From the NCBI GenBank assembly GCA_903970445.1, contig CAJCIP010000052.1, forward strand, positions 1 to 64,000: a stretch of 64,000 nucleotides of DNA, given 5' to 3'. Made by a program: the position numbers and the translations under genes. The notes beneath the pieces are model-generated. The model saw nothing but the letters and a program-made list of their open reading frames with translations, did not search any database and had not been told where the DNA came from. Position 1 is the stretch's first letter, and every line of letters starts with the position of its first letter. The DNA comes from Verrucomicrobia bacterium Tous-C9LFEB. GTDB taxonomy: Bacteria; Acidobacteriota; Terriglobia; Terriglobales; Acidobacteriaceae. Positions 1 through 64,000 of the stretch are shown in pieces.

Positions 1-1
1 A

Positions 2-604
2 ACCGTTCCCGCCGCAGCCAGGCCTGCTCCCACGCCGATTACGGCAGCAAACGCAGCCGCAGCCATGGCCGGCCAGCTTGCCGAAGCGGCTCGGCCACCG
101 AGTCCAGCGGCTCAGCCCGGCATACCCGCCGTTAGCCCAGCACCTGCGCCCATCTCAGCTGCAAACGCCGCCGCGGCAAATGTGACAACGTCCCCTGTAA
201 GCCTTGCCGTTGTGCCGCCGTCGATGAATCAGCCGGTGGGTTCCACATTTCAGGTAGCGCTCACCATCGCCAATGCGCACGACCTCTACAGCGTTCCAGT
301 GCAACTGCACTTCGATCCCAAAGTGCTCTCGCTGGTCAACGTGGATGTTGGCGAGCTGCTCGGCCGCGATGGTCAGGCGCCAGCCTTGGTCCATCGTGAT
401 GAAGGAAACGGCAACGTCACTCTTTCAGCTTCGCGGCCTCCCAACGCACCAGGCGTTACCGGACAGGGAACTGTTGCCACCCTCACCTTCAAGGCTCTTG
501 CTGCGGGGGACACGCCAATTGCTCTAACAAGAATCGGCGCCAAAGACAGCAAGCAGAATCGTCTTCCTGCGGTAGGCTCTCCGGCGACGGTGCACGTCAA
601 ATAA
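2..604 (+). CDS. Cohesin-domain protein, 3' part (probably the end of a secretin-like or secretion-associated protein)
   Basis: The reading frame is open to the first bases of the window, so the true start lies upstream; an internal ATG at 65 is unlikely to be the start. The first ~60 visible residues are a low-complexity Ala/Pro linker. The rest (about 200-600) has the beta-rich pattern of a cohesin domain: a QPVGSTFQVAL-type first strand, a YSVPVQLHFDPKVLSLV core and a TGQGTVATLTFKAL strand. In Acidobacteriota, cohesin domains are often the C-terminal part of secretin-like proteins encoded just before GspG-like pseudopilins, and two such genes follow here. The cohesin call is good; the secretin identity is inference from context, because the diagnostic N-terminal part is outside the window. 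Confidence 0.7.
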   Translation, partial: TVPAAARPAPTPITAANAAAAMAGQLAEAARPPSPAAQPGIPAVSPAPAPISAANAAAANVTTSPVSLAVVPPSMNQPVGSTFQVALTIANAHDLYSVPVQLHFDPKVLSLVNVDVGELLGRDGQAPALVHRDEGNGNVTLSASRPPNAPGVTGQGTVATLTFKALAAGDTPIALTRIGAKDSKQNRLPAVGSPATVHVK

Positions 605-708
605 AGAGATTGAAGGAGGCTCTGACGCAGCATTTTCTTAGGAGCATGACTCAAGCCACATGCAATAAATGCACTATTTAGAGCATTTCTCAGCCAGATA
701 CTGGACGG

Positions 709-815
709 CTTTGAGGGGCCAAGGCCCGTCGCATCACAGCCTGGGGCGAAGCAAGCGGGTACGCCTTTGAGGGCCAAAAGCCCGTCACGTCACAGCCTGG
801 GGCGAAGCAAAGCGG
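709..815. repeat. Two imperfect tandem copies of a ~50-base intergenic repeat
   Basis: Copy 1 (709-757) and copy 2 (765-815) share the core CACAGCCTGGGGCGAAGCAA, flanked by CTTTGAGGG(G)CCAA and GCCCGTC. They sit in the 279-base gap before the pseudopilin genes and code for nothing obvious. A related word (AGCCCGGGGCGGAAGCC) occurs after the M48 gene at about 4743, so this may be a dispersed REP-like element of this genome. Confidence 0.65.
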
Positions 816-910
816 AGCCCTAGGAGGCAAGAGGGATAGCACAGAGCGCTGAAGGCGCGACATATAACGGCGGACACTCCGGAATGACGCCTCAACATTG
901 GAAGGAAACA

Positions 911-1372
911 ATGGACCCACAACGACGCAAAGGCGAAGCTGGTGTCACGCTGATCGAGTTGATTATCGTGGTCACGATGCTTTCTATCCTCGCGACGGCT
1001 GCGGTCCCGATGGCCATCATTCAGGTAAAGCGAGCGAAAGAACGCGAACTGCGCCGCGATTTATGGGAAATGCGTCGCGCCATTGACGCCTACAAGGATG
1101 CCGCCGACCTCGGCCTCATCCAGACCAAAGTCGATTCGATCAACTACCCCCCGGACCTGCAGACGCTGGTAGATGGTGTTGACATCAAAGACAAAAAAGT
1201 CCGCTTCCTGCGCCGCATACCAACTGATCCCATGACCAACACCGCCGATTGGGGCCTCCGATCCAACCAGGATGACGCTGATTCAGACAGCTTCGGCGGC
1301 CAGAATGTCTTCGATGTCTACAGCAAGAGCAACGGTACTTCTCTGGACGGGACAAAATACAACACATGGTGA
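911..1372 (+). CDS. GspG-like type II secretion/type IV pilus pseudopilin
   Basis: A 153-residue pseudopilin. It has a short basic leader, a prepilin-peptidase site after Gly11, the +5 glutamate (VTLIE) and a hydrophobic helix LIIVVTMLSILATAAVP, followed by a GspG-style globular part with RIPTDPMT and an FDVYSKS C-terminal motif. The start at 911 is preferred over the in-frame ATG at 884 because GGAAGG lies five bases upstream and the leader length then fits prepilins. The first mature residue is Val rather than Phe. Its last codons overlap the next pseudopilin by 7 bases, so the two are co-translated. Likely role: minor or major subunit of a secretion pseudopilus in the inner membrane/periplasm. 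Confidence 0.85.
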   Translation: MDPQRRKGEAGVTLIELIIVVTMLSILATAAVPMAIIQVKRAKERELRRDLWEMRRAIDAYKDAADLGLIQTKVDSINYPPDLQTLVDGVDIKDKKVRFLRRIPTDPMTNTADWGLRSNQDDADSDSFGGQNVFDVYSKSNGTSLDGTKYNTW

Positions 1373-1800
1373 CGAGACCTCACAATCCGCTGTCCCGCGC
1401 CGGGCGAACAACTTCCCGTGAGTCCGGCTTCACCATCATCGAGCTGATGATCGTCATGGCCATCATCGGCCTGCTCGCGGCAATTGCCATTCCGCGCTAC
1501 TTGCAGTCCGTACGCAAGGCTAAGGAAGCCGTCCTCAAGGAAGACCTGCACACCATGCGCACGGCCATCGACAGCTACACCGTCGATAAGGAAAAAGGCC
1601 CAAGCGCCCTGGACGATCTGGTCCAGAGCGGCTACCTGAAGAGCATTCCGCAAGACCCCATGACGCTCCGCAATGACACCTGGATGACCGATCAGTCCGG
1701 CAATCCAATCGCCATCACGGAGACCCAGGAAGGCATCGACGACGTCCACTCCGGCTCGCAGGCTCTCGCCAGCGACGGGACCATGTACAGCCAGTGGTAA
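1366..1800 (+). CDS. Second GspG-like pseudopilin
   Basis: A 144-residue prepilin with a 21-residue leader ending in Gly, then FTIIE (cleavage after Gly21, Glu at +5) and the helix LMIVMAIIGLLAAIAIPRY. The C-terminal half (YLKSIPQDPMT, GIDDVHSGS) matches the GspG fold with its calcium-binding loop region. The start ATG lies inside the end of the preceding gene, indicating translational coupling. Two adjacent GspG paralogues plus a cohesin protein suggest the end of a type II secretion-like operon. No terminator with a T-run is visible before the next gene. Confidence 0.9.
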   Translation: MVTRPHNPLSRAGRTTSRESGFTIIELMIVMAIIGLLAAIAIPRYLQSVRKAKEAVLKEDLHTMRTAIDSYTVDKEKGPSALDDLVQSGYLKSIPQDPMTLRNDTWMTDQSGNPIAITETQEGIDDVHSGSQALASDGTMYSQW

Positions 1801-1955
1801 CTCCTGCCAGATTGCAGAAGAAAGCTCACGCGTGAGTCCATGGCGGCAAGGTGCCGTCCACTCTAGTTCTATACTGGCGGCATGAATCATCCGCTCTCCG
1901 TACTAAGGATGACGACTGGCTTCTCATTCGAGAAGTTTGTGCAGTCGAGGGTAGG

Positions 1956-3350
1956 ATGACTGCGGCCTTTCGCCTCGCACGCCCAATGCTGCTTGCCATT
2001 TTCGCGCTTGCTGCCGTGTGTCACTCGATAGCCCAGGCGGAATCGGCAAAGCCGTTTGCGCCGCCTCAGAAAGAGCTCGTATTATTCCGCAATGCAAGCC
2101 TGCTCGACGGAACTGGAGACGCCCTCCGGTCAGGCATGGATGTGTTGGTCCGGGGAGAGCGCATCGAAAAAGTCTTCCCTGACGCAAACGCCGACCACAC
2201 GCTGCTTGCCGCCGTAAAGATCGTCCCGCTTGACGGCCGATTCCTCATCCCTGGGCTCATCGATGCCCATGTACACCTTGCTACTCCGCCCAACAGGCGG
2301 CAGGCCGAAGCGATCCTAAGGCGGGACATATATGGCGGAGTGACGGCGGTGCGGGATATGGCCGACGATCTGCGCGCCGTTGGTGAACTTGCAAGAGCCA
2401 GCCTTGTCGGCGAAATCGCCGCCTCGGATATTTATTACGCTGCCCTGATGGCTGGGCCACGCTTCTTCACAGACGCGCGCGCGATGCAAGTATCCGCAGG
2501 CGGAGTTCCTGGACACGTTCCCTGGATGCAAGCGATTAGCGAGGCTACAGATATCCCTCTCGCGGTCGCGGAGGCACGTGGCACCTACGCCACGGCAATC
2601 AAACTTTATGCTGACCTCTCGCCTGAACTCGCTACAAGGGTCACGGCGGAGGCCCACCGCCAGCACATGCTGGTCTGGGCGCACGCTACGTTGTTTCCGG
2701 CTAAGCCATCGGACGTCGTCGCCGCTGGCGTAGACGTAATCTCGCATGCCTGCCTTCTTGTGCGTGAGCCTCAGGAGCATGTGCCCAGCTGGGGAGAGCC
2801 ACGCAAGGCGGTGGATCTCGCGGCCTTCCGCGATGGCCGCAACCCGGCTCTAGCCAGGCTCTTCGCTGAGATGGTGAGCAGGGGAACGATTCTGGACGCG
2901 ACGGTCTGGGCTTACAGTGCCGATACAGCTGGTTCCACCACGCTCCCCCCTTTGCTCCCCGGCAGTTGCGATGACTCAGTCGGTGGCGCCATCACCGGCC
3001 AGGCTTATCGTGCAGGAGTACTCATTGACGCAGGCACGGACAACATCGCTGAATCGAGTGATCCCTGGCCCGATCTCTTTCATGAGCTTGCGATACTGAA
3101 GGACAAGGCAGGCTTGTCGAATGGTGCCGCTCTGCAATCTGCGACGCTCATTGCCGCTCGCGCTACCGGAGAACAGCAGGATATGGGAAGCATCGAGCCG
3201 GGTAAGCTTGCGAACATGGTCGTACTTACTCGAAATCCGTTGATCGACCTCAACAATCTTCGGTCGGTATCTATGACGGTGAAACGCGGCCGCATCTTCG
3301 ACCGCAGCGCATTCGTACCTCTCCAATGGGAAGACATCACAGATCGATAG
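1956..3350 (+). CDS. Secreted amidohydrolase (imidazolonepropionase-like, amidohydrolase superfamily)
   Basis: 464 residues beginning with a classical signal peptide (basic start, hydrophobic core LLAIFALAAVC, cleavage near AQA). I chose the ATG at 1956, which has GAGG upstream, over longer in-frame starts from 1851 because it places the signal peptide at the N-terminus. Metal-centre motifs: GLIDAHVHL (HxH after strand 1), a Lys in TAIKLYADL, His residues in WAHATLF and VISHACLL, and Asp in IDAGTD. The C-terminal GSIEPGKLANMVVL is typical of the composite beta-sandwich of this family. Substrate is unknown; related proteins include Xaa-Pro dipeptidases and imidazolonepropionase-like enzymes. 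Probably periplasmic. Confidence 0.85.
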   Translation: MTAAFRLARPMLLAIFALAAVCHSIAQAESAKPFAPPQKELVLFRNASLLDGTGDALRSGMDVLVRGERIEKVFPDANADHTLLAAVKIVPLDGRFLIPGLIDAHVHLATPPNRRQAEAILRRDIYGGVTAVRDMADDLRAVGELARASLVGEIAASDIYYAALMAGPRFFTDARAMQVSAGGVPGHVPWMQAISEATDIPLAVAEARGTYATAIKLYADLSPELATRVTAEAHRQHMLVWAHATLFPAKPSDVVAAGVDVISHACLLVREPQEHVPSWGEPRKAVDLAAFRDGRNPALARLFAEMVSRGTILDATVWAYSADTAGSTTLPPLLPGSCDDSVGGAITGQAYRAGVLIDAGTDNIAESSDPWPDLFHELAILKDKAGLSNGAALQSATLIAARATGEQQDMGSIEPGKLANMVVLTRNPLIDLNNLRSVSMTVKRGRIFDRSAFVPLQWEDITDR

Positions 3351-3485
3351 AAGATGACTTGGCGGAGTGCCTTGGAGCATGCCATCGTTCTATCCTCGCC
3401 TCTGCATCTAAAGGCAAAATGAACCGTCTAACATAACAAGCACAGCCGCGTCTGCGAGCAAGACCCCGGCTGGCTGAGGCCCTAC

Positions 3486-4709
3486 ATGCGCATCGTCTCT
3501 CTCGCAGCTCTCATTGCTTTCGCCGCGGCTTCCTTGGCAGCCCAGCAAACCACACCCGGGTCCCCAACAGCGACCGCGCCCACCACACCGGCAACGAAAG
3601 CGCCGTCACAGCAGCAGGACCCGGTGCCCGCAGCCGTTCCGCCGAGCACCGAACCTGTTCCAGGTGCCACGCCGCCTAAGACCAAAGCTGACGACAAGAA
3701 AGCTAAGGACGCCGCGAGCGAGAAAGCCGACTCGATTCCAAATCCCGGCGAAGCCCTCGACCCACACATCAAGAAGGGAACTGAGGAGGATGTCGATGCC
3801 ATTGGCAACCGCAACATCGGCGGTCGCGGCATGGGCAACTGGTACTCGACGAACTGGGAAATCGGCACTGGCAAACAGTACTCCATGGAACTGGAGAAGT
3901 CGTCGCACCTCGTCACCGATCCAGTCGTCGTTGAGTACGTGAATCGCGTCGGTCAGAACATTGTGAAGAATTCTGACTCGAAGGTTCCATTCACCATCAA
4001 GGTTCTCGATACTGATGAAATCAACGCGATGGCGCTTCCGGGCGGCTTCTTCTACGTCAATTCAGGCCTGATTCTCGCCTGTGACTCGGAGGATGAACTC
4101 GCCGGCGTGATGGCCCACGAGATCGCTCACGTCGCGGCCCATCATGCCGCCCGCGAAATGACTCGCATGAACTACATGCAGATCGGTCAGATTCCACTGA
4201 TCATCTTTACGCAAGGAACCTACACAGGATACGGAATCTACGAAGCGTCTCAGCTCGCTATCCCCCTTTCCTTCTTAAAATTCTCACGCAATTTTGAAGC
4301 AGAAGCCGATTATCTCGGTATCCAGTACATGTACAAAGCCGGATACGACCCGCAGGGCATGGTATCCATCTTCGAGAAACTTGACGCCCTGGAGAAGCAC
4401 AAGCCCGGCGCTCTCTCAAAGGCCTTCAGCGACCATCCAGCCACGCCGGATCGTATAGGCAACGTAGAAGAGGAGATCGCAACCATCCTCCCGGCTCGTC
4501 CTGACTACCTGGTCACCACCTCAGAATTCGACACGGTGAAGGCTCGCCTCGCGCGCATCCAGAACAAACGCGGTATTCAGGACAAGAAGGGCGGCAACAA
4601 GCCCACCCTTCGCCGCACCGCGGGAACCAACAACGACCCCAACAACCCAACCGGCACCACTGGCACAAATTCCGGCGACGACCGCCCCACACTGGGCCGC
4701 CGCAACTAA
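3486..4709 (+). CDS. M48 family zinc metalloprotease (BepA/LoiP-like), secreted
   Basis: 407 residues with an N-terminal signal peptide (to about AAQ, residue 20), then a Pro/Thr-rich linker of ~75 residues and an M48 peptidase domain. The zinc site is HEIAH at 211-215, with the third ligand Glu271 in EAEAD. The conserved PGGFFYVNSGLI strand precedes the active site, and SDHPATPDRI follows it. The C-terminal ~60 residues are a low-complexity Asn/Gly/Thr tail. Family members degrade or help fold outer-membrane proteins in the periplasm. It stands alone, with a repeat-rich gap downstream. Confidence 0.88.
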   Translation: MRIVSLAALIAFAAASLAAQQTTPGSPTATAPTTPATKAPSQQQDPVPAAVPPSTEPVPGATPPKTKADDKKAKDAASEKADSIPNPGEALDPHIKKGTEEDVDAIGNRNIGGRGMGNWYSTNWEIGTGKQYSMELEKSSHLVTDPVVVEYVNRVGQNIVKNSDSKVPFTIKVLDTDEINAMALPGGFFYVNSGLILACDSEDELAGVMAHEIAHVAAHHAAREMTRMNYMQIGQIPLIIFTQGTYTGYGIYEASQLAIPLSFLKFSRNFEAEADYLGIQYMYKAGYDPQGMVSIFEKLDALEKHKPGALSKAFSDHPATPDRIGNVEEEIATILPARPDYLVTTSEFDTVKARLARIQNKRGIQDKKGGNKPTLRRTAGTNNDPNNPTGTTGTNSGDDRPTLGRRN

Positions 4710-4718
4710 CTTGTGTAA

Positions 4719-4745
4719 GCGCCAGTTGGCGCGGTTCATTTTAGC
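4719..4745 (+). terminator. Weak hairpin after the M48 gene
   Basis: GCGCC (4719-4723), loop AGTT, GGCGC (4728-4732), then GGTTCATTTT. The stem is only 5 bp and the T-run is displaced, so this is a weak terminator candidate. Confidence 0.3.
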
Positions 4746-4841
4746 CCGGGGCGGAAGCCGTGGGTCACGGATCGAAGCCGAATCGAGGGCTGAAGGCCCG
4801 GCTTAGCTTGACACACCCGATATACTGAAAGGGAAGACATA

Positions 4842-4867
4842 CGAAGCCCGGCCCCTGCCGGGCTTCG
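4842..4867 (+). terminator. Strong GC-rich hairpin in the queF leader
   Basis: A perfect 11-bp stem CGAAGCCCGGC / GCCGGGCTTCG with a 4-base loop, followed by GACTTTAAG, so there is no real T-run. It lies about 100 bases before queF. Downstream is a G-run containing the palindrome GGGGTACCCC (4939-4948). It could end transcription from upstream or act in the queF leader. It does not resemble a preQ1 riboswitch. Confidence 0.4.
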
Positions 4868-4970
4868 GACTTTAAGCGGACTTGAGCCGAATCTAAGCTC
4901 AATGAATCGAAGACTTTAGATCAAAAGTACGGGGGGGTGGGGTACCCCTTCCGTTATCCGAAAGGCGAAC

Positions 4971-5384
4971 ATGGCAGAGCACGCATACACCACCGGCTAT
5001 ACCGACGACCATGCAAAGTCAGGCCTCGACATAGAATTTCCTCCCATCGAGACTTGGCGCAACCAGTTCCAGGCATATGAGATCCTCATCGACGATCCGG
5101 AGTTCACCAGCGTCTGCCCCAAAACCAGTCTGCCCGACTTCGGCGTCCTCACCATCCGCTACATGCCACGCGAGAAATGCCTCGAACTGAAAAGCCTGAA
5201 AGAGTACCTCTTCACCTACCGCAACCTCGGCATCTTTCAGGAAAACATCGCAAACCAAGTTCTGAATGACGTCGTAAAGGCCACCGACCCAGTCTGGGCA
5301 GAAGTAAAAGGCGACTTCCGCCCCCGCGGCGGAATCTCCACCGTTGTCACCGCCCGTTATCCTCGTACAGAAGAAATGCGCTAA
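4971..5384 (+). CDS. queF: NADPH-dependent 7-cyano-7-deazaguanine reductase (preQ1 synthase)
   Basis: 137 residues, the length of the unimodular YkvM-type QueF. It reduces preQ0 to preQ1 in queuosine tRNA modification, in the cytoplasm. Catalytic residues are Cys49 in TSVCPKT and Asp56 in LPDFG, with the seven-residue spacing of the family. The QueF signature ELKSLKEYLFTYRN (NADPH site) and the C-terminal RGGIST motif are present. The ATG at 4971 is preceded by AAAGGCG. The other queuosine genes are not nearby. Confidence 0.95.
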   Translation: MAEHAYTTGYTDDHAKSGLDIEFPPIETWRNQFQAYEILIDDPEFTSVCPKTSLPDFGVLTIRYMPREKCLELKSLKEYLFTYRNLGIFQENIANQVLNDVVKATDPVWAEVKGDFRPRGGISTVVTARYPRTEEMR

Positions 5385-5437
5385 AGCTCGTTTCTTCGCA
5401 GCCGAGCCCGCATCTCACTCGCTGAGACTTCTACCCC

Positions 5438-6697
5438 ATGACGACAGTCAAGACATCTTCCAAGAGCGGCGCACTTGCCGGCGCCACCGTGGCACTCGCG
5501 TTGCTCACGGCGATGAACTTCGTCAACTACCTGGACCGCTACATCCTTCCTGCAGTTCAGGAGCAGGTAAAGGGTGAGTTCCGTCTGTCAGACGATCAGA
5601 TCGGTTCGCTGACACTCTGGTTCTTCGTCGCTTACGTTATGTCGTCGCCGATCACCGGCTGGCTGGGCGACAGGTTCCCGCGCAAACCGATGATCGTCGT
5701 GGCTGCGCTCGGCATCGCAGCCATGAACTTCTTCACCGCCAGCGTGCACGATTACATGTCACTGAACATTCGGCACGCTGCGTTAGGAATCGGCGAAGCC
5801 AGCTTCGGCATCTTCGCACCCGCGCTCCTGGCTGACTATTACGCCGACGATCAGCGCAACACTGTGCTGACCATCTTCAACATCGCTATACCAGTAGGTG
5901 CCGCACTCGGTTATCTTGCTGGCGGCACAATTAGCGCACACCATGGCTGGCGCATGGCATTCATCGCGTCCGCGATCCCCGGAGCGATCATCGGCCTTCT
6001 CATCCTTTTCTTTATGAAGGAACCGCAAAGAGCAGAAAAGAAGGATGACTCCGCAAGAGTCGAAAAAGGAACAGTTCTCTCTCTCTTGAAGAACGGTGCC
6101 TACTTGAGTTCGATTCTTGGCTACGCCGCCGTGACATTTTCGCTTGGCGGAATCTCCTGGTGGATGCCTTCGTTCCTGCAGCGTGTCGACGGCCGCTCGG
6201 TAGAAGCAGCAGGCACGATTATGGGAGGCATCACGGTAGTGTGTGGGCTAGGCGGCACCGTGGTCGGCGGCATACTCGCGCAACGGTGGTCTAAGAAGAC
6301 CGGCAAAGCGCTCTACTTCGTTCCCGCGCTGGGTGCTGGGCTCGCACTCCCTCCGGCGATGCTGTGTTTCTTCGGTCCGAAAAATCTCACGCTACCTGCG
6401 CTTGGCTTGGCGGTGTTCATCATCTTCCTGGGAACTGGCCCGGTGAATGCAGCAACGCTCAATGCAGTTCCTGCCAACCTGCGGGCGACTGCCATGGCAG
6501 GACAATTGTTCGCAATTCATGTGCTGGGTGATGCCTTCTCACCGAAGCTGATCGGCATTATCAGTGACCACTCGAATCTGAGAGTGGGCTTAGGAGCTAC
6601 GCTCATTACGATGTTGCTGGCGGCGATCATCTTCACCTTTGGCGCTCGCTTTGCACCCGCACTGACGCACAAGCTTGACGCTCCCGCAGCTGCATGA
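5438..6697 (+). CDS. MFS transporter, spinster-like
   Basis: 419 residues with about 12 predicted membrane helices. The first helix carries the NFVNYLDRYILP signature of the spinster/hexuronate branch, and the loop between helices 2 and 3 has GWLGDRFPRKPM, the MFS motif A. Helix 4 contains GIGEASFGIFAPALLADYY, typical of spinster-like proteins. Substrate cannot be inferred. Its TGA overlaps the ATG of the following glycosyltransferase (ATGA), so the two are coupled; a role in moving a lipid or glycosylated product would fit but is speculation. Confidence 0.85.
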   Translation: MTTVKTSSKSGALAGATVALALLTAMNFVNYLDRYILPAVQEQVKGEFRLSDDQIGSLTLWFFVAYVMSSPITGWLGDRFPRKPMIVVAALGIAAMNFFTASVHDYMSLNIRHAALGIGEASFGIFAPALLADYYADDQRNTVLTIFNIAIPVGAALGYLAGGTISAHHGWRMAFIASAIPGAIIGLLILFFMKEPQRAEKKDDSARVEKGTVLSLLKNGAYLSSILGYAAVTFSLGGISWWMPSFLQRVDGRSVEAAGTIMGGITVVCGLGGTVVGGILAQRWSKKTGKALYFVPALGAGLALPPAMLCFFGPKNLTLPALGLAVFIIFLGTGPVNAATLNAVPANLRATAMAGQLFAIHVLGDAFSPKLIGIISDHSNLRVGLGATLITMLLAAIIFTFGARFAPALTHKLDAPAAA

Positions 6698-7881
6698 CGA
6701 GTCTGCACCTTCGTGACGCTGTCATGACTGCGGCGTACGCAATCGCAGCCGCGTGGTGCCTTAGAGCATCTTCCGCCGCGCGATATCTGCCGCGCTTGCC
6801 AAAGCTGCTCGAGTCCGAGTGGAACGCTGAGCCGGTTCGATCGACGAGCGTGTGTGTTGTTGTGCCGGCGCTGAATGAAGAACAGCATCTGCCCGCAACG
6901 CTGCGAAGCTTGCTGTGCCAGGATTGTGCGGAGCTTACGATCCTCGCCGTCGATGACCGATCGACAGACGCCTCTGGCGCGATCATGGATAGCTACGCCG
7001 CAAACTCCGGTGGGCGCCTGCGCGCCATTCACATCGATCATCTGCCCGAAGGTTGGCTCGGGAAAACGCACGCCATGCACATCGCCGTTTCGCAGAGCAC
7101 GTCGGATTACCTGCTCTTTACGGACGCTGACATCTTGTTCGAACCGTCCATCATTCGTCGTGCTTTGGTGTACGCTGAGCGCACCGGAGCCGATCACGTC
7201 GTGGTCGCACCAACCCCTGATATCCAGTCTGCGGGCGAGGGAGCGATGCTCGGCTTTCTGCAGGTGCTTGGCATCTGGGCCTCCCGCCCGTGGCGAGTGG
7301 CTGACCCGAAGAGCAAACGAGACTTCCTCGGCGTCGGTGCCTTCAATCTGGTTCGACGCGACACCTTCCTGCGTCTTGGCGGATGGAAGAAACAGCCGAT
7401 GGCTGTGGTTGAAGATGTGACGCTCGGGCGAAGATTGAAGCTTGCGGGAGCGTCCCAGCGCTTCGTCGTTGCCCCTGGCGCAGTAACTGTGCACTGGGCG
7501 CCCGGTCTGGCGGGCATTATCCGAGTGATGACTAAGAACCTCTTTGCAGTGATGTTCTTCCAACCAATATTGGTGCTGACGTCAAGCATGTTTGTGGTGC
7601 TGTTCTTCCTTGCACCACTTGGTATGCTGCTTCTTCCTCGAACTGCAACGCCGGGCATTGTCAGTCTGATATGCATTGCGATCTGCTACAGCGCGATGAG
7701 ACCCATCACAAGCATCAGCGTCCGCCATTTCTGGCTTTATCCGCTAGGCGCTCTGGCGTTCTTATGGGCTATGTTTCTATCGATGTTTACTGTGCTGCGC
7801 GATGGCGGCGTTGAGTGGCGTGGAACGCACTATGCATTGGCCGCGCTGCGCGCACACAACAGATTCTCCGTCAGAGGCTAG
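6694..7881 (+). CDS. Membrane-associated family 2 glycosyltransferase
   Basis: 395 residues. An N-terminal hydrophobic segment is followed by a GT2 domain ([35 protein letters not shown] as the metal-binding DxD; acceptor-side [11 protein letters not shown]). Three or four C-terminal membrane helices precede the [11 protein letters not shown] motif. This arrangement resembles carotenoid/hopanoid-type glycosyltransferases (CrtQ- or HpnB-like). The acceptor is unknown. Start ATG overlaps the MFS stop. It converges on ispG, and the two genes end in the same four bases. Confidence 0.85.
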
Positions 7882-9110
7882 ACCTCGACGACCTGCCGTC
7901 CATAGCGCTTCTCGACGTACTCATCAAGGATCACCTGGAACTCCTCGACGATGTGATCACCCTTGAGTGTGGTGAACAGCTTGCCATCCATGTAGACCGG
8001 CGCCTTCGGCTCCTCAAACGTGCCTGGGAGCGAGATGCCGATGTTGGCGTGCTTCGATTCGCCGGGGCCATTGACAATGCAGCCCATGACCGCGAGCTTT
8101 AGCTCTTCGACACCCGGATATTGCTTCTTCCATTCAGGCATGGATTCAACAAGATAATTCTGAATGCGCTCAGCCAACTCTTGAAAGTAGGTAGACGTCG
8201 TTCTTCCGCAACCGGGGCAGCTCGTCACCTGCGGCATGAAGCTGCGAATGGAAAGCGACTGTAGAATCTGCTGTGCACAGCGGACCTCTTCGCTGCGGTC
8301 GCCACCTGGAGTTGGTGTAAGGCTGACACGAATCGTGTCACCAACGCCTGCCAGAAGAAGTGGCGAAAGCCCTGCTGTTGAAGCAACAACGCCCTTCATG
8401 CCCATGCCTGCTTCGGTCAGGCCGAGATGCAAAGCATAGTCACAACGCTTCGCAAGTTCGGTGTAGACATCAATCAAATCGCGGACATGCGAGACCTTCG
8501 CGGAAAGAATGATTTGGTCGCGGCGCAGTCCGTAGCGTTCCGCCGCCGCAGCATTATCCAATGCGGAAACGACCATCGCTTCCATCATCACGTCGCGCGC
8601 TTCCAGCGGCTTCGCGGATCTGGAGTTTTCGTCCAGCATGCGCGTTAGCAGGGCCTGATCGAGCGATCCCCAATTCACGCCGATGCGAACAGGTTTCTGG
8701 TATTCGACTGCTGTCTCAACCATCGTGCGGAAATTATCGTCGTCTTTCCGGCCGATGGACACATTGCCTGGATTGATGCGGTACTTGCTCAACGCCCGAG
8801 CGCAATCCGGATACTTACGTAGCAGGATGTGGCCGTTGTAGTGGAAGTCGCCAATGATGGGAGTATTCCAGCCCTTCGCACGGATACCTTCGACGATGTA
8901 GGGGACAGCTTTGGCCGCGTCGTCGTTGTTGACTGTAATGCGCACTAACTCGGAACCGGCACGCGCGAGGGCAGCAATCTGCTGAATGGTGGATTCGGCA
9001 TCAGCCGTATCGGTATTGGTCATCGACTGCACGACGACGGGAGCCTGTGAGCCGACGCGCACACCGCCTACATCGACCGTGACGGCAGTTCTGCGCTGGA
9101 TCGTTGGCAT
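7878..9110 (-). CDS. ispG: 4-hydroxy-3-methylbut-2-enyl diphosphate synthase (flavodoxin/ferredoxin)
   Basis: 410 residues, the size of the two-domain bacterial GcpE/IspG. It converts MEcPP to HMBPP in the MEP isoprenoid pathway. The N-terminal TIM barrel begins with [12 protein letters not shown]. The C-terminal 4Fe4S domain has Cys298 and Cys301 (TSCPGCGR) and Cys344 ([11 protein letters not shown]), with Glu351 as the fourth ligand region. It is transcribed against its neighbours and is probably monocistronic. Confidence 0.96.
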
Positions 9111-9341
9111 ACTGACTAAAGTTTACCATTTGACCAATAGCGCTCCGTTGGCAAATGCTCGCTGTTCATCCCACCCGCTACGCGAGTTGCGTTCGCAAGC
9201 CCCAAGCGGGCGCCGCTCAACAAATTGCGCAGCTCATGGACAAGGCATTGCCGCGATTGCGATGCTCCTTCAGACTCAGCATCGGTTGACATACGATGCG
9301 CAGAGGAAAGAGAGTGATGGTCAGTACCGAAGCTGGAAAGC

Positions 9342-10499
9342 ATGACTGCAACCGAGAACACACAATTTGAGCTAAGTGCGGACCAGCAATCGATGCGTGA
9401 ACTCGCCGTCTCGTTTGGCCGTGAACAAATCGAACCTTACGCGCTGAAGTGGGACGAAGACAAGTACTTTCCTGTCGACGTGATCAAGAGCGCAGCGGCC
9501 CTTGGTATGGGCGGTATATGTGTCGCGGACGATGTTGGGGGGAGCAACCTCAGCCGCCTGGATGCGGTGCTGATTTATGACGGTCTTGCGGCAGCCTGTC
9601 CCTCGACCGCCGCTTACTTCTCCGTGCACAACATGGTGGCGTGGGCTATCGACAGGTTCGGCAATGAGGAGCAACGTAAGCGCTTCTTGCCGAAGCTGTG
9701 CAGTTTGGAGACGCTGGGTGCTTATTGCCTGTCAGAGCCCGGAAGCGGATCCGATGCCGCTGCCTTATCAACGCGAGCTGCAAACGAGGATGACAGCTAT
9801 GTGCTGAACGGGGTAAAGCAGTTCATCTCCGGCGCAGGCGCCGCCGACGTGTACATCGTCATGGCGCGGACCAGCGAGCCGGGCCCAAAGGGCATATCTG
9901 CTTTCCTGGTTGAAAAGGGAACGCAAGGGCTTTCCTTCGGCCCCTGCGAAAAGAAAATGGGTTGGCATTCACAGCCAACGCGGCAAGTTATTTTGGAAGA
10001 CGTGCGCGTTCCTGCGGCGAACCTGCTTGGTCCGCTGGGCACAGGATTTAAGATCGCGATGTCCGCGCTAGACGGCGGCAGATTGAACATTGCGGCGTGT
10101 TCACTTGGCGGGGCGCGGGCCGCCGTTGCAAAGGCCACGGCGTACATGCGCGAGCGGAAAGCGTTCGGCAAGCCGCTAACGGACTTCCAGGCGCTGCAGT
10201 TTCGGCTCGCAGACATGGCCACGGAGTTGGAAGTCGCGGAGACATTTCTCTGGAAGGCGGCGGCGGCGCTCGACGCGAAGGCACCTAAGGCGCCAGTGCT
10301 ATGCGCGATGGCGAAGCGCTTTGTCACCGATGCGGGCTTCAACATTGCAAATGACGCGTTGCAGCTCCTTGGTGGGTACGGGTATCTGGCGGACTACGGC
10401 GTTGAAAAGATCGTGCGAGACCTCCGTGTTCATCAGATTCTGGAAGGCACAAACGAAATCATGCGCGTCATCATTGCCCGCAGCTTGATTGCGCAGTAA
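9342..10499 (+). CDS. Acyl-CoA dehydrogenase (short/branched-chain, isobutyryl-CoA dehydrogenase-like)
   Basis: 385 residues, a full-length FAD enzyme that introduces the alpha-beta double bond into an acyl-CoA and passes electrons to ETF. Signatures are CLSEPGSGSDA (family signature 1), the FAD-binding region around VYIVMARTSE, and DALQLLGGYGYLADYGVEKIVRDLR followed by HQILEGTNEIMR with the catalytic base at Glu368. HQILEGTNEIMR resembles isobutyryl-CoA dehydrogenase (ACAD8). The gene starts a co-oriented set with an SDR, EtfB, EtfA and an FeS oxidoreductase, so a branched-chain acyl-CoA (for example from valine) is the likely substrate. Confidence 0.92.
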   Translation: MTATENTQFELSADQQSMRELAVSFGREQIEPYALKWDEDKYFPVDVIKSAAALGMGGICVADDVGGSNLSRLDAVLIYDGLAAACPSTAAYFSVHNMVAWAIDRFGNEEQRKRFLPKLCSLETLGAYCLSEPGSGSDAAALSTRAANEDDSYVLNGVKQFISGAGAADVYIVMARTSEPGPKGISAFLVEKGTQGLSFGPCEKKMGWHSQPTRQVILEDVRVPAANLLGPLGTGFKIAMSALDGGRLNIAACSLGGARAAVAKATAYMRERKAFGKPLTDFQALQFRLADMATELEVAETFLWKAAAALDAKAPKAPVLCAMAKRFVTDAGFNIANDALQLLGGYGYLADYGVEKIVRDLRVHQILEGTNEIMRVIIARSLIAQ

Positions 10500-10520
10500 G
10501 CGGGAGCGTTCGAGGACCAG

Positions 10521-11285
10521 ATGCAAATCGCAGGAAGCACATTTCTGATCACAGGTGGTGCCTCAGGCCTCGGCGAGGCGACCGCACGGATGTTGGTTGG
10601 CCGAGGAGCGAAGGTAGTTATAGCCGACGTAAATCCTGCTGGAGAAACGCTCTCAGCTGAACTTGGACACTCGGCCGCCTTTGTTCGAACTGATGTCACA
10701 AGCGAAGCCGATGGAAGGCAGGCCGTAGCATCTGCTCTGGATCGTTTCGGCACTTTACAAGGGTTGGTGAACTGCGCCGGGATCGCTCCAAGTGAACGAA
10801 TCGTCGGCCGGAGTGGGGCACACAGCCTTGAGAGTTTCACACGCGCTGTAATGATCAACCTTGTCGGCACCTTCAACATGATGCGACTCGCCGCGGAAGC
10901 GATGATGAGCAACGAACCACTTGAAGACAACGAGCGTGGAGTCATCATCAACACGGCATCGATCGCTGCCTATGAAGGACAGATCGGCCAGGCAGCCTAC
11001 GCTGCCTCGAAAGCCGGTGTGGCTGGCCTCACTTTGCCCGCGGCGCGCGAATTCGCGAAGACGGGCATCCGCGTGGTCACCATCGCGCCAGGGCTGTTCA
11101 TGACTCCAATGATGTCGGGCTTTCCTTCCGCGGTACAGGAAGCGCTCGCACAAGCGGTCCCGTTTCCCGCACGACTCGGCAAGCCGGGGGAATACGCTGA
11201 CTTGGTGGCTACAATCTGTGAACTAACGATGCTCAACGGCGAGGTCATTCGTCTGGATGGAGCTCTGAGGATGGCTCCGAAGTAG
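10521..11285 (+). CDS. SDR family 3-hydroxyacyl-CoA dehydrogenase (HSD17B10-like)
   Basis: 254 residues, a classical short-chain dehydrogenase. NAD-binding TGGASGLG begins at Thr11, Asp36 in IADVNP favours NAD(H), and NCAGIAP follows. The catalytic triad is Ser147, Tyr160 and Lys164 (YAASK). [15 protein letters not shown] and the C-terminal [13 protein letters not shown] match the type 2 3-hydroxyacyl-CoA dehydrogenase branch. It lies 21 bases after the acyl-CoA dehydrogenase and probably catalyses a later oxidation step in the same pathway. Confidence 0.88.
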
Positions 11286-11315
11286 AATGGCGACCTTCTT
11301 AATAAGGGTGATTTG

Positions 11316-12074
11316 GTGAAGATATTGGCGGTAGTCCGGCAGGTGCCGGATGCAGAAGAAAACGTGAGGATCATCGAGGGCCGGGTTGATCTCGCGAGCA
11401 GCAAATTGGTGCTCGACACAATGGACGAATACGGTATCGAGGAAGCGTTGCGCCTGCGTGAGCGCACCAGTGAGGTCGAGATTGTGGCTCTTGCAGTTGG
11501 TTCGGCGCGCTCGGAGGAGGCGCTTCGAACTGCGCTTGCGCTCGGCTCCGACCGAGCGATTCTTGTAGAAAGTTCCGAGCCATTGGATGTGATCGCCGTG
11601 AGCAGCATTGTGGCACAGGTCGCACAAAGTGAGTCAGTGAACCTTATCTTCTGCGGAGGCCAGCAGGCTGATTGGGACAGCCAGGCACTAGGTGCTGCGG
11701 TTGCGGAGCGTTTGAAGTGGCCACAAGCAACGTGGGTGACATCCCTCACGGTCGATGGTGACCGCATCTCGGGCAAGCATGATGTGGACGAAGGCACGGA
11801 AACGTTTGCGCTATCTCTACCTGCGGTGATCACGACGCAACAAGGCCTGAACGAGCCACGCTATCCCACGCTGCCGAACATCATGAAAGCAAGAAAGAAA
11901 GAACTTACTCGAAAGAAGTTGATTGAGTTTGGCACTTCGCCTAGAGTCACACCTGTTGGTTCGAGCATTCAGATAAAAGAGCGCTTGCGCAAGATGTTGG
12001 ACGGCAAAGATGCGCCCGCCGCTGCTGGGCAGCTGGTTGATCTCCTGCGCAGCGAAGCAAGGGTGATCGCATGA
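11316..12074 (+). CDS. etfB: Electron transfer flavoprotein, beta subunit
   Basis: 252 residues from a GTG start with AAGGG seven bases upstream; a TTG three bases earlier is possible but worse placed. The EtfB pattern is clear: [14 protein letters not shown] at the N-terminus, [42 protein letters not shown] and the family signature in [30 protein letters not shown]. It binds AMP and forms the soluble heterodimer with EtfA. Its stop overlaps the etfA start (ATGA). Confidence 0.94.
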
Positions 12075-13024
12075 TCCTGATCGTGGCAGAACACCTTGAC
12101 GGCAAGCTGAGCAAGAGCACGTACGAGATGGTTCAGGCAGCACGTGAATTGAAGCGTGAAGCGCCTGTCTCGCTGTTGGTGCTGGGCAGCGGCGTAGCAA
12201 GTGTCGCTTCTGAAGCCGCGAAGTTGTGCGATCAAGTGCTTGTAGCAGACCTTTCCGCACTGGCGCAGTACGACGCGGAACTTTGGTCAGCTGCTGTCGC
12301 GCAGATAGCGTATGAAGGCGAAGCGAGCCTCGTTCTTATTGGTGGCAGTCGAAGCGGACGAGAGTACAGCCCACGGGTTGCAGTGAAACTGGACATACCC
12401 CTTTTGGAGGACGTTGTCAGCTTGACAGACGTAGACGGCGGCATCGAAGCAGAGCGTTACACTTTTCTCGCCCGCGTTACGGAACGAGTACGCACCGAAG
12501 CTCCTTTGGTCGTGGTCTCCATCAAGCCGGGTGCATACACGCCTGCAGCGCCCCTCGCCCAGAATGCTGAAGAGTTTGATGTGGAGTTGGCACTTCCTGA
12601 GCGGCGGGTCGAAGTCACCGGACGCGAGAGCGCAAAGACCGAACGGGTGTCTCTTTCTGAAGCAGATGTTGTTGTGGCCGGCGGGCGTGGCGTAGGTTCG
12701 GCTGAATCCTTTACGAAGATCGTCGAAGGGCTAGCCGATCAACTCGGCGCCGCAGTCGGCGCGACACGCGCAGTCGTCGATGCGGGCTGGCGGCCTTATG
12801 CCGAACAAGTAGGACAAACAGGCAAGACAGTGCAGCCCAAAGTTTATTGGGCGATAGGGATCTCCGGCGCTGTGCAGCACCTTTCAGGGATGGGCAAGAG
12901 CAAAGTGATTATCGCGATCAACAAGGACGCGGAGGCTCCGATCTTCAAGATTGCCGACTACGGAATCGTCGGTGACGTGAAGGAAATCGTTCCCGCGATC
13001 ATTGAAAAGCTGCGGTCTAAGTAA
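12071..13024 (+). CDS. etfA: Electron transfer flavoprotein, alpha subunit
   Basis: 317 residues with the EtfA two-domain layout. The N-terminal Rossmann-like part contains [18 protein letters not shown]. The C-terminal FAD domain has [31 protein letters not shown], the FAD contact [21 protein letters not shown], and [20 protein letters not shown]. It accepts electrons from acyl-CoA dehydrogenases. Coupled to etfB and 24 bases upstream of the membrane FeS oxidoreductase, its likely quinone-side partner. Confidence 0.95.
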
Positions 13025-13048
13025 GAAGAAGTCACCGTTAAACTGCCT

Positions 13049-15691
13049 ATGCTCTCGCTGACGCAAAAAATCGCATTCTTGGTTTTTGCCGCAGCAATGC
13101 TAGCTGCGGCGGTTTACGCATGGACACGTTTGTATCGCCGGTTGGCCGCGGGCCGTCGGGACACAGATGCGCGCTTCGATCATGTGCTACAGCGCCTCCG
13201 GTATTCGCTGATAACTACGCTGACGCAGCGCAGAACGTTTCGTAAACGGCCAGTCGTTTCCTTTTTCCATTCGTTTATCTTCTACGGGTTCACCTTCTAC
13301 ATATTGGTGAACTTCATCGACGCAGCCGAAGGCTTCTTTCGCTTCAACTCATTTGGCGCGATCTACAACTTGCTTGCCGACGCGTTCAGCGCTCTTGTCC
13401 TCATTGCCGTTGTCGCGCTCGTACTGAGGAGATTTGCTCTTCCTAGCCGCAGAGACTTTTCTTTTAACCAGCGCACACTTCTTCACCCGGAGTTGAAGAG
13501 GGGCTATGTTCGTTTTGACTCGATCATTGTCTCCACATTTATCTTGTTTCACGTCGGCAGCCGCGCAGTAGGTGCAGGCGCGAAACTTGCGCTGCAAGGG
13601 CGCGACCGCTTTCAGCCGTTTGCCTCATTGGTATCGCATGCCTTTTCGCCCGCAAATGCCGAAGCCTGGCGTGTCTTCGGGTACTGGGGTGCGCTCGGAA
13701 GCGTTCTTGCCTTCTTAGCCTACTTCCCACGTTCCAAGCACATTCATATTTTCCTCGCATCCGCGAAATACGCTGTTGCGCGCGGCAACGGTTCGGGCGT
13801 TCTTCCAGTCGTCGAGCTGAATAGCGAGTTCGAAGAGCCGCAGCTTGGAGCAAGTAAGTTAGAGGAGCTTGCTTGGCCGCGGCTGCTGGACGCTTACGCG
13901 TGCATTCAATGCAATCGATGCCAGGATGTTTGCCCTGCAACGGCTACTGGAAAATCGCTTAGTCCATCTGCGCTGGAAATCAACAAGCGCATGGAATTGA
14001 ACGAGCTCGGCAAGACGTTCCGCGCGTTTGAGTCAGGTGCGTCCAGCCCGAAGTCACTTCTTCAGTTCGCCATGACCGCAGAAGCCGCGTGGGCTTGCAC
14101 AACGTGCGGGGCCTGCATGGAAGTCTGTCCTGTGCAGGACGAACCGATGCTCGACATCATCGACATCCGCCGGCATCAGGTGATGATCGAGGGTGACTTT
14201 CCGAGACAACTGCAGAGTGCCTTCCGAGGAATGGAGCGTTCGAATAATCCCTGGGGTCTTGGCCACGAAAAGCGACTTGATTGGGCTGAGGGACTGAGGG
14301 TCAGGACGACGGACGAGAATCCTGACCCGGACGTTTTGTACTGGGTTGGATGCGCCGCCAGCTATGATCCGCAGGCACAAAAGACGGCGCGCGCTTTTGT
14401 CCAGTTGCTCGATCACGCTGGAGTTGACTTTGCGGTGCTTGGCAAGCGCGAGTGTTGTACCGGCGACAGTGCCAGGCGTGCAGGCAATGAAGTGCTTTAT
14501 CAGCAGCTAGCCAATACAAACGTTGCGACGCTGAATGCGCTCAAGCCCAAGCTCATCGTGGCTACCTGTCCGCACTGCATGAACTCTATTGGAAAGGAGT
14601 ACGCACAACTTGGCGGTGACTATAAAGTTGTTCACCACAGTAAATATCTCGACAGCCTGGTGCAAGAAGGAAAGCTACGCCCAAGCAGCAATGGCGCCAC
14701 AGTAGCTTTTCATGATCCCTGCTATCTCGGTCGTCACAATGGTGTCTATGACGCTCCGCGGAATGTGCTCAATGTTCTGAGTAACTCGGTGATTGAGTTA
14801 GATCGCAATCGCGAGAATTCCTTTTGCTGCGGCGCCGGCGGCGCGCAGTTCTGGAAGGAGGAAGAACCAGGCGATGGGCGAATCTCTGACAATCGTTACG
14901 CTGAGGCAGAACGCCGCTTGTCGGGGGCTGAGGATAAGGTGCTGGCCGTTGGATGTCCCTTCTGCAAGAGTATGTTAGACAGCACACCCGGCAGGGGAGT
15001 GACGCCGCTCCCCATCAAGGACATTGCTGAGCTACTGCTTGAAGGAGTGCAAAGAAACTTACAGCGTGGTCCTGCTGTGTCAGCTTCGTCAGCTCAGATC
15101 GCGAATGATGTGTTGCCCGTCGTCCATTCCTCTGAGTTTGAAGAAGCGCCGTCTTCCCGACCAGTTGCGATCCTCTCGTTCGCAGATTCGCATCTGCCGA
15201 CGGAGGCTGTAAGAGTAAGCAACGAGCAGCCCGCTGGGGCAAGTCCTTCGATCGAAAAGAGGCGGCCAAAATGGACGCCCAAACGAACCTCATCTACACA
15301 GCCGGAACACAATCTCGATGCCGTAGCGAGCAGCCGCCAGGGAGCGCTCGACCGTATTGAGCTTTCGCTGAAAAGCAGCACTCGAAAAGCGTGCACTTCG
15401 TCGAGGCTTGTCGCCGGCGCGCCGCCGGCTCCAGGAGCTGTTGACAATGATGCGATGCCAGGCGTGGAGCAGCCACATGACATTGCTCCAGCGTTCGCGA
15501 CTAAAGCTCCTCCTCGGAAGGCTTGGAAGCCGAGACCCCCGCGCACAGTCGACCTTGAGGCGGAAGCTCAGCTGGGTTCAGAGGATATAACGCCGCAAAT
15601 CGTCTCAGACAAATCTGATGAGCTTCTAAAATCGGCAGTCGCTCCGACCAATCAACGAAAACATTGGGTACCGAAGCGGAAGAGTGTATGA
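13049..15691 (+). CDS. Membrane FeS oxidoreductase (DUF224-type, ETF:quinone oxidoreductase EMO family) with a long basic C-terminal tail
   Basis: 880 residues. Residues 1-240 contain several membrane helices of the nitrate-reductase-gamma type with conserved His residues. Two 4Fe4S motifs follow, at Cys285/288/291/295 and Cys350/353/356/360. Two CCG (heterodisulfide-reductase D-like) domains occupy about 420-672, with CCTGDSA, CPHCMNS, HDPCYLGRHNG, SFCCGAGG and CPFCKS. This architecture is known from proteins that move ETF electrons to menaquinone, and its position after etfBA agrees. The last ~205 residues (about 675-880) are disordered-looking and carry three similar basic Trp motifs (KWTPKR ~741, AWKPRPPR ~825, HWVPKRK ~872), which are not part of the family core. 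Confidence 0.88.
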   Translation: MLSLTQKIAFLVFAAAMLAAAVYAWTRLYRRLAAGRRDTDARFDHVLQRLRYSLITTLTQRRTFRKRPVVSFFHSFIFYGFTFYILVNFIDAAEGFFRFNSFGAIYNLLADAFSALVLIAVVALVLRRFALPSRRDFSFNQRTLLHPELKRGYVRFDSIIVSTFILFHVGSRAVGAGAKLALQGRDRFQPFASLVSHAFSPANAEAWRVFGYWGALGSVLAFLAYFPRSKHIHIFLASAKYAVARGNGSGVLPVVELNSEFEEPQLGASKLEELAWPRLLDAYACIQCNRCQDVCPATATGKSLSPSALEINKRMELNELGKTFRAFESGASSPKSLLQFAMTAEAAWACTTCGACMEVCPVQDEPMLDIIDIRRHQVMIEGDFPRQLQSAFRGMERSNNPWGLGHEKRLDWAEGLRVRTTDENPDPDVLYWVGCAASYDPQAQKTARAFVQLLDHAGVDFAVLGKRECCTGDSARRAGNEVLYQQLANTNVATLNALKPKLIVATCPHCMNSIGKEYAQLGGDYKVVHHSKYLDSLVQEGKLRPSSNGATVAFHDPCYLGRHNGVYDAPRNVLNVLSNSVIELDRNRENSFCCGAGGAQFWKEEEPGDGRISDNRYAEAERRLSGAEDKVLAVGCPFCKSMLDSTPGRGVTPLPIKDIAELLLEGVQRNLQRGPAVSASSAQIANDVLPVVHSSEFEEAPSSRPVAILSFADSHLPTEAVRVSNEQPAGASPSIEKRRPKWTPKRTSSTQPEHNLDAVASSRQGALDRIELSLKSSTRKACTSSRLVAGAPPAPGAVDNDAMPGVEQPHDIAPAFATKAPPRKAWKPRPPRTVDLEAEAQLGSEDITPQIVSDKSDELLKSAVAPTNQRKHWVPKRKSV

Positions 15692-15752
15692 CCGACAATG
15701 AAACCGGAAAACTCATGAGCGCACGGACGCTTTGGGAGGTTTGTTGTAGACG

Positions 15753-16835
15753 CTAGTGGGACGGTTTTGCAAGTGGTTGATCGATTGGAACTGGTCCACC
15801 AAAGTTCGGTGTGCCATCCGCGTTCCAAGTAAACCGCTGGATGCGCGGCGAACGAAAGTTGCCGCAACCTTCGTTTGGGGCCGGGTTCGCGTGGTAAATA
15901 ATCCAATCTTCCTTGCCATCTGGAGACTGGAAGAAGCCATTGTGCCCAGGACCGAATGCATGGGACTGCGCATCGGTGCTCAAGAACGGCTGGTCGAACT
16001 TGGTCCAACTTGTCGCATCGAGCAGGTTCGCAGTGACGCTTGCCTGTAGCAAACCAATGGAATAAAAATCCGTCCAGCATCCTGAGGCAGAGAAAGTGAG
16101 AAAAATCTTATCCCCATGTAGGAGCGCTTCGGGGCCTTCGTTCACATAGACATGCCTTCCAGGCAGATCACCGTGCGTCTCCCAGGAGTAGGTGGGCTTT
16201 GCGATCAGCGTGCGTGGAGAATCAATGGTCCAGGCGTTGCTCATGTGCGCGATGAAAAGATCCTGCTCGCCATCAGTTTCTCCCTTCCAGCCAGACCAAA
16301 CGAGGTAGTGCTGACCTTGGACTTCAAACGTGGTTGCATCAATGGCCCAGCGGTCGGTTGTATCGCTGATCTTGCCTTTGAGAGTCCATGTACCCTGCGT
16401 GGGATCGTCGCTGCTATTCTCCACAACATAGATCCGATGGGAGGCATTCTTCCCCGCATCCGCGGCGAAGTAGATGTACCACTTATTACCCCAGCGATGC
16501 AGTTCAGGTGCCCAGAGTTCGTTAGACCAGGGATGACCTGGTTCCGGCGTCCACACAACGGTCTTCTTGGCATTCCGCAGATCGGCGATGTCAGCCGTTT
16601 TGCGCAGCACGAGGTTCTTACCAGAAGAATTTGAGTAATAGTAGAAGCCGTTCCACCAAATCACCCAAGGATCGGGACCGGCCTGCAGCAGGGGGTCTGT
16701 GAAAGTGTCAGTAGCAGAGGTCTGTGCGCCGGGGCGCCGTGGTGCATCCTGCGCATCGAGGTTCACAAGGGAGCAAAACGAGACCACTGTACACAGAACG
16801 AGCAATACAGCAGCTTTCCGTGGGAGACGCAACAT
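15753..16835 (-). CDS. Secreted glycoside hydrolase family 43 enzyme
   Basis: 360 residues from the Met that begins a good signal peptide (LRLPRKAAVLLVLC..., cleavage near LDAQ); longer in-frame starts exist at 16877 and 16976. The five-bladed propeller motifs of GH43 are visible: AGPDPWVIWWNGFYY (catalytic base Asp), NELWAPELH, WAIDATTFE (pKa-modulating Asp), VNEGPEALL (acid Glu), SHAFGPGHNGFF and WIIYHANP. Likely activity is on arabinan or xylan side chains outside the cytoplasm. Single gene on the minus strand, convergent with the FeS oxidoreductase gene. Confidence 0.88.
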   Translation of the reverse strand: MLRLPRKAAVLLVLCTVVSFCSLVNLDAQDAPRRPGAQTSATDTFTDPLLQAGPDPWVIWWNGFYYYSNSSGKNLVLRKTADIADLRNAKKTVVWTPEPGHPWSNELWAPELHRWGNKWYIYFAADAGKNASHRIYVVENSSDDPTQGTWTLKGKISDTTDRWAIDATTFEVQGQHYLVWSGWKGETDGEQDLFIAHMSNAWTIDSPRTLIAKPTYSWETHGDLPGRHVYVNEGPEALLHGDKIFLTFSASGCWTDFYSIGLLQASVTANLLDATSWTKFDQPFLSTDAQSHAFGPGHNGFFQSPDGKEDWIIYHANPAPNEGCGNFRSPRIQRFTWNADGTPNFGGPVPIDQPLAKPSH

Positions 16836-17034
16836 GAAGATTTTTGACGACTCCGCCTGGTGCGCTGTTGCTTCCATGAGAGGTACCCGCGCCGTGCAAT
16901 CCATAGCATGATGAAAGTACTTGCGACAATGGGAGCAGCCTAGGTACTCCGTGTTGCTCCCGAACAGCGACAACACCTTTTACTAAGATACGGATCATCA
17001 AGAGCGAAATGAGGACGTCATAGCTATCGCGCAA

Positions 17035-18561
17035 ATGAACTCTTGGATCAAGCCGGCCCGGATCGCGACGGTCGCGCTGTTCAGCATTGCACTTGCGGCA
17101 TATGTGTACCTTTCGTGGCACTGGCCGCTCATGCACGACATGCAGGTCCTGCATTACGTATCCTTCCTCATCGACAAAGGTTGGGCTCCGTACCGGGAGA
17201 TTCTGGACATGAATATGCCAGGAGCTTACCTGTTCGAGCGCTGGGCTCTCTACCTTTACGGCAGCAGCGATTTAGGCTGGCGTTTTTACGACCTCACTCT
17301 CTCCGCTGTCGGCATCGTGGCGATGGTTGTCATTGCACGCCCATACGATTGGCTGGCCGGCTTCGTCGCGGGAGCCACATTCGCATTGGTGCATGGCGCG
17401 GATGGTCCAATGGATGCAGGACAGCGTGATCAGCTCATGGCGGTCTTGCTTCTAGTGGCTTATGCTCTTTGCTTCCAGGCTGTTCGCCGGCGTGTACCAA
17501 TGCTACTTGGCATAGCCGCGCTGTGCAGTGGCATGGCAGCTTCGATCAAACCTACGTTGGTATTTGCAAGCCCTGTTTTATTTCTTCTTGCTCTCCTGCG
17601 ACTGCGCCGGGAAGCTGTCAAGCTTACCCCTTACGTACTCTGGATTTTGACTGGGTGGTTCATTTCAGTCGGCGTCGTGCTTTGGTTCCTCCTCTCCCAT
17701 GGCTCGCTTCAGGCATTTATCTATGACTTGACGGTGATAATCCCTCACTACGCAACGATCGCCGGCGCTACCTGGCCCGAGATGCTTCGAACAACACTCC
17801 CGCGCCCGTTGTTTGTTTACATAGCCTTTGCCCTCGCCAGCTTGTTCACCTATCGCGCATGGTCAAATTGGGAGCACGCCGCGCTCCTCTGCGGGATCGC
17901 CTTTGGCCTCATTAACTTCTACGGACAGCACAAAGGTTTCGGGCAACACCGGTATACGACAAATGCGTTCGTAATCCTGTGGGCGACAATTCAGTTGATG
18001 ATGGCTCTCCGTCAGCCTGGCCTAGCGCGATGGATTGCCGCCACCGGGCTTCTATACCTAACGGCTGTAAACACACCGAACGACGTCATCTGGATTCGCA
18101 GGTATGCGTCGGTCGACCAATTCACCTCCTATCTCGAAGGGGATCTGAGGAGTATCGGTCCCGCGAAACTACAGCGCAGCGTGCAGTGCCTTGACCTTGT
18201 AGACGGCTGCCTCACTGCCCTTTATCATCTGAAAATCGTTCAAAGTAATGGCTCGACCGGCGATTTGCTCTTGTTTTTGCCACAGCATTATTGGGTTGTT
18301 GAAAACGCGAGAGCCACGTTTCTAAGCGACATCCAGAGAAGGCCACCGCGTGTAATCGTTCTTTCGAATGCGCCGTTTCAAGGCGCGCGTACTTTTGGCA
18401 TCGTTAGTGCCTTTCCGCAGATGGCGGATGTCCTCGCCCGGCAGTATATCCTCACCACGCAACGTGAGTTTTGCGAAGCTGCTGCGTCCCATCCCGGCCT
18501 GGATTCCAACTGTCCGGCGTACAGGATTTATCAACTCAAGACTGTGGATCGCGGTCGTTAG
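17035..18561 (+). CDS. Polytopic membrane protein, GT-C/ArnT-like glycosyltransferase candidate
   Basis: 508 residues with about ten hydrophobic helices up to residue ~350 and a soluble C-terminal part. The first periplasmic loop has HDMQVLHYVSFLIDKGWAPYREI followed by NMPGAY. This resembles the acidic loop and PYR-D/E-xxxxNPPG pattern of dolichyl-phosphate-mannose-type (GT39/GT83) transferases, which use lipid-linked sugars. I cannot assign a substrate. No close operon partners; accA begins 77 bases downstream. Confidence 0.6.
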   Translation: MNSWIKPARIATVALFSIALAAYVYLSWHWPLMHDMQVLHYVSFLIDKGWAPYREILDMNMPGAYLFERWALYLYGSSDLGWRFYDLTLSAVGIVAMVVIARPYDWLAGFVAGATFALVHGADGPMDAGQRDQLMAVLLLVAYALCFQAVRRRVPMLLGIAALCSGMAASIKPTLVFASPVLFLLALLRLRREAVKLTPYVLWILTGWFISVGVVLWFLLSHGSLQAFIYDLTVIIPHYATIAGATWPEMLRTTLPRPLFVYIAFALASLFTYRAWSNWEHAALLCGIAFGLINFYGQHKGFGQHRYTTNAFVILWATIQLMMALRQPGLARWIAATGLLYLTAVNTPNDVIWIRRYASVDQFTSYLEGDLRSIGPAKLQRSVQCLDLVDGCLTALYHLKIVQSNGSTGDLLLFLPQHYWVVENARATFLSDIQRRPPRVIVLSNAPFQGARTFGIVSAFPQMADVLARQYILTTQREFCEAAASHPGLDSNCPAYRIYQLKTVDRGR

Positions 18562-18637
18562 TGATAGCAACGTCCAGCTCCGCCGACCAAGAGTTCCTCA
18601 TTGGGGGCTGAACGACTTACAATCAGGGAGGGATCAG

Positions 18638-19489
18638 ATGGCGGACCAGATTCAGCAAAAGACGATCGACACTGGCGTCAATAGTGCGCCGGAGGCCTGG
18701 ATTAAGACGGAGCTTGCAAGGCATCCTCAACGTCCCTACCCCATGGATTACATCGAAGCGATCTTCACCGACTTCAGCGAGATGCACGGCGATCGTCACT
18801 TCGGGGATGATGCTGCGATGACAGCGGGCAAGGCCCGCTTCAGGGGTCAGCCTGTTATGGTCATTGGCAATCTGAAGGGCCGCAGCCTCAAAGAGCGGGT
18901 GCAACGGAAGTTCGGGTCGCCCGATCCCGAGGGCTATCGCAAGGCGTTACGAACGATGAAAGTCGCAGAGAAATTTGGACATCCCATCTTCACCTTTATC
19001 GACCTAGCGGGCGCGAACCCTGGGCTGGGTGCGGAAGAGCGCGGGCAAGGTGAGGCCATCGCGCGGAACCTGTTGGAGATGTCACGCCTGCGTGTTCCCA
19101 CAATCGCAACGATCACCGGTGAAGGGGGTTCGGGAGGCGCGCTTGCGTTAGCTGTCTCGGACAAGGTGTTGATGCTTGAGAACTCCATTTATTCCGTCAT
19201 CTCTCCTGAGGGCTGCGCGAGCATCATGTGGAAAGACGCGACCAAGAAGCAACAGGCTGCCGCGGCCCTGCGCTACACGGCTGAGGATGTGCGGAAGCTT
19301 GGCTGCGTTGATGACATCATTGCCGAGCCTGTGGGCGGCACACAGAACGACCCCGCTGAGGCAGCGCATCTGGTCTCAGGCAAGCTGGCTGAGTATCTGG
19401 ATGAGTTACAAGCAATGCCAATGGAAGAGATGCTTGCAAAGCGCTATGCCAAGTTCCGCAATATCGCACAGTTTTACGCGACGGCCTGA
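18638..19489 (+). CDS. accA: Acetyl-CoA carboxylase carboxyltransferase subunit alpha (short form)
   Basis: 283 residues from the ATG at 18638, preceded by GGGAGG. It transfers the carboxyl group from biotin to acetyl-CoA with AccD. Family hallmarks: HPQRPYPMDYIE, MHGDRHFGDDAA, GNLKGRS, PDPEGYRKALRTM, DLAGANPGLGAEERGQGEAIA, GEGGSGGALAL and the C-terminal carboxyltransferase region. Typical AccA is about 317-320 residues and starts with an N-terminal helical FEKP-type segment; that segment is missing here, and the upstream in-frame sequence does not supply it. Confidence 0.92.
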   Translation: MADQIQQKTIDTGVNSAPEAWIKTELARHPQRPYPMDYIEAIFTDFSEMHGDRHFGDDAAMTAGKARFRGQPVMVIGNLKGRSLKERVQRKFGSPDPEGYRKALRTMKVAEKFGHPIFTFIDLAGANPGLGAEERGQGEAIARNLLEMSRLRVPTIATITGEGGSGGALALAVSDKVLMLENSIYSVISPEGCASIMWKDATKKQQAAAALRYTAEDVRKLGCVDDIIAEPVGGTQNDPAEAAHLVSGKLAEYLDELQAMPMEEMLAKRYAKFRNIAQFYATA

Positions 19490-19512
19490 TCGCTGAAGGA
19501 GTTCGAGTCTCA

Positions 19513-20565
19513 TTGCCGACGCAAACCGAACTTCTCAGGCTGCCACGTCCTATGCAAGGAGCTCTCTTTCTCGCGGGACTTTTTTGGCTGGTCGCTGCAA
19601 AGTTCGCGTCTGAACACGCTGCCGCAGGCCTTGCGATCACACTGCACTTGATTGTCTTTCAACCTCTGCTCAGGGAATTCTTCTTTCTCTTTCTGCTTAT
19701 CGGCGGGTTTGCGGTGCTTCATTGGATCGCAACGCGTGATGGTAGCGTTCGCCTTTCCAACGCTCTTCCTGAGCGGGAGACAGCAAAACGCGAATGGATG
19801 GCCGGGGCGGCGCTCGGCTGGTGCATGCTGCTGGTCACGGTGCTGCCCATGGTCCTTCTTGGCGATCTTCATCCGCAGTTCTGGTTGGCTCCGCGCGCAT
19901 GGGGGATAACGCTGCTCTCGCTGCTCGCGCTCGCTGCGAGCTCTCTTGCGATCGAAGTGGCGTTTCGCGGCTATATTTTCCGTCGCCTGATTCTTGCAAT
20001 TGGCTCAGTTGCGGCGACTGTCGCGATGGCGCTGATATACGCGCTGTTCCTCAGTGTTCGCGCGGACGCCTCGTCACTCAGCTTTGTATTTCTCTTCCTC
20101 GAAGGCGTTCTGTTTGCACTCGCTTACCACCGGACGCATGCCCTCTGGCTGGGATGGGGTATGCGTTTTGCCTGGACTGCATCTATGACCGTGCTGTTTG
20201 GCTTGCCGATCCGCGGGTCTTTGGATTACGCCAGTCTAGTGGCGACGACGGCCTCTGGATCAAGATGGGTCACTGGCGGGATGTTCGGTCCAGACGCTTC
20301 GCTTCTTGGATCTGTTGTTGTAATGGCGGCGATGGTTCCGCTGTACGCTATCACGAAAGATTTTGCCTGGCATTACACATTTGCTCCGATCGTGCCTGCT
20401 GGGTACGCAGTGACGGTGCAGCCGCCCGCAGCTCACACAGCAATGGAGCAAAATGCCGCCGCGCCCGCGCCTGCTTCGCTCGTGCAGATCGCAAGTATCA
20501 CTCCGGCTGCGCCTTCTACCTTGCGCGAGATAGAAGAACACCTGCGAAGCAGAGCAGAGGATTGA
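19513..20565 (+). CDS. CPBP-family (CAAX protease/bacteriocin-processing-like) membrane protein, probably degenerate
   Basis: 350 residues from a TTG with AAGGAG 11 bases upstream. About eight membrane helices carry the CPBP core. The glutamate motif normally reads EExxxR but here is Ile147-Glu148-Val-Ala-Phe-Arg152-Gly, so the first Glu is lost. The later His motif appears as HALWLGWGMRFAW without the usual HxxxN. The C-terminal ~80 residues are cytosolic and Ala/Pro-rich. The fold is recognisable but protease activity is doubtful. It lies 23 bases after accA and may share its transcript. Confidence 0.7.
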   Translation: MPTQTELLRLPRPMQGALFLAGLFWLVAAKFASEHAAAGLAITLHLIVFQPLLREFFFLFLLIGGFAVLHWIATRDGSVRLSNALPERETAKREWMAGAALGWCMLLVTVLPMVLLGDLHPQFWLAPRAWGITLLSLLALAASSLAIEVAFRGYIFRRLILAIGSVAATVAMALIYALFLSVRADASSLSFVFLFLEGVLFALAYHRTHALWLGWGMRFAWTASMTVLFGLPIRGSLDYASLVATTASGSRWVTGGMFGPDASLLGSVVVMAAMVPLYAITKDFAWHYTFAPIVPAGYAVTVQPPAAHTAMEQNAAAPAPASLVQIASITPAAPSTLREIEEHLRSRAED

Positions 20566-20668
20566 TGTTCGTTTTCTCAACGTGAGCGGGGAGGCGGCTT
20601 CGACCGCAGGTTGCACAGGAACGCCAAGAAGGCGCACAATCCTCTCAATCCACCATTGAGGTGAAGTC

Positions 20669-21751
20669 ATGGGCCCTCGCACGTTGAGATCGCTGCTCAC
20701 TGTGAGTTGTGCATTGCTAGCTGTCCCGGCAATGCGGTCGCAGGTGTTCGTCGTCGGTATGAAGACAGCAACCAGCGACGTCGTCACAGATTTCCACCCT
20801 ACGCATATCGAAATTCCTGACAAGCCGCTCGACGAGCGAGGCCGTCTGGAGCTGATCCGCAACCTAGAGGCAGAGCAGGGCTTTGCGCATCGCGAGTTAC
20901 CGCTGGGAGCGGGTCTGACGCTAATAGCGAACGGAAATATGGCGCCAAGCGGGGATGCCTACAAGAAACTTCTCTATCAGAAGGGGCAGTCTGCAGCTGC
21001 CGGGGACAGGGTCGCGGTCACGGCACTGGAATTTAAGCCTGACCGGCTAGTCATCGATTTGAATGGCGGACCTTATGCGAAGCATCGCTTCTTGAGCCAT
21101 GTGCAAATCAATGATATCCAGTTGGCACAGCAAGGGCCTACAGCGACGGGTTGCCGAATCACGCTGATTTTTGAGGGCGGTCTGCGAGAAGTTACCGCCG
21201 CCGAAGTCAAAGCGCTCTTGGATCCGCTTGTGGATTTCCGCGCGAAGTCCAGCGAGGAAGCGTACGCCGACACGCTGGCTCCGAAAATAAAGGAAGCCAT
21301 TGAGGCGCACGAAATCTTAGTTGGCATGGATCGCCGGATGGTGCTGGCGTCTGTCGGCGCGCCGCATGACAAGCATCGCGAGCATTCATCCGCAGACGAT
21401 TCTGAAAGTGCATTGTACGAAGAGTGGATTTACGGAGAGCCACCGCAACCGACTAAATTTGTCAGATTTCAGCATGGAAGAGTAGTTCGGCTTGAGGTCG
21501 CAGCTCTAGGCAAACCGATCGAAGTCTTTGACAAGAATGAGTTGAGCAATGCGTCAGACCCGGTACTGCAGACAAGGAATGTCATGAACGGTGACGCGCA
21601 ACCGGGCCAAGAGATTGGTCATGGCACGGCCGCACCACCGACATTACGAAAGCCCGGTGAGGCTGCGCCAGATGCTCCAACGTCGATGGGCAAAGTGAAG
21701 CTACCCGCTGATACTCCGAATACTCCAAAGCAGTTCGCCGGCGAACGGTAG
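20669..21751 (+). CDS. Secreted protein of unknown function with a BamE/SmpA-like C-terminal domain
   Basis: 360 residues with GAGGTGA before the ATG and an N-terminal signal peptide ending near MRSQ. The central part (about 40-220) is unrecognised. Residues ~220-280 (ILVGMDRRMVLASVGAP, then YEEWIYGEPPQPTKFVRFQ and GRVVRLE) resemble the BamE/SmpA-OmlA fold, in which a helix-turn with G-x-P is followed by a WIYG strand. The tail is Pro/Asn-rich. No partner gene in the window explains it. Predicted periplasmic or envelope-associated. Confidence 0.65.
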   Translation: MGPRTLRSLLTVSCALLAVPAMRSQVFVVGMKTATSDVVTDFHPTHIEIPDKPLDERGRLELIRNLEAEQGFAHRELPLGAGLTLIANGNMAPSGDAYKKLLYQKGQSAAAGDRVAVTALEFKPDRLVIDLNGGPYAKHRFLSHVQINDIQLAQQGPTATGCRITLIFEGGLREVTAAEVKALLDPLVDFRAKSSEEAYADTLAPKIKEAIEAHEILVGMDRRMVLASVGAPHDKHREHSSADDSESALYEEWIYGEPPQPTKFVRFQHGRVVRLEVAALGKPIEVFDKNELSNASDPVLQTRNVMNGDAQPGQEIGHGTAAPPTLRKPGEAAPDAPTSMGKVKLPADTPNTPKQFAGER

Positions 21752-21956
21752 AAGGAGCATATGCCACTACGCGCAAGATGAACTCCCTGGAAGCCTTCGT
21801 GTAGAATAACGTTGAGCCTGCCTGGGCTCTGCTTCTCACGTTCCTGTTCGGCCAAGCCAAACGCCAGCCACAGTTATTCATACGTTGAAGTTGCGTGCTG
21901 GCTAGTACTGCATGCGTGTTCCGGGTGGCACAGACATTCGTTTGAGGAGATGACCG

Positions 21957-22136
21957 ATGGCCAAGATTGCAAAGACTGGCGACCGCAAGAAAATGATGGA
22001 CACGCAGAAGAGCACGGATTGTCCCAAATGCTCGAAGCCCACCCGGATTGTGAAGCGCGTGAAGGATCGCGAGCGCGGTATTCCAGGTGGCGTCTACATT
22101 TCCTGCTCAGCGTGCGATTTTTTCGAGAAGCTCTAG
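21957..22136 (+). CDS. 59-residue protein with two CxxC pairs (zinc-ribbon-like)
   Basis: This short gene has strong support. GAGGAG lies seven bases before the ATG, the protein is very basic in its first 20 residues, and a textbook terminator follows its TAG. It encodes CPKC (residues 22-25) and CSAC (50-53), separated by a Lys/Arg-rich stretch ending IPGGVY, and finishes DFFEKL. Four cysteines as two CxxC pairs indicate zinc binding, and the basic charge suggests contact with nucleic acid or ribosome. Function unknown. Confidence 0.8.
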   Translation: MAKIAKTGDRKKMMDTQKSTDCPKCSKPTRIVKRVKDRERGIPGGVYISCSACDFFEKL

Positions 22137-22154
22137 TCTCACCCTGTACCCCAC

Positions 22155-22183
22155 AAGACCCGTTCAAGCGAGCGGGTCTTTTT
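22155..22183 (+). terminator. Rho-independent terminator after the small Cys-pair gene
   Basis: AAGACCCG (22155-22162) pairs with CGGGTCTT (22173-22180) over 8 bp, followed by TTTTT ending at 22183. It lies 18 bases after the TAG at 22134-22136. Confidence 0.9.
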
Positions 22184-22307
22184 GCGCGTGTTCGCATTGC
22201 AAAAGGTTACGAGAATAATCCAACAAAAGTGTGTCAAAGGAGTCACGTCACCACTTGACGACTGTGTTCGCCGAGGCGCAGACTCCGTTTCGGTCGTAGG
22301 AAAAGAC

Positions 22308-23204
22308 ATGGCATCGAGCAGCATCGTTACACCGCACCAGAGTTCAGCTTGCACCCCGCATTACAACCGGCCAACCTTTCTGATGTGTCCGCCTGAATGG
22401 TACGGCGTCGACTATGTCATCAATCCCTGGATGGCAGGCAACATCAATCGCTCCTCGCGCGATTTGGCCTTTGCGCAGTGGAAGGGAATTCACAACGTAC
22501 TGCGCGGCATCGCCGATGTGCGCTTGCTACATCCTGAGCCTGGGTGCCCAGACATGGTATTTCTTGGACATGGTGCGCTCGTCCAGCACGGTGTGGCAGC
22601 GATAGCGAGCTTTCACCCGGCAGAACGTAGAGCAGAAACGCAGCATCTGCGCCGTTGGTTGGAGGAACAGGGCTTCCTGCTCTGGAGCACACCGCGTGAA
22701 ACGGCGTTTGAAGGCGAAGGTGATGTCACCTTCAACAACGACGGCAGCAAGTTGTGGGCTGGCCACGGAGTGCGCACCTGTCGCTCGGCGCATCGGCATA
22801 TCGCGGCAGCTTGGCATGTTCCGGTCACGTCGCTGCATCTTGTGGATCCACGTTTCTATCACCTGGATACATGTTTCACTCCGCTTTCGGGCGGGTTCCT
22901 GTTGTATTATCCCGCCGCGTTTGATCCCGCATCCTTGAGCGCGATCGAAGCCGAATATCCTACTGAGAAGCGAATCCCCGTAACCGAAGAGGATGCTATC
23001 CGGATGGCATGTTGCGCGCTCAACATCGGAAAGACAGTCTTTACCGGCGAGCTTAGTCGCGAACTGGGGCTGAGGCTTTTCAACTCCGGCTTCGACGTGG
23101 TGCAGCTTGAATTGAGCGAGTTCATTCGAGGTGGCGGGGGAGCCAAGTCGCTGACGTTACGTCTGAGCGACATGGCGGTCACGCATGGATTGGCAACTCA
23201 GTAA
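22308..23204 (+). CDS. DDAH/amidinotransferase-superfamily protein lacking the usual catalytic Cys
   Basis: 298 residues, start ATG at 22308 with AGGAAAA upstream. The pentein-fold pattern of dimethylarginine dimethylaminohydrolase-like proteins is clear: FLMCPPEWYGVDYVINPWM, DMVFLGHGALV, FEGEGDV, AGHGVRTCRSAH and YHLDTCFTPLSGGFLLYYP. In the family, the C-terminal GGG-x-x-Cys motif supplies the nucleophile. Here it reads GGGGAKS with Ser281 (TCG at 23148-23150). It may be inactive, use another residue, or belong to a subgroup with different chemistry. Possible substrates of active relatives are methylarginine, arginine or ornithine derivatives. Confidence 0.8.
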   Translation: MASSSIVTPHQSSACTPHYNRPTFLMCPPEWYGVDYVINPWMAGNINRSSRDLAFAQWKGIHNVLRGIADVRLLHPEPGCPDMVFLGHGALVQHGVAAIASFHPAERRAETQHLRRWLEEQGFLLWSTPRETAFEGEGDVTFNNDGSKLWAGHGVRTCRSAHRHIAAAWHVPVTSLHLVDPRFYHLDTCFTPLSGGFLLYYPAAFDPASLSAIEAEYPTEKRIPVTEEDAIRMACCALNIGKTVFTGELSRELGLRLFNSGFDVVQLELSEFIRGGGGAKSLTLRLSDMAVTHGLATQ

Positions 23205-23254
23205 CGAGCTCGGGCGGGCACCATTACCTCGTAGCATGTAACGAGGAGTCGCGA

Positions 23255-24097
23255 ATGGCCGACATACCAAGCAGGGGTCACAGAACGCCAGCTGTTCTTC
23301 TAACGATCGCCGGGTTCGACCCATCCAACGGGGCAGGGATTACTGCTGACCTGCAGGTCTTTGCGGCGCACGGCTTCTTTGGGACATCCGCCATCACAGC
23401 GCTCACAGTGCAGTCTACCCAGGGTGTCGCTGCGGTACACAGCGTGGCTCCTGAGGTCCTCCGGCATACCTTGGATCATTTGTTGTGTGATCTACCGCCC
23501 CACGGAATCAAGATAGGAATGCTGGGTAGCGCTGAGAATACATTGGCGATATGCGATTTCTTGCACGCGTTATCGGACATAGAGACTTGCCGAAACGTTC
23601 CAGTCATACTCGATCCGGTGCTCAGGTCAAGTTCCGGGACCGCCTTATTTACCCTTGAGTCGAGGGATGTACTAACGCGTGAACTTCTTCCATTAGTTTC
23701 ATGGATGACCCCTAACGTATCGGAAATGAAAGAGATCACCGGAGATGACCATGCAGCCAGCAATCGCGAGCAATGCCTTGCGATACTTGGCCGGCGCTTT
23801 CCAAATTTACAGATCATAGCGACGGGCGGGGACGAAGAGGGACACCCGACGGATTCATGGAGGTCGCTGGACGGACAAGTTCGTGACGTCCAAGGCAACC
23901 GCATAAATACAAAGTCCACGCACGGGACGGGTTGTGCATTCTCATCCGCCCTCCTGTGCCGCCTGGTGCAAGGCATGAAACCTGCTGAAGCCATTGTCGC
24001 CGCCAAAACATATGTGGAAGGCGCACTGCACCACGCGCCCGATGTTGGACATGGAACAGGGCCATTAGGTCTACTCTGGCCCCTTCAGCACTGCTAG
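23255..24097 (+). CDS. thiD: Hydroxymethylpyrimidine/phosphomethylpyrimidine kinase
   Basis: 280 residues, ribokinase-like fold. It phosphorylates HMP and HMP-P in thiamine biosynthesis. Signatures: TIAGFDPSNGAGITADLQVF (substrate site), GTSAITALTVQST, IKIGMLGS, DPVLRSSSGTALF, TPNVSEMKEITG and the anion-hole/catalytic THGTGCAFSSAL. Ten to twenty bases upstream of the thiS-like gene and co-oriented. The 50-base leader is too short for a TPP riboswitch. Confidence 0.94.
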   Translation: MADIPSRGHRTPAVLLTIAGFDPSNGAGITADLQVFAAHGFFGTSAITALTVQSTQGVAAVHSVAPEVLRHTLDHLLCDLPPHGIKIGMLGSAENTLAICDFLHALSDIETCRNVPVILDPVLRSSSGTALFTLESRDVLTRELLPLVSWMTPNVSEMKEITGDDHAASNREQCLAILGRRFPNLQIIATGGDEEGHPTDSWRSLDGQVRDVQGNRINTKSTHGTGCAFSSALLCRLVQGMKPAEAIVAAKTYVEGALHHAPDVGHGTGPLGLLWPLQHC

Positions 24098-24115
24098 GCT
24101 ATCGAGGTGGCCCTT

Positions 24116-24334
24116 TTGGTGAACATAAACGGACAGGCGAGAACGTTTGCCGAGCTTGCCTCTGGCGCGTCGCTCCAAGATTTGATTGTGACTCTGGGAT
24201 TGAAGGGGGATCGCATCGCTATAGAGCGGAATGGTGGCATTGTCACCAGGGACGAGCGGAGTCACACAGTTCTGGAGGACGGGGACAGGCTTGAAATCGT
24301 CCACTTCGTCGGAGGCGGTCGCTCAAACAGCTGA
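24116..24334 (+). CDS. thiS: ThiS sulfur carrier protein with a four-residue tail after Gly-Gly
   Basis: 72 residues from TTG at 24116 (giving M-V-N-I-N-G as in ThiS); a GTG at 24107 would add three residues. The beta-grasp protein has IAIERNGGIV and DGDRLEIVHFVGGG, very like B. subtilis ThiS. ThiS normally ends at the last glycine, which is adenylated and converted to the thiocarboxylate that feeds sulfur to thiazole. Here the frame continues with Arg-Ser-Asn-Ser before TGA, so the glycine is not terminal. thiG and thiF are not nearby. The protein would need trimming to function. Confidence 0.88.
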   Translation: MVNINGQARTFAELASGASLQDLIVTLGLKGDRIAIERNGGIVTRDERSHTVLEDGDRLEIVHFVGGGRSNS

Positions 24335-24606
24335 CTATACAGAATATCTGTTATCGGACGTAGAGCTGAACCGAGCCTTGCAGGTCTATTTACTGCCAAC
24401 TGCTGGTTCGCACCAAGGAGTGCGGTTGTCCGTTGGCGGGCTTCAAACCGGGGCCGAGCTTCTCAGTAGTAACGACCGATAGGGCGAAGCCGTTTGTGAT
24501 CGCGTTCCCCGCGTGAAGCGTCGAGCCCGATAGTCGAACGCTGTTTCACCTCTCCACCCCGTGAGAACGGCTGTGTTAAGCTTCAATAGTTGCTGCCCGC
24601 AACTGC

Positions 24607-24694
24607 GGAGAGATGGCCGAGTGGCTGAAGGCGCACGCTTGGAAAGCGTGTATACCGCAAGGTATCCAGGGTTCGAATCCCTGTCTCTCCGCCA
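24607..24694 (+). tRNA. tRNA-Ser (anticodon GGA), CCA encoded
   Basis: The acceptor stem GGAGAGA pairs with TCTCTCC (24684-24690), followed by discriminator G and encoded CCA. The anticodon stem CACGC/GCGTG encloses the loop TTGGAAA, with anticodon GGA at 24641-24643. The long class II variable arm (TATACC-GCAA-GGTAT) and the T arm CAGGG-TTCGAAT-CCCTG confirm tRNA-Ser reading UCC/UCU. Confidence 0.97.
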
Positions 24695-25047
24695 TTACAC
24701 TTACCAATTCAATTGCTCACCTCAGGCTTTTGGCATGCTTTCCTGCCTGGACCGAACCTCGCTTCAGAAAGGTGCGATCCTCCCGGGCTGTTTTATATCA
24801 CTCAGCCGTTACGGTTTGTTTCTTTTCGAGGGAAATCGTCCGCGACGACGAAAACGGGACGAAGGAGAAAGGAGATCGAAGAGGCCGCGTGGTTTGCGTG
24901 CCCGTAAGCGAGAGAAACGATCCAACCTAAAGACGAAGTCCAACACACAAGCCATTGTGAGAAATGCCTCGAAAGACTTGATATCGTGCTGCACTTTGCT
25001 CTGAGGACTTTGCGCGTCGGCAGTCCAAACATGCTCAATCGGGGTGC
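24695..25047. other. 353-base gap after tRNA-Ser with no supported gene
   Basis: Open frames here are short, start inside or next to the tRNA and show no domain pattern. No T-tailed hairpin or clear promoter was found. It may hold leader sequence for the following glycosyltransferase. Confidence 0.6.
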
Positions 25048-26457
25048 ATGAATACCGCTGAGCATTCGCGATCCATCAAGACCGGTTTAGGATGGAGCAG
25101 AAAGCAAAGTGTTGCTCCGCCGCCAGTTTGCATGCCCACCCTTGAACTGTCCATGATCGTGAAGAATGGCGCATCGGGCCTTGCACGGTGCCTTCTCAGC
25201 GTGCAAGGCGTGGTGGACCGCATCACGATTGGCGATACCGGCTCAACAGATGAGACAGAGCTGATCGCACGAGCCCATGGTGCACAAGTTTTTCCCGTAG
25301 AGTGGAAGAACAATTTTGCGATGGCTCGCAATGCCGTGCTGGCTCGGGCCACCTGCGATTGGGTACTCTTCCTCGACGCGGACGAGATGCTCGATGCCAA
25401 AGCTGTCGCCCAAATCCCGGCGCTGATCGATGACCAGAGCGTAGCGGCTTACGAAATCACGACGCGGAACTATGTTTTCGATCCCGGTTTTCGCTCGGGT
25501 GGTGAGCAGGCTCGGCCAAATGTGGATGACGAGCCTGAGACGGCCAATTTTCCTTTTTACTTCACGTCAAGCAACACTCGCTTGTTTCGGCGAGACCCAG
25601 GCATCTATTTTGAGCATTGCGTCCACGAGTCTGTAGCAGATCGCGTCGACGCGTTGCACCTTCAACGTGTACGCAGCGGCGTGTTGATTCACCATTTCGG
25701 ATATGTCGAAGACACGAAAGCTCGTCGCAAACAGAAGGAAAATCTTTATTACGATCTAGCACTAAGAAAGGTAAGTGAATGCAGCACCTTCGGTACCTAT
25801 CTTGGAGCTGGCATGGCGGAGCTCGATCATGCGAAGCGGGTTTCCACCGCATTGGAGTTCTTCAAGAAAGCGATCACACTGTCACCACAACAAGCAAGAG
25901 GTTGGCTCTATGCCGGTATCTGCTACACCCGCATTGGTCAGTACGCTGAAGCACTAAACATGATGCAGCGAGCGATCTGCTTGGACCCAACGAATGCTCT
26001 TTCCTTCAGTTCCTTAGGCGATATTCACTTTCAGAGTAAGGGGTACGTTGACGCTCACGTGGCCTACAGCCACGCAATGGATCTGCATGATGCTTCGCCA
26101 CTCACCCTTGCCAAACTTGGGGCTACCGATGTGCACCTTGGGCAGCATGTTCCTGGTATAGCGCGAATCAAAGCAGCCATCGACCGTTCTCCGAATGAAG
26201 CTGAACTGCTAGACATCTACGCGGCATCAGCTTTCTTGGCTGGGCGAGCAATAGAAGCGTGCGAAGCAGCAGAACGCCGTCTGTCTGCAGATGATGTGAC
26301 AGCTTTCAATTTTCTGCTTGCTGCGACGCTGCACGTGCACAGTAATTTAGAGCAGAAGGCGAAAGTTATTCTTCGATCAGGCCTTTTGCGGTTCCCTGAC
26401 GATCGCGAATTGCGCAACTTACTCGATTCTCTTCTATTAGCTGCCGAAACTTCCTAA
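25048..26457 (+). CDS. GT2 glycosyltransferase fused to TPR repeats
   Basis: 469 residues. The N-terminal GT2 domain (about 30-240) starts LSMIVKNGASGLARCL, then GDTGSTDET, the NNFAMARN motif and the DxD-type FLDADEM, ending with CVHESV and HHFGYV. The C-terminal half (about 255-465) is a chain of TPR-like helices (GWLYAGICYTRIGQYAEALNMMQRAI, SFSSLGDIHFQSKGYVDAHVAYSHAM). This GT2-TPR build occurs in enzymes that glycosylate proteins, including flagellins and peptides. It is the last gene before the flagellar island, so flagellin or another surface protein is a candidate acceptor, but that is inference. A start at 25132 is also possible. Confidence 0.8.
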   Translation: MNTAEHSRSIKTGLGWSRKQSVAPPPVCMPTLELSMIVKNGASGLARCLLSVQGVVDRITIGDTGSTDETELIARAHGAQVFPVEWKNNFAMARNAVLARATCDWVLFLDADEMLDAKAVAQIPALIDDQSVAAYEITTRNYVFDPGFRSGGEQARPNVDDEPETANFPFYFTSSNTRLFRRDPGIYFEHCVHESVADRVDALHLQRVRSGVLIHHFGYVEDTKARRKQKENLYYDLALRKVSECSTFGTYLGAGMAELDHAKRVSTALEFFKKAITLSPQQARGWLYAGICYTRIGQYAEALNMMQRAICLDPTNALSFSSLGDIHFQSKGYVDAHVAYSHAMDLHDASPLTLAKLGATDVHLGQHVPGIARIKAAIDRSPNEAELLDIYAASAFLAGRAIEACEAAERRLSADDVTAFNFLLAATLHVHSNLEQKAKVILRSGLLRFPDDRELRNLLDSLLLAAETS

Positions 26458-27283
26458 TTAAACCAAGTCTGTCCGATAACGCTGGTACTCTCAACGCAAT
26501 CAGGTCGCGCGTGTGGGATTGATTCGTGTCCCCAAGCGTGGGCAACGCGTCCTCATAGGTTGAGGCTGGAATGAGGGTCGGGGCGGTACCTGAACCAGGC
26601 GCAGGAGTTGTCCTCGCCGTCCGCCGTCAGAACGAAGGCTTTTGGGAGCAAGACAAGCAGGTGGGTGGCGTGCTCCTCATCGTCTTTGTGTGCGGCGTTC
26701 TCTGAGCGGAACTCGTCCGAGTGGGCAACCAAGCGCTGCATGCGGGCATTTTCGGCGCTGGCAGCTTGCGCGCTGAGAGGTTACCGTCAACAGCAAGCAG
26801 CCGTCGCAAGGGACCGCCGTCTGTTTCAACTAATTTTTGCCGCCATAGATGATTGCCGGTGCGAGTGGATCGTTCCCCTGAGACGAAACACTAGCGAGTT
26901 CCCTGCTGACAGGCCGTGACTTCGTTAGCTGCCATCGCCGCAACGGACGAGGGCACCTAGGCGACCAGCTTTGAGCCTGAAGCAGAACCGGCCAAAAGGC
27001 TAAAGCCTGGGATTGCTTGGGTGAAGACGAGGGTAAAGCGTGAACACACTCCGGCTCCTGCGTGCGAATACTGGTTAGACGCGTCCTGAGCGTAGAACCA
27101 AGGAATTAGGAGACGCTGAAGCCTTTGGCGGCGAGTCTCTTGTGCAAAACCTGATATCGACGTGACCAAAAGGTGTGACCTTGTGACTTGATTACTTACT
27201 TGGGTAATGCCGATAAGCAGACAGCAGAACAAGTCGCGGCCGCCCTCCGGCACATCAAGGCGTGACTTTCGGAATAAATCAGC
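26458..27283. other. 826-base region without a supported gene, ahead of the flagellar island
   Basis: Short open frames on both strands (for example 26553-26741 minus, 26608-26919 plus, 26957-27253 minus) show no recognisable domain, no good ribosome-binding site and no signal peptide. Nothing resembles transposase ends. Its right end carries a sigma28-like -10 word at 27209-27216. It may be decayed coding sequence or a control region for motAB. Confidence 0.5.
27209..27216 (+). promoter_or_regulatory. Possible sigma28 (FliA) promoter for motAB
   Basis: A perfect GCCGATAA -10 element lies 67 bases before the motA ATG. The expected TAAA/TGAA -35 word is not present at 15-16 bases (GATT/TGAT there), so support is partial. 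The same -10 word with a proper -35 precedes flgM and fliC in this window. Confidence 0.5.
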
Positions 27284-28171
27284 ATGTTTTCAATCATCGG
27301 GATCCTTATCGTATTCGGCTGCGTTGTGGGCGGATATCTGATGGAGAAAGGCAATCTTGCCGTTCTTGTTCAGCCGTCCGAGCTCATCATCATTGGCGGA
27401 GCCGCGCTTGGCACGGTGCTTGTGGCCAATCCGATGCACATCATCAAAGGGCTGATTTCCAGTGTGCTTGGCGTGCTCAAGGGTTCGCCCTTCAACAAGA
27501 AGCGGTACACCGAAACACTGAAGATGCTCTTCGACCTGCTGACTCGGGCCCGCAAAGAGGGCGCGGTAGCGATCGAGCCTGACGTCGAAGACCCGTCCAA
27601 GAGCCCGACCTTTTCCAAGTATCCAGCTTTTCTGAAAGACCACCATGTTCGCGACTTCGTGTGCGACACGATGCGCATGGTCATTACGGGCGGCATCAAT
27701 CCGTTCGACGTAGACCAGATGATGGAACTGGACATGGAGACGCATCACCACTCCGCGGTGCAGCCAAACCAGGCGCTCAGCAGTGTGGCCGATGCCCTCC
27801 CCGGCCTCGGAATCGTAGCGGCCGTACTCGGTGTGGTTGTGACCATGGGCTCTCTCGGCGGTCCGCCAGAGGAAATTGGTCACAAGGTCGCTGCCGCGCT
27901 CGTCGGAACGTTTCTTGGCATTCTGCTCTGCTACGGTGTGCTCGGTCCACTCGCTTCCAATATGGGCAAAATCGTCGATGACGAACAGAGCTACTATCAC
28001 GTGCTGCGTGTGGTGATGCTGGCGTTCATGAAAGGCACTTCACCGATCATGGCCGTGGAGATGGGACGCCGGGCAATTCCTGGACACGTTCGTCCAGGCT
28101 TCGCTGAAATCGAAAAAGCCTGCCGCGATAAGGGCGGCGACGGTCCGCAAGCCGTAGCAGCGGCGGCCTAA
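27284..28171 (+). CDS. motA: Flagellar motor stator protein MotA
   Basis: 295 residues, E. coli-type length. Four membrane helices: two at the N-terminus (IIGILIVFGCVVGGYLM; SELIIIGGAALGTVLVANP) and two after residue ~165 (LPGLGIVAAVLGVVVTMG; AAALVGTFLGILLCYGVLGPLA). A large cytoplasmic loop with charged residues contacts the rotor protein FliG. The conserved Pro in LPGLGIV is present. It forms the proton channel with MotB, encoded 9 bases downstream. Confidence 0.95.
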   Translation: MFSIIGILIVFGCVVGGYLMEKGNLAVLVQPSELIIIGGAALGTVLVANPMHIIKGLISSVLGVLKGSPFNKKRYTETLKMLFDLLTRARKEGAVAIEPDVEDPSKSPTFSKYPAFLKDHHVRDFVCDTMRMVITGGINPFDVDQMMELDMETHHHSAVQPNQALSSVADALPGLGIVAAVLGVVVTMGSLGGPPEEIGHKVAAALVGTFLGILLCYGVLGPLASNMGKIVDDEQSYYHVLRVVMLAFMKGTSPIMAVEMGRRAIPGHVRPGFAEIEKACRDKGGDGPQAVAAAA

Positions 28172-28180
28172 GGACTCAAA

Positions 28181-29017
28181 ATGACAGACCTGCAACCCAT
28201 CATCATCAAGAAGAAGGCCGCCCACGGCGGGCATCACGGCGGCGCCTGGAAAGTCGCCTATGCCGACTTTGTGACAGCGATGATGGCCCTCTTTATCGTG
28301 CTTTGGCTGCTGAACACGAGCAAGCCGACACAAGAGGCTGTCGGCGGGTACTTCCGGGATCCTAAGGGAACTGCAAACAAGAAAGGTACTGATCATCCTG
28401 ATGCGGGAAACGCCGGCGCTGCCAAGAAAGACGACATGTCCAAGCTGGAGGAAAAGCTGGTCAAGTCGATACAGCAGATGGCTGGTTTCGAAAAGCTCAA
28501 AGATCAGGTCGAGATGACGATCACGGCTGAAGGGCTGAAGATCGAGCTGATGGAGTCCCCTAAGGGCACCTTCTTCGAGAATGGTAAGGCGCAGGCGACA
28601 GACACACTAACAGACGTGCTCAAGGTGATCTCCGGAGAAGTCTCGAAGCTGCCTAATCCAATTCTCATTGAAGGCCACACGGATGGGAAACCGTATGCGG
28701 AGGACGCTCCATATAGCAACTGGGAATTGTCAGCAGACCGCGCAAATACGGCGAGGCGTGTCATGGAAACGAACGGTGTTCGGCCTGATCAAGTATCAGA
28801 GGTACGTGGGTTTGCAGATCGTCATCTCCGGAAGCCTGAGAATCCCGAGGATGCTTCAAACCGCCGCGTGACATTGCTGATTGGATACTCGCTCAAGAAG
28901 GACTCGCCGGGCGTGGTGTATGACGGTAAAGTACCGCTGTCTGCGCCGGAGGCGGGTCCAGCTGCTGGAAAGGTCCCGAACAAAGATAGCGAGAGCAAAG
29001 AGGTTGCCGGCAAATAA
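28181..29017 (+). CDS. motB: Flagellar motor stator protein MotB
   Basis: 278 residues. A basic N-terminus precedes a single membrane helix starting at VAYADFVTAMMALFIVLWLL, with the ion-carrying Asp29. After the plug/linker, an OmpA-like peptidoglycan-binding domain (about 120-245) has LIEGHTDGKPY, NWELSADRANTARRVM and NRRVTLLI. It anchors the stator to the cell wall. It ends in a hairpin shared with the convergent PilZ gene. Confidence 0.95.
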   Translation: MTDLQPIIIKKKAAHGGHHGGAWKVAYADFVTAMMALFIVLWLLNTSKPTQEAVGGYFRDPKGTANKKGTDHPDAGNAGAAKKDDMSKLEEKLVKSIQQMAGFEKLKDQVEMTITAEGLKIELMESPKGTFFENGKAQATDTLTDVLKVISGEVSKLPNPILIEGHTDGKPYAEDAPYSNWELSADRANTARRVMETNGVRPDQVSEVRGFADRHLRKPENPEDASNRRVTLLIGYSLKKDSPGVVYDGKVPLSAPEAGPAAGKVPNKDSESKEVAGK

Positions 29018-29019
29018 GT

Positions 29020-29046
29020 GCAGGTGCGAAGTAAAATCGCACCTGC
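29020..29046. terminator. Hairpin between convergent motB and PilZ gene
   Basis: A perfect 10-bp stem GCAGGTGCGA / TCGCACCTGC with a 7-base loop begins three bases after the motB stop. There is no T-run in either direction, so intrinsic termination is uncertain; it may protect the mRNA 3' end. Confidence 0.45.
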
Positions 29047-29089
29047 GGCCAGGCTCTGGAATCCGTGATCTATGCGAACAGCAGCCTGT

Positions 29090-29416
29090 TTACTCGCTCA
29101 GCTCAGTCATTCCCACCATTGATGTGAACTGCTCGGACGCACGTCGCTCTTCCTGACTCCTGGTGGCGAACACGAGACCCACCTGATCACCATCCAAATG
29201 CGCGACGCTGGCATCCAGCGTGAATTGCCGCAACGGGTGGCGCAGGACGAGTGACCCATGGTCGCCAAGCTTCATCTTTCCTGAATCGAAGACTGCACTC
29301 ACTCCGCCGTTGCTGACATCGGTGCATTGGCCGTGGAGGACTTCGCCCCCAATGTGAAAATCCAGCTCAAAGTTCGTGTGTAGCCGAGGCTGCCGGTATT
29401 CAAACGAACGCACCAT
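29090..29416 (-). CDS. PilZ-domain protein beside motAB (c-di-GMP motor-brake candidate)
   Basis: 108 residues, essentially one PilZ domain. The second c-di-GMP motif is intact (DVSNGG, Asp33-Ser35-Gly38). The first, normally RxxxR, reads Arg8-Gln-Pro-Arg11, one residue short, so binding needs testing. A single-domain PilZ protein opposite motB could act like the PilZ part of YcgR, slowing the motor when c-di-GMP is high. It has its own sigma28-like promoter upstream, which would place it in the late flagellar regulon. Confidence 0.8.
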   Translation of the reverse strand: MVRSFEYRQPRLHTNFELDFHIGGEVLHGQCTDVSNGGVSAVFDSGKMKLGDHGSLVLRHPLRQFTLDASVAHLDGDQVGLVFATRSQEERRASEQFTSMVGMTELSE

Positions 29417-29490
29417 GATGGCCCTTGCCTGCTTTCCGTCCGGTTTCTGTGGGCGATGATATCAGGGACTTTCTACACTCTGACAGCTGC

Positions 29491-29518
29491 CTATCGGCAA
29501 GAGTAGAGTTTTTGTTCA
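29491..29518 (-). promoter_or_regulatory. Sigma28-type promoter candidate for the PilZ gene
   Basis: On the minus strand TGAA (29518-29515), 16 bases, then GCCGATAG (29498-29491), 75 bases before the PilZ start. It has the same TGAA-N16 form as the element before flgS. Confidence 0.55.
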
Positions 29519-29556
29519 GAGCACAATCAGCGTTTTTGCGACCTTGGTTGTACTCG

Positions 29557-29572
29557 CGGCACCTTTGTAGCA
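29557..29572 (+). promoter_or_regulatory. Possible sigma54 promoter before the response-regulator gene
   Basis: CGGCACCTTTGTAGCA has GG and GC separated by exactly 10 bases and the GGCAC word of the consensus, but the -26 T and -14 T are not matched. Position 125 bases before the preferred ATG. Confidence 0.4.
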
Positions 29573-29695
29573 TTACGAGGGAGTAGTACTTGCCTCTAGA
29601 GTCCAAGAATCGAGTGAAAGCGCTCAGATTTCCGAGGTGACATGCTCAACCCCACCACAGTTCCCAACTCACTTCCGTTCACACAAGGATTGACT

Positions 29696-30421
29696 ATGTC
29701 ACAGGCCCCGCAGGCGATACCGGCAATCGGACGAATTCTGGTCGTAGAAGACGACGCTGCCTTGAGCCGGTTTCTTTCCCGCGAGCTGACCTTGAAAAAC
29801 TTTGCCGTGGATATCTGCCAGGATGGTGAAGAAGCGTTCCTTCGACTACAAAAGCGCACCTATGACCTGGTAATTCAGGATCTCAACTTGCCGAAGATGG
29901 ACGGTATGGAACTGCTGCGGCACACGCATGCAAATCGTCCGGACGTACCTGTTCTTGTCCTATCGGCACGTAACCGCACCGAAGACCTCGTCGACGCCCT
30001 TGAACAAGGAGCACACGACTATTTGAATAAGCCATTCTCCATGCTGGAGTTGATGGCCAGGATCCGCATGTTGCTGCGCCGGAGCGGACAAAGCCGCACT
30101 ACTTCTTCTGAGCCTGCGGCCAGTGTTTCTCCCAGTGCGCAGCTTTTCGTGGACAAGGAACAGAGACGTGTCGTTCGAGGCCATCGTCGCGTTGACCTAA
30201 CGCCCCGTGAATTTGCGCTTCTGCAGCACCTCATGGACAATGCCGGCAAGCCGGTTTCGCGGCAAACACTGATGCAGGAAGTCTGGAATGTTCCCTTCGA
30301 TCCAACGACGAACATCGTTGATGTGTACATGAAGTATCTTCGCGACAAGATCGATGTCGAAGGCGAGCCCAAACTGATCAGGACCGTTCGTGGCGTCGGC
30401 TACATCTACGGAAATGAATAG
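29696..30421 (+). CDS. OmpR/PhoB-family response regulator
   Basis: 241 residues from ATG at 29696 (AAGGA upstream); an in-frame ATG at 29642 with GAGGTGA is an alternative that adds 18 residues. The receiver domain has acidic Glu18-Asp19-Asp20, phospho-acceptor Asp62 in QDLNLPKMDG, Ser in LVLSARN and Lys in LNKPFS. The C-terminal winged helix (about 150-241) has DLTPREFALLQHLM and RTVRGVGYIYG. Overlaps the next gene, a kinase-like protein, by 8 bases. Probably controls motility or surface genes; direct targets unknown. Confidence 0.92.
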   Translation: MSQAPQAIPAIGRILVVEDDAALSRFLSRELTLKNFAVDICQDGEEAFLRLQKRTYDLVIQDLNLPKMDGMELLRHTHANRPDVPVLVLSARNRTEDLVDALEQGAHDYLNKPFSMLELMARIRMLLRRSGQSRTTSSEPAASVSPSAQLFVDKEQRRVVRGHRRVDLTPREFALLQHLMDNAGKPVSRQTLMQEVWNVPFDPTTNIVDVYMKYLRDKIDVEGEPKLIRTVRGVGYIYGNE

Positions 30422-31067
30422 CGTTGGGAACAGCTCAGATCGGCAAGACAGTTCCCTGCACTCTCATCTTGCTCTGGGACTGCACGCATTTGCGCAACCG
30501 CTTGCGATTCTGCGGGCGAAGCTCTACCTGGAAAGCATCGCGCGAATGGACGCGGTCGAGCTTCAACGCCTGGCGGTCGATTCGGCGGCTCAGGTCGAGC
30601 GACTCTGTACGTTGTTCAACTATCTGCAGGAAATCGTACTTGCTGAGACAGGTGAACCGAAACTAAGTAGCTTTCCTCTCCGGGATGTACTCGAGAGTGT
30701 GGTCGATGGAGTTGACTTATGGTTTCGCGATGCTGGCATAACGCTCGCTCTCCATTTTGAACAGCCAAGTGACATTATCTTCGCAGATAAAGCCAGACTG
30801 ACGCAGGCAATATCTAGCCTGGCAGTGCTCATGCACGGCCTTTCCAAATCCGGCGACACTGTCACTTTCACGGCAATTCCCGAAGGCGACAGCACCGAGA
30901 TCCGATTCGCAAATGGCAAGTCCGAAGGCACGAGTCTGGACGCCGAGACTAGACTTCGACTCGCGCTGATCGAAACGAACGTGCGGAAGCAACGTGGCGC
31001 CTTCTTGCTGCAAGCGGACCCGTTGGAGTTTCGGCTGCGTGTACCAAATGCACCAATAACCACCTAG
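30414..31067 (+). CDS. Histidine-kinase-like protein without an ATP-binding site (possible phosphotransferase)
   Basis: 217 residues. The N-terminal helical hairpin carries His24 in HAFAQPLAIL, matching a DHp H-box, and a second helix QVERLCTLFNYLQEIV. The C-terminal half has the strand/helix order of a kinase catalytic domain (FPLRDVLESVVDGV; DKARLTQAISSL) but no Asn box, no DxGxG and no later glycine box. This combination is like Spo0B or ChpT, which pass phosphate between regulators without using ATP. Translationally coupled to the upstream OmpR regulator, its obvious partner. Confidence 0.65.
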   Translation: MNSVGNSSDRQDSSLHSHLALGLHAFAQPLAILRAKLYLESIARMDAVELQRLAVDSAAQVERLCTLFNYLQEIVLAETGEPKLSSFPLRDVLESVVDGVDLWFRDAGITLALHFEQPSDIIFADKARLTQAISSLAVLMHGLSKSGDTVTFTAIPEGDSTEIRFANGKSEGTSLDAETRLRLALIETNVRKQRGAFLLQADPLEFRLRVPNAPITT

Positions 31068-31132
31068 TAGTTCCCTCTACAGTGCAAGCTGATCTTGCGC
31101 GCGAGAATGCGACAATTTGGACATTCATACGT

Positions 31133-32290
31133 ATGAGCAGCCTTCCTGTTTTCACAAGCCGTTCGACCGAAGCGACCACCATTGAAGTATTGATGGTAAG
31201 CCCAAGCGAGAGGCTGCGCGAGCAGCTGCGTGAGCGCCTAAGTGCCGAACGTTGGAACCTGAAAGAGGTTACGAGCGGTGCGGAAGCAATTGAGTTTTTG
31301 CACGAATATCCGTGCGAGATTCTCCTGGTTGATCCCGTACTTCCTGATCTGGAATTTACCGAATTCAGCGCAATGATCAGTCAGCGCTTCCCTGACGCAC
31401 AACTGCTCACGCTGAACGCTCAGACGGGTCATCTCTTGCTCGGTTCGACCTCGCCAACGGCGTTTTCAGCACAACTCGCTGACACGCTGCACGCCCCTTT
31501 CCATGCGCCTGTTCAATCAACTCCTGAACGTGGACGCAGCGCCGGGGCCACGCAAGGATTGCGTGGAATCGTTGGTGACTCTCCTGCCATGGAGCGGGTG
31601 TATGAATTGACGCACATGGTGGCAAACCGCGACACGACAGTGCTCATTACGGGCGCGAGTGGAACTGGCAAGGACTTGATCGCGCAGGCGATTCATTTGA
31701 TTAGCCCAAGACGCAAGCAGCCTTTCGTCGTCATCAATTGCGCTGCCATCCCGGAATCCCTACTCGAAGCAGAACTGTTCGGTTATACGAAGGGTTCGTT
31801 CACTGGTGCTGTGCAGGCGAGAACCGGTCGAATCCACGCGGCGCATGGAGGCACACTGTTCCTCGATGAAATCGGAGACATGCCACTTTCGTTGCAGAGC
31901 AAGATCCTTCGCTTTCTAGAACAGGGAGAGGTGCAGCGGATCGGTGGTAACGACAACCTGAAGGTTGATGTGCGGGTTGTCGCTGCAACCAATGCAGCGC
32001 TAGAAGAGGCCGTCAGGCAGAAGCTGTTCCGCGAAGATCTCTATTACCGCCTGGCAATTTTTCCTATACGTTTGCCGGCGTTGCGGGAGCGCCATGGTGA
32101 TGTCCCCAAGCTGGCACGGGCATTTGCCGAAAAGTTTTGCCCCGGAGTGGCTATCAGCTCAGCGGCACTTCATTTATTGGAGCAGCACGCTTGGCCTGGC
32201 AATGTGCGTGAACTGCGCAATGTTATGGAAAGGTGCAGCATTCTGATTGGGACTGAACGCGAAATATTGCCGCACCATGTGCTCATTTAG
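31133..32290 (+). CDS. Sigma54-dependent activator, FleQ-like, lacking a DNA-binding domain
   Basis: 385 residues from ATG at 31133 (GTG at 31082 possible). The N-terminal receiver-like domain is degenerate: SPSE replaces the acidic triad, though an Asp is kept in LLVDPVLPD. The AAA+ domain has Walker A GASGTGKD, the sigma54-contact loop as GSFTGA, Walker B GGTLFLDEIGDMP and REDLYYRL. The protein ends (PHHVLI) just after the AAA+ lid, with no Fis-type helix-turn-helix. It could act from solution or as a hetero-oligomer with the full-length FlgR-like activator encoded two genes downstream. Confidence 0.85.
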   Translation: MSSLPVFTSRSTEATTIEVLMVSPSERLREQLRERLSAERWNLKEVTSGAEAIEFLHEYPCEILLVDPVLPDLEFTEFSAMISQRFPDAQLLTLNAQTGHLLLGSTSPTAFSAQLADTLHAPFHAPVQSTPERGRSAGATQGLRGIVGDSPAMERVYELTHMVANRDTTVLITGASGTGKDLIAQAIHLISPRRKQPFVVINCAAIPESLLEAELFGYTKGSFTGAVQARTGRIHAAHGGTLFLDEIGDMPLSLQSKILRFLEQGEVQRIGGNDNLKVDVRVVAATNAALEEAVRQKLFREDLYYRLAIFPIRLPALRERHGDVPKLARAFAEKFCPGVAISSAALHLLEQHAWPGNVRELRNVMERCSILIGTEREILPHHVLI

Positions 32291-32293
32291 CAC

Positions 32294-32321
32294 TGAACAC
32301 GAGTGGCATACCTGCCGATAA
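32294..32321 (+). promoter_or_regulatory. Sigma28-type promoter candidate before flgS
   Basis: TGAA (32294-32297), 16 bases, GCCGATAA (32314-32321), immediately after the upstream activator gene. It lies upstream of the sigma54 element, so the flgS operon may have two promoters. Confidence 0.5.
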
Positions 32322-32333
32322 GAAGATTTTCTG

Positions 32334-32389
32334 AACTAGGCAAGTTTGGCATCAGTCGTGCATTACATGTAGGCAGATGCTGCCTAGTT
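32334..32389. promoter_or_regulatory. Flagellar operator, site 1 (AACTAGGCA ... TGCCTAGTT)
   Basis: The 9-base half-site AACTAGGCA (32334-32342) and its exact inverse TGCCTAGTT (32381-32389) flank the sigma54 promoter. Within the right side, TAGGCA-gatgc-TGCCTA (32370-32386) forms a compact dyad. The identical half-sites recur before fliK at 41467-41514. The binding protein is most likely the Fis-type activator encoded at 33696-35117 (inference). Confidence 0.65.
32347..32362 (+). promoter_or_regulatory. Sigma54 promoter of the flgS-flgR-flgBC-fliE... operon
   Basis: TGGCATCAGTCGTGCA: GG (-24) and GC (-12) are 10 bases apart, with TGGCA and TGCA words kept. Expected transcription start near 32373, just before the kinase gene. 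Confidence 0.75.
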
Positions 32390-32406
32390 CTCATCAATCG
32401 CCAATC

Positions 32407-33696
32407 ATGAGCCCGTTGCAGGGTGCTGCCGACTTCGCGCAGCTCGCTTGGGACGGTGACACGGCGCCTTTGTCTAAGGAGCAAATCGCTCCCACAGGTA
32501 CAAGCGCACTCATGCTTGCGGAGGCGTTTGCCGACTTCGTTGCAACATCCTCGCGACTGGAAAACAGCTATCGCGAACTGCAGAGCGAAGTTGCAGCCCT
32601 CCACGAAGAGCTCGGCAAGCGCAATGAAGATCTCAGACTTAGCTTCGCGGAAAACCAGCGGGTACGGTTCGCTTTACAGCAGGTTGTCGACTCGATGCCA
32701 TGCGGCGTTCTGGTTGCAAATGTAGCCGGTGAAATTTCCACAATCAACCCAGAGATGGCGAAGATGCTGGGCATTCCCGCTCTGCAGACGATCCGTACAC
32801 TAGAGAGCCTGAAGGCTCAGACAGGCTTTGAACTCAGTTCGCAGAACCTGGCAACGGAGCGCGATATTGAACGCGAGTGCCGTCTGCAAACGGCCGAAGG
32901 TGAGCGATGGTTGCAGGTTCGCGAGCGGTCGTTGAGCTCAGCCGATAAGTCCTCGGCTCAAACCATTTACATCGTGAGCGATATCACAGCAAACAAGCGT
33001 GCAGAGCGGGATCGTGAAGCGGCGCGCAACGCAACCGTGCTTGCTGAGATCACAACGATGCTCGCTCATGAAATTAGAAATCCCTTAGCGAGCCTGGAGC
33101 TTTTCGCAGAGCTGATTGAACAGGACGATGCACAGCGTCAGGAGTGGATCTCTAATCTGCGGGCCGGCATTCGTTCTCTCTCAGGAACCGTAAACAACGT
33201 TTTGAGCATGCACGACCCAGGCTCGCTACGACTCTCAGCGATCTCAGCAAAGCAGACCATCACGAATGCCGTTCGTTTTGTACAGCCGGTGGCGAACCAG
33301 GCTGGCGTGTCACTCAAGTGGGCGGCGAATGACCTCGACGCCGTCATCCTCGCGAACGAGAGTGCTTTACAGCAAGTCCTGCTGAACCTGATTCGCAACT
33401 CGATTCGCCACACACCATCGGGTGGTGCCGTGATCCTACAGCTTCAGCATGACGCCAATGGGTGCGTGACGATCAGTTGTTCGGATAGTGGATCGGGAAT
33501 TCGGCCTGATCAACTTCACAGACTTTTCGAGGCGGGCTTCAGCGGAAGCGGCGATACTCCTGGCCTCGGCTTGGCGGTATGCAGCCGCATCATGCAGCAG
33601 CATGGCGGTGCGATCACAGCCTCCAATGTTAGAGGTTCAGGCGCTCGCTTCCTTCTTTCCTTCCCTTGTCTTCAACAGGAGCATGCAACGGCGTGA
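32407..33696 (+). CDS. PAS-domain sensor histidine kinase of the flagellar sigma54 system (FlgS/FleS-like)
   Basis: 429 residues from ATG at 32407; an ATG at 32377 lies within the operator and almost at the predicted start of transcription. Soluble protein: a coiled coil (about 50-95), a PAS domain (about 95-200, VVDSMPCGVLVANVAGEI), a DHp with H-box LAHEIRNPLASLELF, and a catalytic domain with LLNLIRNSIRHT (N), CSDSGSGI (G1) and GLGLAVCSRIMQQHGG (G2). No membrane helices, so it senses a cytoplasmic or export-apparatus signal. One-base overlap with its response regulator. Confidence 0.88.
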   Translation: MSPLQGAADFAQLAWDGDTAPLSKEQIAPTGTSALMLAEAFADFVATSSRLENSYRELQSEVAALHEELGKRNEDLRLSFAENQRVRFALQQVVDSMPCGVLVANVAGEISTINPEMAKMLGIPALQTIRTLESLKAQTGFELSSQNLATERDIERECRLQTAEGERWLQVRERSLSSADKSSAQTIYIVSDITANKRAERDREAARNATVLAEITTMLAHEIRNPLASLELFAELIEQDDAQRQEWISNLRAGIRSLSGTVNNVLSMHDPGSLRLSAISAKQTITNAVRFVQPVANQAGVSLKWAANDLDAVILANESALQQVLLNLIRNSIRHTPSGGAVILQLQHDANGCVTISCSDSGSGIRPDQLHRLFEAGFSGSGDTPGLGLAVCSRIMQQHGGAITASNVRGSGARFLLSFPCLQQEHATA

Positions 33697-35117
33697 TGAC
33701 TGAAACCAAACATTATGACAATCCCTCCGTCCTGCTTGTCGATGACGAGCCCGGTCTGCGAACGGGCCTGAAAGCCAATTTCCTACGGCACGGCTGGCAG
33801 GTCGAAACGGCAGAGGGTGTTGCAGACGCTACTCGCATTCTCGCGAGAAAAGACTTCGATCTTGTGATCACCGATGTCCGGATGCGCGACGGTGATGGCT
33901 TTGAGGTCATGAAGCACGTACAAGAAGAGTCGCCGCGCACGGCGGTTATTCTTCTCACTGCCTTCGGCAATGTGGCTGACGCAGTCTCTTCGATGAAGAA
34001 TGGCGCCTGCGACTACCTCACAAAGCCGGTTCCCTTTGACCAGCTTCAGAGCGCAGTAACGCGCGTACTTGAACGGATGAGTTCACAGGAGCAAGTTGCT
34101 GGAGCTGTAGCTCTGAATAAGCCTGCCCCAATAACGATGCCGGAAGGCCTTGCCGGTATTGTCGGTCGGGCGCCGCAACTGCTTCAATCGCTGCAACGCG
34201 CACGCGCAGCGGCGAGCACCAATGCCGATGTCTTAGTGGAAGCTGAGAGCGGAACCGGAAAAGAGCTGCTCGCGAAATTCATTCATGAGTCCAGCAGCAG
34301 AAGCGGCAAGCCTTTTGTTGCGATCAACTGCGCTGCCGTACCGGAGAACCTGATCGAAAGCGAGCTATTCGGTCACGTCAAGGGTGCCTTCACCGGTGCG
34401 GAGACGACGAAGATTGGAAAGTTCGAAGCGGCAAACGGTGGAACTTTACTGCTGGATGAGATTGGCGAAATGCCTTTGAATCTTCAGCCGAAGCTGCTGC
34501 GAGTGCTGCAAGAACGGGAGTTCGAACGCCTTGGCGATACACGCTCCATCAAGGTAGATGTGCGCGTCATCGCCACGACGAACGCCTCGCTTGCTTCCAT
34601 GGTCGAAAGAGGGACATTCCGCGGGGATTTGTACTACCGCCTGAACGTGATCCCATTGACACTGCCACCACTGCGGGAACGTCGTGAAGACATTCCCGTC
34701 TTAGCGCAGTACTTTGCCGAATCCTTCGCTACAAACACCGGAAGCGCAGTCCCCTTCCTCGATCCTAGCTTTCTGCGAGAGATGCAGGAGCAGGAGTGGC
34801 CGGGCAACATCCGCGAGCTCGGCAACTTCATGCGCCGCGTTTTATCTCTGCGTGAAAACGACGTTATGGACGCCGCGGCATTCCGCAAAGAGTTCCGGCC
34901 ACATCCCAGGTCGCAGAGCTTCGCTCCAGCAACGTTCGCCGTCCCCACGGTGAAGGTTGGAGCAAGAATCTGCGATATCGAGAAAGCTCACCTTGAAAAC
35001 ACGCTGCAGCTTGCCGGCGGCAATCGAACACACGCGGCCGCGATGCTCGGCATCAGCTTGCGCACCGTTCGCAACAAGATCAAAGAATACGGACTTCCTC
35101 CAAGGAGCTACGCATGA
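33696..35117 (+). CDS. NtrC-type sigma54 activator of flagellar genes (FlgR/FleR-like)
   Basis: 473 residues. The receiver has acidic residues VDDE and phospho-acceptor Asp60 in VITDVRMRDGDG, with Lys in YLTKPVP. The AAA+ domain has GAFTGA (sigma54 contact), Walker B GGTLLLDEIGEMP and RGDLYYRL. A Fis-type helix-turn-helix ends the protein (LENTLQLAGGNRTHAAAMLGISLRTVRNKIKEYG). The Walker A motif reads AESGTGKE, with Ala183 in place of the usual first Gly. Cognate kinase just upstream; flgB start overlaps its stop by 4 bases. Confidence 0.92.
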   Translation: MTETKHYDNPSVLLVDDEPGLRTGLKANFLRHGWQVETAEGVADATRILARKDFDLVITDVRMRDGDGFEVMKHVQEESPRTAVILLTAFGNVADAVSSMKNGACDYLTKPVPFDQLQSAVTRVLERMSSQEQVAGAVALNKPAPITMPEGLAGIVGRAPQLLQSLQRARAAASTNADVLVEAESGTGKELLAKFIHESSSRSGKPFVAINCAAVPENLIESELFGHVKGAFTGAETTKIGKFEAANGGTLLLDEIGEMPLNLQPKLLRVLQEREFERLGDTRSIKVDVRVIATTNASLASMVERGTFRGDLYYRLNVIPLTLPPLRERREDIPVLAQYFAESFATNTGSAVPFLDPSFLREMQEQEWPGNIRELGNFMRRVLSLRENDVMDAAAFRKEFRPHPRSQSFAPATFAVPTVKVGARICDIEKAHLENTLQLAGGNRTHAAAMLGISLRTVRNKIKEYGLPPRSYA

Positions 35118-35497
35118 GTGCACCGATAAATATGCTCGCGGCATTAGAAAGTTACGTGAGCTTGTCCAGTACGCGGGAGCAAACCATTACGGCCAACATG
35201 GCGAATGTTGATACGCCCGGCTACCACGCGCGGGATATCGATTTCGATCACGAACTGAAGCGAGCGCTGAACGCGAGCATGAGCAATACGAGCTTGGATG
35301 GTGCCGGTGCGGAACTCAGGCCTGCGACGCTCGAGGTAAAAGGTTTGATGGAGCGCCCTGACGGGAACAACGTGGACCTCGATCGTGAGGGCATGATGCT
35401 TGCGCAAGCGCAGCTACAACACCAAATGGGTATCGCTCTGCTGAAGAGCCATTTCCATGGTCTCCTGAGTGCAATCAGCGGTGGAGGAGGCAACTAG
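35114..35497 (+). CDS. flgB: Flagellar proximal rod protein FlgB
   Basis: 127 residues. The N-terminal rod signature is NMANVDTPGYHARDIDF, followed by NNVDLDREGMMLAQAQLQHQMGIALLKSHF, typical of FlgB. It forms the innermost rod with FlgC and FliE, exported by the flagellar type III system. ATGA overlap with the activator gene puts rod synthesis directly behind the regulatory genes. Confidence 0.94.
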   Translation: MSAPINMLAALESYVSLSSTREQTITANMANVDTPGYHARDIDFDHELKRALNASMSNTSLDGAGAELRPATLEVKGLMERPDGNNVDLDREGMMLAQAQLQHQMGIALLKSHFHGLLSAISGGGGN

Positions 35498-35499
35498 TC

Positions 35500-35940
35500 A
35501 TGAAAATATTTGACGCTCTTGCAGTCAGCGCTTCCGCACTTTCGGCCGAACGCCAGCGCGCGGAGATCATCGCGGCAAATATGGCCAATGCGGAGACAAC
35601 TCACACCCAGGCTGGTGGTCCATTTCACCGGCGCGAAGTCGTGTTCAGCTCCGCGAGTCCGTTCAAGTTCGCTTTGGCCAGCGCCGGAGGAATCGACACA
35701 CCGCCTGCGGGAATGGTTCAGATTTCGCAGGTAGTCGATGACCCCACGCCGCCCGTGATGAAGTATGAGCCCGGTCATCCGGACGCCGACAAAGACGGGT
35801 ACGTGGCCTACCCGGCAATCAATCCCGCGACAGAGATGGTTGACCTCATGGGTTCGGTTCGCGCCTATCAGTTGAACGCGTCTGCGGTGAGCGCGACCAA
35901 GCAAATGATCCAGCAGTCGATCGACATTCTGAAGAGCTAA
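35500..35940 (+). CDS. flgC: Flagellar proximal rod protein FlgC
   Basis: 146 residues. N-terminal heptad region ALAVSASALSAERQRAEIIAANMANAET, a middle with YVAYPAINPATEMVDLM, and a C-terminal helix SVRAYQLNASAVSATKQMIQQSIDILKS that packs in the rod. Two bases after flgB, same transcript. Confidence 0.94.
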   Translation: MKIFDALAVSASALSAERQRAEIIAANMANAETTHTQAGGPFHRREVVFSSASPFKFALASAGGIDTPPAGMVQISQVVDDPTPPVMKYEPGHPDADKDGYVAYPAINPATEMVDLMGSVRAYQLNASAVSATKQMIQQSIDILKS

Positions 35941-35952
35941 ACGAGGACGAGC

Positions 35953-36261
35953 ATGAGCATGAGCTTGATCAATACGAACTTCGGGGCAATCGGTTCGCTG
36001 AACCTGCCTGACATTTCTAAGCCTGCTGCAGCGGATAGCAGTGAAGGCTTCGGCGATGTGCTGAAGAATGCGATCTCCAACGTGAACCAGTTGAGTGGTG
36101 GCGCTGATCAACAGGTCGGCAGCTTGCTCCAGGGCGGTAAGGGAGACATGAGCTCAGTGATGGTGGCGGTCGAGAAAGCCGACGTCGCCTTCCAGCTGAT
36201 GATGCAGGTGCGCAACAAAATCGTCAGCGCCTACCAAGACATAGAGAAGATGCAGTTCTAG
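35953..36261 (+). CDS. fliE: Flagellar hook-basal body complex protein FliE
   Basis: 102 residues. The C-terminal two-thirds match FliE: SEGFGDVLKNAISNVNQL, SSVMVAVEKADVAFQLMMQVRNKIVSAYQDI and MQF as the end. It joins the MS ring to the rod. GAGGA precedes the ATG. Confidence 0.92.
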   Translation: MSMSLINTNFGAIGSLNLPDISKPAAADSSEGFGDVLKNAISNVNQLSGGADQQVGSLLQGGKGDMSSVMVAVEKADVAFQLMMQVRNKIVSAYQDIEKMQF

Positions 36262-36302
36262 CAGCGAACACGAAATCTACCCCGCCGACCAGGACCCAAT
36301 AA

Positions 36303-37934
36303 ATGGCAGCAGCAGCAAACACCGAACTCGCAGTACGCGCCCCGGCCGCGGGAGCGGCGCCTGTTTTCATAAAGATGAAGGCGTTCTGGGGCACGCGGAA
36401 CAATACGCAGCGGATCTATCTTGGTTTGGGGGCAGGTATCGTTCTTGCAGCGATAGCCTTCTTTTCCCACACCATGGCATCGCCTGAGTACAAGCCGGTG
36501 ATGTCCGGTCTTGAGGCAGCGGACGCGCAAGCATTAGGTTCGCAGCTCGCGGCAAAAAAGATTCCGTTCACCGTAAGTCCAGATGGAACATCAATCAATG
36601 TCCCTGCGGACCAGGTGGATGCAGCACGCATGGAACTTGCGTCTCACGACTCTCCGCATAGCGGGCGCATTGGTTTCGAAATTTTCGATAAGGTTTCCTG
36701 GGGTGAAACCGAGTTCGACGAAAAAGTGAATTATCAGCGTGCGCTGGAGGGCGAGCTCGAACGCACTATACAAACGATGAGCAACGTGAAAAGCGCACGG
36801 GTTCATCTTGTGATGGCGAACGAATCTGTCTTTGTTGACCGGGACCGGCCGGCCAAAGCTTCCGTGACGTTGCGGCTCAGGCGCGGGGAATTATCGAAAG
36901 ATGAAGCAGCCGCGATCACCAGGCTGGTAGCAGGCGCAGTTGATAACTTGAAGCCCGAAGATGTCGCTCTCGTGGATGCCGATTCCAACAAGTCGCTTAC
37001 TTCAAGCGGTGTGACGAACCAATCCGGAACTGAAGCCGAGCAGGAAATGAGCAAGCGGCTGGTAAGCACCTTGGCTCCAATCGTGGGAGCCGATGGCGTC
37101 CACGCCACGGTGAACGTCGATTACGACAACACAAGTAGCGAAGAGAATCAGGATAAGTACGATCCTGCCGTCAGTGTTCCGCTGAACATGCAGCGTACCG
37201 AAGAGGTCGCATCAGCTGGCGGAGCCGAGACTGGTGGCATCCCCGGAACATCCAGCAATCTACCGAATCCGCAGAAGACCAAGGACAAAGATGCAGCGCC
37301 GGCTGCGCAACCTGGACAAACTTCTAAGACAGAAAGCGCGACGTACGGCGTCAATCGAACCACGCTTCGTGTGATCTCTCCTGGTGGACGCATTCATCGC
37401 GTGACCGCCGCGGTGCTCGTGGACGACGTTGTGGATCGTCACCAGGAGAAAGGCAAGTGGGTGGAGACACGCCACAAGCGCTCGGCCGATGAGATGAAGC
37501 TTATTACGGAGCTCGCGCAGGCCGCGATTGGGTTCGATACCGCGCGTGGTGATGTTATCAGCGTTCAGAACCTGACATTTAGCCATCCCGAAGCACAAGA
37601 GCTGCCCGCTCCTACCCTGGTGGAAAAAGCACAAAAAGGTCTGAAAGACAACTCCTCTCTTGTGCGATATGGAATGCTGGGAGGCGCGTTACTCTTCGTG
37701 TATCTGCTGATGATTCGCCCGATTCAGAAGCGCGTGCTAGCGATGCCGGATTATGTGGCGTCTCCTGCACAGCTTACCGCGGCGAGTGTTGACATTGGCC
37801 CGTTGCCCACTACCTCAGAAGACTTGGCGCTTCGCTCCCTGGCTTTAAAGAAACAGCTCGCCGACTTCGTCCGCAAAGAGCCGGAAAATAGTGCCACCAC
37901 AGTCCGCGCGTGGCTACGCGAGGAGGCTCAATGA
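36303..37934 (+). CDS. fliF: Flagellar MS-ring protein FliF
   Basis: 543 residues. A first membrane helix (about 40-58, IYLGLGAGIVLAAIAFF) is followed by the ring-building motifs YKPVMSGLEAADAQALGSQLAAKKIPF, GFEIFDKVSWGETEFDEKVNYQRALEGELERTI and ARVHLVMANESVFVDRDRPAKASV. A long variable loop and TYGVNRTTLRVISPGGRI come next, then a second helix (about 457-474). The cytoplasmic tail binds FliG. It is the platform of the basal body in the inner membrane. Confidence 0.95.
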   Translation: MAAAANTELAVRAPAAGAAPVFIKMKAFWGTRNNTQRIYLGLGAGIVLAAIAFFSHTMASPEYKPVMSGLEAADAQALGSQLAAKKIPFTVSPDGTSINVPADQVDAARMELASHDSPHSGRIGFEIFDKVSWGETEFDEKVNYQRALEGELERTIQTMSNVKSARVHLVMANESVFVDRDRPAKASVTLRLRRGELSKDEAAAITRLVAGAVDNLKPEDVALVDADSNKSLTSSGVTNQSGTEAEQEMSKRLVSTLAPIVGADGVHATVNVDYDNTSSEENQDKYDPAVSVPLNMQRTEEVASAGGAETGGIPGTSSNLPNPQKTKDKDAAPAAQPGQTSKTESATYGVNRTTLRVISPGGRIHRVTAAVLVDDVVDRHQEKGKWVETRHKRSADEMKLITELAQAAIGFDTARGDVISVQNLTFSHPEAQELPAPTLVEKAQKGLKDNSSLVRYGMLGGALLFVYLLMIRPIQKRVLAMPDYVASPAQLTAASVDIGPLPTTSEDLALRSLALKKQLADFVRKEPENSATTVRAWLREEAQ

Positions 37935-38950
37935 CGGAGCAGCAGGACGTATCCAAGCTCAGTGGCACCCGTAAGGCGGCGATCTTACTTTCCGTGTTGG
38001 ATGAAGACTCAGCCGCCAGCATCTTTCGCAGCTTGAATAAAGAGGACTTGCACCGCGTCGCGGACGAGGTTGCTCATCTCGGCAAAATTCCCGTTCACAT
38101 ATCGCTACAAGTTATCGAAGAATACCAGCAGATGATTGTGGCTCAAGAGTATCTCGCTCTCGGCGGTCGCGACCTTGCACGCCGTCTTCTCGTGAAAGCG
38201 ATTGGCGCTGAAGAATCCGACAGCATCTTGCAGAAGCTGACAAAAGCCAGTGAGATGAGCCCAGTTGAGTCGTTGCGGCGAGCCGATCCACAGAAGCTGG
38301 CGCGCTTTCTGGAAGGTGAACATCCACAGACAGTGGCGTTGATCCTCGGGCAGCTGGGCGAACGCCAGGCCTCAGCACTACTTACGGTGCTCCCGGCGGC
38401 CATACGGGCCGATGCAGTGAAACGCCTGGCTGCTTTGCGCAAGTTTTCGCCCGAGATGGCGGAGAAGGTGTCCGTGCTGATCAGCCGCAGGTTAAAGGCC
38501 GTCGGCGAACAAGGAAAACGGACCTACTCCGGCTTCCAAAGCGTCGCCGACATCATGAATTGCGTGGACACCTCGGTTGCGCAAGAGATTCTCGAAAATA
38601 TCGAGCACGAAGAGCCCTCACTTGCGATTAGCATCCGCGATTTGATGTTCACATTCAACGATCTGCTTGAAGTCGATGAAACACAGATCCGTGAACTTAT
38701 GGGCGCGGTCGACAAGAAAGTGTTGGCAACGGCGCTGAAGGGCACGTCAGAAGACTTGAAGAACCATATCTTCCGCACGATGTCCTCGCGTGCGGTCGAA
38801 ATGCTGAAGGAAGATGTCGATTCGCTCGGACCGGTTCGCAGCAAGGAAGTGTTGAAGGCGCAATCGGAAATCGTCGCGCTTGCCCGCAAGCTAGAGGCGG
38901 AAGGCAAGATGATTCTGAAGAGAGAAGGAAGTGATGACTTTGTTGTCTAA
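37931..38950 (+). CDS. fliG: Flagellar motor switch protein FliG
   Basis: 339 residues from the ATG that overlaps the fliF stop (ATGA). N-domain LSGTRKAAILLSVLDEDSAASIFRSL, the middle EHPQTVALILGQL motif, and a C-terminal torque domain with FTFNDLLEVDETQIRELMGAVDK, LKNHIFRTMSSRAVEMLKEDVDSLGPVRSKEV. The charged torque helix contacts MotA. Overlaps fliH at its end. Confidence 0.96.
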   Translation: MTEQQDVSKLSGTRKAAILLSVLDEDSAASIFRSLNKEDLHRVADEVAHLGKIPVHISLQVIEEYQQMIVAQEYLALGGRDLARRLLVKAIGAEESDSILQKLTKASEMSPVESLRRADPQKLARFLEGEHPQTVALILGQLGERQASALLTVLPAAIRADAVKRLAALRKFSPEMAEKVSVLISRRLKAVGEQGKRTYSGFQSVADIMNCVDTSVAQEILENIEHEEPSLAISIRDLMFTFNDLLEVDETQIRELMGAVDKKVLATALKGTSEDLKNHIFRTMSSRAVEMLKEDVDSLGPVRSKEVLKAQSEIVALARKLEAEGKMILKREGSDDFVV

Positions 38951-39614
38951 TGCGAACGAAATGAGTGAAGCGATTCTTCCGATCAGCGCTTTCTCCTACA
39001 GGAATGTGGGCCATCACTTCGCCGAAGCTCCCGGACACGAAAGCAAGACAGCGCAATCTGCTGAAAAAGGAAAATCGTCGACGAAAGAAATTACACAGCA
39101 GGAAGTTGATTGGCTGGTTCAAGCCGCACGCACCGAAGCTGCCGCTGAAACCCGAGCAAAGATGCAAGCCGAGATGGAAGCCAAGGTAGCTGCCGAAGCT
39201 CAAAAAACGTGTAGCGCCCTTGAATCGTTCCAAGCCGAACAGAGGAAATATTTCAGCAAGGTTGAGACAGAGGTTGTACAACTTTCACTGGCGATTGCTG
39301 CTCGCATTCTTCATCGTGAATCACAGGTGGATCCGATGCTCGTGGCGGGCCTTGTACGCGTCGCCATTGAGAAACTCAACAACGGGTCCAGCGTAACCGT
39401 TCGCATCCCGCCCGCGGACGGCGCGACATGGCGCCAACGCCTCATGGGGCTTGAATCTGCCTACCGGATAAGCGTGGTTGAAGATGCTCAGCTGGGACCG
39501 ACTGACTGCTTGCTCGAAACGGAGCTGGGATCGGCTGACTTCAGCGTGGAGGCTCAGCTCAAAGAAGTGGAGCGCGGATTCTTCGACCTTCTAGCCCTAA
39601 GGCCACAGAGCTGA
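38934..39614 (+). CDS. fliH: Flagellar export ATPase regulator FliH
   Basis: 226 residues from ATG at 38934 (a GTG directly before it is possible), with AAGGAA upstream. The N-terminal ~60 residues are variable, then a charged, Ala/Glu-rich coiled coil (about 55-105), and a C-terminal domain with VVQLSLAIAARILHRESQVDPMLVAGLVRVAIEKL and TDCLLETELGSADFSVEAQL, as in FliH/V-ATPase E-type stalks. It holds FliI at the export gate. Overlaps fliG by 17 bases; fliI starts at its last base. Confidence 0.9.
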   Translation: MTLLSNANEMSEAILPISAFSYRNVGHHFAEAPGHESKTAQSAEKGKSSTKEITQQEVDWLVQAARTEAAAETRAKMQAEMEAKVAAEAQKTCSALESFQAEQRKYFSKVETEVVQLSLAIAARILHRESQVDPMLVAGLVRVAIEKLNNGSSVTVRIPPADGATWRQRLMGLESAYRISVVEDAQLGPTDCLLETELGSADFSVEAQLKEVERGFFDLLALRPQS

Positions 39615-40924
39615 TGAGCCCCTCCGGCAATCTTGCCCCATACTTCAATCAGTTGGAGCAGTCGTCCACTCTGCTCTGGCGCGGACGCGTTTCCCAAGTT
39701 GTTGGGAACCTCATTGAATCGGACGGACCGTTTTGTTCCATTGGCGAAAGCTGCGAGATTGTCAGCTCGAAAGGCAGCACGTATTCCGCCGAAGTCATTG
39801 GATTTCGCGGAGCGAAAATGCTATCGATGGCGCTTGAACCGCCGCAGGGCATACGATTCGGTGACATGGTGGCAGCGCGGGGAAGCAGGCCGTCCATTCG
39901 TGTTGGTGACGAGTTGTTGGGGCGAGTCATAGACGCCACCGGCTGTCCTCTGGATGATCTTGGTGACTATCGCGCCGCGCACATCATGCCGATTGATGGT
40001 TCTGCACCCTTGCCGCTTGATCGAGTCCCCATACGCGAACCTATGGGCTGTGGAGTAAGAGCGCTCGACGCTTTTGTAACCTGCGGGCGGGGCCAGCGCA
40101 TCGGAATTTTTGGCGGCAGCGGTGTTGGCAAGAGCACGCTGCTTGGAATGATGCTTCGCGGAACAAGCGCCGATGTTACCGTTCTCGCTCTGGTGGGAGA
40201 GCGCGGCCGTGAAGTGGGCGAATTCCTAGAAGTCATTGGTGAAGAAGGCCGTAAGCGCTGTGTCGTTGTTGTGTCTACTTCTGACCAATCGCCGCTTCTT
40301 CGCATGCGTGCAGCGCTTGCCGCAACATCAATCGCAGAGCATTTTGCGAGCGAGGGCAAGAACGTCTTGCTGGTTGTCGATTCTCTCACCCGGTACGCCA
40401 TGGCACAGCGGGAGATTGGACTGTCTGCCGGCGAACCACCCACCGCAAAGGGCTACACGCCCTCAGTCTTGAACAAACTAGCGGGACTTGTAGAACGTGC
40501 AGGATGTTTTAAGCGCGGTAGTATCACGGCTTTCTACACGGTGCTGATGGAAGGTGACGACCAGCAGGACCCCGTCGTTGATACTGTGCGTTCCCTACTG
40601 GACGGGCATGTCATTCTCGATCGGAATCTAGCGATGAAGAATCACTATCCACCAATTGCCGTGCTGGATAGTCTCAGCCGTTTGATGTCGAGTGTTGCTT
40701 CCCGCGAGCACTTGGACAAAGCGAAGGGTCTCAGGCGTCTGCTAGCCGCGTATTCGCGGTCAGAAGACTTGATTCGAATTGGCGCCTACCAGAAGGGCTC
40801 GGATCCGCTACTTGACCGTGCGGTCGACGTGCTCCCACAGATCAATAACTTCCTCAATCAGTCACCAGAAGATCGCTCACAGTTCCCTGCGGCTGTGCAG
40901 TCTTTGCTGATGATTCCGAGCTGA
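39614..40924 (+). CDS. fliI: Flagellum-specific ATP synthase FliI
   Basis: 436 residues, F1-beta-like ATPase of flagellar export. Walker A is GGSGVGKST at 167-175. Further signatures are ALVGERGREVGEFLE (catalytic Glu region), VLLVVDSLTRYAMAQREIGL (Walker B), PPTAKGYTPSVL, and the substrate-specificity segment ending DHVILD-like DGHVILDRNLA. It uses ATP to unfold and feed export substrates with FliH and FliJ. Confidence 0.96.
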   Translation: MSPSGNLAPYFNQLEQSSTLLWRGRVSQVVGNLIESDGPFCSIGESCEIVSSKGSTYSAEVIGFRGAKMLSMALEPPQGIRFGDMVAARGSRPSIRVGDELLGRVIDATGCPLDDLGDYRAAHIMPIDGSAPLPLDRVPIREPMGCGVRALDAFVTCGRGQRIGIFGGSGVGKSTLLGMMLRGTSADVTVLALVGERGREVGEFLEVIGEEGRKRCVVVVSTSDQSPLLRMRAALAATSIAEHFASEGKNVLLVVDSLTRYAMAQREIGLSAGEPPTAKGYTPSVLNKLAGLVERAGCFKRGSITAFYTVLMEGDDQQDPVVDTVRSLLDGHVILDRNLAMKNHYPPIAVLDSLSRLMSSVASREHLDKAKGLRRLLAAYSRSEDLIRIGAYQKGSDPLLDRAVDVLPQINNFLNQSPEDRSQFPAAVQSLLMIPS

Positions 40925-40925
40925 T

Positions 40926-41360
40926 ATGGCATTCAAGTTCCCGTTGGCAACGGTGCTGCAGGTGCGGCAGATTCGCGAAGACCGCGAAGAAAGAATGCTG
41001 CAGCAGATTCAATTCGAAATTAACCAGGCGAAGAGCGTGTTAGAGCAGGTAGATGCGGCTCTTGAGCGGTCCAACCTCGGGCGGCGCGACGTTCTTTTCC
41101 AACACCAGGAAGGCAGGGATGTCCACGGTTCGTACGGTGAATTAGCCGCATTGAAGCAGAATCGAAGTGAGATAGTAGCGCACCTAGAAAAACTCGATGG
41201 ATTGCGCCTGCGACAGGTCAAAGTCCTGGAGTCTGCTCGGGTCGATCGAGAGATGCTGACGGATATGAAATCGGATCAGCTCGAAGCGTATAAATCGTTT
41301 GAATTAAAACGCGAACAGAAGGCTCTCGATGACAATTTCGGCGCAAGGTTCGGCCGCTAA
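40926..41360 (+). CDS. fliJ: Flagellar export protein FliJ
   Basis: 144 residues, nearly all alpha-helical coiled coil beginning FKFPLATVLQVRQIREDREERMLQQIQFE, the typical FliJ start. It is the central stalk that links FliI to FlhA and recycles chaperones. One base after fliI, and followed 25 bases later by a clear terminator, so it ends the first flagellar operon. Confidence 0.9.
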   Translation: MAFKFPLATVLQVRQIREDREERMLQQIQFEINQAKSVLEQVDAALERSNLGRRDVLFQHQEGRDVHGSYGELAALKQNRSEIVAHLEKLDGLRLRQVKVLESARVDREMLTDMKSDQLEAYKSFELKREQKALDDNFGARFGR

Positions 41361-41385
41361 ATAGCGCTGTATGGTTGTTCCACGG

Positions 41386-41418
41386 AGGCACTCGATCACT
41401 TCGAGTGCCTTTCTTCTT
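41386..41418 (+). terminator. Rho-independent terminator after fliJ
   Basis: A perfect 10-bp stem AGGCACTCGA (41386-41395) / TCGAGTGCCT (41401-41410), 5-base loop, then TTCTTCTT. Confidence 0.88.
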
Positions 41419-41466
41419 CACCGGAACCTTGTGCTGGTACACCTACATTCTTCGGAGATGAACGGC

Positions 41467-41514
41467 AACTAGGCACAGGTTGACCGGGCACGGCAGGGCA
41501 ACACTTGCCTAGTT
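41467..41514. promoter_or_regulatory. Flagellar operator, site 2, upstream of fliK
   Basis: AACTAGGCA (41467-41475) and TGCCTAGTT (41506-41514), identical to the half-sites at 32334/32381. The inner dyad is GGCA-acact-TGCC (41497-41509), again with a 5-base centre. It lies ~90-140 bases before the two sigma54 elements, the normal distance for an upstream activator site. Confidence 0.7.
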
Positions 41515-41604
41515 GGTGTGAACCGTTGAGACATGAGCTGTAAGCGCAGCTTGTAAGTGCATGATTCTTCTGACAGAAGAATTGCATAACGGTTGAGGGA
41601 AAGT

Positions 41605-41620
41605 TGGCATGCAGCGTGCT
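41605..41620 (+). promoter_or_regulatory. Sigma54 promoter P1 before fliK
   Basis: TGGCATGCAGCGTGCT: GG and GC exactly 10 bases apart, close to the element at 32347. Predicted transcription start about 41631. Confidence 0.75.
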
Positions 41621-41627
41621 TTATCAC

Positions 41628-41643
41628 TGGCATGATCGCTGCA
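41628..41643 (+). promoter_or_regulatory. Possible second sigma54 promoter P2 before fliK
   Basis: TGGCATGATCGCTGCA also has the GG-N10-GC spacing, 23 bases after P1. It overlaps the first in-frame ATG of fliK, so if used, fliK must start further downstream. Confidence 0.55.
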
Positions 41644-43251
41644 AGCCACATTGGAACGACAAGCGCAACAAATACCGCGAACAGCTCGCAATCAGGAGCG
41701 AATCGCGATGTAGCGTCACAGTCGTTCAGTGCCAGCCTCGGTGCAGCAGAGGCTGCTCATGTGAGATCGGAGAACGATCACGCGTCACAAGCGAATTCGG
41801 CTGCGAAGCATGAAAAGGAAGCTGATAACTCTCCGAAGACTCAAGCGAAGCATGTGCAACCGAACGACGCGACCGCTAACGCTGCCGCGCAGCAATCAGA
41901 CGAGCTAAATCAGACAACTCATGTTCTGGCACTTCCCGCAAATTTCAGCGCACCTGTAAATCCTGAAGCAGACGCAGCGAATAGCGGCGATTTGCGCACT
42001 GACAGCACGAATGGTGGGGCAACACCACAGGGAGCGTCCTGGCAAGGTTTCAAAGGTTCTGCTGATCGAACAGTTCAAATCCTGTCCCCTGCGCCGGCCA
42101 CGATCACCGGGCCAACACAATCGCCCGATATTGCAAGCAACGCGAGCCAGTCAGACGATCCAGCCGTTTCGCAAGCCGTCGACGACACGCAAGGCGGCCT
42201 CTCTTCAGCAAAAGAGAGAGCGATTGGCGAGAATCCGGATGTCAGTCTCCCGGGTAGCACTTTACCAGGTGCGGATTCTTCCCAAGCCATGACAAACCAG
42301 GCTGACGTAGCTGCGTCCGCACAGGCTGCAAGTGTATTCGCGCAGAACGCCACCTACGGCAATAGCGCTCCTCAGTCAGTCTCTCCTGGCCCAAACGTGG
42401 CCGCGATTTCATCGATGAAGGCCGGTGCCGCACTGAAAAGTCTGCAGAGTCTTGCAACAGGCGCCAAGAATATCAGCGGAATCAGCAACAGTCTCGCGCC
42501 CGGCGCGAAAGAGACTGACAGCTACCTTTCCATCCAGAAGGAAGCCAAGAACCAATTAGCAGACACCAAGGACTCCACGGTAGTCCCCGCGCAGCATGGA
42601 GCGCGCACCGACTCGACAGAACAGCCTTCTGTGGCCGCTGTCGTTACAGCAACTCCGCTGAGCCATACGGCAGTCACTTCGGAGGTTCGTCAGCAAAGCT
42701 TCACTACATCTACGGACAGCTCTTCCACGGCAGCGTCGAAGAGTTCCGATGCTGCGGCGAACGCACAGCTGAACCAAGCCATAGCGGCCGGGCAGACGGC
42801 CACTTCGGAGTCGGCTTCGACGGTGGTGAATTCTGCCAAGCTCATCCAGAGCATTGGGCAATCTGAAATGCGGGTTGGTATGCGCACGGCAGACTTCGGC
42901 GACATATCCATCCGGACTTCCTCAACCCGCGACAGCATTTCCGCACAAATATCCCTTGATCATGCGGACCTGGCAAAAACGCTGACGACACACATGCCCG
43001 AGATGCAGACTCGGCTTTCGAGCGGAGAAGTCGTTGACGTTCACATTCACAACGAAGGTCAGGCCGAGAGTTATCGCGGTCAAAGCGATCCGGATCAGAG
43101 CGGATCGCGCAACCAGCAGCAGAACGGCGATACGGCATCGTCCACGTATTTCAACGCGTACTCATCCGGCCAGTCAGCAACAGGAGCTGTGCCCGCTTCG
43201 GTCCTCGCTTCAGCAGCCGTCAGCACGGGCCGTCTGGACATCAGAGCTTAG
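41632..43251 (+). CDS. fliK: Flagellar hook-length control protein FliK-like
   Basis: About 539 residues. The first ~400 are Ser/Thr/Ala/Gln-rich and disordered-looking, as in the molecular-ruler part of FliK. The C-terminal domain (about 405-500) has MRVGMRTADFGDISIRTSSTRDSISAQISLDHADLAKTL, the FliK_C pattern, followed by a Gln/Ser tail. It measures hook length and switches export specificity at FlhB. The start is uncertain: ATG 41632 has no ribosome-binding site and overlaps P2, while GTG 41761 has AGAGG eight bases upstream. Followed by flgD and flgE. Confidence 0.82.
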   Translation: MIAASHIGTTSATNTANSSQSGANRDVASQSFSASLGAAEAAHVRSENDHASQANSAAKHEKEADNSPKTQAKHVQPNDATANAAAQQSDELNQTTHVLALPANFSAPVNPEADAANSGDLRTDSTNGGATPQGASWQGFKGSADRTVQILSPAPATITGPTQSPDIASNASQSDDPAVSQAVDDTQGGLSSAKERAIGENPDVSLPGSTLPGADSSQAMTNQADVAASAQAASVFAQNATYGNSAPQSVSPGPNVAAISSMKAGAALKSLQSLATGAKNISGISNSLAPGAKETDSYLSIQKEAKNQLADTKDSTVVPAQHGARTDSTEQPSVAAVVTATPLSHTAVTSEVRQQSFTTSTDSSSTAASKSSDAAANAQLNQAIAAGQTATSESASTVVNSAKLIQSIGQSEMRVGMRTADFGDISIRTSSTRDSISAQISLDHADLAKTLTTHMPEMQTRLSSGEVVDVHIHNEGQAESYRGQSDPDQSGSRNQQQNGDTASSTYFNAYSSGQSATGAVPASVLASAAVSTGRLDIRA

Positions 43252-43280
43252 TTTCGCAGTAACAACTTTAGGAGAGCAAA

Positions 43281-43775
43281 ATGACAAACGGCATCTCGAC
43301 CAACTACTCGCTTCCCAGCATTTCGAACACGTTGACCAACAATGCGATTTCGAAAGCGAACGCAACCACCTCAACGACTTCTAGCTCCGGGACCGGCTCG
43401 ACAGACATCGGATCAACGTTTCTGAACCTGTTGACGCAGGAGCTGCAGAATCAGGATCCGACGGCGCCGATGGACTCAACGGCGATGGTCGGTCAGATGA
43501 TCTCGTTGAACTCATTAAGCCAGCTCATCAGCATCAATCAGACATTGAGCGGCGTAAGCAGCGGCAGCAGCACCTCCCCGAGTGCGACGACGCAGGGTAC
43601 CGCGCAAAGCGGCAGCAACACGGTGCAGAACGCGGCAGCTGCCGCTGTTCAAGCCGCTGCGTCGTCCTCCAACCCATTGTCGTACATGTGGCCAATGAAC
43701 CAGCTGTCATCGGCAAGTGCGAGCAACCTCAGCGCTGCGCAAGCCGCACTCATTTCACCATCCGCGATTCAGTAG
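43281..43775 (+). CDS. flgD: Flagellar hook cap protein FlgD, short form
   Basis: 164 residues, AGGAG before the ATG. The conserved FlgD N-terminal export/assembly region is present (STFLNLLTQELQNQDPTAPMDSTAMVGQMISLNSLSQL). The usual C-terminal Tudor/FnIII part (E. coli FlgD is ~230 residues) is replaced by a Ser/Ala-rich tail. It should still cap the growing hook. Lies between fliK and flgE. Confidence 0.88.
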   Translation: MTNGISTNYSLPSISNTLTNNAISKANATTSTTSSSGTGSTDIGSTFLNLLTQELQNQDPTAPMDSTAMVGQMISLNSLSQLISINQTLSGVSSGSSTSPSATTQGTAQSGSNTVQNAAAAAVQAAASSSNPLSYMWPMNQLSSASASNLSAAQAALISPSAIQ

Positions 43776-43821
43776 ATGGCAGACAATTCCAACTTCTAAA
43801 AACTTCTCACGGAGATAAGTC

Positions 43822-45087
43822 ATGTCATCCTTTGCAATTCCTCTATCTGGTCTCAATGCTGCTCAGTCGCAACTTGAGTCTGTTTCCAACAACCTCGCTA
43901 ACATGAACACAGTTGGCTATAAAGACGAGACAGTAAACTTCGCCGACCTCTTCTCTCAGGCTTACTCCGTGACGACCAACGGTAGCGGCGACCCGCTCCA
44001 AACCGGATCCGGGGTACGCGTTGCGTCCATTGATCGCAACTTCACAGAGGGCAGCCTGAACGAAACCGGCACCGACTCCAATATGGCTATCTCAGGCAAC
44101 GGTTTCTTCGTGACGCAAAGCGTCAGCGGTGAGCAGCAATATACCCGCGCAGGCGATTTCACTACGAACAAAGCCGGCCAGCTCACCACTCCCTCCGGTG
44201 ATCTGGTGATGGGCTTCCCTGTGCAGAACGGCGTTGTAAACACCTCTGGCCTTCTCGGTCCGATCAACGTTGGTGCGCAAACCAGCCCGGCGCAAGCAAC
44301 TCAGAACTTTTCCATCACCGCGAATCTAAGCTCGGCCACAGCCGTCGGGGGCAGTCCCGCACCGACCACGCTCGCGGTATACGATTCGCTGGGCAACAGC
44401 CACACGTTAACGGTCGCCTACACGAAAACTGGAACAAACAGCTGGAGCTATAGCGTGTCGATTCCCTCTTCGGATCTGACAGCCGGCGCAACAGGAACGA
44501 CTCAGCTTGCTACCGGCAATCTGAACTTCGATACTTCTGGCAAGTTGGATATTTCCGGCGGCAAAAACATCGCTATCGCCGGACCCCCAGCTGGAAGCAG
44601 CTTCCTCGACGGGGCAGCCTCGCTCAATATGAACTGGAACCTCACGGATTCCTCTGGAAACCCAACAGTGACACAGACAGCTCTATCCACTTCCGCTGCG
44701 GCGGCCACAAACCAGGACGGATTCGCGAGCGGAACACTTTCGCAGTACACCGTGGAAGCCGACGGTACTGTCGAAGGAACATTCACCAGCGGCAAAACCC
44801 TTCCACTGGGTCAGGTTGCGGTAGCAAACTTCGCTAACGTTGAAGGCCTCACCAATATGGGGAACAACAACTACGAGATTTCGCCAGCTTCGGGGCAGGC
44901 TGCCATCGGCACTGCGCAGACAGGCGGTCGCGGCAGCATCGTAGGCGGCTCGGTAGAGCAGTCAAACGTCGACATTTCTACAGAATTCTCAAAGCTGATC
45001 GTGGCGCAGCAGGCATATTCCGCGAACGCAAAGTCGATCACGGCGTTCAATCAGGTATCTCAGGCAACGATCGCAATGATCCAGTAA
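43822..45087 (+). CDS. flgE: Flagellar hook protein FlgE
   Basis: 421 residues. N-terminal GLNAAQSQLESVSNNLANMNTVGYKDETVNFADLFSQAY, the hook-specific central domains (GNGFFVTQ; YDSLGNSHTLTVAYTKTG), and the C-terminal EQSNVDISTEFSKLIVAQQAYSANAKSITAFNQV that polymerises in the hook core. Last gene of the fliK-flgD-flgE set; a hairpin follows. Confidence 0.94.
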   Translation: MSSFAIPLSGLNAAQSQLESVSNNLANMNTVGYKDETVNFADLFSQAYSVTTNGSGDPLQTGSGVRVASIDRNFTEGSLNETGTDSNMAISGNGFFVTQSVSGEQQYTRAGDFTTNKAGQLTTPSGDLVMGFPVQNGVVNTSGLLGPINVGAQTSPAQATQNFSITANLSSATAVGGSPAPTTLAVYDSLGNSHTLTVAYTKTGTNSWSYSVSIPSSDLTAGATGTTQLATGNLNFDTSGKLDISGGKNIAIAGPPAGSSFLDGAASLNMNWNLTDSSGNPTVTQTALSTSAAAATNQDGFASGTLSQYTVEADGTVEGTFTSGKTLPLGQVAVANFANVEGLTNMGNNNYEISPASGQAAIGTAQTGGRGSIVGGSVEQSNVDISTEFSKLIVAQQAYSANAKSITAFNQVSQATIAMIQ

Positions 45088-45118
45088 GCCTCAAACCGAT
45101 TTCTTAGCAAATAATTAG

Positions 45119-45155
45119 GCCCGGCTCCTCAACTCACAAAGTTGAGTCGCCGGGC
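45119..45155 (+). terminator. Two-part hairpin after flgE
   Basis: GCCCGGC (45119-45125) pairs with GCCGGGC (45149-45155). Inside, CTCAACT (45128-45134) pairs with AGTTGAG (45140-45146). The downstream T-run is broken (TGCGTGTGTTTGCTT), so strength is moderate. Confidence 0.65.
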
Positions 45156-45289
45156 TGCGTGTGTTTGCTTCTCATGGCGCGCTCATACCCTGCAGGGACT
45201 TCGCGCACGAACCGTCCCTATCGGCGGAATGGCTCGTTTTGTTCAGTGTTTTCGCGAAAGATATTTTCCGCATACGGACCAATCACGAT

Positions 45290-45305
45290 TGGCAGCGAGA
45301 TTGCA
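45290..45305 (+). promoter_or_regulatory. Sigma54 promoter of the fliN-like/fliOPQR-flhBA operon
   Basis: TGGCAGCGAGATTGCA is the closest match in the window to the consensus TGGCAC-N5-TTGCA, with correct GG-N10-GC spacing. Predicted start near 45316, 30 bases before the first gene. Confidence 0.8.
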
Positions 45306-45318
45306 TTACCTCCGTGCG

Positions 45319-45335
45319 TAGGCAGCTGAGATGCC
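45319..45335. promoter_or_regulatory. Weak operator-like dyad downstream of the 45290 promoter
   Basis: TAGGCA-N7-TGCC resembles the compact dyad of sites 1 and 2 (N5 there) and, like site 1, sits just after the predicted transcription start. The wider spacing makes this tentative. Confidence 0.3.
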
Positions 45336-45345
45336 CGGAGAAGCA

Positions 45346-45660
45346 ATGAATACCTCCCCAAGACCCGCACCAACCCAAGCTGAAGCAGCGCCTGCAAAGG
45401 CGCCTCAGGTGCTCGACCGGACCGCAGACCGGGAAAGGTTCGACCTGCTGCCCTGGCTTCCTTGCACTCTGGCGCTCGACATTCCGGTGGTCAAGTTCAC
45501 GGTGGCCGATCTACTTGGCTTGGAGTCTGGCTCCATTGTTGAGACTGCCTATCACCAGAGCAGTGATCTTCCCCTCCGCGTCAACGGACAACTGGTTGGA
45601 TGGACAGAATTTGAAGTCGTCGGTGAACGCCTAGCCGTACGGCTTACGGACCTATCATGA
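45346..45660 (+). CDS. FliN/FliM-type SpoA-domain switch protein (additional copy)
   Basis: 104 residues from ATG at 45346 (GGAG five bases upstream; an ATG at 45331 is less well placed). After a Pro/Ala-rich start comes a single SpoA domain (about 40-104): LALDIPVVKFTVADLLGLESGSIVETAY, RVNGQLVGWTEFEVVGERLAVRLTDL. True fliM and fliN lie at 52.7-54.0 kb, so this is a third SpoA protein. It may belong to the C ring or, being next to fliO, to the export gate. Overlaps fliO by 4 bases. Confidence 0.82.
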   Translation: MNTSPRPAPTQAEAAPAKAPQVLDRTADRERFDLLPWLPCTLALDIPVVKFTVADLLGLESGSIVETAYHQSSDLPLRVNGQLVGWTEFEVVGERLAVRLTDLS

Positions 45661-46673
45661 TCAAACTTTCGCTCAACTCAGCAGAAGCTATCAGGCAGCA
45701 AGCTCCCGCTCCCTTCGCCAACACCTTGGCCGCGGCCGTTGAAGCGGCTAGCATCCAGCCGGCTCAAAGCGTTGCTCAGGCAGCGGTCAAAAAGCAGCCG
45801 AAAGCGGCTTACACACCGGTGCCGTCGAACGGCCTCTTGTCCCGTGGCGTTAGATGGCTGCAGCACAAAGGCCGCAATAAAAAGCGCCTGCACATGATCG
45901 AAACGGTGTCGCTTGGCGAAAAGCGGTTTGTGGCACTGGTGAAAGTTGATGGTCGTGAATTCCTTTTGGGCGGAGCACCTAGCAGCGTTGGCATGCTTGC
46001 TGACCTTGGTGCTCACGGGCTCGGTGAACTCCTCAGCGCTGCGGTGACAGCCGAACCCCAGATTGCACAGCCCTCGCTTCAAACTGCGTCTACCAGCAAC
46101 CTGACAACCGTTGTCGCCAGCGAAGCTCCCGCAGCAAAGTTGGAAGCTGAAATCGAAGCTCCGCATGCCGAGACGATTGCGCCTCTTGTGTACGCGGTTC
46201 CAGTCTCAGCGGTCGAATCAACTCTCACTAATGCTTCTGCATTAGAAGTCGTGACACCGCGCGTCAATCTCGTGGTGGAAGCGGACGACGCCGAATCAGA
46301 CTGGCTGCTCGAAGACGAGATGGAGTCGATGCTGAAGTCAGCCACTGCAATGGAGCCGAGGAGCATACGCGACGAACCTGTGGCTGCTATCGCTGAAATC
46401 ACGCCGGCACCTGTTGAGCTGATTGCAGCAGAAACTCCCGCCGCCAAACTTGGTCCTGTCGCGGTGCCGACTCCGGCTCCGGTTGCCGCTTCAAATATCA
46501 ACTTTACGTTTCAGATGTGGCCAGCGCCTCAGGCCAGCGCAAATGGTGTCGCTGCCCCGATTGCCTCTGCGCCACGAGTCAAAAATCACATCGATTTGGA
46601 GTCTTGCCCTGAGCTTCTGAGTGATCCCTACGTACTATCGCTGGTAGAGAACGCGCGTGGAGCGGCTGCCTAA
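45657..46673 (+). CDS. fliO: FliO-like protein, atypical: no membrane helix, long acidic tail
   Basis: 338 residues. The FliO core is at about 75-120 (KRLHMIETVSLGEKRFVALVKVDGREFLLGGAPSSVGMLADLG), the segment that follows the single membrane helix in normal FliO. Here the preceding residues (GVRWLQHKGRNKKR) are basic and no hydrophobic helix is present. Some 200 extra residues rich in Ala, Glu, Pro and Val follow, ending in a short conserved-looking ESCPELLSDPYVLSLVENARG. The position just before fliPQR supports FliO. It would help assemble FliP. Confidence 0.75.
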   Translation: MIKLSLNSAEAIRQQAPAPFANTLAAAVEAASIQPAQSVAQAAVKKQPKAAYTPVPSNGLLSRGVRWLQHKGRNKKRLHMIETVSLGEKRFVALVKVDGREFLLGGAPSSVGMLADLGAHGLGELLSAAVTAEPQIAQPSLQTASTSNLTTVVASEAPAAKLEAEIEAPHAETIAPLVYAVPVSAVESTLTNASALEVVTPRVNLVVEADDAESDWLLEDEMESMLKSATAMEPRSIRDEPVAAIAEITPAPVELIAAETPAAKLGPVAVPTPAPVAASNINFTFQMWPAPQASANGVAAPIASAPRVKNHIDLESCPELLSDPYVLSLVENARGAAA

Positions 46674-47548
46674 TGCAGTTTTCCTTCCTCCGTGTAGCCG
46701 TGATGGGCTTGATCTGTCTCGCCGCTTCTGCGGCGGAAGCAGCAGCCGCTCCGGTCGCGCCAGCCTCACCGGGCGCTGCGACGACACACTCGTCCGTTGC
46801 GTCTCCGGCACCCATCCAGTCTGCGCCCGGATCGATCACGCTTTCGGGGAACGGACCGCTCTCTACAAGCCCGAAAACTGGGCAGCCAAACAACAACACG
46901 CTGACACTCACCGGCCTCGGCGGCGGTTCCGCTCAGTGGACGATAGTCGTCCTGCTGACATTCCTGACGCTTATTCCGTCGATCCTGATCTGCATGACGC
47001 CATTCGCGCGACTGCTGATCGTCTTCCACTTTCTCCGCCAGGCACTCGGTCTGCAGACCACACCGTCAAACCAAACGCTCGTCGGCCTTTCCATGATCAT
47101 GACTTTCTTCTTGATGCAGCCCATTGCCAACAGCATTTACAAGGATTCGCTTGTCCCGCTGCAAGAAGGCAAGATCTCGACGATGGAAGCGATCGACCGC
47201 GGATCAACCCCGATTCGCGGCTTCATGTCGCACTATGTGCGGGAGAAAGATGTCGCCCTATTTCTCGACATGGCAAAGGAACCACGCCCAGCGAACACCA
47301 GCGAACTTTCCTTTCGCGTTCTATTGCCCGCTTACATCCTTTCCGAGCTCAAGTCTGGCTTTCAGATCGGCGCTGTATTATTTCTTCCTTTTCTAGTGGT
47401 GGACATGGTGGTCGCTTCCATCACAACCTCTGTCGGCATGATGCAGCTTCCACCGGTTGTGATTTCTACGCCTCTGAAACTCTTGCTGTTCCTGATGGTT
47501 GACGGCTGGCACTTACTTATCGGCGCTTTGATGAGGAGCTTTCAGTAA
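46673..47548 (+). CDS. fliP: Flagellar export gate protein FliP
   Basis: 291 residues. A cleavable signal peptide, a ~70-residue Ala/Pro/Thr-rich spacer, then the FliP core: WTIVVLLTFLTLIPSILICMTPFARLLIVFHFLRQALGLQTTPSNQTLVGLSMIMTFFLM and FLPFLVVDMVVASITTSVGMMQLPPVVISTPLKLLLFLMVDGW, the two FliP signatures. It forms the core of the export channel with FliQ and FliR. One-base overlap with fliO and fliQ. Confidence 0.96.
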   Translation: MQFSFLRVAVMGLICLAASAAEAAAAPVAPASPGAATTHSSVASPAPIQSAPGSITLSGNGPLSTSPKTGQPNNNTLTLTGLGGGSAQWTIVVLLTFLTLIPSILICMTPFARLLIVFHFLRQALGLQTTPSNQTLVGLSMIMTFFLMQPIANSIYKDSLVPLQEGKISTMEAIDRGSTPIRGFMSHYVREKDVALFLDMAKEPRPANTSELSFRVLLPAYILSELKSGFQIGAVLFLPFLVVDMVVASITTSVGMMQLPPVVISTPLKLLLFLMVDGWHLLIGALMRSFQ

Positions 47549-47817
47549 TGGGTGTCGATCAGGTCGTACTGCTCGGGCGAATGATGCTGCAGGAGGTGGT
47601 GATCCTTACCGCGCCGATCCTGCTCGTGGCCATCGCGGTGAGTTTGACCGTGAACGTCTTCCAAGTGCTGACCTCTCTGCAAGACCAGACACTTTCCTCC
47701 GTGCCACGCTTGCTAGCTACAGGCGCCGCATTGTTCGTGCTCATGCCTTGGATGTGGCGCCACCTAGCGCACTACTCGTTCAATCTGTTGCATGACTTCC
47801 ACGGAGTGCTGCAGTAA
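47548..47817 (+). CDS. fliQ: Flagellar export gate protein FliQ
   Basis: 89 residues with two membrane helices: ILTAPILLVAIAVSLTVNVFQVLTSLQDQTLSSVPR, the FliQ signature, and LLATGAALFVLMPWMWRHL. Start overlaps the fliP stop, and its stop overlaps the fliR start by one base. Confidence 0.95.
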   Translation: MGVDQVVLLGRMMLQEVVILTAPILLVAIAVSLTVNVFQVLTSLQDQTLSSVPRLLATGAALFVLMPWMWRHLAHYSFNLLHDFHGVLQ

Positions 47818-48584
47818 TGACGATCTCGCTGACACATTTTCTAAGCACGGTGCTCACCATAGCTATTCGCTTGAGCGGGCTGATGCTCTTTGCGCCGTTC
47901 TTCGGAAGTGTGGCAATCCCTTCGCGCGTGAAGGCGGTGCTTGTGATCGCGCTGACGGCGTTGCTCTATCCGATGTTGGCACCCAGTATTCCGGAACTCA
48001 CGATCAGCCAGTGGCCAATGATGATCTTTGGTGAGCTGCTCATTGGTGTCGCACTTGGTGTTGCCACCAATCTGGTGTTCGATGGCGTGCAGATGGCTGG
48101 GCAGATCTGCAGTATTCAGATGGGCTACTCACTAGTGAACATTCTCGATCCCCAAACGCAAGTGGAATCGACCGTTGTGGCAATGTTTCACCAGACGATT
48201 GCCATGCTCATCTTCCTACGGCTTGGCGTGCACATGTGGATTCTACGGGCCGTCGTACACAGCTTCACGTATCTGCCACCCTCCAGTGGACACTTTGGTG
48301 CCGCCTTTGTCACTGCGGCCTTACATGCTACAAGTGCCGTCTTCTCGGTCGGCGTACAGATTGCGGCTCCTGTGCTTTCCGCAACATTGCTCGCCGACGT
48401 GGCGATGGGCCTGCTTGGCAAGGCATCTCCGCAATTACCGCTCATGTTGATGGGACCCGCAGTGAAAAGCATTCTAGGAATATCCGTTCTCTTCTGCGGG
48501 CTACGGTACTGGCCCGGATTGTTTGAAAACCTCTTCACCAGGTCGATTGGGACCGCCGACAAAATCCTTCATCTCGCTACGTAA
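47817..48584 (+). CDS. fliR: Flagellar export gate protein FliR
   Basis: 255 residues, six membrane helices. Conserved RLSGLMLFAPFFGSVAIPSRVKAVLVIALTALLYP, GELLIGVALGVATNLVFDGVQMAGQICSIQMGYS and DPQTQVESTVVAMFHQTIAMLIF, ending GPAVKSILGISVLFCGLRYWPGLF. Completes the FliPQR channel. flhB follows after 5 bases. Confidence 0.95.
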   Translation: MTISLTHFLSTVLTIAIRLSGLMLFAPFFGSVAIPSRVKAVLVIALTALLYPMLAPSIPELTISQWPMMIFGELLIGVALGVATNLVFDGVQMAGQICSIQMGYSLVNILDPQTQVESTVVAMFHQTIAMLIFLRLGVHMWILRAVVHSFTYLPPSSGHFGAAFVTAALHATSAVFSVGVQIAAPVLSATLLADVAMGLLGKASPQLPLMLMGPAVKSILGISVLFCGLRYWPGLFENLFTRSIGTADKILHLAT

Positions 48585-48589
48585 ACGTC

Positions 48590-49732
48590 ATGCCTGAAAG
48601 CAACAAAACAGAACAAGCGACACCAAAACGGCGCAATAAAGCTCGCGAACAAGGGCAGATCGCCCGCTCACGCGAGCTTTCGAGCACGTTGGCGTTGGTT
48701 GCTGTTGTCAGCGTTGGGATTCTGATTGCGCCCACGGCAATCAAGTACTGGACTGTTCTTTACCGCGAAACGCTGTACATGGCAGCAACAAGCAATCTCG
48801 AGATGAACGGACCGCTGCTCTTTTGGCCTTCGGTCGAGGTGATGCGCTGGATTGCACCAATCCTGCTATCTGCATTAGTCGTGTCGCTTCTGTCCGGCTT
48901 TGCGCAAGGCGGTTTCAACATCGCCCCCCAGGCCCTTTCGCTCAAGTTCGAACGCTTCAGCCCGGCGAGCAAGCTCGGCCAAATCTTCTCGCCAGTCGGT
49001 CTTGGCAATCTTGCGAAGTCGCTTCTTCCATTCGCGGCCATTATCTGGGTGGCTTATGGCACGATGCGCGACCACTGGGAAGCCCTCGTATTTAGCTGCA
49101 GCCTTGGTCTCCGGCAACTCGCAAATCTTATTGGCTCAATGATGCTGGAAGTGGGCTGGAAAGCAGTCCTCATCCTGCTGGTCTGGGGAGTTGTCGATTA
49201 CCTGCTGCTCCGGCGCAAGATGAGCGGCGACCTAAAGATGACCAAGCAGGAGATGAAGGACGAGTTCAAGGAAACTGATGGTAATCCAGTCATCAAGCAG
49301 CGGGTTCGGCAGATCCAGCGTTCCATGCGCAAAGCCCAATCTCTGAAAGCTGCGGCAACAGCAACGGTGGTCATTACAAATCCCACCCACTTCGCTGTGG
49401 CCCTGAGGTACGAGGCGGAGATGGCCGCGCCCATAGTAGTCGCAAAAGGCAAGGATCTGCTCGCCCAGAAAATCAAAGCACTGGCTCGCGACAGCGGCAT
49501 CATGACCATCGAAAACAAGCCCTTGGCTCAGGCTCTGTACAAGACGGTTGAGGTTGGCGACTCAATTCCCGGCAAGCTGTACCAGGCTGTGGCCGAAATC
49601 CTCGTGATCGTTTACAAGGCTCAGGCTGAGGTTCGGCAGCGTGAAGCGGCAAGACGCTCCCGCAATGCCTCCGGTCAGCAAAGCGCACCCGCAAAGCCGC
49701 CGATGAAATTACAAGCAGGAGCAGCCAGTTGA
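48590..49732 (+). CDS. flhB: Flagellar export switch protein FlhB
   Basis: 380 residues. The N-terminal cytoplasmic segment (KTEQATPKRRNKAREQGQIARSRELSS) is followed by four membrane helices and a C-terminal cytoplasmic domain. Self-cleavage motif NPTH at 264-267 (VVITNPTHFAVALRY), then KGKDLLAQKIKALARDSGIMTIENKPLAQALYKTVEVGDSIP. Cleavage and FliK contact switch export from hook to filament. The last ~40 residues are a Lys/Ala/Gln-rich tail. Overlaps flhA (TTGA). Confidence 0.96.
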   Translation: MPESNKTEQATPKRRNKAREQGQIARSRELSSTLALVAVVSVGILIAPTAIKYWTVLYRETLYMAATSNLEMNGPLLFWPSVEVMRWIAPILLSALVVSLLSGFAQGGFNIAPQALSLKFERFSPASKLGQIFSPVGLGNLAKSLLPFAAIIWVAYGTMRDHWEALVFSCSLGLRQLANLIGSMMLEVGWKAVLILLVWGVVDYLLLRRKMSGDLKMTKQEMKDEFKETDGNPVIKQRVRQIQRSMRKAQSLKAAATATVVITNPTHFAVALRYEAEMAAPIVVAKGKDLLAQKIKALARDSGIMTIENKPLAQALYKTVEVGDSIPGKLYQAVAEILVIVYKAQAEVRQREAARRSRNASGQQSAPAKPPMKLQAGAAS

Positions 49733-51813
49733 CTCAGATAGCAGCCTTCTTCCGAAAATTCGGTGAGTGGATCGCACCGATCTCCGCAGTGGCGACAGTG
49801 CTGGTGATGCTCGTGCCGATGCCCAGCTTCCTGCTGGATCTTCTGCTGACCGTCAGCATAACGGCTTCCATCTTAGTGCTGCTGACGGCGATCCAGATTC
49901 TTCGGCCAACCCAATTTTCTGTGTTCCCGAGCCTTATCCTTCTGCTCACGCTTCTTCGTCTCGCGCTCGATCTTGCGAGCACGCGCCGCATTCTTCTGCA
50001 TGGAAACGAAGGCACCGGAGCAGCCGGTGCCGTTATTGAAGCCTTTGGACAGTTTGTCGTAGGCGGCAACTACATCGTTGGTTTTGTTCTCTTCCTTGCC
50101 CTTGTCGCTATCCAGTTTCTCGTCATCAGTCACGGCGCCGTGCGAACAGCGGAGGTGACGGCGCGTTTCACGTTGGACGCAATGCCCGGCAAGCAAATGG
50201 CAATCGATGCCGATTTGAACGCGGGCCTGATCAATGAGGCCCAGGCGAAAGCGCGGCGTGAAAGAGTGGCTCAGGAAGCTGAGTTCTGCGGTGCGATGGA
50301 TGGCGCGGCTCGCTTCAGCCAACGCGATTCGATGGCCACCATTCTCATCATGGCGATCAACATCATCGCAGGGTTCCTGATTGGCGTTTTCCAACAGGGC
50401 ATGGCTTTCCAGGATGCCCTGAAGACGTACACGATCCTCACTGTTGGTGATGGACTCGTTTCAATCCTGCCTTCCCTGCTGGTATCTGTGGCGGGTGGCA
50501 TTGTTGTTACTCGCGCGGCTTCCAAGGAAACTCTAGGCGTCAACGTCGGTAAGCAGCTTTTCATCAGCCCTCGCATCCTGTGGATCGCGGGTGGCGTGCT
50601 TGTTGTTCTCGGCCTCATTCCTGGGCTCCCCAAGATCGCCTTCTTTTCCATCGCCGGCGTGCTCATGTTCGCGGCCAAGAAGATGAAGCCCGAAGTTGAT
50701 CGCGACGAAATGGACGAGTTCAGCACTTCAACGAAGCCTGCGGTCGCTGGAGCAGCGCTTGCGGGCGCGCCGGTGGTCGATCCGATGGATGCTGTGCTCC
50801 GCCTGGATGAGCTGATGCTGGAGGTTGGCATAGGACTTGTACCGCTGGTGGATGCGCAGCAGGGTGGGCAATTGCTCACCCGCGTGAAATCGATGCGCAA
50901 GAGCCTTGCCCAGCACCTTGGCTTCCTCGTTCCATCGATTCATATCACCGATAATCTCGCACTGCGTGACCGTGAGTATGTCATCTACATGCGAGGTGTT
51001 GAGATCGCTCGCTGGGAAATTCGTAAGGATAGCCTTTTAGCGATTTGCTCCGATGTTAATGCGCCGGAACTACCCGGCCAGGCGACCCGAGAACCTGCTT
51101 TCGACATGGCTGCAACTTGGATTTCTCCGCAGAATCAGGGCCAAGCGATCGCATCGGGGTACGCTGTCATCGACCCGACATCCGTCCTCTCCGCACACCT
51201 TTCTGAAGTCATCAAGCAGAATGCGCATGAGCTGTTGTCACGCCAGGAAACAAAACGCCTGATCGATCGCATGAATGAGTCACATCCCAAGCTCGCGGAT
51301 GAATTGATTCCAAAGATCATGACGCTCGGCGAAGTGCAGAAAATCCTGCAAGCGCTTCTGCGCGAACAGGTTTCGATCCGTGATCTGGGAACCATTCTCG
51401 AGGTGCTGGTCGATGCTGCTGCCTTCAACAAAAACCCAATCGCTCTCGTAGAGGCTGTGCGCCATGCACTCGGAAGATCCCTGGTGCGTCCGCTGCTCAC
51501 TGACGGTGGCGAGTTGAAGGTCGTGACACTCGACACGTCGATTGAAGAAGAGTGCACTCGCGGATCCAACATGCAAGGTGGCCAGGGATTGTCCACACCG
51601 CATCAGCTTGCTTTGGCACGTCGCGTGCTTGATGGATTACGTACTAACTTTGGTCAGGAAATTAGCAAGGCGCCCCCTGTGCTGCTTTGCTCGTCACCCG
51701 GACGTTTCTATCTGCGCAGGCTGCTGGAACCATTTATTCCGAAGATTGTGGTGATCTCCCCGGGCGAAATTCCGCCGATGACACAGGTTCAATCAGTCGG
51801 AGTTCTGCACTAA
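49729..51813 (+). CDS. flhA: Flagellar export gate protein FlhA
   Basis: 694 residues from a TTG that overlaps the flhB stop, with AGGAG eight bases upstream. Seven to eight membrane helices to about 320. The FHIPEP signature region contains ARFTLDAMPGKQMAIDADLNAGLI and the charged GAMDGAARFSQRDSMATI. The large cytoplasmic domain includes DPTSVLSAHLSEVIKQNAHELLSRQETKRLIDRM and a C-terminal chaperone-docking part. Forms the nonameric export gate with the FliPQR channel. flhF and flhG, commonly next, are not here. Confidence 0.96.
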   Translation: MTQIAAFFRKFGEWIAPISAVATVLVMLVPMPSFLLDLLLTVSITASILVLLTAIQILRPTQFSVFPSLILLLTLLRLALDLASTRRILLHGNEGTGAAGAVIEAFGQFVVGGNYIVGFVLFLALVAIQFLVISHGAVRTAEVTARFTLDAMPGKQMAIDADLNAGLINEAQAKARRERVAQEAEFCGAMDGAARFSQRDSMATILIMAINIIAGFLIGVFQQGMAFQDALKTYTILTVGDGLVSILPSLLVSVAGGIVVTRAASKETLGVNVGKQLFISPRILWIAGGVLVVLGLIPGLPKIAFFSIAGVLMFAAKKMKPEVDRDEMDEFSTSTKPAVAGAALAGAPVVDPMDAVLRLDELMLEVGIGLVPLVDAQQGGQLLTRVKSMRKSLAQHLGFLVPSIHITDNLALRDREYVIYMRGVEIARWEIRKDSLLAICSDVNAPELPGQATREPAFDMAATWISPQNQGQAIASGYAVIDPTSVLSAHLSEVIKQNAHELLSRQETKRLIDRMNESHPKLADELIPKIMTLGEVQKILQALLREQVSIRDLGTILEVLVDAAAFNKNPIALVEAVRHALGRSLVRPLLTDGGELKVVTLDTSIEEECTRGSNMQGGQGLSTPHQLALARRVLDGLRTNFGQEISKAPPVLLCSSPGRFYLRRLLEPFIPKIVVISPGEIPPMTQVQSVGVLH

Positions 51814-51880
51814 AGGCAGAGCGCATTTGAATTGAGTTAGAGATTGCAGGAGCGGAGCACTAGTCGAAAGTGAGCAGAGC

Positions 51881-52705
51881 ATGACAGCAGCAGAAAAGGC
51901 CTACCGCACAAGCAGCGACAACATCCAGGAGCGCAACGAACTGATCACGCGCGAGCTGCCCCAGGTCTACTACGTGGCGGCACGTATTCGTGAGCGCCTG
52001 CCGCAGCACGTGGAAATGGAAGACCTTGTGCATGCTGGAGTGATTGGCCTCATCGAGGCCTATCGCAGCTACGACAGTTCCAAGAACGCCGGCTTCAGCA
52101 CCTTTGCGAAATTTCGGGTTCGTGGAGCCATTCTGGACAGTCTTCGGGAACTTGACTGGGGTTCAAGAACACTTCGCAAGAAGGGACGCCAAATCGCTGC
52201 AGCAATGACGACCTTGGCTGCTCGGCTAGGGCGTCAGCCTCAGCAGGAGGAGATTGCCGCAGAACTTCAGATGACTCTCGCGGAACTCCATGGGACGCTC
52301 ACTGAACTCGATGCCCTCTACGTTGTTGGACAACACGCGGAAAGCAGCGACGATCCTTCGGCGCCGTTTGACCTCATCGAGTCCGCGCCAAGCCGCGGCG
52401 GTGACAATCCATTCGAGATTTATCTCGAAGGCGAGATGAAGGCACAGCTCGCCGACGCCGTAGCCGATCTCACCGAACGCGAACAATTGATTCTGCAGCT
52501 CTATTACTACGAAGAGCTCACGATGCGCGAGATTGCTGAAATTGTTGGGGTGGCCGTCTCACGCGTGTCGCAGATTCACACGGGAGCTCTGCTTCAGCTA
52601 CGGACGCGCATGGCAAACGCGAATCAGAAAGCGGCTTTGCAGCCACCGGTGGCCAAACCGAAGTGGCGTTCAGAACACGCTGGTTCCTACAGGAGCCACG
52701 CATGA
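51881..52705 (+). CDS. fliA: RNA polymerase sigma factor for flagellar operons (sigma28/FliA)
   Basis: 274 residues. Region 2 begins YYVAARIRERLPQHVEMEDLVHAGVIGLIEAYRSYDSSKNAGFSTFAKFRVRGAILDSLRELDW, a strong FliA/WhiG pattern. Region 3 follows, and region 4 ends with LTEREQLILQLYYYEELTMREIAEIVGVAVSRVSQI. An Arg/Lys-rich tail of ~30 residues is extra. It should read the GCCGATAA promoters before flgM and fliC and is inhibited by FlgM. fliM overlaps its stop by 4 bases. Confidence 0.95.
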   Translation: MTAAEKAYRTSSDNIQERNELITRELPQVYYVAARIRERLPQHVEMEDLVHAGVIGLIEAYRSYDSSKNAGFSTFAKFRVRGAILDSLRELDWGSRTLRKKGRQIAAAMTTLAARLGRQPQQEEIAAELQMTLAELHGTLTELDALYVVGQHAESSDDPSAPFDLIESAPSRGGDNPFEIYLEGEMKAQLADAVADLTEREQLILQLYYYEELTMREIAEIVGVAVSRVSQIHTGALLQLRTRMANANQKAALQPPVAKPKWRSEHAGSYRSHA

Positions 52706-53640
52706 GCACGACACTTGCAACAGAAACGATCAGTGCGCCACAAGCGAAACCACGTAACGTTCATCCGTGCAACTTCCGGTATGCAGGACGCCTATCCAAC
52801 GAGAACGCTCGGGCGCTCAGCTCGTTGCATGAGAAGTTCGCCCTTCAGGTCACAAGCGCACTGCAGGTTTATCTCGGTGCATCCATCAAGCTCAAGCTTG
52901 TTTCGCTCGAGCAAAAGATGACTCAGGATTATGTCGTGGAGCTTTCTCCGCGTACCCTTCTCGTCCCGTGCGCTGTCAATGTGCTCGAAAGCAGCATGTT
53001 GTTGCAGATGGACACAGATTTGGCTGTTCCTATCATTGATCTCCTGTTAGGCGGGGCGGGGCTTCTGGAAGAAAGCACTCGCGAGCTGACAGACATCGAT
53101 GAAGAGATCATGGAGAGCGTTACCGCGCTTCTCGTGCGAGAGATTGAGCGAGCGTGGAAGTCTCTGAATCTTTCTCTCACACTCGGCAGATCGATTAAAC
53201 CGACAGCCATACCTCATCTCTTTCCTGTGACGGAGCGCCTGGTGCTTCTCATGTTTGAGATGGAGATAGGTGAGACAACCGGAAACTTCTCGATTGTCCT
53301 TCCTACATCCTTCGTTGGCTTTCTTCTGCGCCATCTGAAAGCCTCGCAGTCGAAGCAGATGTCGAGCTTCCGAAACCTACCCGACGCGAGCCTGCGTGAA
53401 CGCATGTTGGACTGCAAGTTTCTTCTGGCAGCGGACATTCCCATGATGCGGGTTCATGTGAAGGATCTTGTTGGCCTCAAGCCGGGCGCTGTGCTCAAAC
53501 TTGAAGCACCGATCAAAACGATTGGCAAGCTCACCGTAGAAAACACCGACGTCTTCGAAGCCGCACCGGTTCGAAACGGTTCAATGAAGGCCGCGCAGGT
53601 TGTCGCCAGACTTACCGAACCCACTTTCGTCAAGGAATAA
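52702..53640 (+). CDS. fliM: Flagellar motor switch protein FliM without the CheY-binding N-terminus
   Basis: 312 residues from ATG at 52702 (AGGAG seven bases upstream; overlap ATGA with fliA). The CheC-like middle domain has NARALSSLHEKFALQVTSALQVYLG, LLLGGAG and ELTDIDEEIMESVTALLVREIERAW, and a C-terminal SpoA domain has LLAADIPMMRVHVKDLVGLKPGAVLKLE. The usual extreme N-terminal LSQxEIDALL peptide that binds CheY-P is absent; the first 25 residues are Thr/Ala/Pro-rich. It builds the C ring with FliG and FliN. Confidence 0.92.
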   Translation: MSTTLATETISAPQAKPRNVHPCNFRYAGRLSNENARALSSLHEKFALQVTSALQVYLGASIKLKLVSLEQKMTQDYVVELSPRTLLVPCAVNVLESSMLLQMDTDLAVPIIDLLLGGAGLLEESTRELTDIDEEIMESVTALLVREIERAWKSLNLSLTLGRSIKPTAIPHLFPVTERLVLLMFEMEIGETTGNFSIVLPTSFVGFLLRHLKASQSKQMSSFRNLPDASLRERMLDCKFLLAADIPMMRVHVKDLVGLKPGAVLKLEAPIKTIGKLTVENTDVFEAAPVRNGSMKAAQVVARLTEPTFVKE

Positions 53641-53648
53641 GTAACCTT

Positions 53649-53987
53649 ATGAGCACTGACATCCAATCATCCGAGCCCCAAAGTCAAGCTGCCGGCATTT
53701 TTGCTACGGTCGCGCAGTCAGCGGCCGAAGCCAAAAACCTGGATCTTGTTCTCAACGTTGAGCTGAACGTCACTTTGAGATTTGGCCAGCGCTTGCTTAC
53801 CCTGCGTGAAGTCCTCGATCTGACAACTGGTTCAGTTGTCGAACTGGATCGGCAGGTCGAAGAGCCCATTGAGCTCCTTCTCGACGGTAAGGTGATCGCG
53901 CGAGGCGAAGCCGTCGTGATCGATGGCAACTACGGGCTTCGTGTGACGGAAGTACCCCAACCCATTTCGGCGCGCATGCTCGCGTAA
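53649..53987 (+). CDS. fliN: Flagellar motor switch protein FliN
   Basis: 112 residues. The SpoA domain at about 30-105 has the FliN sequence NLDLVLNVELNVTLRFGQRLLTLREVLDLTTGSVVELDRQVEEPIELLLDGKVIARGEAVVIDGNYGLRVTEV. It sits at the bottom of the C ring and docks FliH. Eight bases after fliM. Confidence 0.95.
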   Translation: MSTDIQSSEPQSQAAGIFATVAQSAAEAKNLDLVLNVELNVTLRFGQRLLTLREVLDLTTGSVVELDRQVEEPIELLLDGKVIARGEAVVIDGNYGLRVTEVPQPISARMLA

Positions 53988-54014
53988 CCGAGAAAGATTA
54001 AAGGATTACTAGCA

Positions 54015-54851
54015 GTGAAGTTGATTGAATCGATTACCGCCTCATCCTGGGTCACTGGCTTCAAACATATAACTTGTTCTCGGCCGGAATGCACCCGCTG
54101 GCTGACACAACGTCACTTTGAAACACGCAAGGTCGGCGTTAAGTTTGAGGAGAAGTGGTTCTGCAGTTACCGGTGTCTTGCCCGAGGCCTTGAAAGGACC
54201 CTTGGAAAGATGCTTGGTCCGGTAGGCGTGCAAACGAAACACTCCTTCCGTATGCCTCTCGGGCTCACCTTAGTCAGTCGTGGATACCTGACCAGCGACC
54301 AGCTCCGGGAAGCGAATGAATTACACAGAGAGCGCGGCCAGGAAATCGGCGAAACCTTATTGGACTTGGGGTTCGTCAATGAGAAACAGTTGACAGCAGT
54401 GAAAGCTGCGCAGTGGGGATGCCCGGCCTACGACCTACCCGCATGCATGCCTCCGGCGGCTTTCCGAGTTCCTGCAACCATGATGAAGCGCTATCTCATG
54501 GTTCCCCTACAGTACGTTGAGAAACAGCAAAAACTATCCATCGGCTTTTGCGAAGGAATTGAGTACGTGGCGCTTTACGCCGTCGAGCAGATCACCGGTT
54601 GCAAGGCGCAGCCGTATCTCATCACGGCGAGCGACTACCAGCGCTTCACCGCATCATTGTCCGAGCGCGAAGTGTTCGAAGAGCAGGTATTCGATGATCC
54701 CCACACGCCCCCCGAGATGCGTCATGTCCTGTGCAGCTTCGGAGCCCAAATGGACGCGGAAGAGATTGCGGTGACGCGCTGTGGAGACCAACTCTGGACA
54801 CGCCTGACGCGCGGCAAGGAAGTGGCCGACCTGCTTTTTCGAGTTGGCTAG
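54015..54851 (+). CDS. Cys-cluster plus MshEN-like domain protein in the flagellar cluster (c-di-GMP sensor candidate)
   Basis: 278 residues from GTG with AAGGA upstream. Residues 21-54 contain C-x4-C-x23-C-x3-C (Cys21, 26, 50, 54), likely a metal site. Residues ~78-200 match the MshEN/GspE N-terminal domain: PLGLTLVSRGYLTSDQLREA then IGETLLDLGFVNEKQLTAVKAAQWGCPAYDL, the two related helical motifs that in MshE bind c-di-GMP, and a PLQYVEKQQKLSIGF strand pair. There is no ATPase domain. The remaining C-terminal part is unrecognised. The gene follows fliN by 27 bases, so it is probably co-transcribed with the switch genes. Confidence 0.7.
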   Translation: MKLIESITASSWVTGFKHITCSRPECTRWLTQRHFETRKVGVKFEEKWFCSYRCLARGLERTLGKMLGPVGVQTKHSFRMPLGLTLVSRGYLTSDQLREANELHRERGQEIGETLLDLGFVNEKQLTAVKAAQWGCPAYDLPACMPPAAFRVPATMMKRYLMVPLQYVEKQQKLSIGFCEGIEYVALYAVEQITGCKAQPYLITASDYQRFTASLSEREVFEEQVFDDPHTPPEMRHVLCSFGAQMDAEEIAVTRCGDQLWTRLTRGKEVADLLFRVG

Positions 54852-54931
54852 GTGGAATAAGTCGATCCCGCGAAATAATGTTCCTAGACGAAATGCTTTG
54901 AACTGCCGATATCTTCTGTGAGGCAGCAGGC

Positions 54932-55657
54932 ATGCAGATTCAGGCGCTACAAACCGTTCAGGAATTCGGATGGATACCCGCGTATGACTGGTGGGCAGAC
55001 CACCAAGTCGATCACTCGAGCTGTTTCTTGGCTTCCGCAGATTGGGTGGAAACCGTTCCCACCATGCCCTCGACCGTGCTTGGCCTGGAACTTCTATTGC
55101 AGGATCAGTCTCTCGATCTGCAAATGGCATCCGACCTGATCCTTCGGGATGTCGGTGCCACGCTGCAGATTATGCGCCTCATGTCGCTTGAGCTGCCTTA
55201 CCCCGAAAGTGGCCCATTCCGCATGGCTACCTGCCTCGCGACGCTAGATACCGCGTCCTGGTTCGCTGCCCTATCGACAAACACGATGTCATACAGCACA
55301 ACACCTAACGAACTCTCGGGCCTTTGGAAGCACAGCCGCAGCGTGGCGCAGTTCGCGAAGTTGATTGCGGAGTCGCTTGGAGAAGTCTCCCCTGAAGACG
55401 CCTATTTGGCCGGTCTGATGCACGAGGTGGAACACATCGGTCTGCTGCTCGGCAAATACTCTCACGCTGGAACGACTCAAGGTCCGCGATTGAACCAAAT
55501 CCTTTCTGGTTCAGTCATGGCTGCGCTGCAGTCTGCTAAACAGCGCGGCTCAGGTTCGATCTGGCGCTACCTACTCGCATCAGCTCACGCTCTGGCGACG
55601 ACCTCTTCTGCTACGTCGGCGAAAATGCAGACGCCTCAACGACCGTTCGTGGTCTAG
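54932..55657 (+). CDS. HDOD-domain signalling protein (degenerate)
   Basis: 241 residues. Residues ~45-180 follow the HDOD pattern: MPSTVLGLELLLQDQSLDLQMASDLILRDVGATLQIMRLMS, LWKHSRSVAQFAKLIAESLG and EDAYLAGLMHEVEHIGLLLG. The catalytic HD pair of true phosphohydrolases is absent, as is normal for HDOD. N-terminal 40 residues are Trp-rich and unrecognised. HDOD proteins act as scaffolds in motility, twitching and c-di-GMP pathways. It lies 80 bases after the MshEN-like gene, suggesting a signalling pair. Confidence 0.72.
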   Translation: MQIQALQTVQEFGWIPAYDWWADHQVDHSSCFLASADWVETVPTMPSTVLGLELLLQDQSLDLQMASDLILRDVGATLQIMRLMSLELPYPESGPFRMATCLATLDTASWFAALSTNTMSYSTTPNELSGLWKHSRSVAQFAKLIAESLGEVSPEDAYLAGLMHEVEHIGLLLGKYSHAGTTQGPRLNQILSGSVMAALQSAKQRGSGSIWRYLLASAHALATTSSATSAKMQTPQRPFVV

Positions 55658-55813
55658 GATGACGCTTCAGGCAAGAGACAAGTTCGCCTGGTTTGCTCAA
55701 GATGAGCACTCGCGCTCTCATCGCTTTCTCATATGAGCGACTTCGTCTTCTGAAAGCTCGCAGCAACTTAGCTAAAGCAAAGAAAACACTAGCGGACTAA
55801 TCTGAATTTCAAA

Positions 55814-55829
55814 TGGCCTCCGAAATGCA
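55814..55829 (+). promoter_or_regulatory. Possible sigma54 promoter of the flgF operon
   Basis: TGGCCTCCGAAATGCA has TGGC and TGCA with the exact GG-N10-GC spacing. Predicted start about 55840 would leave a 14-base leader that holds the GGAGG ribosome-binding site before the flgF ATG. It is less close to consensus than the elements at 32347, 41605 and 45290. Confidence 0.5.
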
Positions 55830-55847
55830 TATCAAGCATTCGGAGGC
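55816..55847 (+). promoter_or_regulatory. Hairpin that pairs the flgF ribosome-binding site
   Basis: GCCTCCGAA (55816-55824) pairs with TTCGGAGGC (55839-55847), extended by TGC/GCA past a bulged A, loop of 7. The whole GGAGG (55842-55846) is inside the stem, and ATG is at 55854. Only three T follow, so termination is unlikely; translation control of read-through RNA fits better. Confidence 0.6.
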
Positions 55848-55853
55848 TTTCCT

Positions 55854-56591
55854 ATGAACAGCGGATTTTACGCTGCATGTGCCGGTCTGATCGCACGCAC
55901 AGAATCACTGGACACCATTGCCAACAATCTGGCGAACTCCAACACGACCGGCTTTCGCGGTCGGCACAGCACGTTCAGTTCCGCGCTGGTGAGTGCCGGA
56001 CACCCGAACCTCTCCGTTCTCAATCAGGATGCGAACGACTACGGTTCGCTTGGAAGCACGCGCCTCGACACCTCGCAGGGCGTACTTACCAACACCGGCA
56101 ACCAGCTCGATGTCGCCATCGAGGGCCCGGGCTATCTTCCGGTGCAGACGGCGAGCGAAGTCGTGTACACGAGAGCCGGCAATCTACGCGTCTCGCCGCA
56201 ACACCAACTAACCACTGCACAGGGCGATCCCATCCTTGGCGACAGCGGGCCAATCACGATCGTTGGTACCGACGTTTCGATCAGCCAGGACGGAACCATC
56301 TCTTCCGACGGCGCGATTGCCGGCAAGCTGAAAGTGGTAGAGTTTGCCCCCAATGTCGATCTGCAAAACAAAGGTGACAACTATTACACCGCGCCAGCTG
56401 GCTCCGCGAAAGCATCTCCAAGCTCCGTCATTCATCAGGGGACACTGGAAGGCTCAAATGTGAACTCGATGACCAGCGTGGTCGAACTCATCTCCGCACA
56501 GCGAGAAGTGGAAAGCATGCGTCGTGTTCTTACTATGTTCAACAGCGAAATGGACAAGACCGCCGCGCAAGATTTACCTCGCGTTAGCTAA
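55854..56591 (+). CDS. flgF: Flagellar rod protein FlgF
   Basis: 245 residues. N-terminal SGFYAACAGLIARTESLDTIANNLANSNTTGFRGRHSTF, central TGNQLDVAIEGPGYLPVQT and C-terminal EGSNVNSMTSVVELISAQREVESMRRVLTMFNSEMD, as in proximal rod proteins. First gene of the flgF-G-A-H-I-J operon. Confidence 0.92.
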   Translation: MNSGFYAACAGLIARTESLDTIANNLANSNTTGFRGRHSTFSSALVSAGHPNLSVLNQDANDYGSLGSTRLDTSQGVLTNTGNQLDVAIEGPGYLPVQTASEVVYTRAGNLRVSPQHQLTTAQGDPILGDSGPITIVGTDVSISQDGTISSDGAIAGKLKVVEFAPNVDLQNKGDNYYTAPAGSAKASPSSVIHQGTLEGSNVNSMTSVVELISAQREVESMRRVLTMFNSEMDKTAAQDLPRVS

Positions 56592-56623
56592 TGCAACAAG
56601 ATTCGTACCCGGAAGGAAAAGAA

Positions 56624-57415
56624 ATGCTTCGTGCCCTTTACACAGCAGCAAGCGGAATGGCTGCTCAGCAAATGAATCTCGACACCATTGCAAATAACCT
56701 CGCCAACTCCAGCACGGCCGGCTTCCAACAGCGCCGCGTCCAGTTTTCTGATCTGCTCTACCAGAGCGAGATCATGCCGGGTTCAGCAGCTTCACAGCAG
56801 ACCACGGTCGCAGCCGGGGTCCAGGTCGGTCTCGGTACCAAGACGACCTCGACCGAGCTCATTATGACGCAGGGCACCCCACAGACCACCGGCAATCCGC
56901 TGGACATGGCGATCTCCGGCGTGGGCTTCTTCCAGGTTCTTCTACCCAACGGACAAACTGGGTACACTCGCGCCGGTTCCTTTCATCCAGATTCCACTGG
57001 AACACTTGTTACGGCGGACGGCAACCCCCTACAGCCGGCGATCACGATCCCTGCAGATGCAACGAATATCACGATTGGTGCCGACGGAACTGTCTCCGTT
57101 GTTCAACCCGGCCAGTCGCAGGCGTCACAGGTAGGCAGCATCCAGACGGCGACTTTCGTGAACCCCGGCGGCTTGAACAGCGTGGGCAACAACATCTATC
57201 TGGCGACAACCGCTTCGGGCGATCCCGTCGTCGGTACGCCTGGCGGTTCCGATGGTCTCGGATCGATTGAGCAGGGCATGCTGGAGCAGTCAAACGTCAG
57301 CGTTGTGGACGAATTCGTGCAAATGATCTTGGCACAGCGTTCGTACGAGTCGAACTCTCGCGTGGTGAAAGCCGGCGACGAAATGCTACAGCAGCTCAAC
57401 CAGCTCGCTCAATAA
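56624..57415 (+). CDS. flgG: Flagellar distal rod protein FlgG
   Basis: 263 residues from ATG at 56624, with GGAAGG eight bases upstream; an in-frame ATG at 56591 has no such site. MLRALYTAASGMAAQQMNLDTIANNLANSSTAGFQQRRVQF is the FlgG signature, with GNPLDMAISGVGFFQV and the C-terminal EQSNVSVVDEFVQMILAQRSYESNSRVVKAGDEML. Forms the distal rod through the P and L rings. Confidence 0.96.
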   Translation: MLRALYTAASGMAAQQMNLDTIANNLANSSTAGFQQRRVQFSDLLYQSEIMPGSAASQQTTVAAGVQVGLGTKTTSTELIMTQGTPQTTGNPLDMAISGVGFFQVLLPNGQTGYTRAGSFHPDSTGTLVTADGNPLQPAITIPADATNITIGADGTVSVVQPGQSQASQVGSIQTATFVNPGGLNSVGNNIYLATTASGDPVVGTPGGSDGLGSIEQGMLEQSNVSVVDEFVQMILAQRSYESNSRVVKAGDEMLQQLNQLAQ

Positions 57416-57435
57416 AAAGAGGCGGACCCAACAAC

Positions 57436-58032
57436 ATGACTTTGCGCCACATCGCTGTACTTGCCGCGGTCGGAGTGTCCCTCCCACTGGCAGCACAGCT
57501 ACGCCCACGAGACCGTTACGCGATCACCGCAGAACAAGTCGCTGCGAAGCTCTCTGCGAGCTTTGCGCAGAAAGGTCTCGCTCTTCAGGCAGACCAGGTA
57601 GCTCTTCCCGCTGATCTGACGGCCTCCCAAGAGGCGCCTCTATTGGAGATTCGCTCTGTTGGGTCGCTGGGCGCTTTGCATGGTAAGCGGGCTGACTTGA
57701 TGAGTTCTGCAGTGAAGATGGCTTGCGTGAACAGCAGAGTTTGCCTCCCCTTCTACGCCATAGTCACCCTCCCTGGCGGTATTCAGCCGAATGCGCGTGG
57801 AGACAAAGACATGCCGATGGGATCGGGCACACCTATTCATCAAGAAATACTCGTCAAGTCTGGCGCTCACATCAGGCTTCTGGTAGATAGCGGAGCCGCA
57901 CATATTCAGATGAGCGTCGTCAGCATGGAATGCGGCTCACTTAGGCAACAAATCAAAGTTCGTAGCGCCGACCACAAGCAGGTCTATACGGCAGAGGTCA
58001 TCGACGCCGGTACGGTGAGAGGTTCACTCTGA
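57436..58032 (+). CDS. flgA: P-ring assembly chaperone FlgA-like
   Basis: 198 residues with a signal peptide (to about AAQ). The C-terminal half has the SAF/FlgA arrangement: VKSGAHIRLLVDSGAAHIQMSVVSMECGSLRQQIKVRS and KQVYTAEVIDAGTVRGSL. The N-terminal half is divergent. It is a periplasmic chaperone for FlgI, encoded two genes downstream. Ends on the flgH start. Confidence 0.82.
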   Translation: MTLRHIAVLAAVGVSLPLAAQLRPRDRYAITAEQVAAKLSASFAQKGLALQADQVALPADLTASQEAPLLEIRSVGSLGALHGKRADLMSSAVKMACVNSRVCLPFYAIVTLPGGIQPNARGDKDMPMGSGTPIHQEILVKSGAHIRLLVDSGAAHIQMSVVSMECGSLRQQIKVRSADHKQVYTAEVIDAGTVRGSL

Positions 58033-58745
58033 TGCGGATCTTCACCAAAGCACTTACGATGACCATCTGTCTGGCGTTGGCAGCGACATGTCATGGTTCG
58101 GTGCTTTCCAAGCTGAAGCCAAAATCGAAAAGTCCTGAGCAGCTGCGTGCGGAATATTTGGCACGCCTGCAGCAACAGAATCTTCCAGCGATCGAAGATC
58201 ACACCGTAGGCAGCCTCTGGTCACCGCAAAACGCTCTCGGCGACTTGGCGGTGGACTATAAAGCACGACGCTTGAACGATACGATTACTATCCAGGTTGC
58301 GGTGCAAACCTCCGCGGCTCAATCCGGTTCGGTGAATACATCACGGGCCTTCAACACCAGCTCGGCAATCACTGGGATTGCAGGCAACGCACCCAGTGCG
58401 ACGAATCCGCTGCTTGCTGCCAACTCAAACACTGCACTGAAGGGTTCAGGGGCCACTGCTTCCAACACAACGTTTCAAACGAGCCTCACCGGACAAGTGA
58501 TCGCGGTACTGCCAAGCGGCAATCTTGTTGTTGAAGCCGAGCGAGAGATCTTCATGAACAATCAGCACGAACACATCATCGTGCGCGGGTTGGTTCGGCC
58601 TGGGGACGTGGGTCCATCCAACACTGTTCTCTCTTCCGCGCTCGGAAATCTGGAAATAGAAATGAAGGGCAAAGGCATCATCTCCGATGGCACTCGCCCA
58701 CCAAATCCCATTACAAGGGCGATCCTATGGCTATTTGGTTTCTAA
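58032..58745 (+). CDS. flgH: Flagellar L-ring protein FlgH
   Basis: 237 residues. VGSLWSPQNALGDLAVDYKARRLNDTITIQVAVQTSA and LTGQVIAVLPSGNLVVEAEREIFMNNQHEHIIVRGLVRPGDVGPSNTVLSSALGNLEIEMKGKG are the FlgH signatures. The N-terminal signal ends LAATC (Cys20). FlgH is usually a lipoprotein, but Thr just before the Cys is a poor lipobox residue, so lipidation is uncertain. Outer-membrane ring. Confidence 0.94.
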   Translation: MRIFTKALTMTICLALAATCHGSVLSKLKPKSKSPEQLRAEYLARLQQQNLPAIEDHTVGSLWSPQNALGDLAVDYKARRLNDTITIQVAVQTSAAQSGSVNTSRAFNTSSAITGIAGNAPSATNPLLAANSNTALKGSGATASNTTFQTSLTGQVIAVLPSGNLVVEAEREIFMNNQHEHIIVRGLVRPGDVGPSNTVLSSALGNLEIEMKGKGIISDGTRPPNPITRAILWLFGF

Positions 58746-59878
58746 GCTCACGCACAGCTGCATCCATGGCCGCGTGGCTGATTGTCATCGGTTCTTTCTG
58801 CACATGGCTGACGCCAACCGTGCAGGCTTCGGTGCCTGAGCGCAAGGTACTTATCCGCGACGTCACTGAGATTCAAGGCGTTCGCGATAATCAACTTGTC
58901 GGTTACGGCCTTGTTGTGGGTCTCAAGGGTACAGGCGACCGGCAGCAGACCTTTTTCACAGTACAAACCTTGGCGAACACATTACAACGCATGGGCGTAC
59001 AGATCGCACCCGGCGTTGTCGTCGTAAAGAACGTTGCCGCCGTTTTCGTTACTGCCAAGCTACCCGCTTTCTCGCGACCGGGTATGCCGCTCGATGTGAC
59101 CGTATCCTCCATTGGGGACGCTAAAAGCCTCGAAGGCGGCGTGCTTCTCATGACAGCTCTGAAGGCGCCCGATGGACAAGTCTATGCGGAGGCGCAAGGA
59201 GCGCTGCAGCTTGCCGGCTACTCGGAAGGTGCTGGTGGGCAGCTCAAGTCCGTCAACCATCCGACTGTAGCAATAATCTCAGGCGGAGGTACAACCGAGC
59301 GCGATGCCGCTGTGGACCTCAGTCGATTTAGCACTGTCTCCCTGCTCCTGCACAACTCAGATTTCACTGCGGCGCGGTCCGTCGCTGAAGCGATCAACAA
59401 AGACTTCTCGCGTAACGTGGCAGCTGCAGTCGATAGCCGGCGTATCGATGTGAACGTCGCTGCGGCGGGCGAGGGTTCTGTTCCCGGACTCATAGCGCGG
59501 GTTCAGAACCTTGCGATTCGAATCGCTCCCCCAGCCAAGGTCATCATGAATGAGCGGACGGGCACGATTGTGATGGGCGGAGACGTTAAGCTCACCGCGG
59601 TGTCAGTGATACACGGAAGCCTGACGATTCAAGTCGTGACAACACCAGTGATCTCGCAGCCGGGACCATTCTCGAATGGCACCACCGTTCAAACACAGCA
59701 AACGAGCCTCGCGGTCAAGGATCCTCCGGCGCAGTCTATCCAGCTGGAGGAGGGGGCTAACGTTGAAGAGCTGATCCGCGGTCTCCACGTAATGGGCGCC
59801 ACATCACGCGACGTTATCGGCATTCTGCAAGCCATCAAAGAGGCTGGCGGTCTGCAGGCGGATTTGGAGGTGATCTGA
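58727..59878 (+). CDS. flgI: Flagellar P-ring protein FlgI
   Basis: 383 residues, AAGGG eight bases before the ATG, overlapping flgH by 19 bases. Signal peptide to about VQA, then VLIRDVTEIQGVRDNQLVGYGLVVGLKGTGD and IVMGGDVKLTAVSVIHGSLTIQV, and the C-terminal LEEGANVEELIRGLHVMGATSRDVIGILQAIKEAGGLQADLEVI. Periplasmic ring around the rod. Confidence 0.95.
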   Translation: MAIWFLSSRTAASMAAWLIVIGSFCTWLTPTVQASVPERKVLIRDVTEIQGVRDNQLVGYGLVVGLKGTGDRQQTFFTVQTLANTLQRMGVQIAPGVVVVKNVAAVFVTAKLPAFSRPGMPLDVTVSSIGDAKSLEGGVLLMTALKAPDGQVYAEAQGALQLAGYSEGAGGQLKSVNHPTVAIISGGGTTERDAAVDLSRFSTVSLLLHNSDFTAARSVAEAINKDFSRNVAAAVDSRRIDVNVAAAGEGSVPGLIARVQNLAIRIAPPAKVIMNERTGTIVMGGDVKLTAVSVIHGSLTIQVVTTPVISQPGPFSNGTTVQTQQTSLAVKDPPAQSIQLEEGANVEELIRGLHVMGATSRDVIGILQAIKEAGGLQADLEVI

Positions 59879-60261
59879 TGCTATCGGCGATCTCATCTGC
59901 CACCTTTGGTTCTTCCGCACAAGTGTCTTTGCCTTCACAATCAACTGAAGCGCTGAAAGCGATTGCCGCATCCGCGAACGATGACAAGAAGATCGACAAG
60001 TCTGCGAAGGACTTCGAAGCGATCTTGCTCGGCAATATGCTGCAAGGTGCTGAAGACAGCTTTGCCAAAGTACCGGGGACGGACGACGAGGAGAATGATA
60101 CGGATTCCGGGGGTAGCCAGTTTCTTTCCATGGCGATGCAATCACTCGGAACTTCCCTCTCCGGAAGCGGTGGTATCGGCATTGCGAAGATGATTTCGCA
60201 ATCGCTTCACAGAACGGAGGAAACCGCGCCGCAACCAGCGGTTAAAACCTCTGAGCATTAG
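59878..60261 (+). CDS. flgJ: Rod-binding protein FlgJ, N-terminal domain only
   Basis: 127 residues. AKDFEAILLGNMLQGAEDSF and FLSMAMQSLGTSLSGSGGIGIAKMISQSL match the rod-binding half of FlgJ. The peptidoglycan-hydrolase domain of enterobacterial FlgJ is absent, as in many phyla. It probably helps rod assembly; another lytic enzyme must open the wall. Starts on the last base of flgI. Confidence 0.9.
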   Translation: MLSAISSATFGSSAQVSLPSQSTEALKAIAASANDDKKIDKSAKDFEAILLGNMLQGAEDSFAKVPGTDDEENDTDSGGSQFLSMAMQSLGTSLSGSGGIGIAKMISQSLHRTEETAPQPAVKTSEH

Positions 60262-60296
60262 TTTTCGGGTCGTTCACTTTTTTCCGAGCCTCCGAC

Positions 60297-60323
60297 TAAA
60301 CGCTGGGCAATATCTGCCGATAA
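60297..60323 (+). promoter_or_regulatory. Sigma28 (FliA) promoter of flgM
   Basis: TAAA (60297-60300), exactly 15 bases, GCCGATAA (60316-60323): a full match to the FliA consensus, 27 bases before the flgM ATG. Confidence 0.88.
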
Positions 60324-60350
60324 GGTTACGTTGCCGAAGGAGGAACCAAG

Positions 60351-60632
60351 ATGAAAGTTGAACTGAGCAACTCACTTCCGACCCAGGGGATTCTGGATCG
60401 TCCAAGTTCGAAGGTTGCAAGCAGCAATGTCTCGTCGGCCGGCGTAGCGCAGGATCGCACAACGTTTAGCTCGAAGTCGCAATCGGTTCAGTCACTGGTG
60501 AACCAGGCGCTGAGTTCACCAGAGATTCGTCAGGACCGCGTTCAATCCTTGAAGAGTTCAATCGCCTCCGGTGATTACAAGGTGGACGCAAACAAGATCG
60601 CAGGGGCCATCATCTCCGAAGGTGGCCAGTAG
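60351..60632 (+). CDS. flgM: Anti-sigma28 factor FlgM
   Basis: 93 residues. The C-terminal half (SVQSLVNQALSSPEIRQDRVQSLKSSIASGDYKVDANKIAGAII) is the FlgM sigma28-binding region; the N-terminus is Ser-rich and likely disordered. It holds FliA inactive until it is exported through the finished hook. AAGGAGGAA precedes the ATG. Its own sigma28 promoter gives the usual feedback loop. Confidence 0.93.
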   Translation: MKVELSNSLPTQGILDRPSSKVASSNVSSAGVAQDRTTFSSKSQSVQSLVNQALSSPEIRQDRVQSLKSSIASGDYKVDANKIAGAIISEGGQ

Positions 60633-60683
60633 AAGTAACGCAAAGCAGGTCAGGAAGCGGAGTCCTGGTCAGAAGGGCGACGC

Positions 60684-61112
60684 ATGAATTCCGACAGACT
60701 GCAGACGCGAGCCGAATTGGCTAACGCATACCAGCAGCAGTTACAAGCTCTCGGATATGAGATCCGTGTCGCCATGCAGGCGATTGCGTCGAACTCTCTC
60801 GAGAAGCTTGAGGATAGCGTCGCCACCCAGCAGGTTCTGAGCACGGAGCTCGCAAAGCTAGCCAAACGTCTTTCCGAACAGCTCAATTCCCCAGAACATG
60901 CACTCCAGGCTTTTCCCTCGGGGCCGGTGGAAGAGAAGGTCCACTCCACGGGGCGAGCTATCCATGAGCTGAACGCGCAGTATTCTTCCCTGCTGAAGCA
61001 TAGCGGGCGTTCGATCGCTCTTCTTTCTTCTTTGTGCAGAAGCCACGCAGGTCAATTTCCCGAGGCGCGCGGGGCCAGGTTGAAACGCCAAACCTGGTCT
61101 TGCCATATGTGA
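60684..61112 (+). CDS. flgN: FlgN-family chaperone for FlgK and FlgL
   Basis: 142 residues, alpha-helical (LANAYQQQLQALGYEIRVAMQAIASNSLEKLEDSVATQQVLSTELAKLAKRL; HELNAQYSSLLKHSGRSIALLSSLCRSH). Sequence similarity to FlgN is weak; the assignment rests on the helical pattern, the size and the position between flgM and flgK. Last ~25 residues are basic. Confidence 0.78.
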   Translation: MNSDRLQTRAELANAYQQQLQALGYEIRVAMQAIASNSLEKLEDSVATQQVLSTELAKLAKRLSEQLNSPEHALQAFPSGPVEEKVHSTGRAIHELNAQYSSLLKHSGRSIALLSSLCRSHAGQFPEARGARLKRQTWSCHM

Positions 61113-61116
61113 CGCT

Positions 61117-62484
61117 ATGAACCTGAATGCCACACTTTCGACGGCCGTTCAATCTCTCTTCGTAAGCTCTGCAGAGATCCAAACGACGAACAACAACATC
61201 GCGAACGCGAACACTCCTGGCTACACACGCGAATCTGTCTCGCTCAGCGAATCCCTGCCAGACGGCAGCGGTCTCGGAACGGGTGTCGAACTCACTGGAT
61301 ATCAAAGTGTCCGCGACGAACTCCTGCAAGGACAGATACAAAGCCAGACGCAATCCCAGAGCGGCGCGACTGCCGAGTTGAACACTATGCAGCAAGTGCA
61401 GACCGTTTTCTCCTCGTCAACAAGTGACATCAGTACGCAGATGTCCGCTCTCTTCTCTAGCCTTTCCAGCCTTGCCGCGACCCCGTCTGACTCTTCACTG
61501 CGTCAGTCAGTGCTTACAGCAGGGCAGAACCTAGCCAACACCTTCAACTCGGCTTCAACGTCACTCACTTCCCTGCAGACCTCCTTGAACTCACAGGTAA
61601 CGCAGGACGTGAGTCAAATCAATAAGCTTACACAGCAGATCGCCGCGCTCAATCCACAGATACAGGCCGCACAAGCAAAGGGACAAGGCGCCGGCACATT
61701 GCAGGATCAGCAAGATCAGCTCGTCCTCAGTCTTTCAAAGCTGGCGAACGTTTCCACAACGAAAACAGAAAACGGGATCACCCTCACAACCGGTAACGGA
61801 ACACCACTGGTCGTGGGAACAAATAGCTACGCGTTGCAGACCACCACCGGAACCGATGGTATGACTCATGTCCTCGACACAAATGGGGTGGATATCACTT
61901 CCACAATCCAGGGCGGAGATCTTGGTGGCACGCTGCAGGCCCGCGACAAAGACATTCCCGCAGTACTCAATAAGCTGGACTCCCTTGCGAATGATGTTGC
62001 GACGGCGTTCAACACAGCGCAGGCAAAAGGCTACGACGTAAACGGAACGGCGGGCGTGAACTTCTTTTCGATTCCTTCGACTGTCGCTGGGTCAGCGGCA
62101 GGCATCAAGGTTTCCCTCACCGATCCGTCCCAGATTGCGGCGAGCTCCGACGGAACGACCGGAAGCAGTGGCAATCTTTCGAGCTTCGCAGATATCGAGA
62201 CCTCGAAGTTAGCAACATCTGGCGATACTCCGGTAAACACCTACGCCAACCTGGTGTATCAGGTCGGCACCATGGTCTCCACGGCAAACACCACCGTCAC
62301 CGCGACGACTTCTAGCCTGCAGCAGCTGAATGATCAGCTTTCCTCGGTATCTGGCGTTTCAATTGACGAAGAGTCTGCCAACCTCATCCGCTATCAACAA
62401 GCCTATGAAGCTGCGGCACGTGTGGTGAATACCGTCAGCACGCTCTTTAGCGTAACCATGAATATGGGCGACACCACGACCTAG
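61117..62484 (+). CDS. flgK: Hook-filament junction protein FlgK
   Basis: 455 residues. N-terminal LFVSSAEIQTTNNNIANANTPGYTRESVSLSE, middle helical part with SLSSLAATPSDSSLRQSVLTAGQNLANTFNSAS and QINKLTQQIAALN, and C-terminal VSGVSIDEESANLIRYQQAYEAAARVVNTVSTLF. First junction protein between hook and filament; four bases after flgN. Confidence 0.94.
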   Translation: MNLNATLSTAVQSLFVSSAEIQTTNNNIANANTPGYTRESVSLSESLPDGSGLGTGVELTGYQSVRDELLQGQIQSQTQSQSGATAELNTMQQVQTVFSSSTSDISTQMSALFSSLSSLAATPSDSSLRQSVLTAGQNLANTFNSASTSLTSLQTSLNSQVTQDVSQINKLTQQIAALNPQIQAAQAKGQGAGTLQDQQDQLVLSLSKLANVSTTKTENGITLTTGNGTPLVVGTNSYALQTTTGTDGMTHVLDTNGVDITSTIQGGDLGGTLQARDKDIPAVLNKLDSLANDVATAFNTAQAKGYDVNGTAGVNFFSIPSTVAGSAAGIKVSLTDPSQIAASSDGTTGSSGNLSSFADIETSKLATSGDTPVNTYANLVYQVGTMVSTANTTVTATTSSLQQLNDQLSSVSGVSIDEESANLIRYQQAYEAAARVVNTVSTLFSVTMNMGDTTT

Positions 62485-62525
62485 CGCTGATCGCCTAAGT
62501 CTCTGCGGTTTCCAAGGACAACAAC

Positions 62526-63413
62526 ATGCGAGTCACAAGTCTTATTCCGGACGCACAATACGGCATTCAGCAGAGCGAGCAGTCGCTTTCTACAGCCTTG
62601 CAGCAGCTGAGCACCGGTAAGCGCGTCAATCAAATCTCCGACGATCCGTCAGCATACGCAAACAATCTCAAGTCGCTCGCCGCATCGGCGAACGTCGACC
62701 GCTACACCAGCAACATCACCACGATGCTTCCTAGGTTGCAAACTGCGGACGCTGCATTAAGCTCCGTTGTCACGTCCTTGAACCAAGCCATTACGTTGGG
62801 CACAGAAGGCGCGAACGGTGGGCTCACCTCCGCAAATCGGCAAGCTATCGCTTCGCAGGTGCAGTCTGTTCTGACCGGAGTCGTTTCTCAAGCAAACACC
62901 TCCATTCAAGGCGTATATGTTTTCGCCGGCACCGCGAATACACAAACACCATTTACTGCGGATCCCACTGCGAGCAGCGGCTATACCTACAACGGAAACA
63001 GCGACGTCAACCAGGTCAAGGTCGGTGATTCCACAAGCGTTAGCGTTGGTGTTCCTGGCAGCACGATCTTCACTTCAGGTGCGGATGTTCTTGGCTCGCT
63101 AGCAAAGCTCGTAAGTGCACTGCAAAGTGGAACGACCACTGACATTGCGAACGCAACGGCTGGGATAACTTCTGCGTTGAACTACGTGGATCAACAGCGC
63201 ATACCTCTAGATAATTCGATCTCAACACTCAACTCGCAGGAGACGTACCTGAGTCAAGAGACAGTCACGCTTACATCACAGCAAACGTCGCTGGTGGGCA
63301 TCGACACAGCGACAGCAGCTACGAACCTTGCGCAGGCACAGGCACAGAACACAGCTGTGCTGGCAGCCGCCGCGAAGGTGATGCCACAGACTTTGCTGGA
63401 CTACCTGAAGTAG
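62526..63413 (+). CDS. flgL: Hook-filament junction protein FlgL
   Basis: 295 residues. The flagellin-like N-terminus has QYGIQQSEQSLSTALQQLSTGKRVNQISDDPSAYANNLKSLAAS, followed by GVYVFAGTANTQTPF, the FlgL signature, and a C-terminal helix ATAATNLAQAQAQNTAVLAAAAKVMPQTLLDYLK. Second junction protein, below the filament. Confidence 0.93.
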   Translation: MRVTSLIPDAQYGIQQSEQSLSTALQQLSTGKRVNQISDDPSAYANNLKSLAASANVDRYTSNITTMLPRLQTADAALSSVVTSLNQAITLGTEGANGGLTSANRQAIASQVQSVLTGVVSQANTSIQGVYVFAGTANTQTPFTADPTASSGYTYNGNSDVNQVKVGDSTSVSVGVPGSTIFTSGADVLGSLAKLVSALQSGTTTDIANATAGITSALNYVDQQRIPLDNSISTLNSQETYLSQETVTLTSQQTSLVGIDTATAATNLAQAQAQNTAVLAAAAKVMPQTLLDYLK

Positions 63414-63473
63414 GTTGTCCAGTTCCAAAGCTTCGCCTTATGACACTTTGGTGGAGTTAGTGCAGTAACTGAT

Positions 63474-63500
63474 TGAACAGAAACAGATGCAAGCCGATAA
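63474..63500 (+). promoter_or_regulatory. Sigma28 promoter of the flagellin gene
   Basis: TGAA (63474-63477), 15 bases, GCCGATAA (63493-63500). It leaves a ~95-base leader before the flagellin ATG at 63602, long enough for leader-based control. Confidence 0.8.
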
Positions 63501-63601
63501 ACAGTTTGTCCAAGGCGTCCACCTTAGACGAGAGAACCTAAACGAAGCGGTTCCTACAAATTCGCCAGGGCGCAGATTGGTACATAAAAGGAGAATTTAC
63601 A

Positions 63602-64000
63602 ATGTCACTTACTATCCTGAATAGCATCTCTGCGCTGTCTGCCGAGAATTCATTGTCCACCACGCAGGCCAACCTGCAAAAAACCCTGACCCAGCTTTCA
63701 ACAGGCCTGCGCATCAACACCGGTGCAGACGATTCCGCCGGTCTCTCGATCGCGAACGGCCTGCAGGCAAACATCGCTGCACTCACACAGTCTCAGCAGA
63801 ATGCCAGCAATGGCATCGGCCTGCTCCAGACCGCTGACGGCGCTCTCTCTCAGGTAACCACCCTCCTGAACCGCGCTGTCACGCTTGCGACAGAAGCTTC
63901 CTCCAGCGGCCTCGGCACGACACAGTCAGCCGCTCTGGACACCGAGTTCCAATCGATCCTGACGGAAATCACACAGATCGGGAATGCGACGAACTTCAAC
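63602..64000 (+). CDS. fliC: Flagellin, N-terminal part (continues past the window)
   Basis: 133 visible codons with no stop. AAAAGGAGA is placed eight bases before the ATG. MSLTILNSISALSAENSLSTT is a D0 domain, then LTQLSTGLRINTGADDSAGLSIANGLQANIAALTQ and the D1 region LNRAVTLATEASSSGLGTTQSAALDTEFQSILTEI. It is the filament subunit. The canonical SAKDDAAG segment reads GADDSAG here. Confidence 0.95.
   Translation, partial: MSLTILNSISALSAENSLSTTQANLQKTLTQLSTGLRINTGADDSAGLSIANGLQANIAALTQSQQNASNGIGLLQTADGALSQVTTLLNRAVTLATEASSSGLGTTQSAALDTEFQSILTEITQIGNATNFN

Follow-up and report, generated by a model that had tools for sequence, protein, structure and literature searches.

A conserved FlbD/ftr-type dyad at two putative flagellar sigma-54 promoters in Acidobacteriaceae, with FlgR as its candidate binder

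The stretch of 64,000 nucleotides analysed here (the window) carries the dyad GGCA-N5-TGCC at two putative flagellar sigma-54 promoters, before flgS and before fliK, which supports the shared operator that the first-pass annotation had supposed; many related species have kept it. From the sequence features set out below we consider it rather probable that the regulator FlgR switches on the hook operon by way of tandem dyads and, from a dyad at the start site, holds back the operon that encodes it, fliF included, in the manner of FlbD. The features are collected in Table 1.

Table 1. Features of the flagellar locus (window coordinates)
Feature	Position	Strand	Basis or remark
A1, sigma-54 activator (AAA+)	31082..32290	+	stops after lid domain, no HTH; proposed flgS promoter activator
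Outer left arm AACTAGGCA	32334..32342	+	flgS; lineage-specific half-site or coincidence
Putative sigma-54 promoter of flgS operon, GG-N10-GC	32347..32362	+	scan; near-fixed spacing to dyad in relatives
Dyad TAGGCA-GATGC-TGCCTA	32370..32386	+	over predicted start site and flgS ATG (32377)
flgS, PAS-containing histidine kinase	32377..33696	+	PAS-HisKA-HATPase
TTCTCAT and CTCAT-N6-CCAAT	32388..32405	+	adjoin dyad, inside flgS codons 4-10
flgR, receiver-AAA+-HTH_8 activator	33696..35117	+	proposed dyad binder; domains, recognition helix
Terminator-like hairpin	41384..41412	+	fliJ-fliK control region interval; -19.8 kcal/mol, z -5.7
First dyad of fliK tandem, imperfect, GGCA-CAGGT-TGAC	41472..41484	+	14.1 bits; randomised windows average 13.5
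Second dyad of fliK tandem, perfect, GGCA-ACACT-TGCC	41497..41509	+	18.6 bits; 100 randomised windows reach up to 20.6
Putative sigma-54 promoter of fliK-flgD-flgE	41605..41620	+	promoter scan
CTCAT-N6-CTCAT	45171..45186	+	119 bp upstream of putative sigma-54 promoter of fliN/fliO
CTCAT-N6-CTCAT	55717..55732	+	97 bp upstream of putative sigma-54 promoter of flgF

The conserved operator unit

The first-pass annotation had taken an outer 9-base inverted repeat for the operator. Its arms are real: AACTAGGCA and TGCCTAGTT form an exact pair at 32334/32381 and again, base for base, at 41467/41506, and a chance origin of four such arms is very unlikely, as had been argued, with four matches in the window vs 0.30 expected and four reached in none of 100 shuffles. 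The inner dyad GGCA-N5-TGCC, noted at both sites, was found at 32372 and 41497. The genome-wide search that had been suggested gave ten copies of the 9-mer in 3.68 Mb, four of the ten inside the window, and the spaced pair in one of the 101 genomes searched, namely the source genome. The outer repeat was rejected as the operator unit for this lack of conservation, elsewhere and in orthologues; when the upstream regions of flgS and fliK were compared in relatives, as had also been proposed, it was the inner dyad, TAGGCA-N5-TGCCTA, that proved conserved. The window has the tandem array of the relatives with one dyad imperfect, so that the "inverted repeat" at fliK pairs the outer half-site of one dyad with that of the next; the left arm is half of that imperfect dyad at 41472. 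The left arm at flgS is a barely conserved putative half-site (a near copy, AACTAGGTA, occurs in one of nine same-genus orthologues), and may be lineage-specific or coincidental. A search with the pattern TGCC-N5-TGGCA used the wrong motif and was uninformative.

Sigma-54-like promoter sequences stand where they had been claimed, TGGCATCAGTCGTGCA at 32347 and TGGCATGCAGCGTGCT at 41605, each with one mismatch. Taken together, the hits of the promoter scan were not above chance (79 matches vs 67 expected, with as many in 8 of 100 shuffles), and the promoter calls therefore rest on position and conservation.

The flgS element

Scored with a matrix built from relatives only, the flgS dyad reaches 29.8 bits, the best of 100 randomised windows (first-order Markov samples) being 16.3; its centre lies at about +6 relative to the predicted start site. 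The element was present in all ten flgS genes found among 28 genomes of the genus, with GGCA in eight and GGTA in two, the relatives in this and the other conservation counts not being independent events. Among 398 genomes of the family, a strict pattern matched 23 times, in 22 genomes; one match stands before a fliM-like gene and the other 22 at flgS, and the reversed control gave none; the pattern fixes TTCTCAT, and the conservation of that heptamer hence lies outside what this count tests. Counted from the GG of the promoter, the dyad follows at a distance of 24 in 18 of the 23 matches, 23 in three, and 34 or 35 in two, the longer distances amounting to about one extra helical turn. In the wider family, a perfect dyad near the start is absent in 6 of 15 flgS loci, and three of the 15 have a dyad just upstream of -24.

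The fliK control region

The two fliK dyads of the window are 25 bp apart. Two perfect dyads 21-26 bp apart occur at fliK in 10/10 usable loci from other genera, and of the 17 usable loci with FlgR, 16 have one perfect dyad or more there; these loci were picked by their flgS element without use of the fliK dyads, and only the fliK sites are an independent test. Locus L043 has imperfect dyads only. Left out of the count were L251, with no dyad within the 243 bases available past fliJ; L036, L042 and L044, without a fliK match after fliJ (in L042 a dyad lies 502 bases further on); and L041 and L242, whose stretches lack fliJ. In L244 and L248 the stretch stops about 1.3 kb past fliJ and holds an open frame of fliK-like make-up, fliK itself being unmatched. 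Six FlgR-less loci had zero dyads, which supports the link to FlgR weakly, about 2.8 being expected by chance (P ~0.06). The five-base spacer stands out, with 59 sites in 588 kb for N5 and 8-24 for any other length between N0 and N12. The hairpin of Table 1 is absent from the list of a separate terminator scan.

Other copies of the dyad were rejected as operators. A third copy in the genome (contig C11, 109554), which precedes a diguanylate cyclase gene by about 70 bp, had no counterpart in the available sequence of five orthologues (0/5), a poor test in that the flagellar locus of four of these five genomes is without an HTH-bearing FlgR; by our own estimate about one such match is expected per genome by chance, and the reversed control gave one in the source genome. 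The dyad at 60306, upstream of flgM, scores 18.2 bits, as high as the fliK site, and is absent from six relatives; that at 50199 is within the flhA gene. A further TAGGCA, at 45319 behind the fliN promoter, was not seen in relatives.

Candidate regulators

The flgS kinase gene is followed by flgR and then flgB, in an operon that comprises flgS-flgR-flgBC-fliEFGHIJ and thus includes fliF. As in the FlgSR, FleSR and FlrBC systems, the kinase adjoins a receiver-AAA+ regulator in a flagellar operon. The recognition helix of FlgR is nearly invariant, and the receiver residues D16, D17, D60, T88 and K110 are invariant in ten FlgR proteins. The first-pass annotation had named this Fis-type activator as the likeliest binder, and it remains the best candidate: the dyad is a FlbD-type motif, and flgR belongs to the very operon at issue. 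Against the FlbD model (NCBIfam NF050807, curated cut-off 750 bits) FlgR scores 371 bits; it scores higher against the AtoC (428) and NtrC (403) models, in both cases below their own cut-offs. The closest experimental structures belong to the NtrC family and add nothing further. A FlbD protein has no cognate kinase and no control by phosphorylation, whereas FlgR has invariant receiver residues and flgS adjacent, and would presumably be phosphorylated. A search of the genome contigs with FlgR returned a single close relative, L137, at 53% identity, the remaining matches being distant genes of the NtrC type; no dyad occurs in the 6.2 kb available for L137, a stretch also without a flgS start. 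A match in Azospirillum is not flagellar.

A second element, CTCAT-N6-CTCAT (Table 1), consists of direct repeats with an 11-bp period, as do boxes of the PhoB/OmpR type; the E. coli PhoB box is printed as a pair of 7-bp repeats separated by 4 bp (PMC3333781). The product of an OmpR-type regulator gene nearby, at 29642-30421, is a candidate winged-helix response regulator for it.

Comparison with known systems

A dyad GGCA-N5-TGCC at sigma-54 flagellar promoters is the hallmark shared with the FlbD/ftr system of Caulobacter crescentus, the FlbD motif being printed as CCCGGCAxxxxxTGCCGGG (PMC3333781). There FlbD is described as repressing class II fliF and activating class III fliK from ftr sites, and the activation at one site with self-limitation at the other that the first-pass annotation had suggested matches this behaviour. 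FlbD is described as lacking a cognate kinase and using FliX, whereas FlgR keeps the conserved receiver residues and its gene adjoins that of a kinase; in addition, the putative repression-type site here coincides with a start codon and a sigma-54 promoter. In Desulfovibrio vulgaris, DVU1063 is a FlbD homologue with a similar motif at flagellar genes, printed GGCAxxxxTGCC (PMC3333781), but it belongs to another phylum, and is described with a four-base spacer, an atypical receiver, and many non-flagellar targets. V. cholerae FlrBC, P. aeruginosa FleSR and C. jejuni FlgSR are likewise presented as pairs of a cytoplasmic kinase and a sigma-54 regulator that time rod and hook genes; yet DNA binding is reported as dispensable for FlgR of C. 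jejuni and H. pylori, and FlrC sites, typically downstream of the start, are reported still to be enhancers. Like A1, H. pylori FlgR is described as an activator without a DNA-binding domain, whereas the locus of A1 also encodes another regulator, one that does bear an HTH. Our search of the open literature turned up neither a flagellar enhancer site nor FlbD-type control described for Acidobacteriota.

Proposed mechanism and alternatives

The sigma-54 promoter of the flgS operon would probably be fired by the HTH-less A1 from solution. Once the basal body is ready, FlgS would phosphorylate FlgR, which would bind the FlbD/ftr-type dyad TAGGCA-N5-TGCCTA through its Fis-type HTH. Dimers on the tandem dyads, whose centres precede the predicted fliK start by about 128 and 153 bp, may then form an AAA+ oligomer that loops to the sigma-54 polymerase and switches on fliK-flgD-flgE. 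On the lone dyad that covers the predicted start site and the ATG of flgS, FlgR would limit its own operon, including fliF.

It is conceivable, if on the whole unlikely, that FlgR activates at both sites, the flgS dyad being a downstream or overlapping enhancer in positive autoregulation. The FlrC sites are a precedent for this, and the near-fixed helical phase between flgS dyad and promoter suits contact with the polymerase. However, the tandem array stands at fliK and not at flgS, and three family loci have the dyad directly upstream of -24. The polymerase footprint covers the region around +6, where the flgS dyad is predicted to be centred. Binding by another protein, be it a different NtrC-type regulator or the OmpR-type regulator at 29642, appears improbable: three further matches to the FlbD model in the genome (C55, C62, C12) and the closeness of the OmpR-type gene speak for it, and co-occurrence of FlgR and dyad is by itself weak evidence, but A1 has no HTH, OmpR-type proteins prefer direct repeats, and FlgR is encoded in the very operon that bears the site.

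We give still less weight to an action of the flgS element in the mRNA, where a hairpin at the 5' end, its loop containing the AUG, would control translation. The predicted start does fall at the dyad, and the spacer contains AUG in flgS elements; against this, the dyads of fliK, and of flgF in Granulicella, precede the promoter and so are not transcribed with the gene, TAGGCA faces TGCCCG in 8 of 21 aligned elements (an A-C mismatch), and two species have the dyad about one helical turn further downstream. That chance or coding constraint made the match is already contradicted, and we accord it almost no credence. The MLPxSH start of FlgS is indeed conserved as protein, but only two of 65 invariant FlgS residues have a single codon in 16/16 genes, TCT and CAT, both in the element, and the other 63 vary in codon; the sample comprised ten genus and six family genes with starts located by a pattern containing TCTCAT, which matched 10/10 genus genes, the six family genes being those of 15 with such a start. 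The element also recurs out of frame before the fliM-like gene, and the fliK dyads are non-coding: the constraint acts on the DNA.

Implications

A wider picture for Acidobacteriaceae is possible, and we offer it as a tentative one: a two-activator switch in which A1, acting independently of an enhancer, would fire the early operon and FlgR would close it and open the hook operon, with a compound operator of ftr dyad and CTCAT box that extends across the promoter start and the initial codons of flgS, ATG included, a PhoB-like CTCAT-N6-CTCAT marking export and rod operons, and kinase coding sequence fixed as operator DNA across genera. The flgS element is a clear case of a gene whose first codons are held to one choice by operator DNA. 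The sites provide a testable wiring for flagellar order in Acidobacteriota, and suggest that FlbD logic, in which a single regulator uses the same site to close the early and open the hook operon, may extend to bacteria other than those in which it was established.

Locus layout and promoters

The coordinates of the features discussed are collected in the table below. A1, the sigma-54 activator before flgS, is followed by flgS, flgR, flgB, flgC, fliE to fliJ, fliK, flgD, flgE, fliN, fliO and further genes, with fliE, fliH and fliJ assigned from position and relatives; the closest named record among the matches is Granulicella tundricola plasmid pACIX901, which makes a host of the Acidobacteriaceae probable. 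A strong terminator-like hairpin, absent from the pattern scan's list, follows fliJ. Sigma-54-like sites across the window are no more numerous than expected by chance, and it is by their location and their conservation that the promoters are assigned. By promoter position, the transcripts of flgS (32373-32377) and fliK (41631-41632) would begin no more than about 4 bases away from an ATG, so that both may lack a leader. For fliK the TTG listed as start codon (41593) is probably wrong, since it lies upstream of the fliK promoter. We also observed GCCGATAA at 27183, 32288, 60290 and 63467, 5' of motA, flgS, flgM and, at the end of the window, a flagellin-like gene, as well as near 1455 of the fetched locus L001, before a diguanylate cyclase gene on contig C11 of the same genome; we take it to resemble the -10 of sigma-28 promoters.

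Features of the flagellar locus in the window
Feature	Position	Remarks
OmpR-type regulator gene	29642	first of the listed locus genes
ORF	30390-31067	directly after OmpR-type regulator; matches a BaeS-like histidine kinase model weakly (29 bits); may be its decayed partner kinase
A1	31082-32290	sigma-54 activator without DNA-binding domain, before flgS
Imperfect fliK dyad	41472	25 bp from dyad 41497
Perfect fliK dyad	41497	
CTCAT-N6-CTCAT	45171-45186	119 bp upstream of putative sigma-54 promoter, fliN
CTCAT-N6-CTCAT	55717-55732	97 bp upstream of putative sigma-54 promoter, flgF

A conserved operator at flgS and fliK

The flgS gene was found in 10 of the 28 genomes of the genus, the window's own included, and all ten carry TAGG[CT]A-RATGY-TGCC-YRST-TCTCAT downstream of a sigma-54 promoter (GGCA in eight, GGTA in two). 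Searching 150 family genomes for FlgS yielded 15 further loci: six have the element at the start codon, three have GGCA-N5-TGCC directly upstream of the -24, and in six no perfect dyad was seen within the stretch read. The strict pattern occurs 23 times in 22 of 398 family genomes (ten of the 22 being the genus genomes already known), and its reversed control not at all. All matches but one stand at flgS; the exception, in genome G166, stands ahead of a fliM-like gene in a different reading frame. The promoter GG lies 24 bases ahead of the dyad in 18 of the 23, 23 bases in three, and 34 or 35 in two, where the distance has thus grown by roughly a turn of the helix; one of the latter pair has a further GG 40 bases before the dyad. 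At Granulicella flgS the dyad is degenerate and CTCAT-N6-CCAAT is kept. A second flgS-type dyad, divergent from flgS and about 700 bp upstream, was observed in loci L118 (3452) and L247 (1402); that of L118, from G166, precedes the fliM-like gene.

The element spans the gene start, its spacer containing the ATG and codons 2-6 reading L-P-x-S-H. Among 65 invariant residues with degenerate codons in 16 FlgS genes, only S5 (TCT) and H6 (CAT) use a single codon throughout; starts were located by a pattern containing TCTCAT, which matched 10 of 10 genus genes, and the six family genes are those of the 15 family loci with a TCTCAT-type start. These single codons, with the out-of-frame fliM copy, argue that the element is constrained as DNA, beyond the protein.

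For fliK, twelve additional stretches were fetched. All ten usable loci of other genera have two perfect dyads, 21-26 bp apart and about 115-155 bp upstream of a sigma-54-like site (fliK was matched downstream in eight; in two the stretch ends before it). The window's genus and Granulicella have one perfect dyad at fliK in six of seven loci; the L043 region has imperfect dyads only. In L036, L042 and L044 no fliK match was found after fliJ and no dyad immediately behind it; the 243 bases covered after fliJ in L251 have no dyad either.

The first-pass annotation had described four 9-mer arms, paired at 32334/32381 and 41467/41506. They are there and mutually identical, and the 9-mer occurs 10 times in 3.68 Mb, four of them in the window; the spaced pair was found in one of 101 genomes searched, its own. 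At flgS, conservation does not extend to the left arm, 32334 (one of nine relatives carries AACTAGGTA). The fliK pair is present, though the true unit differs, the arms being the left half of dyad 41472 and the right half of dyad 41497. When orthologous upstream regions are compared, as had been proposed, the dyad recurs at flgS and fliK across genera. Judged by these sequences, the first-pass finding holds and is stronger than it was put, an FlbD-type operator whose position and spacing are kept across genera.

Across 29 loci totalling 588 kb we counted 59 copies of GGCA-N5-TGCC, against 8-24 for other spacers of 0-12; 11 alternative half-sites from the same letters reach at most 40. Of the 59 copies, 48 fall at four kinds of place: 19 at flgS, 26 at fliK, two divergent about 700 bp from flgS and one at Granulicella flgF. 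The remaining 11 copies lie elsewhere, a number close to the 15.6 that the other spacers average. With a matrix from relatives the site at 32372 reaches 29.8 bits, whereas none of 100 randomised windows exceeded 16.3. By the fliK matrix the two window dyads score 18.6 and 14.1 bits, and since a non-conserved dyad before flgM scores 18.2 and one randomised window 20.6, score alone does not prove the fliK sites. A third site, GGCA-N5-TGCCTAGTT, lies at L001 1501-1518 (C11 109554-109570), about 70 bp 5' of a GGDEF gene; it was not seen at five GGDEF orthologues, although in four of these genomes the flagellar locus has no FlgR with an HTH.

Candidate regulators

FlgR, the candidate binder, comprises receiver, AAA+ and HTH_8 domains. 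Its tail, GNRTHAAxMLGISLRT..RN.I.EYGLPPR, is nearly invariant in 10 orthologues, the nine others being 62-68% identical overall to the window's. As FlgR falls below the NCBIfam FlbD cut-off, is outscored by the AtoC and NtrC models and keeps the receiver residues, we keep the name FlgR for the protein and use FlbD-type for the operator; elsewhere in the genome the FlbD model has three more matching genes. No dyad occurs in the six flagellar loci that lack an HTH-bearing FlgR (L045-L050, 105 kb), a weak absence because chance predicts about 2.8. In five of them (L046-L050) the only activator matched before flgB is similar to A1 and ends after the lid domain; in L045 no activator was matched in the stretch covered. 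Both the window's A1 and those read in relatives stop behind the lid domain, which makes an assembly error an unlikely cause of the missing HTH.

The direct repeat CTCAT-N6-CTCAT occurs six times in the genome (reversed control, two), twice in the window; around the other four, no flagellar gene was recognised on inspection of the ORFs. It stands once each at fliN in all five genus relatives with that region covered and an HTH-bearing FlgR, on the opposite strand at Granulicella fliN, and at flgS in L036, L251 and L252; it was not found at fliN of other-genus loci. At flgF one of six relatives has the exact form, and others have near forms. Its 11-bp period would suit an OmpR/PhoB-type protein, such as the regulator at 29642.

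Comparison with known systems

The kind of operator is already known: the dyad is that of the FlbD motif, and for D. vulgaris DVU1063 the motif is printed with N4 (PMC3333781). In Caulobacter, fliF is repressed by FlbD, which turns on middle and late genes, fliK among them (PMC3930126, PMC3096577). This division would match the layout here, where the flgS operon holds fliF and the next begins with fliK. A1 resembles the FlgR of H. pylori, described as without a DNA-binding domain and able to act from solution; two further papers on flagellar kinase and sigma-54 regulator systems served for comparison (PMC7064773, PMC6504787). In searches of the open literature on sigma-54, two-component or FlbD control of flagella in Acidobacteria we found no report of such sites. 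The new parts are that the operator occurs in this phylum, that it overlies a start codon, and that it goes together with an activator lacking an HTH.
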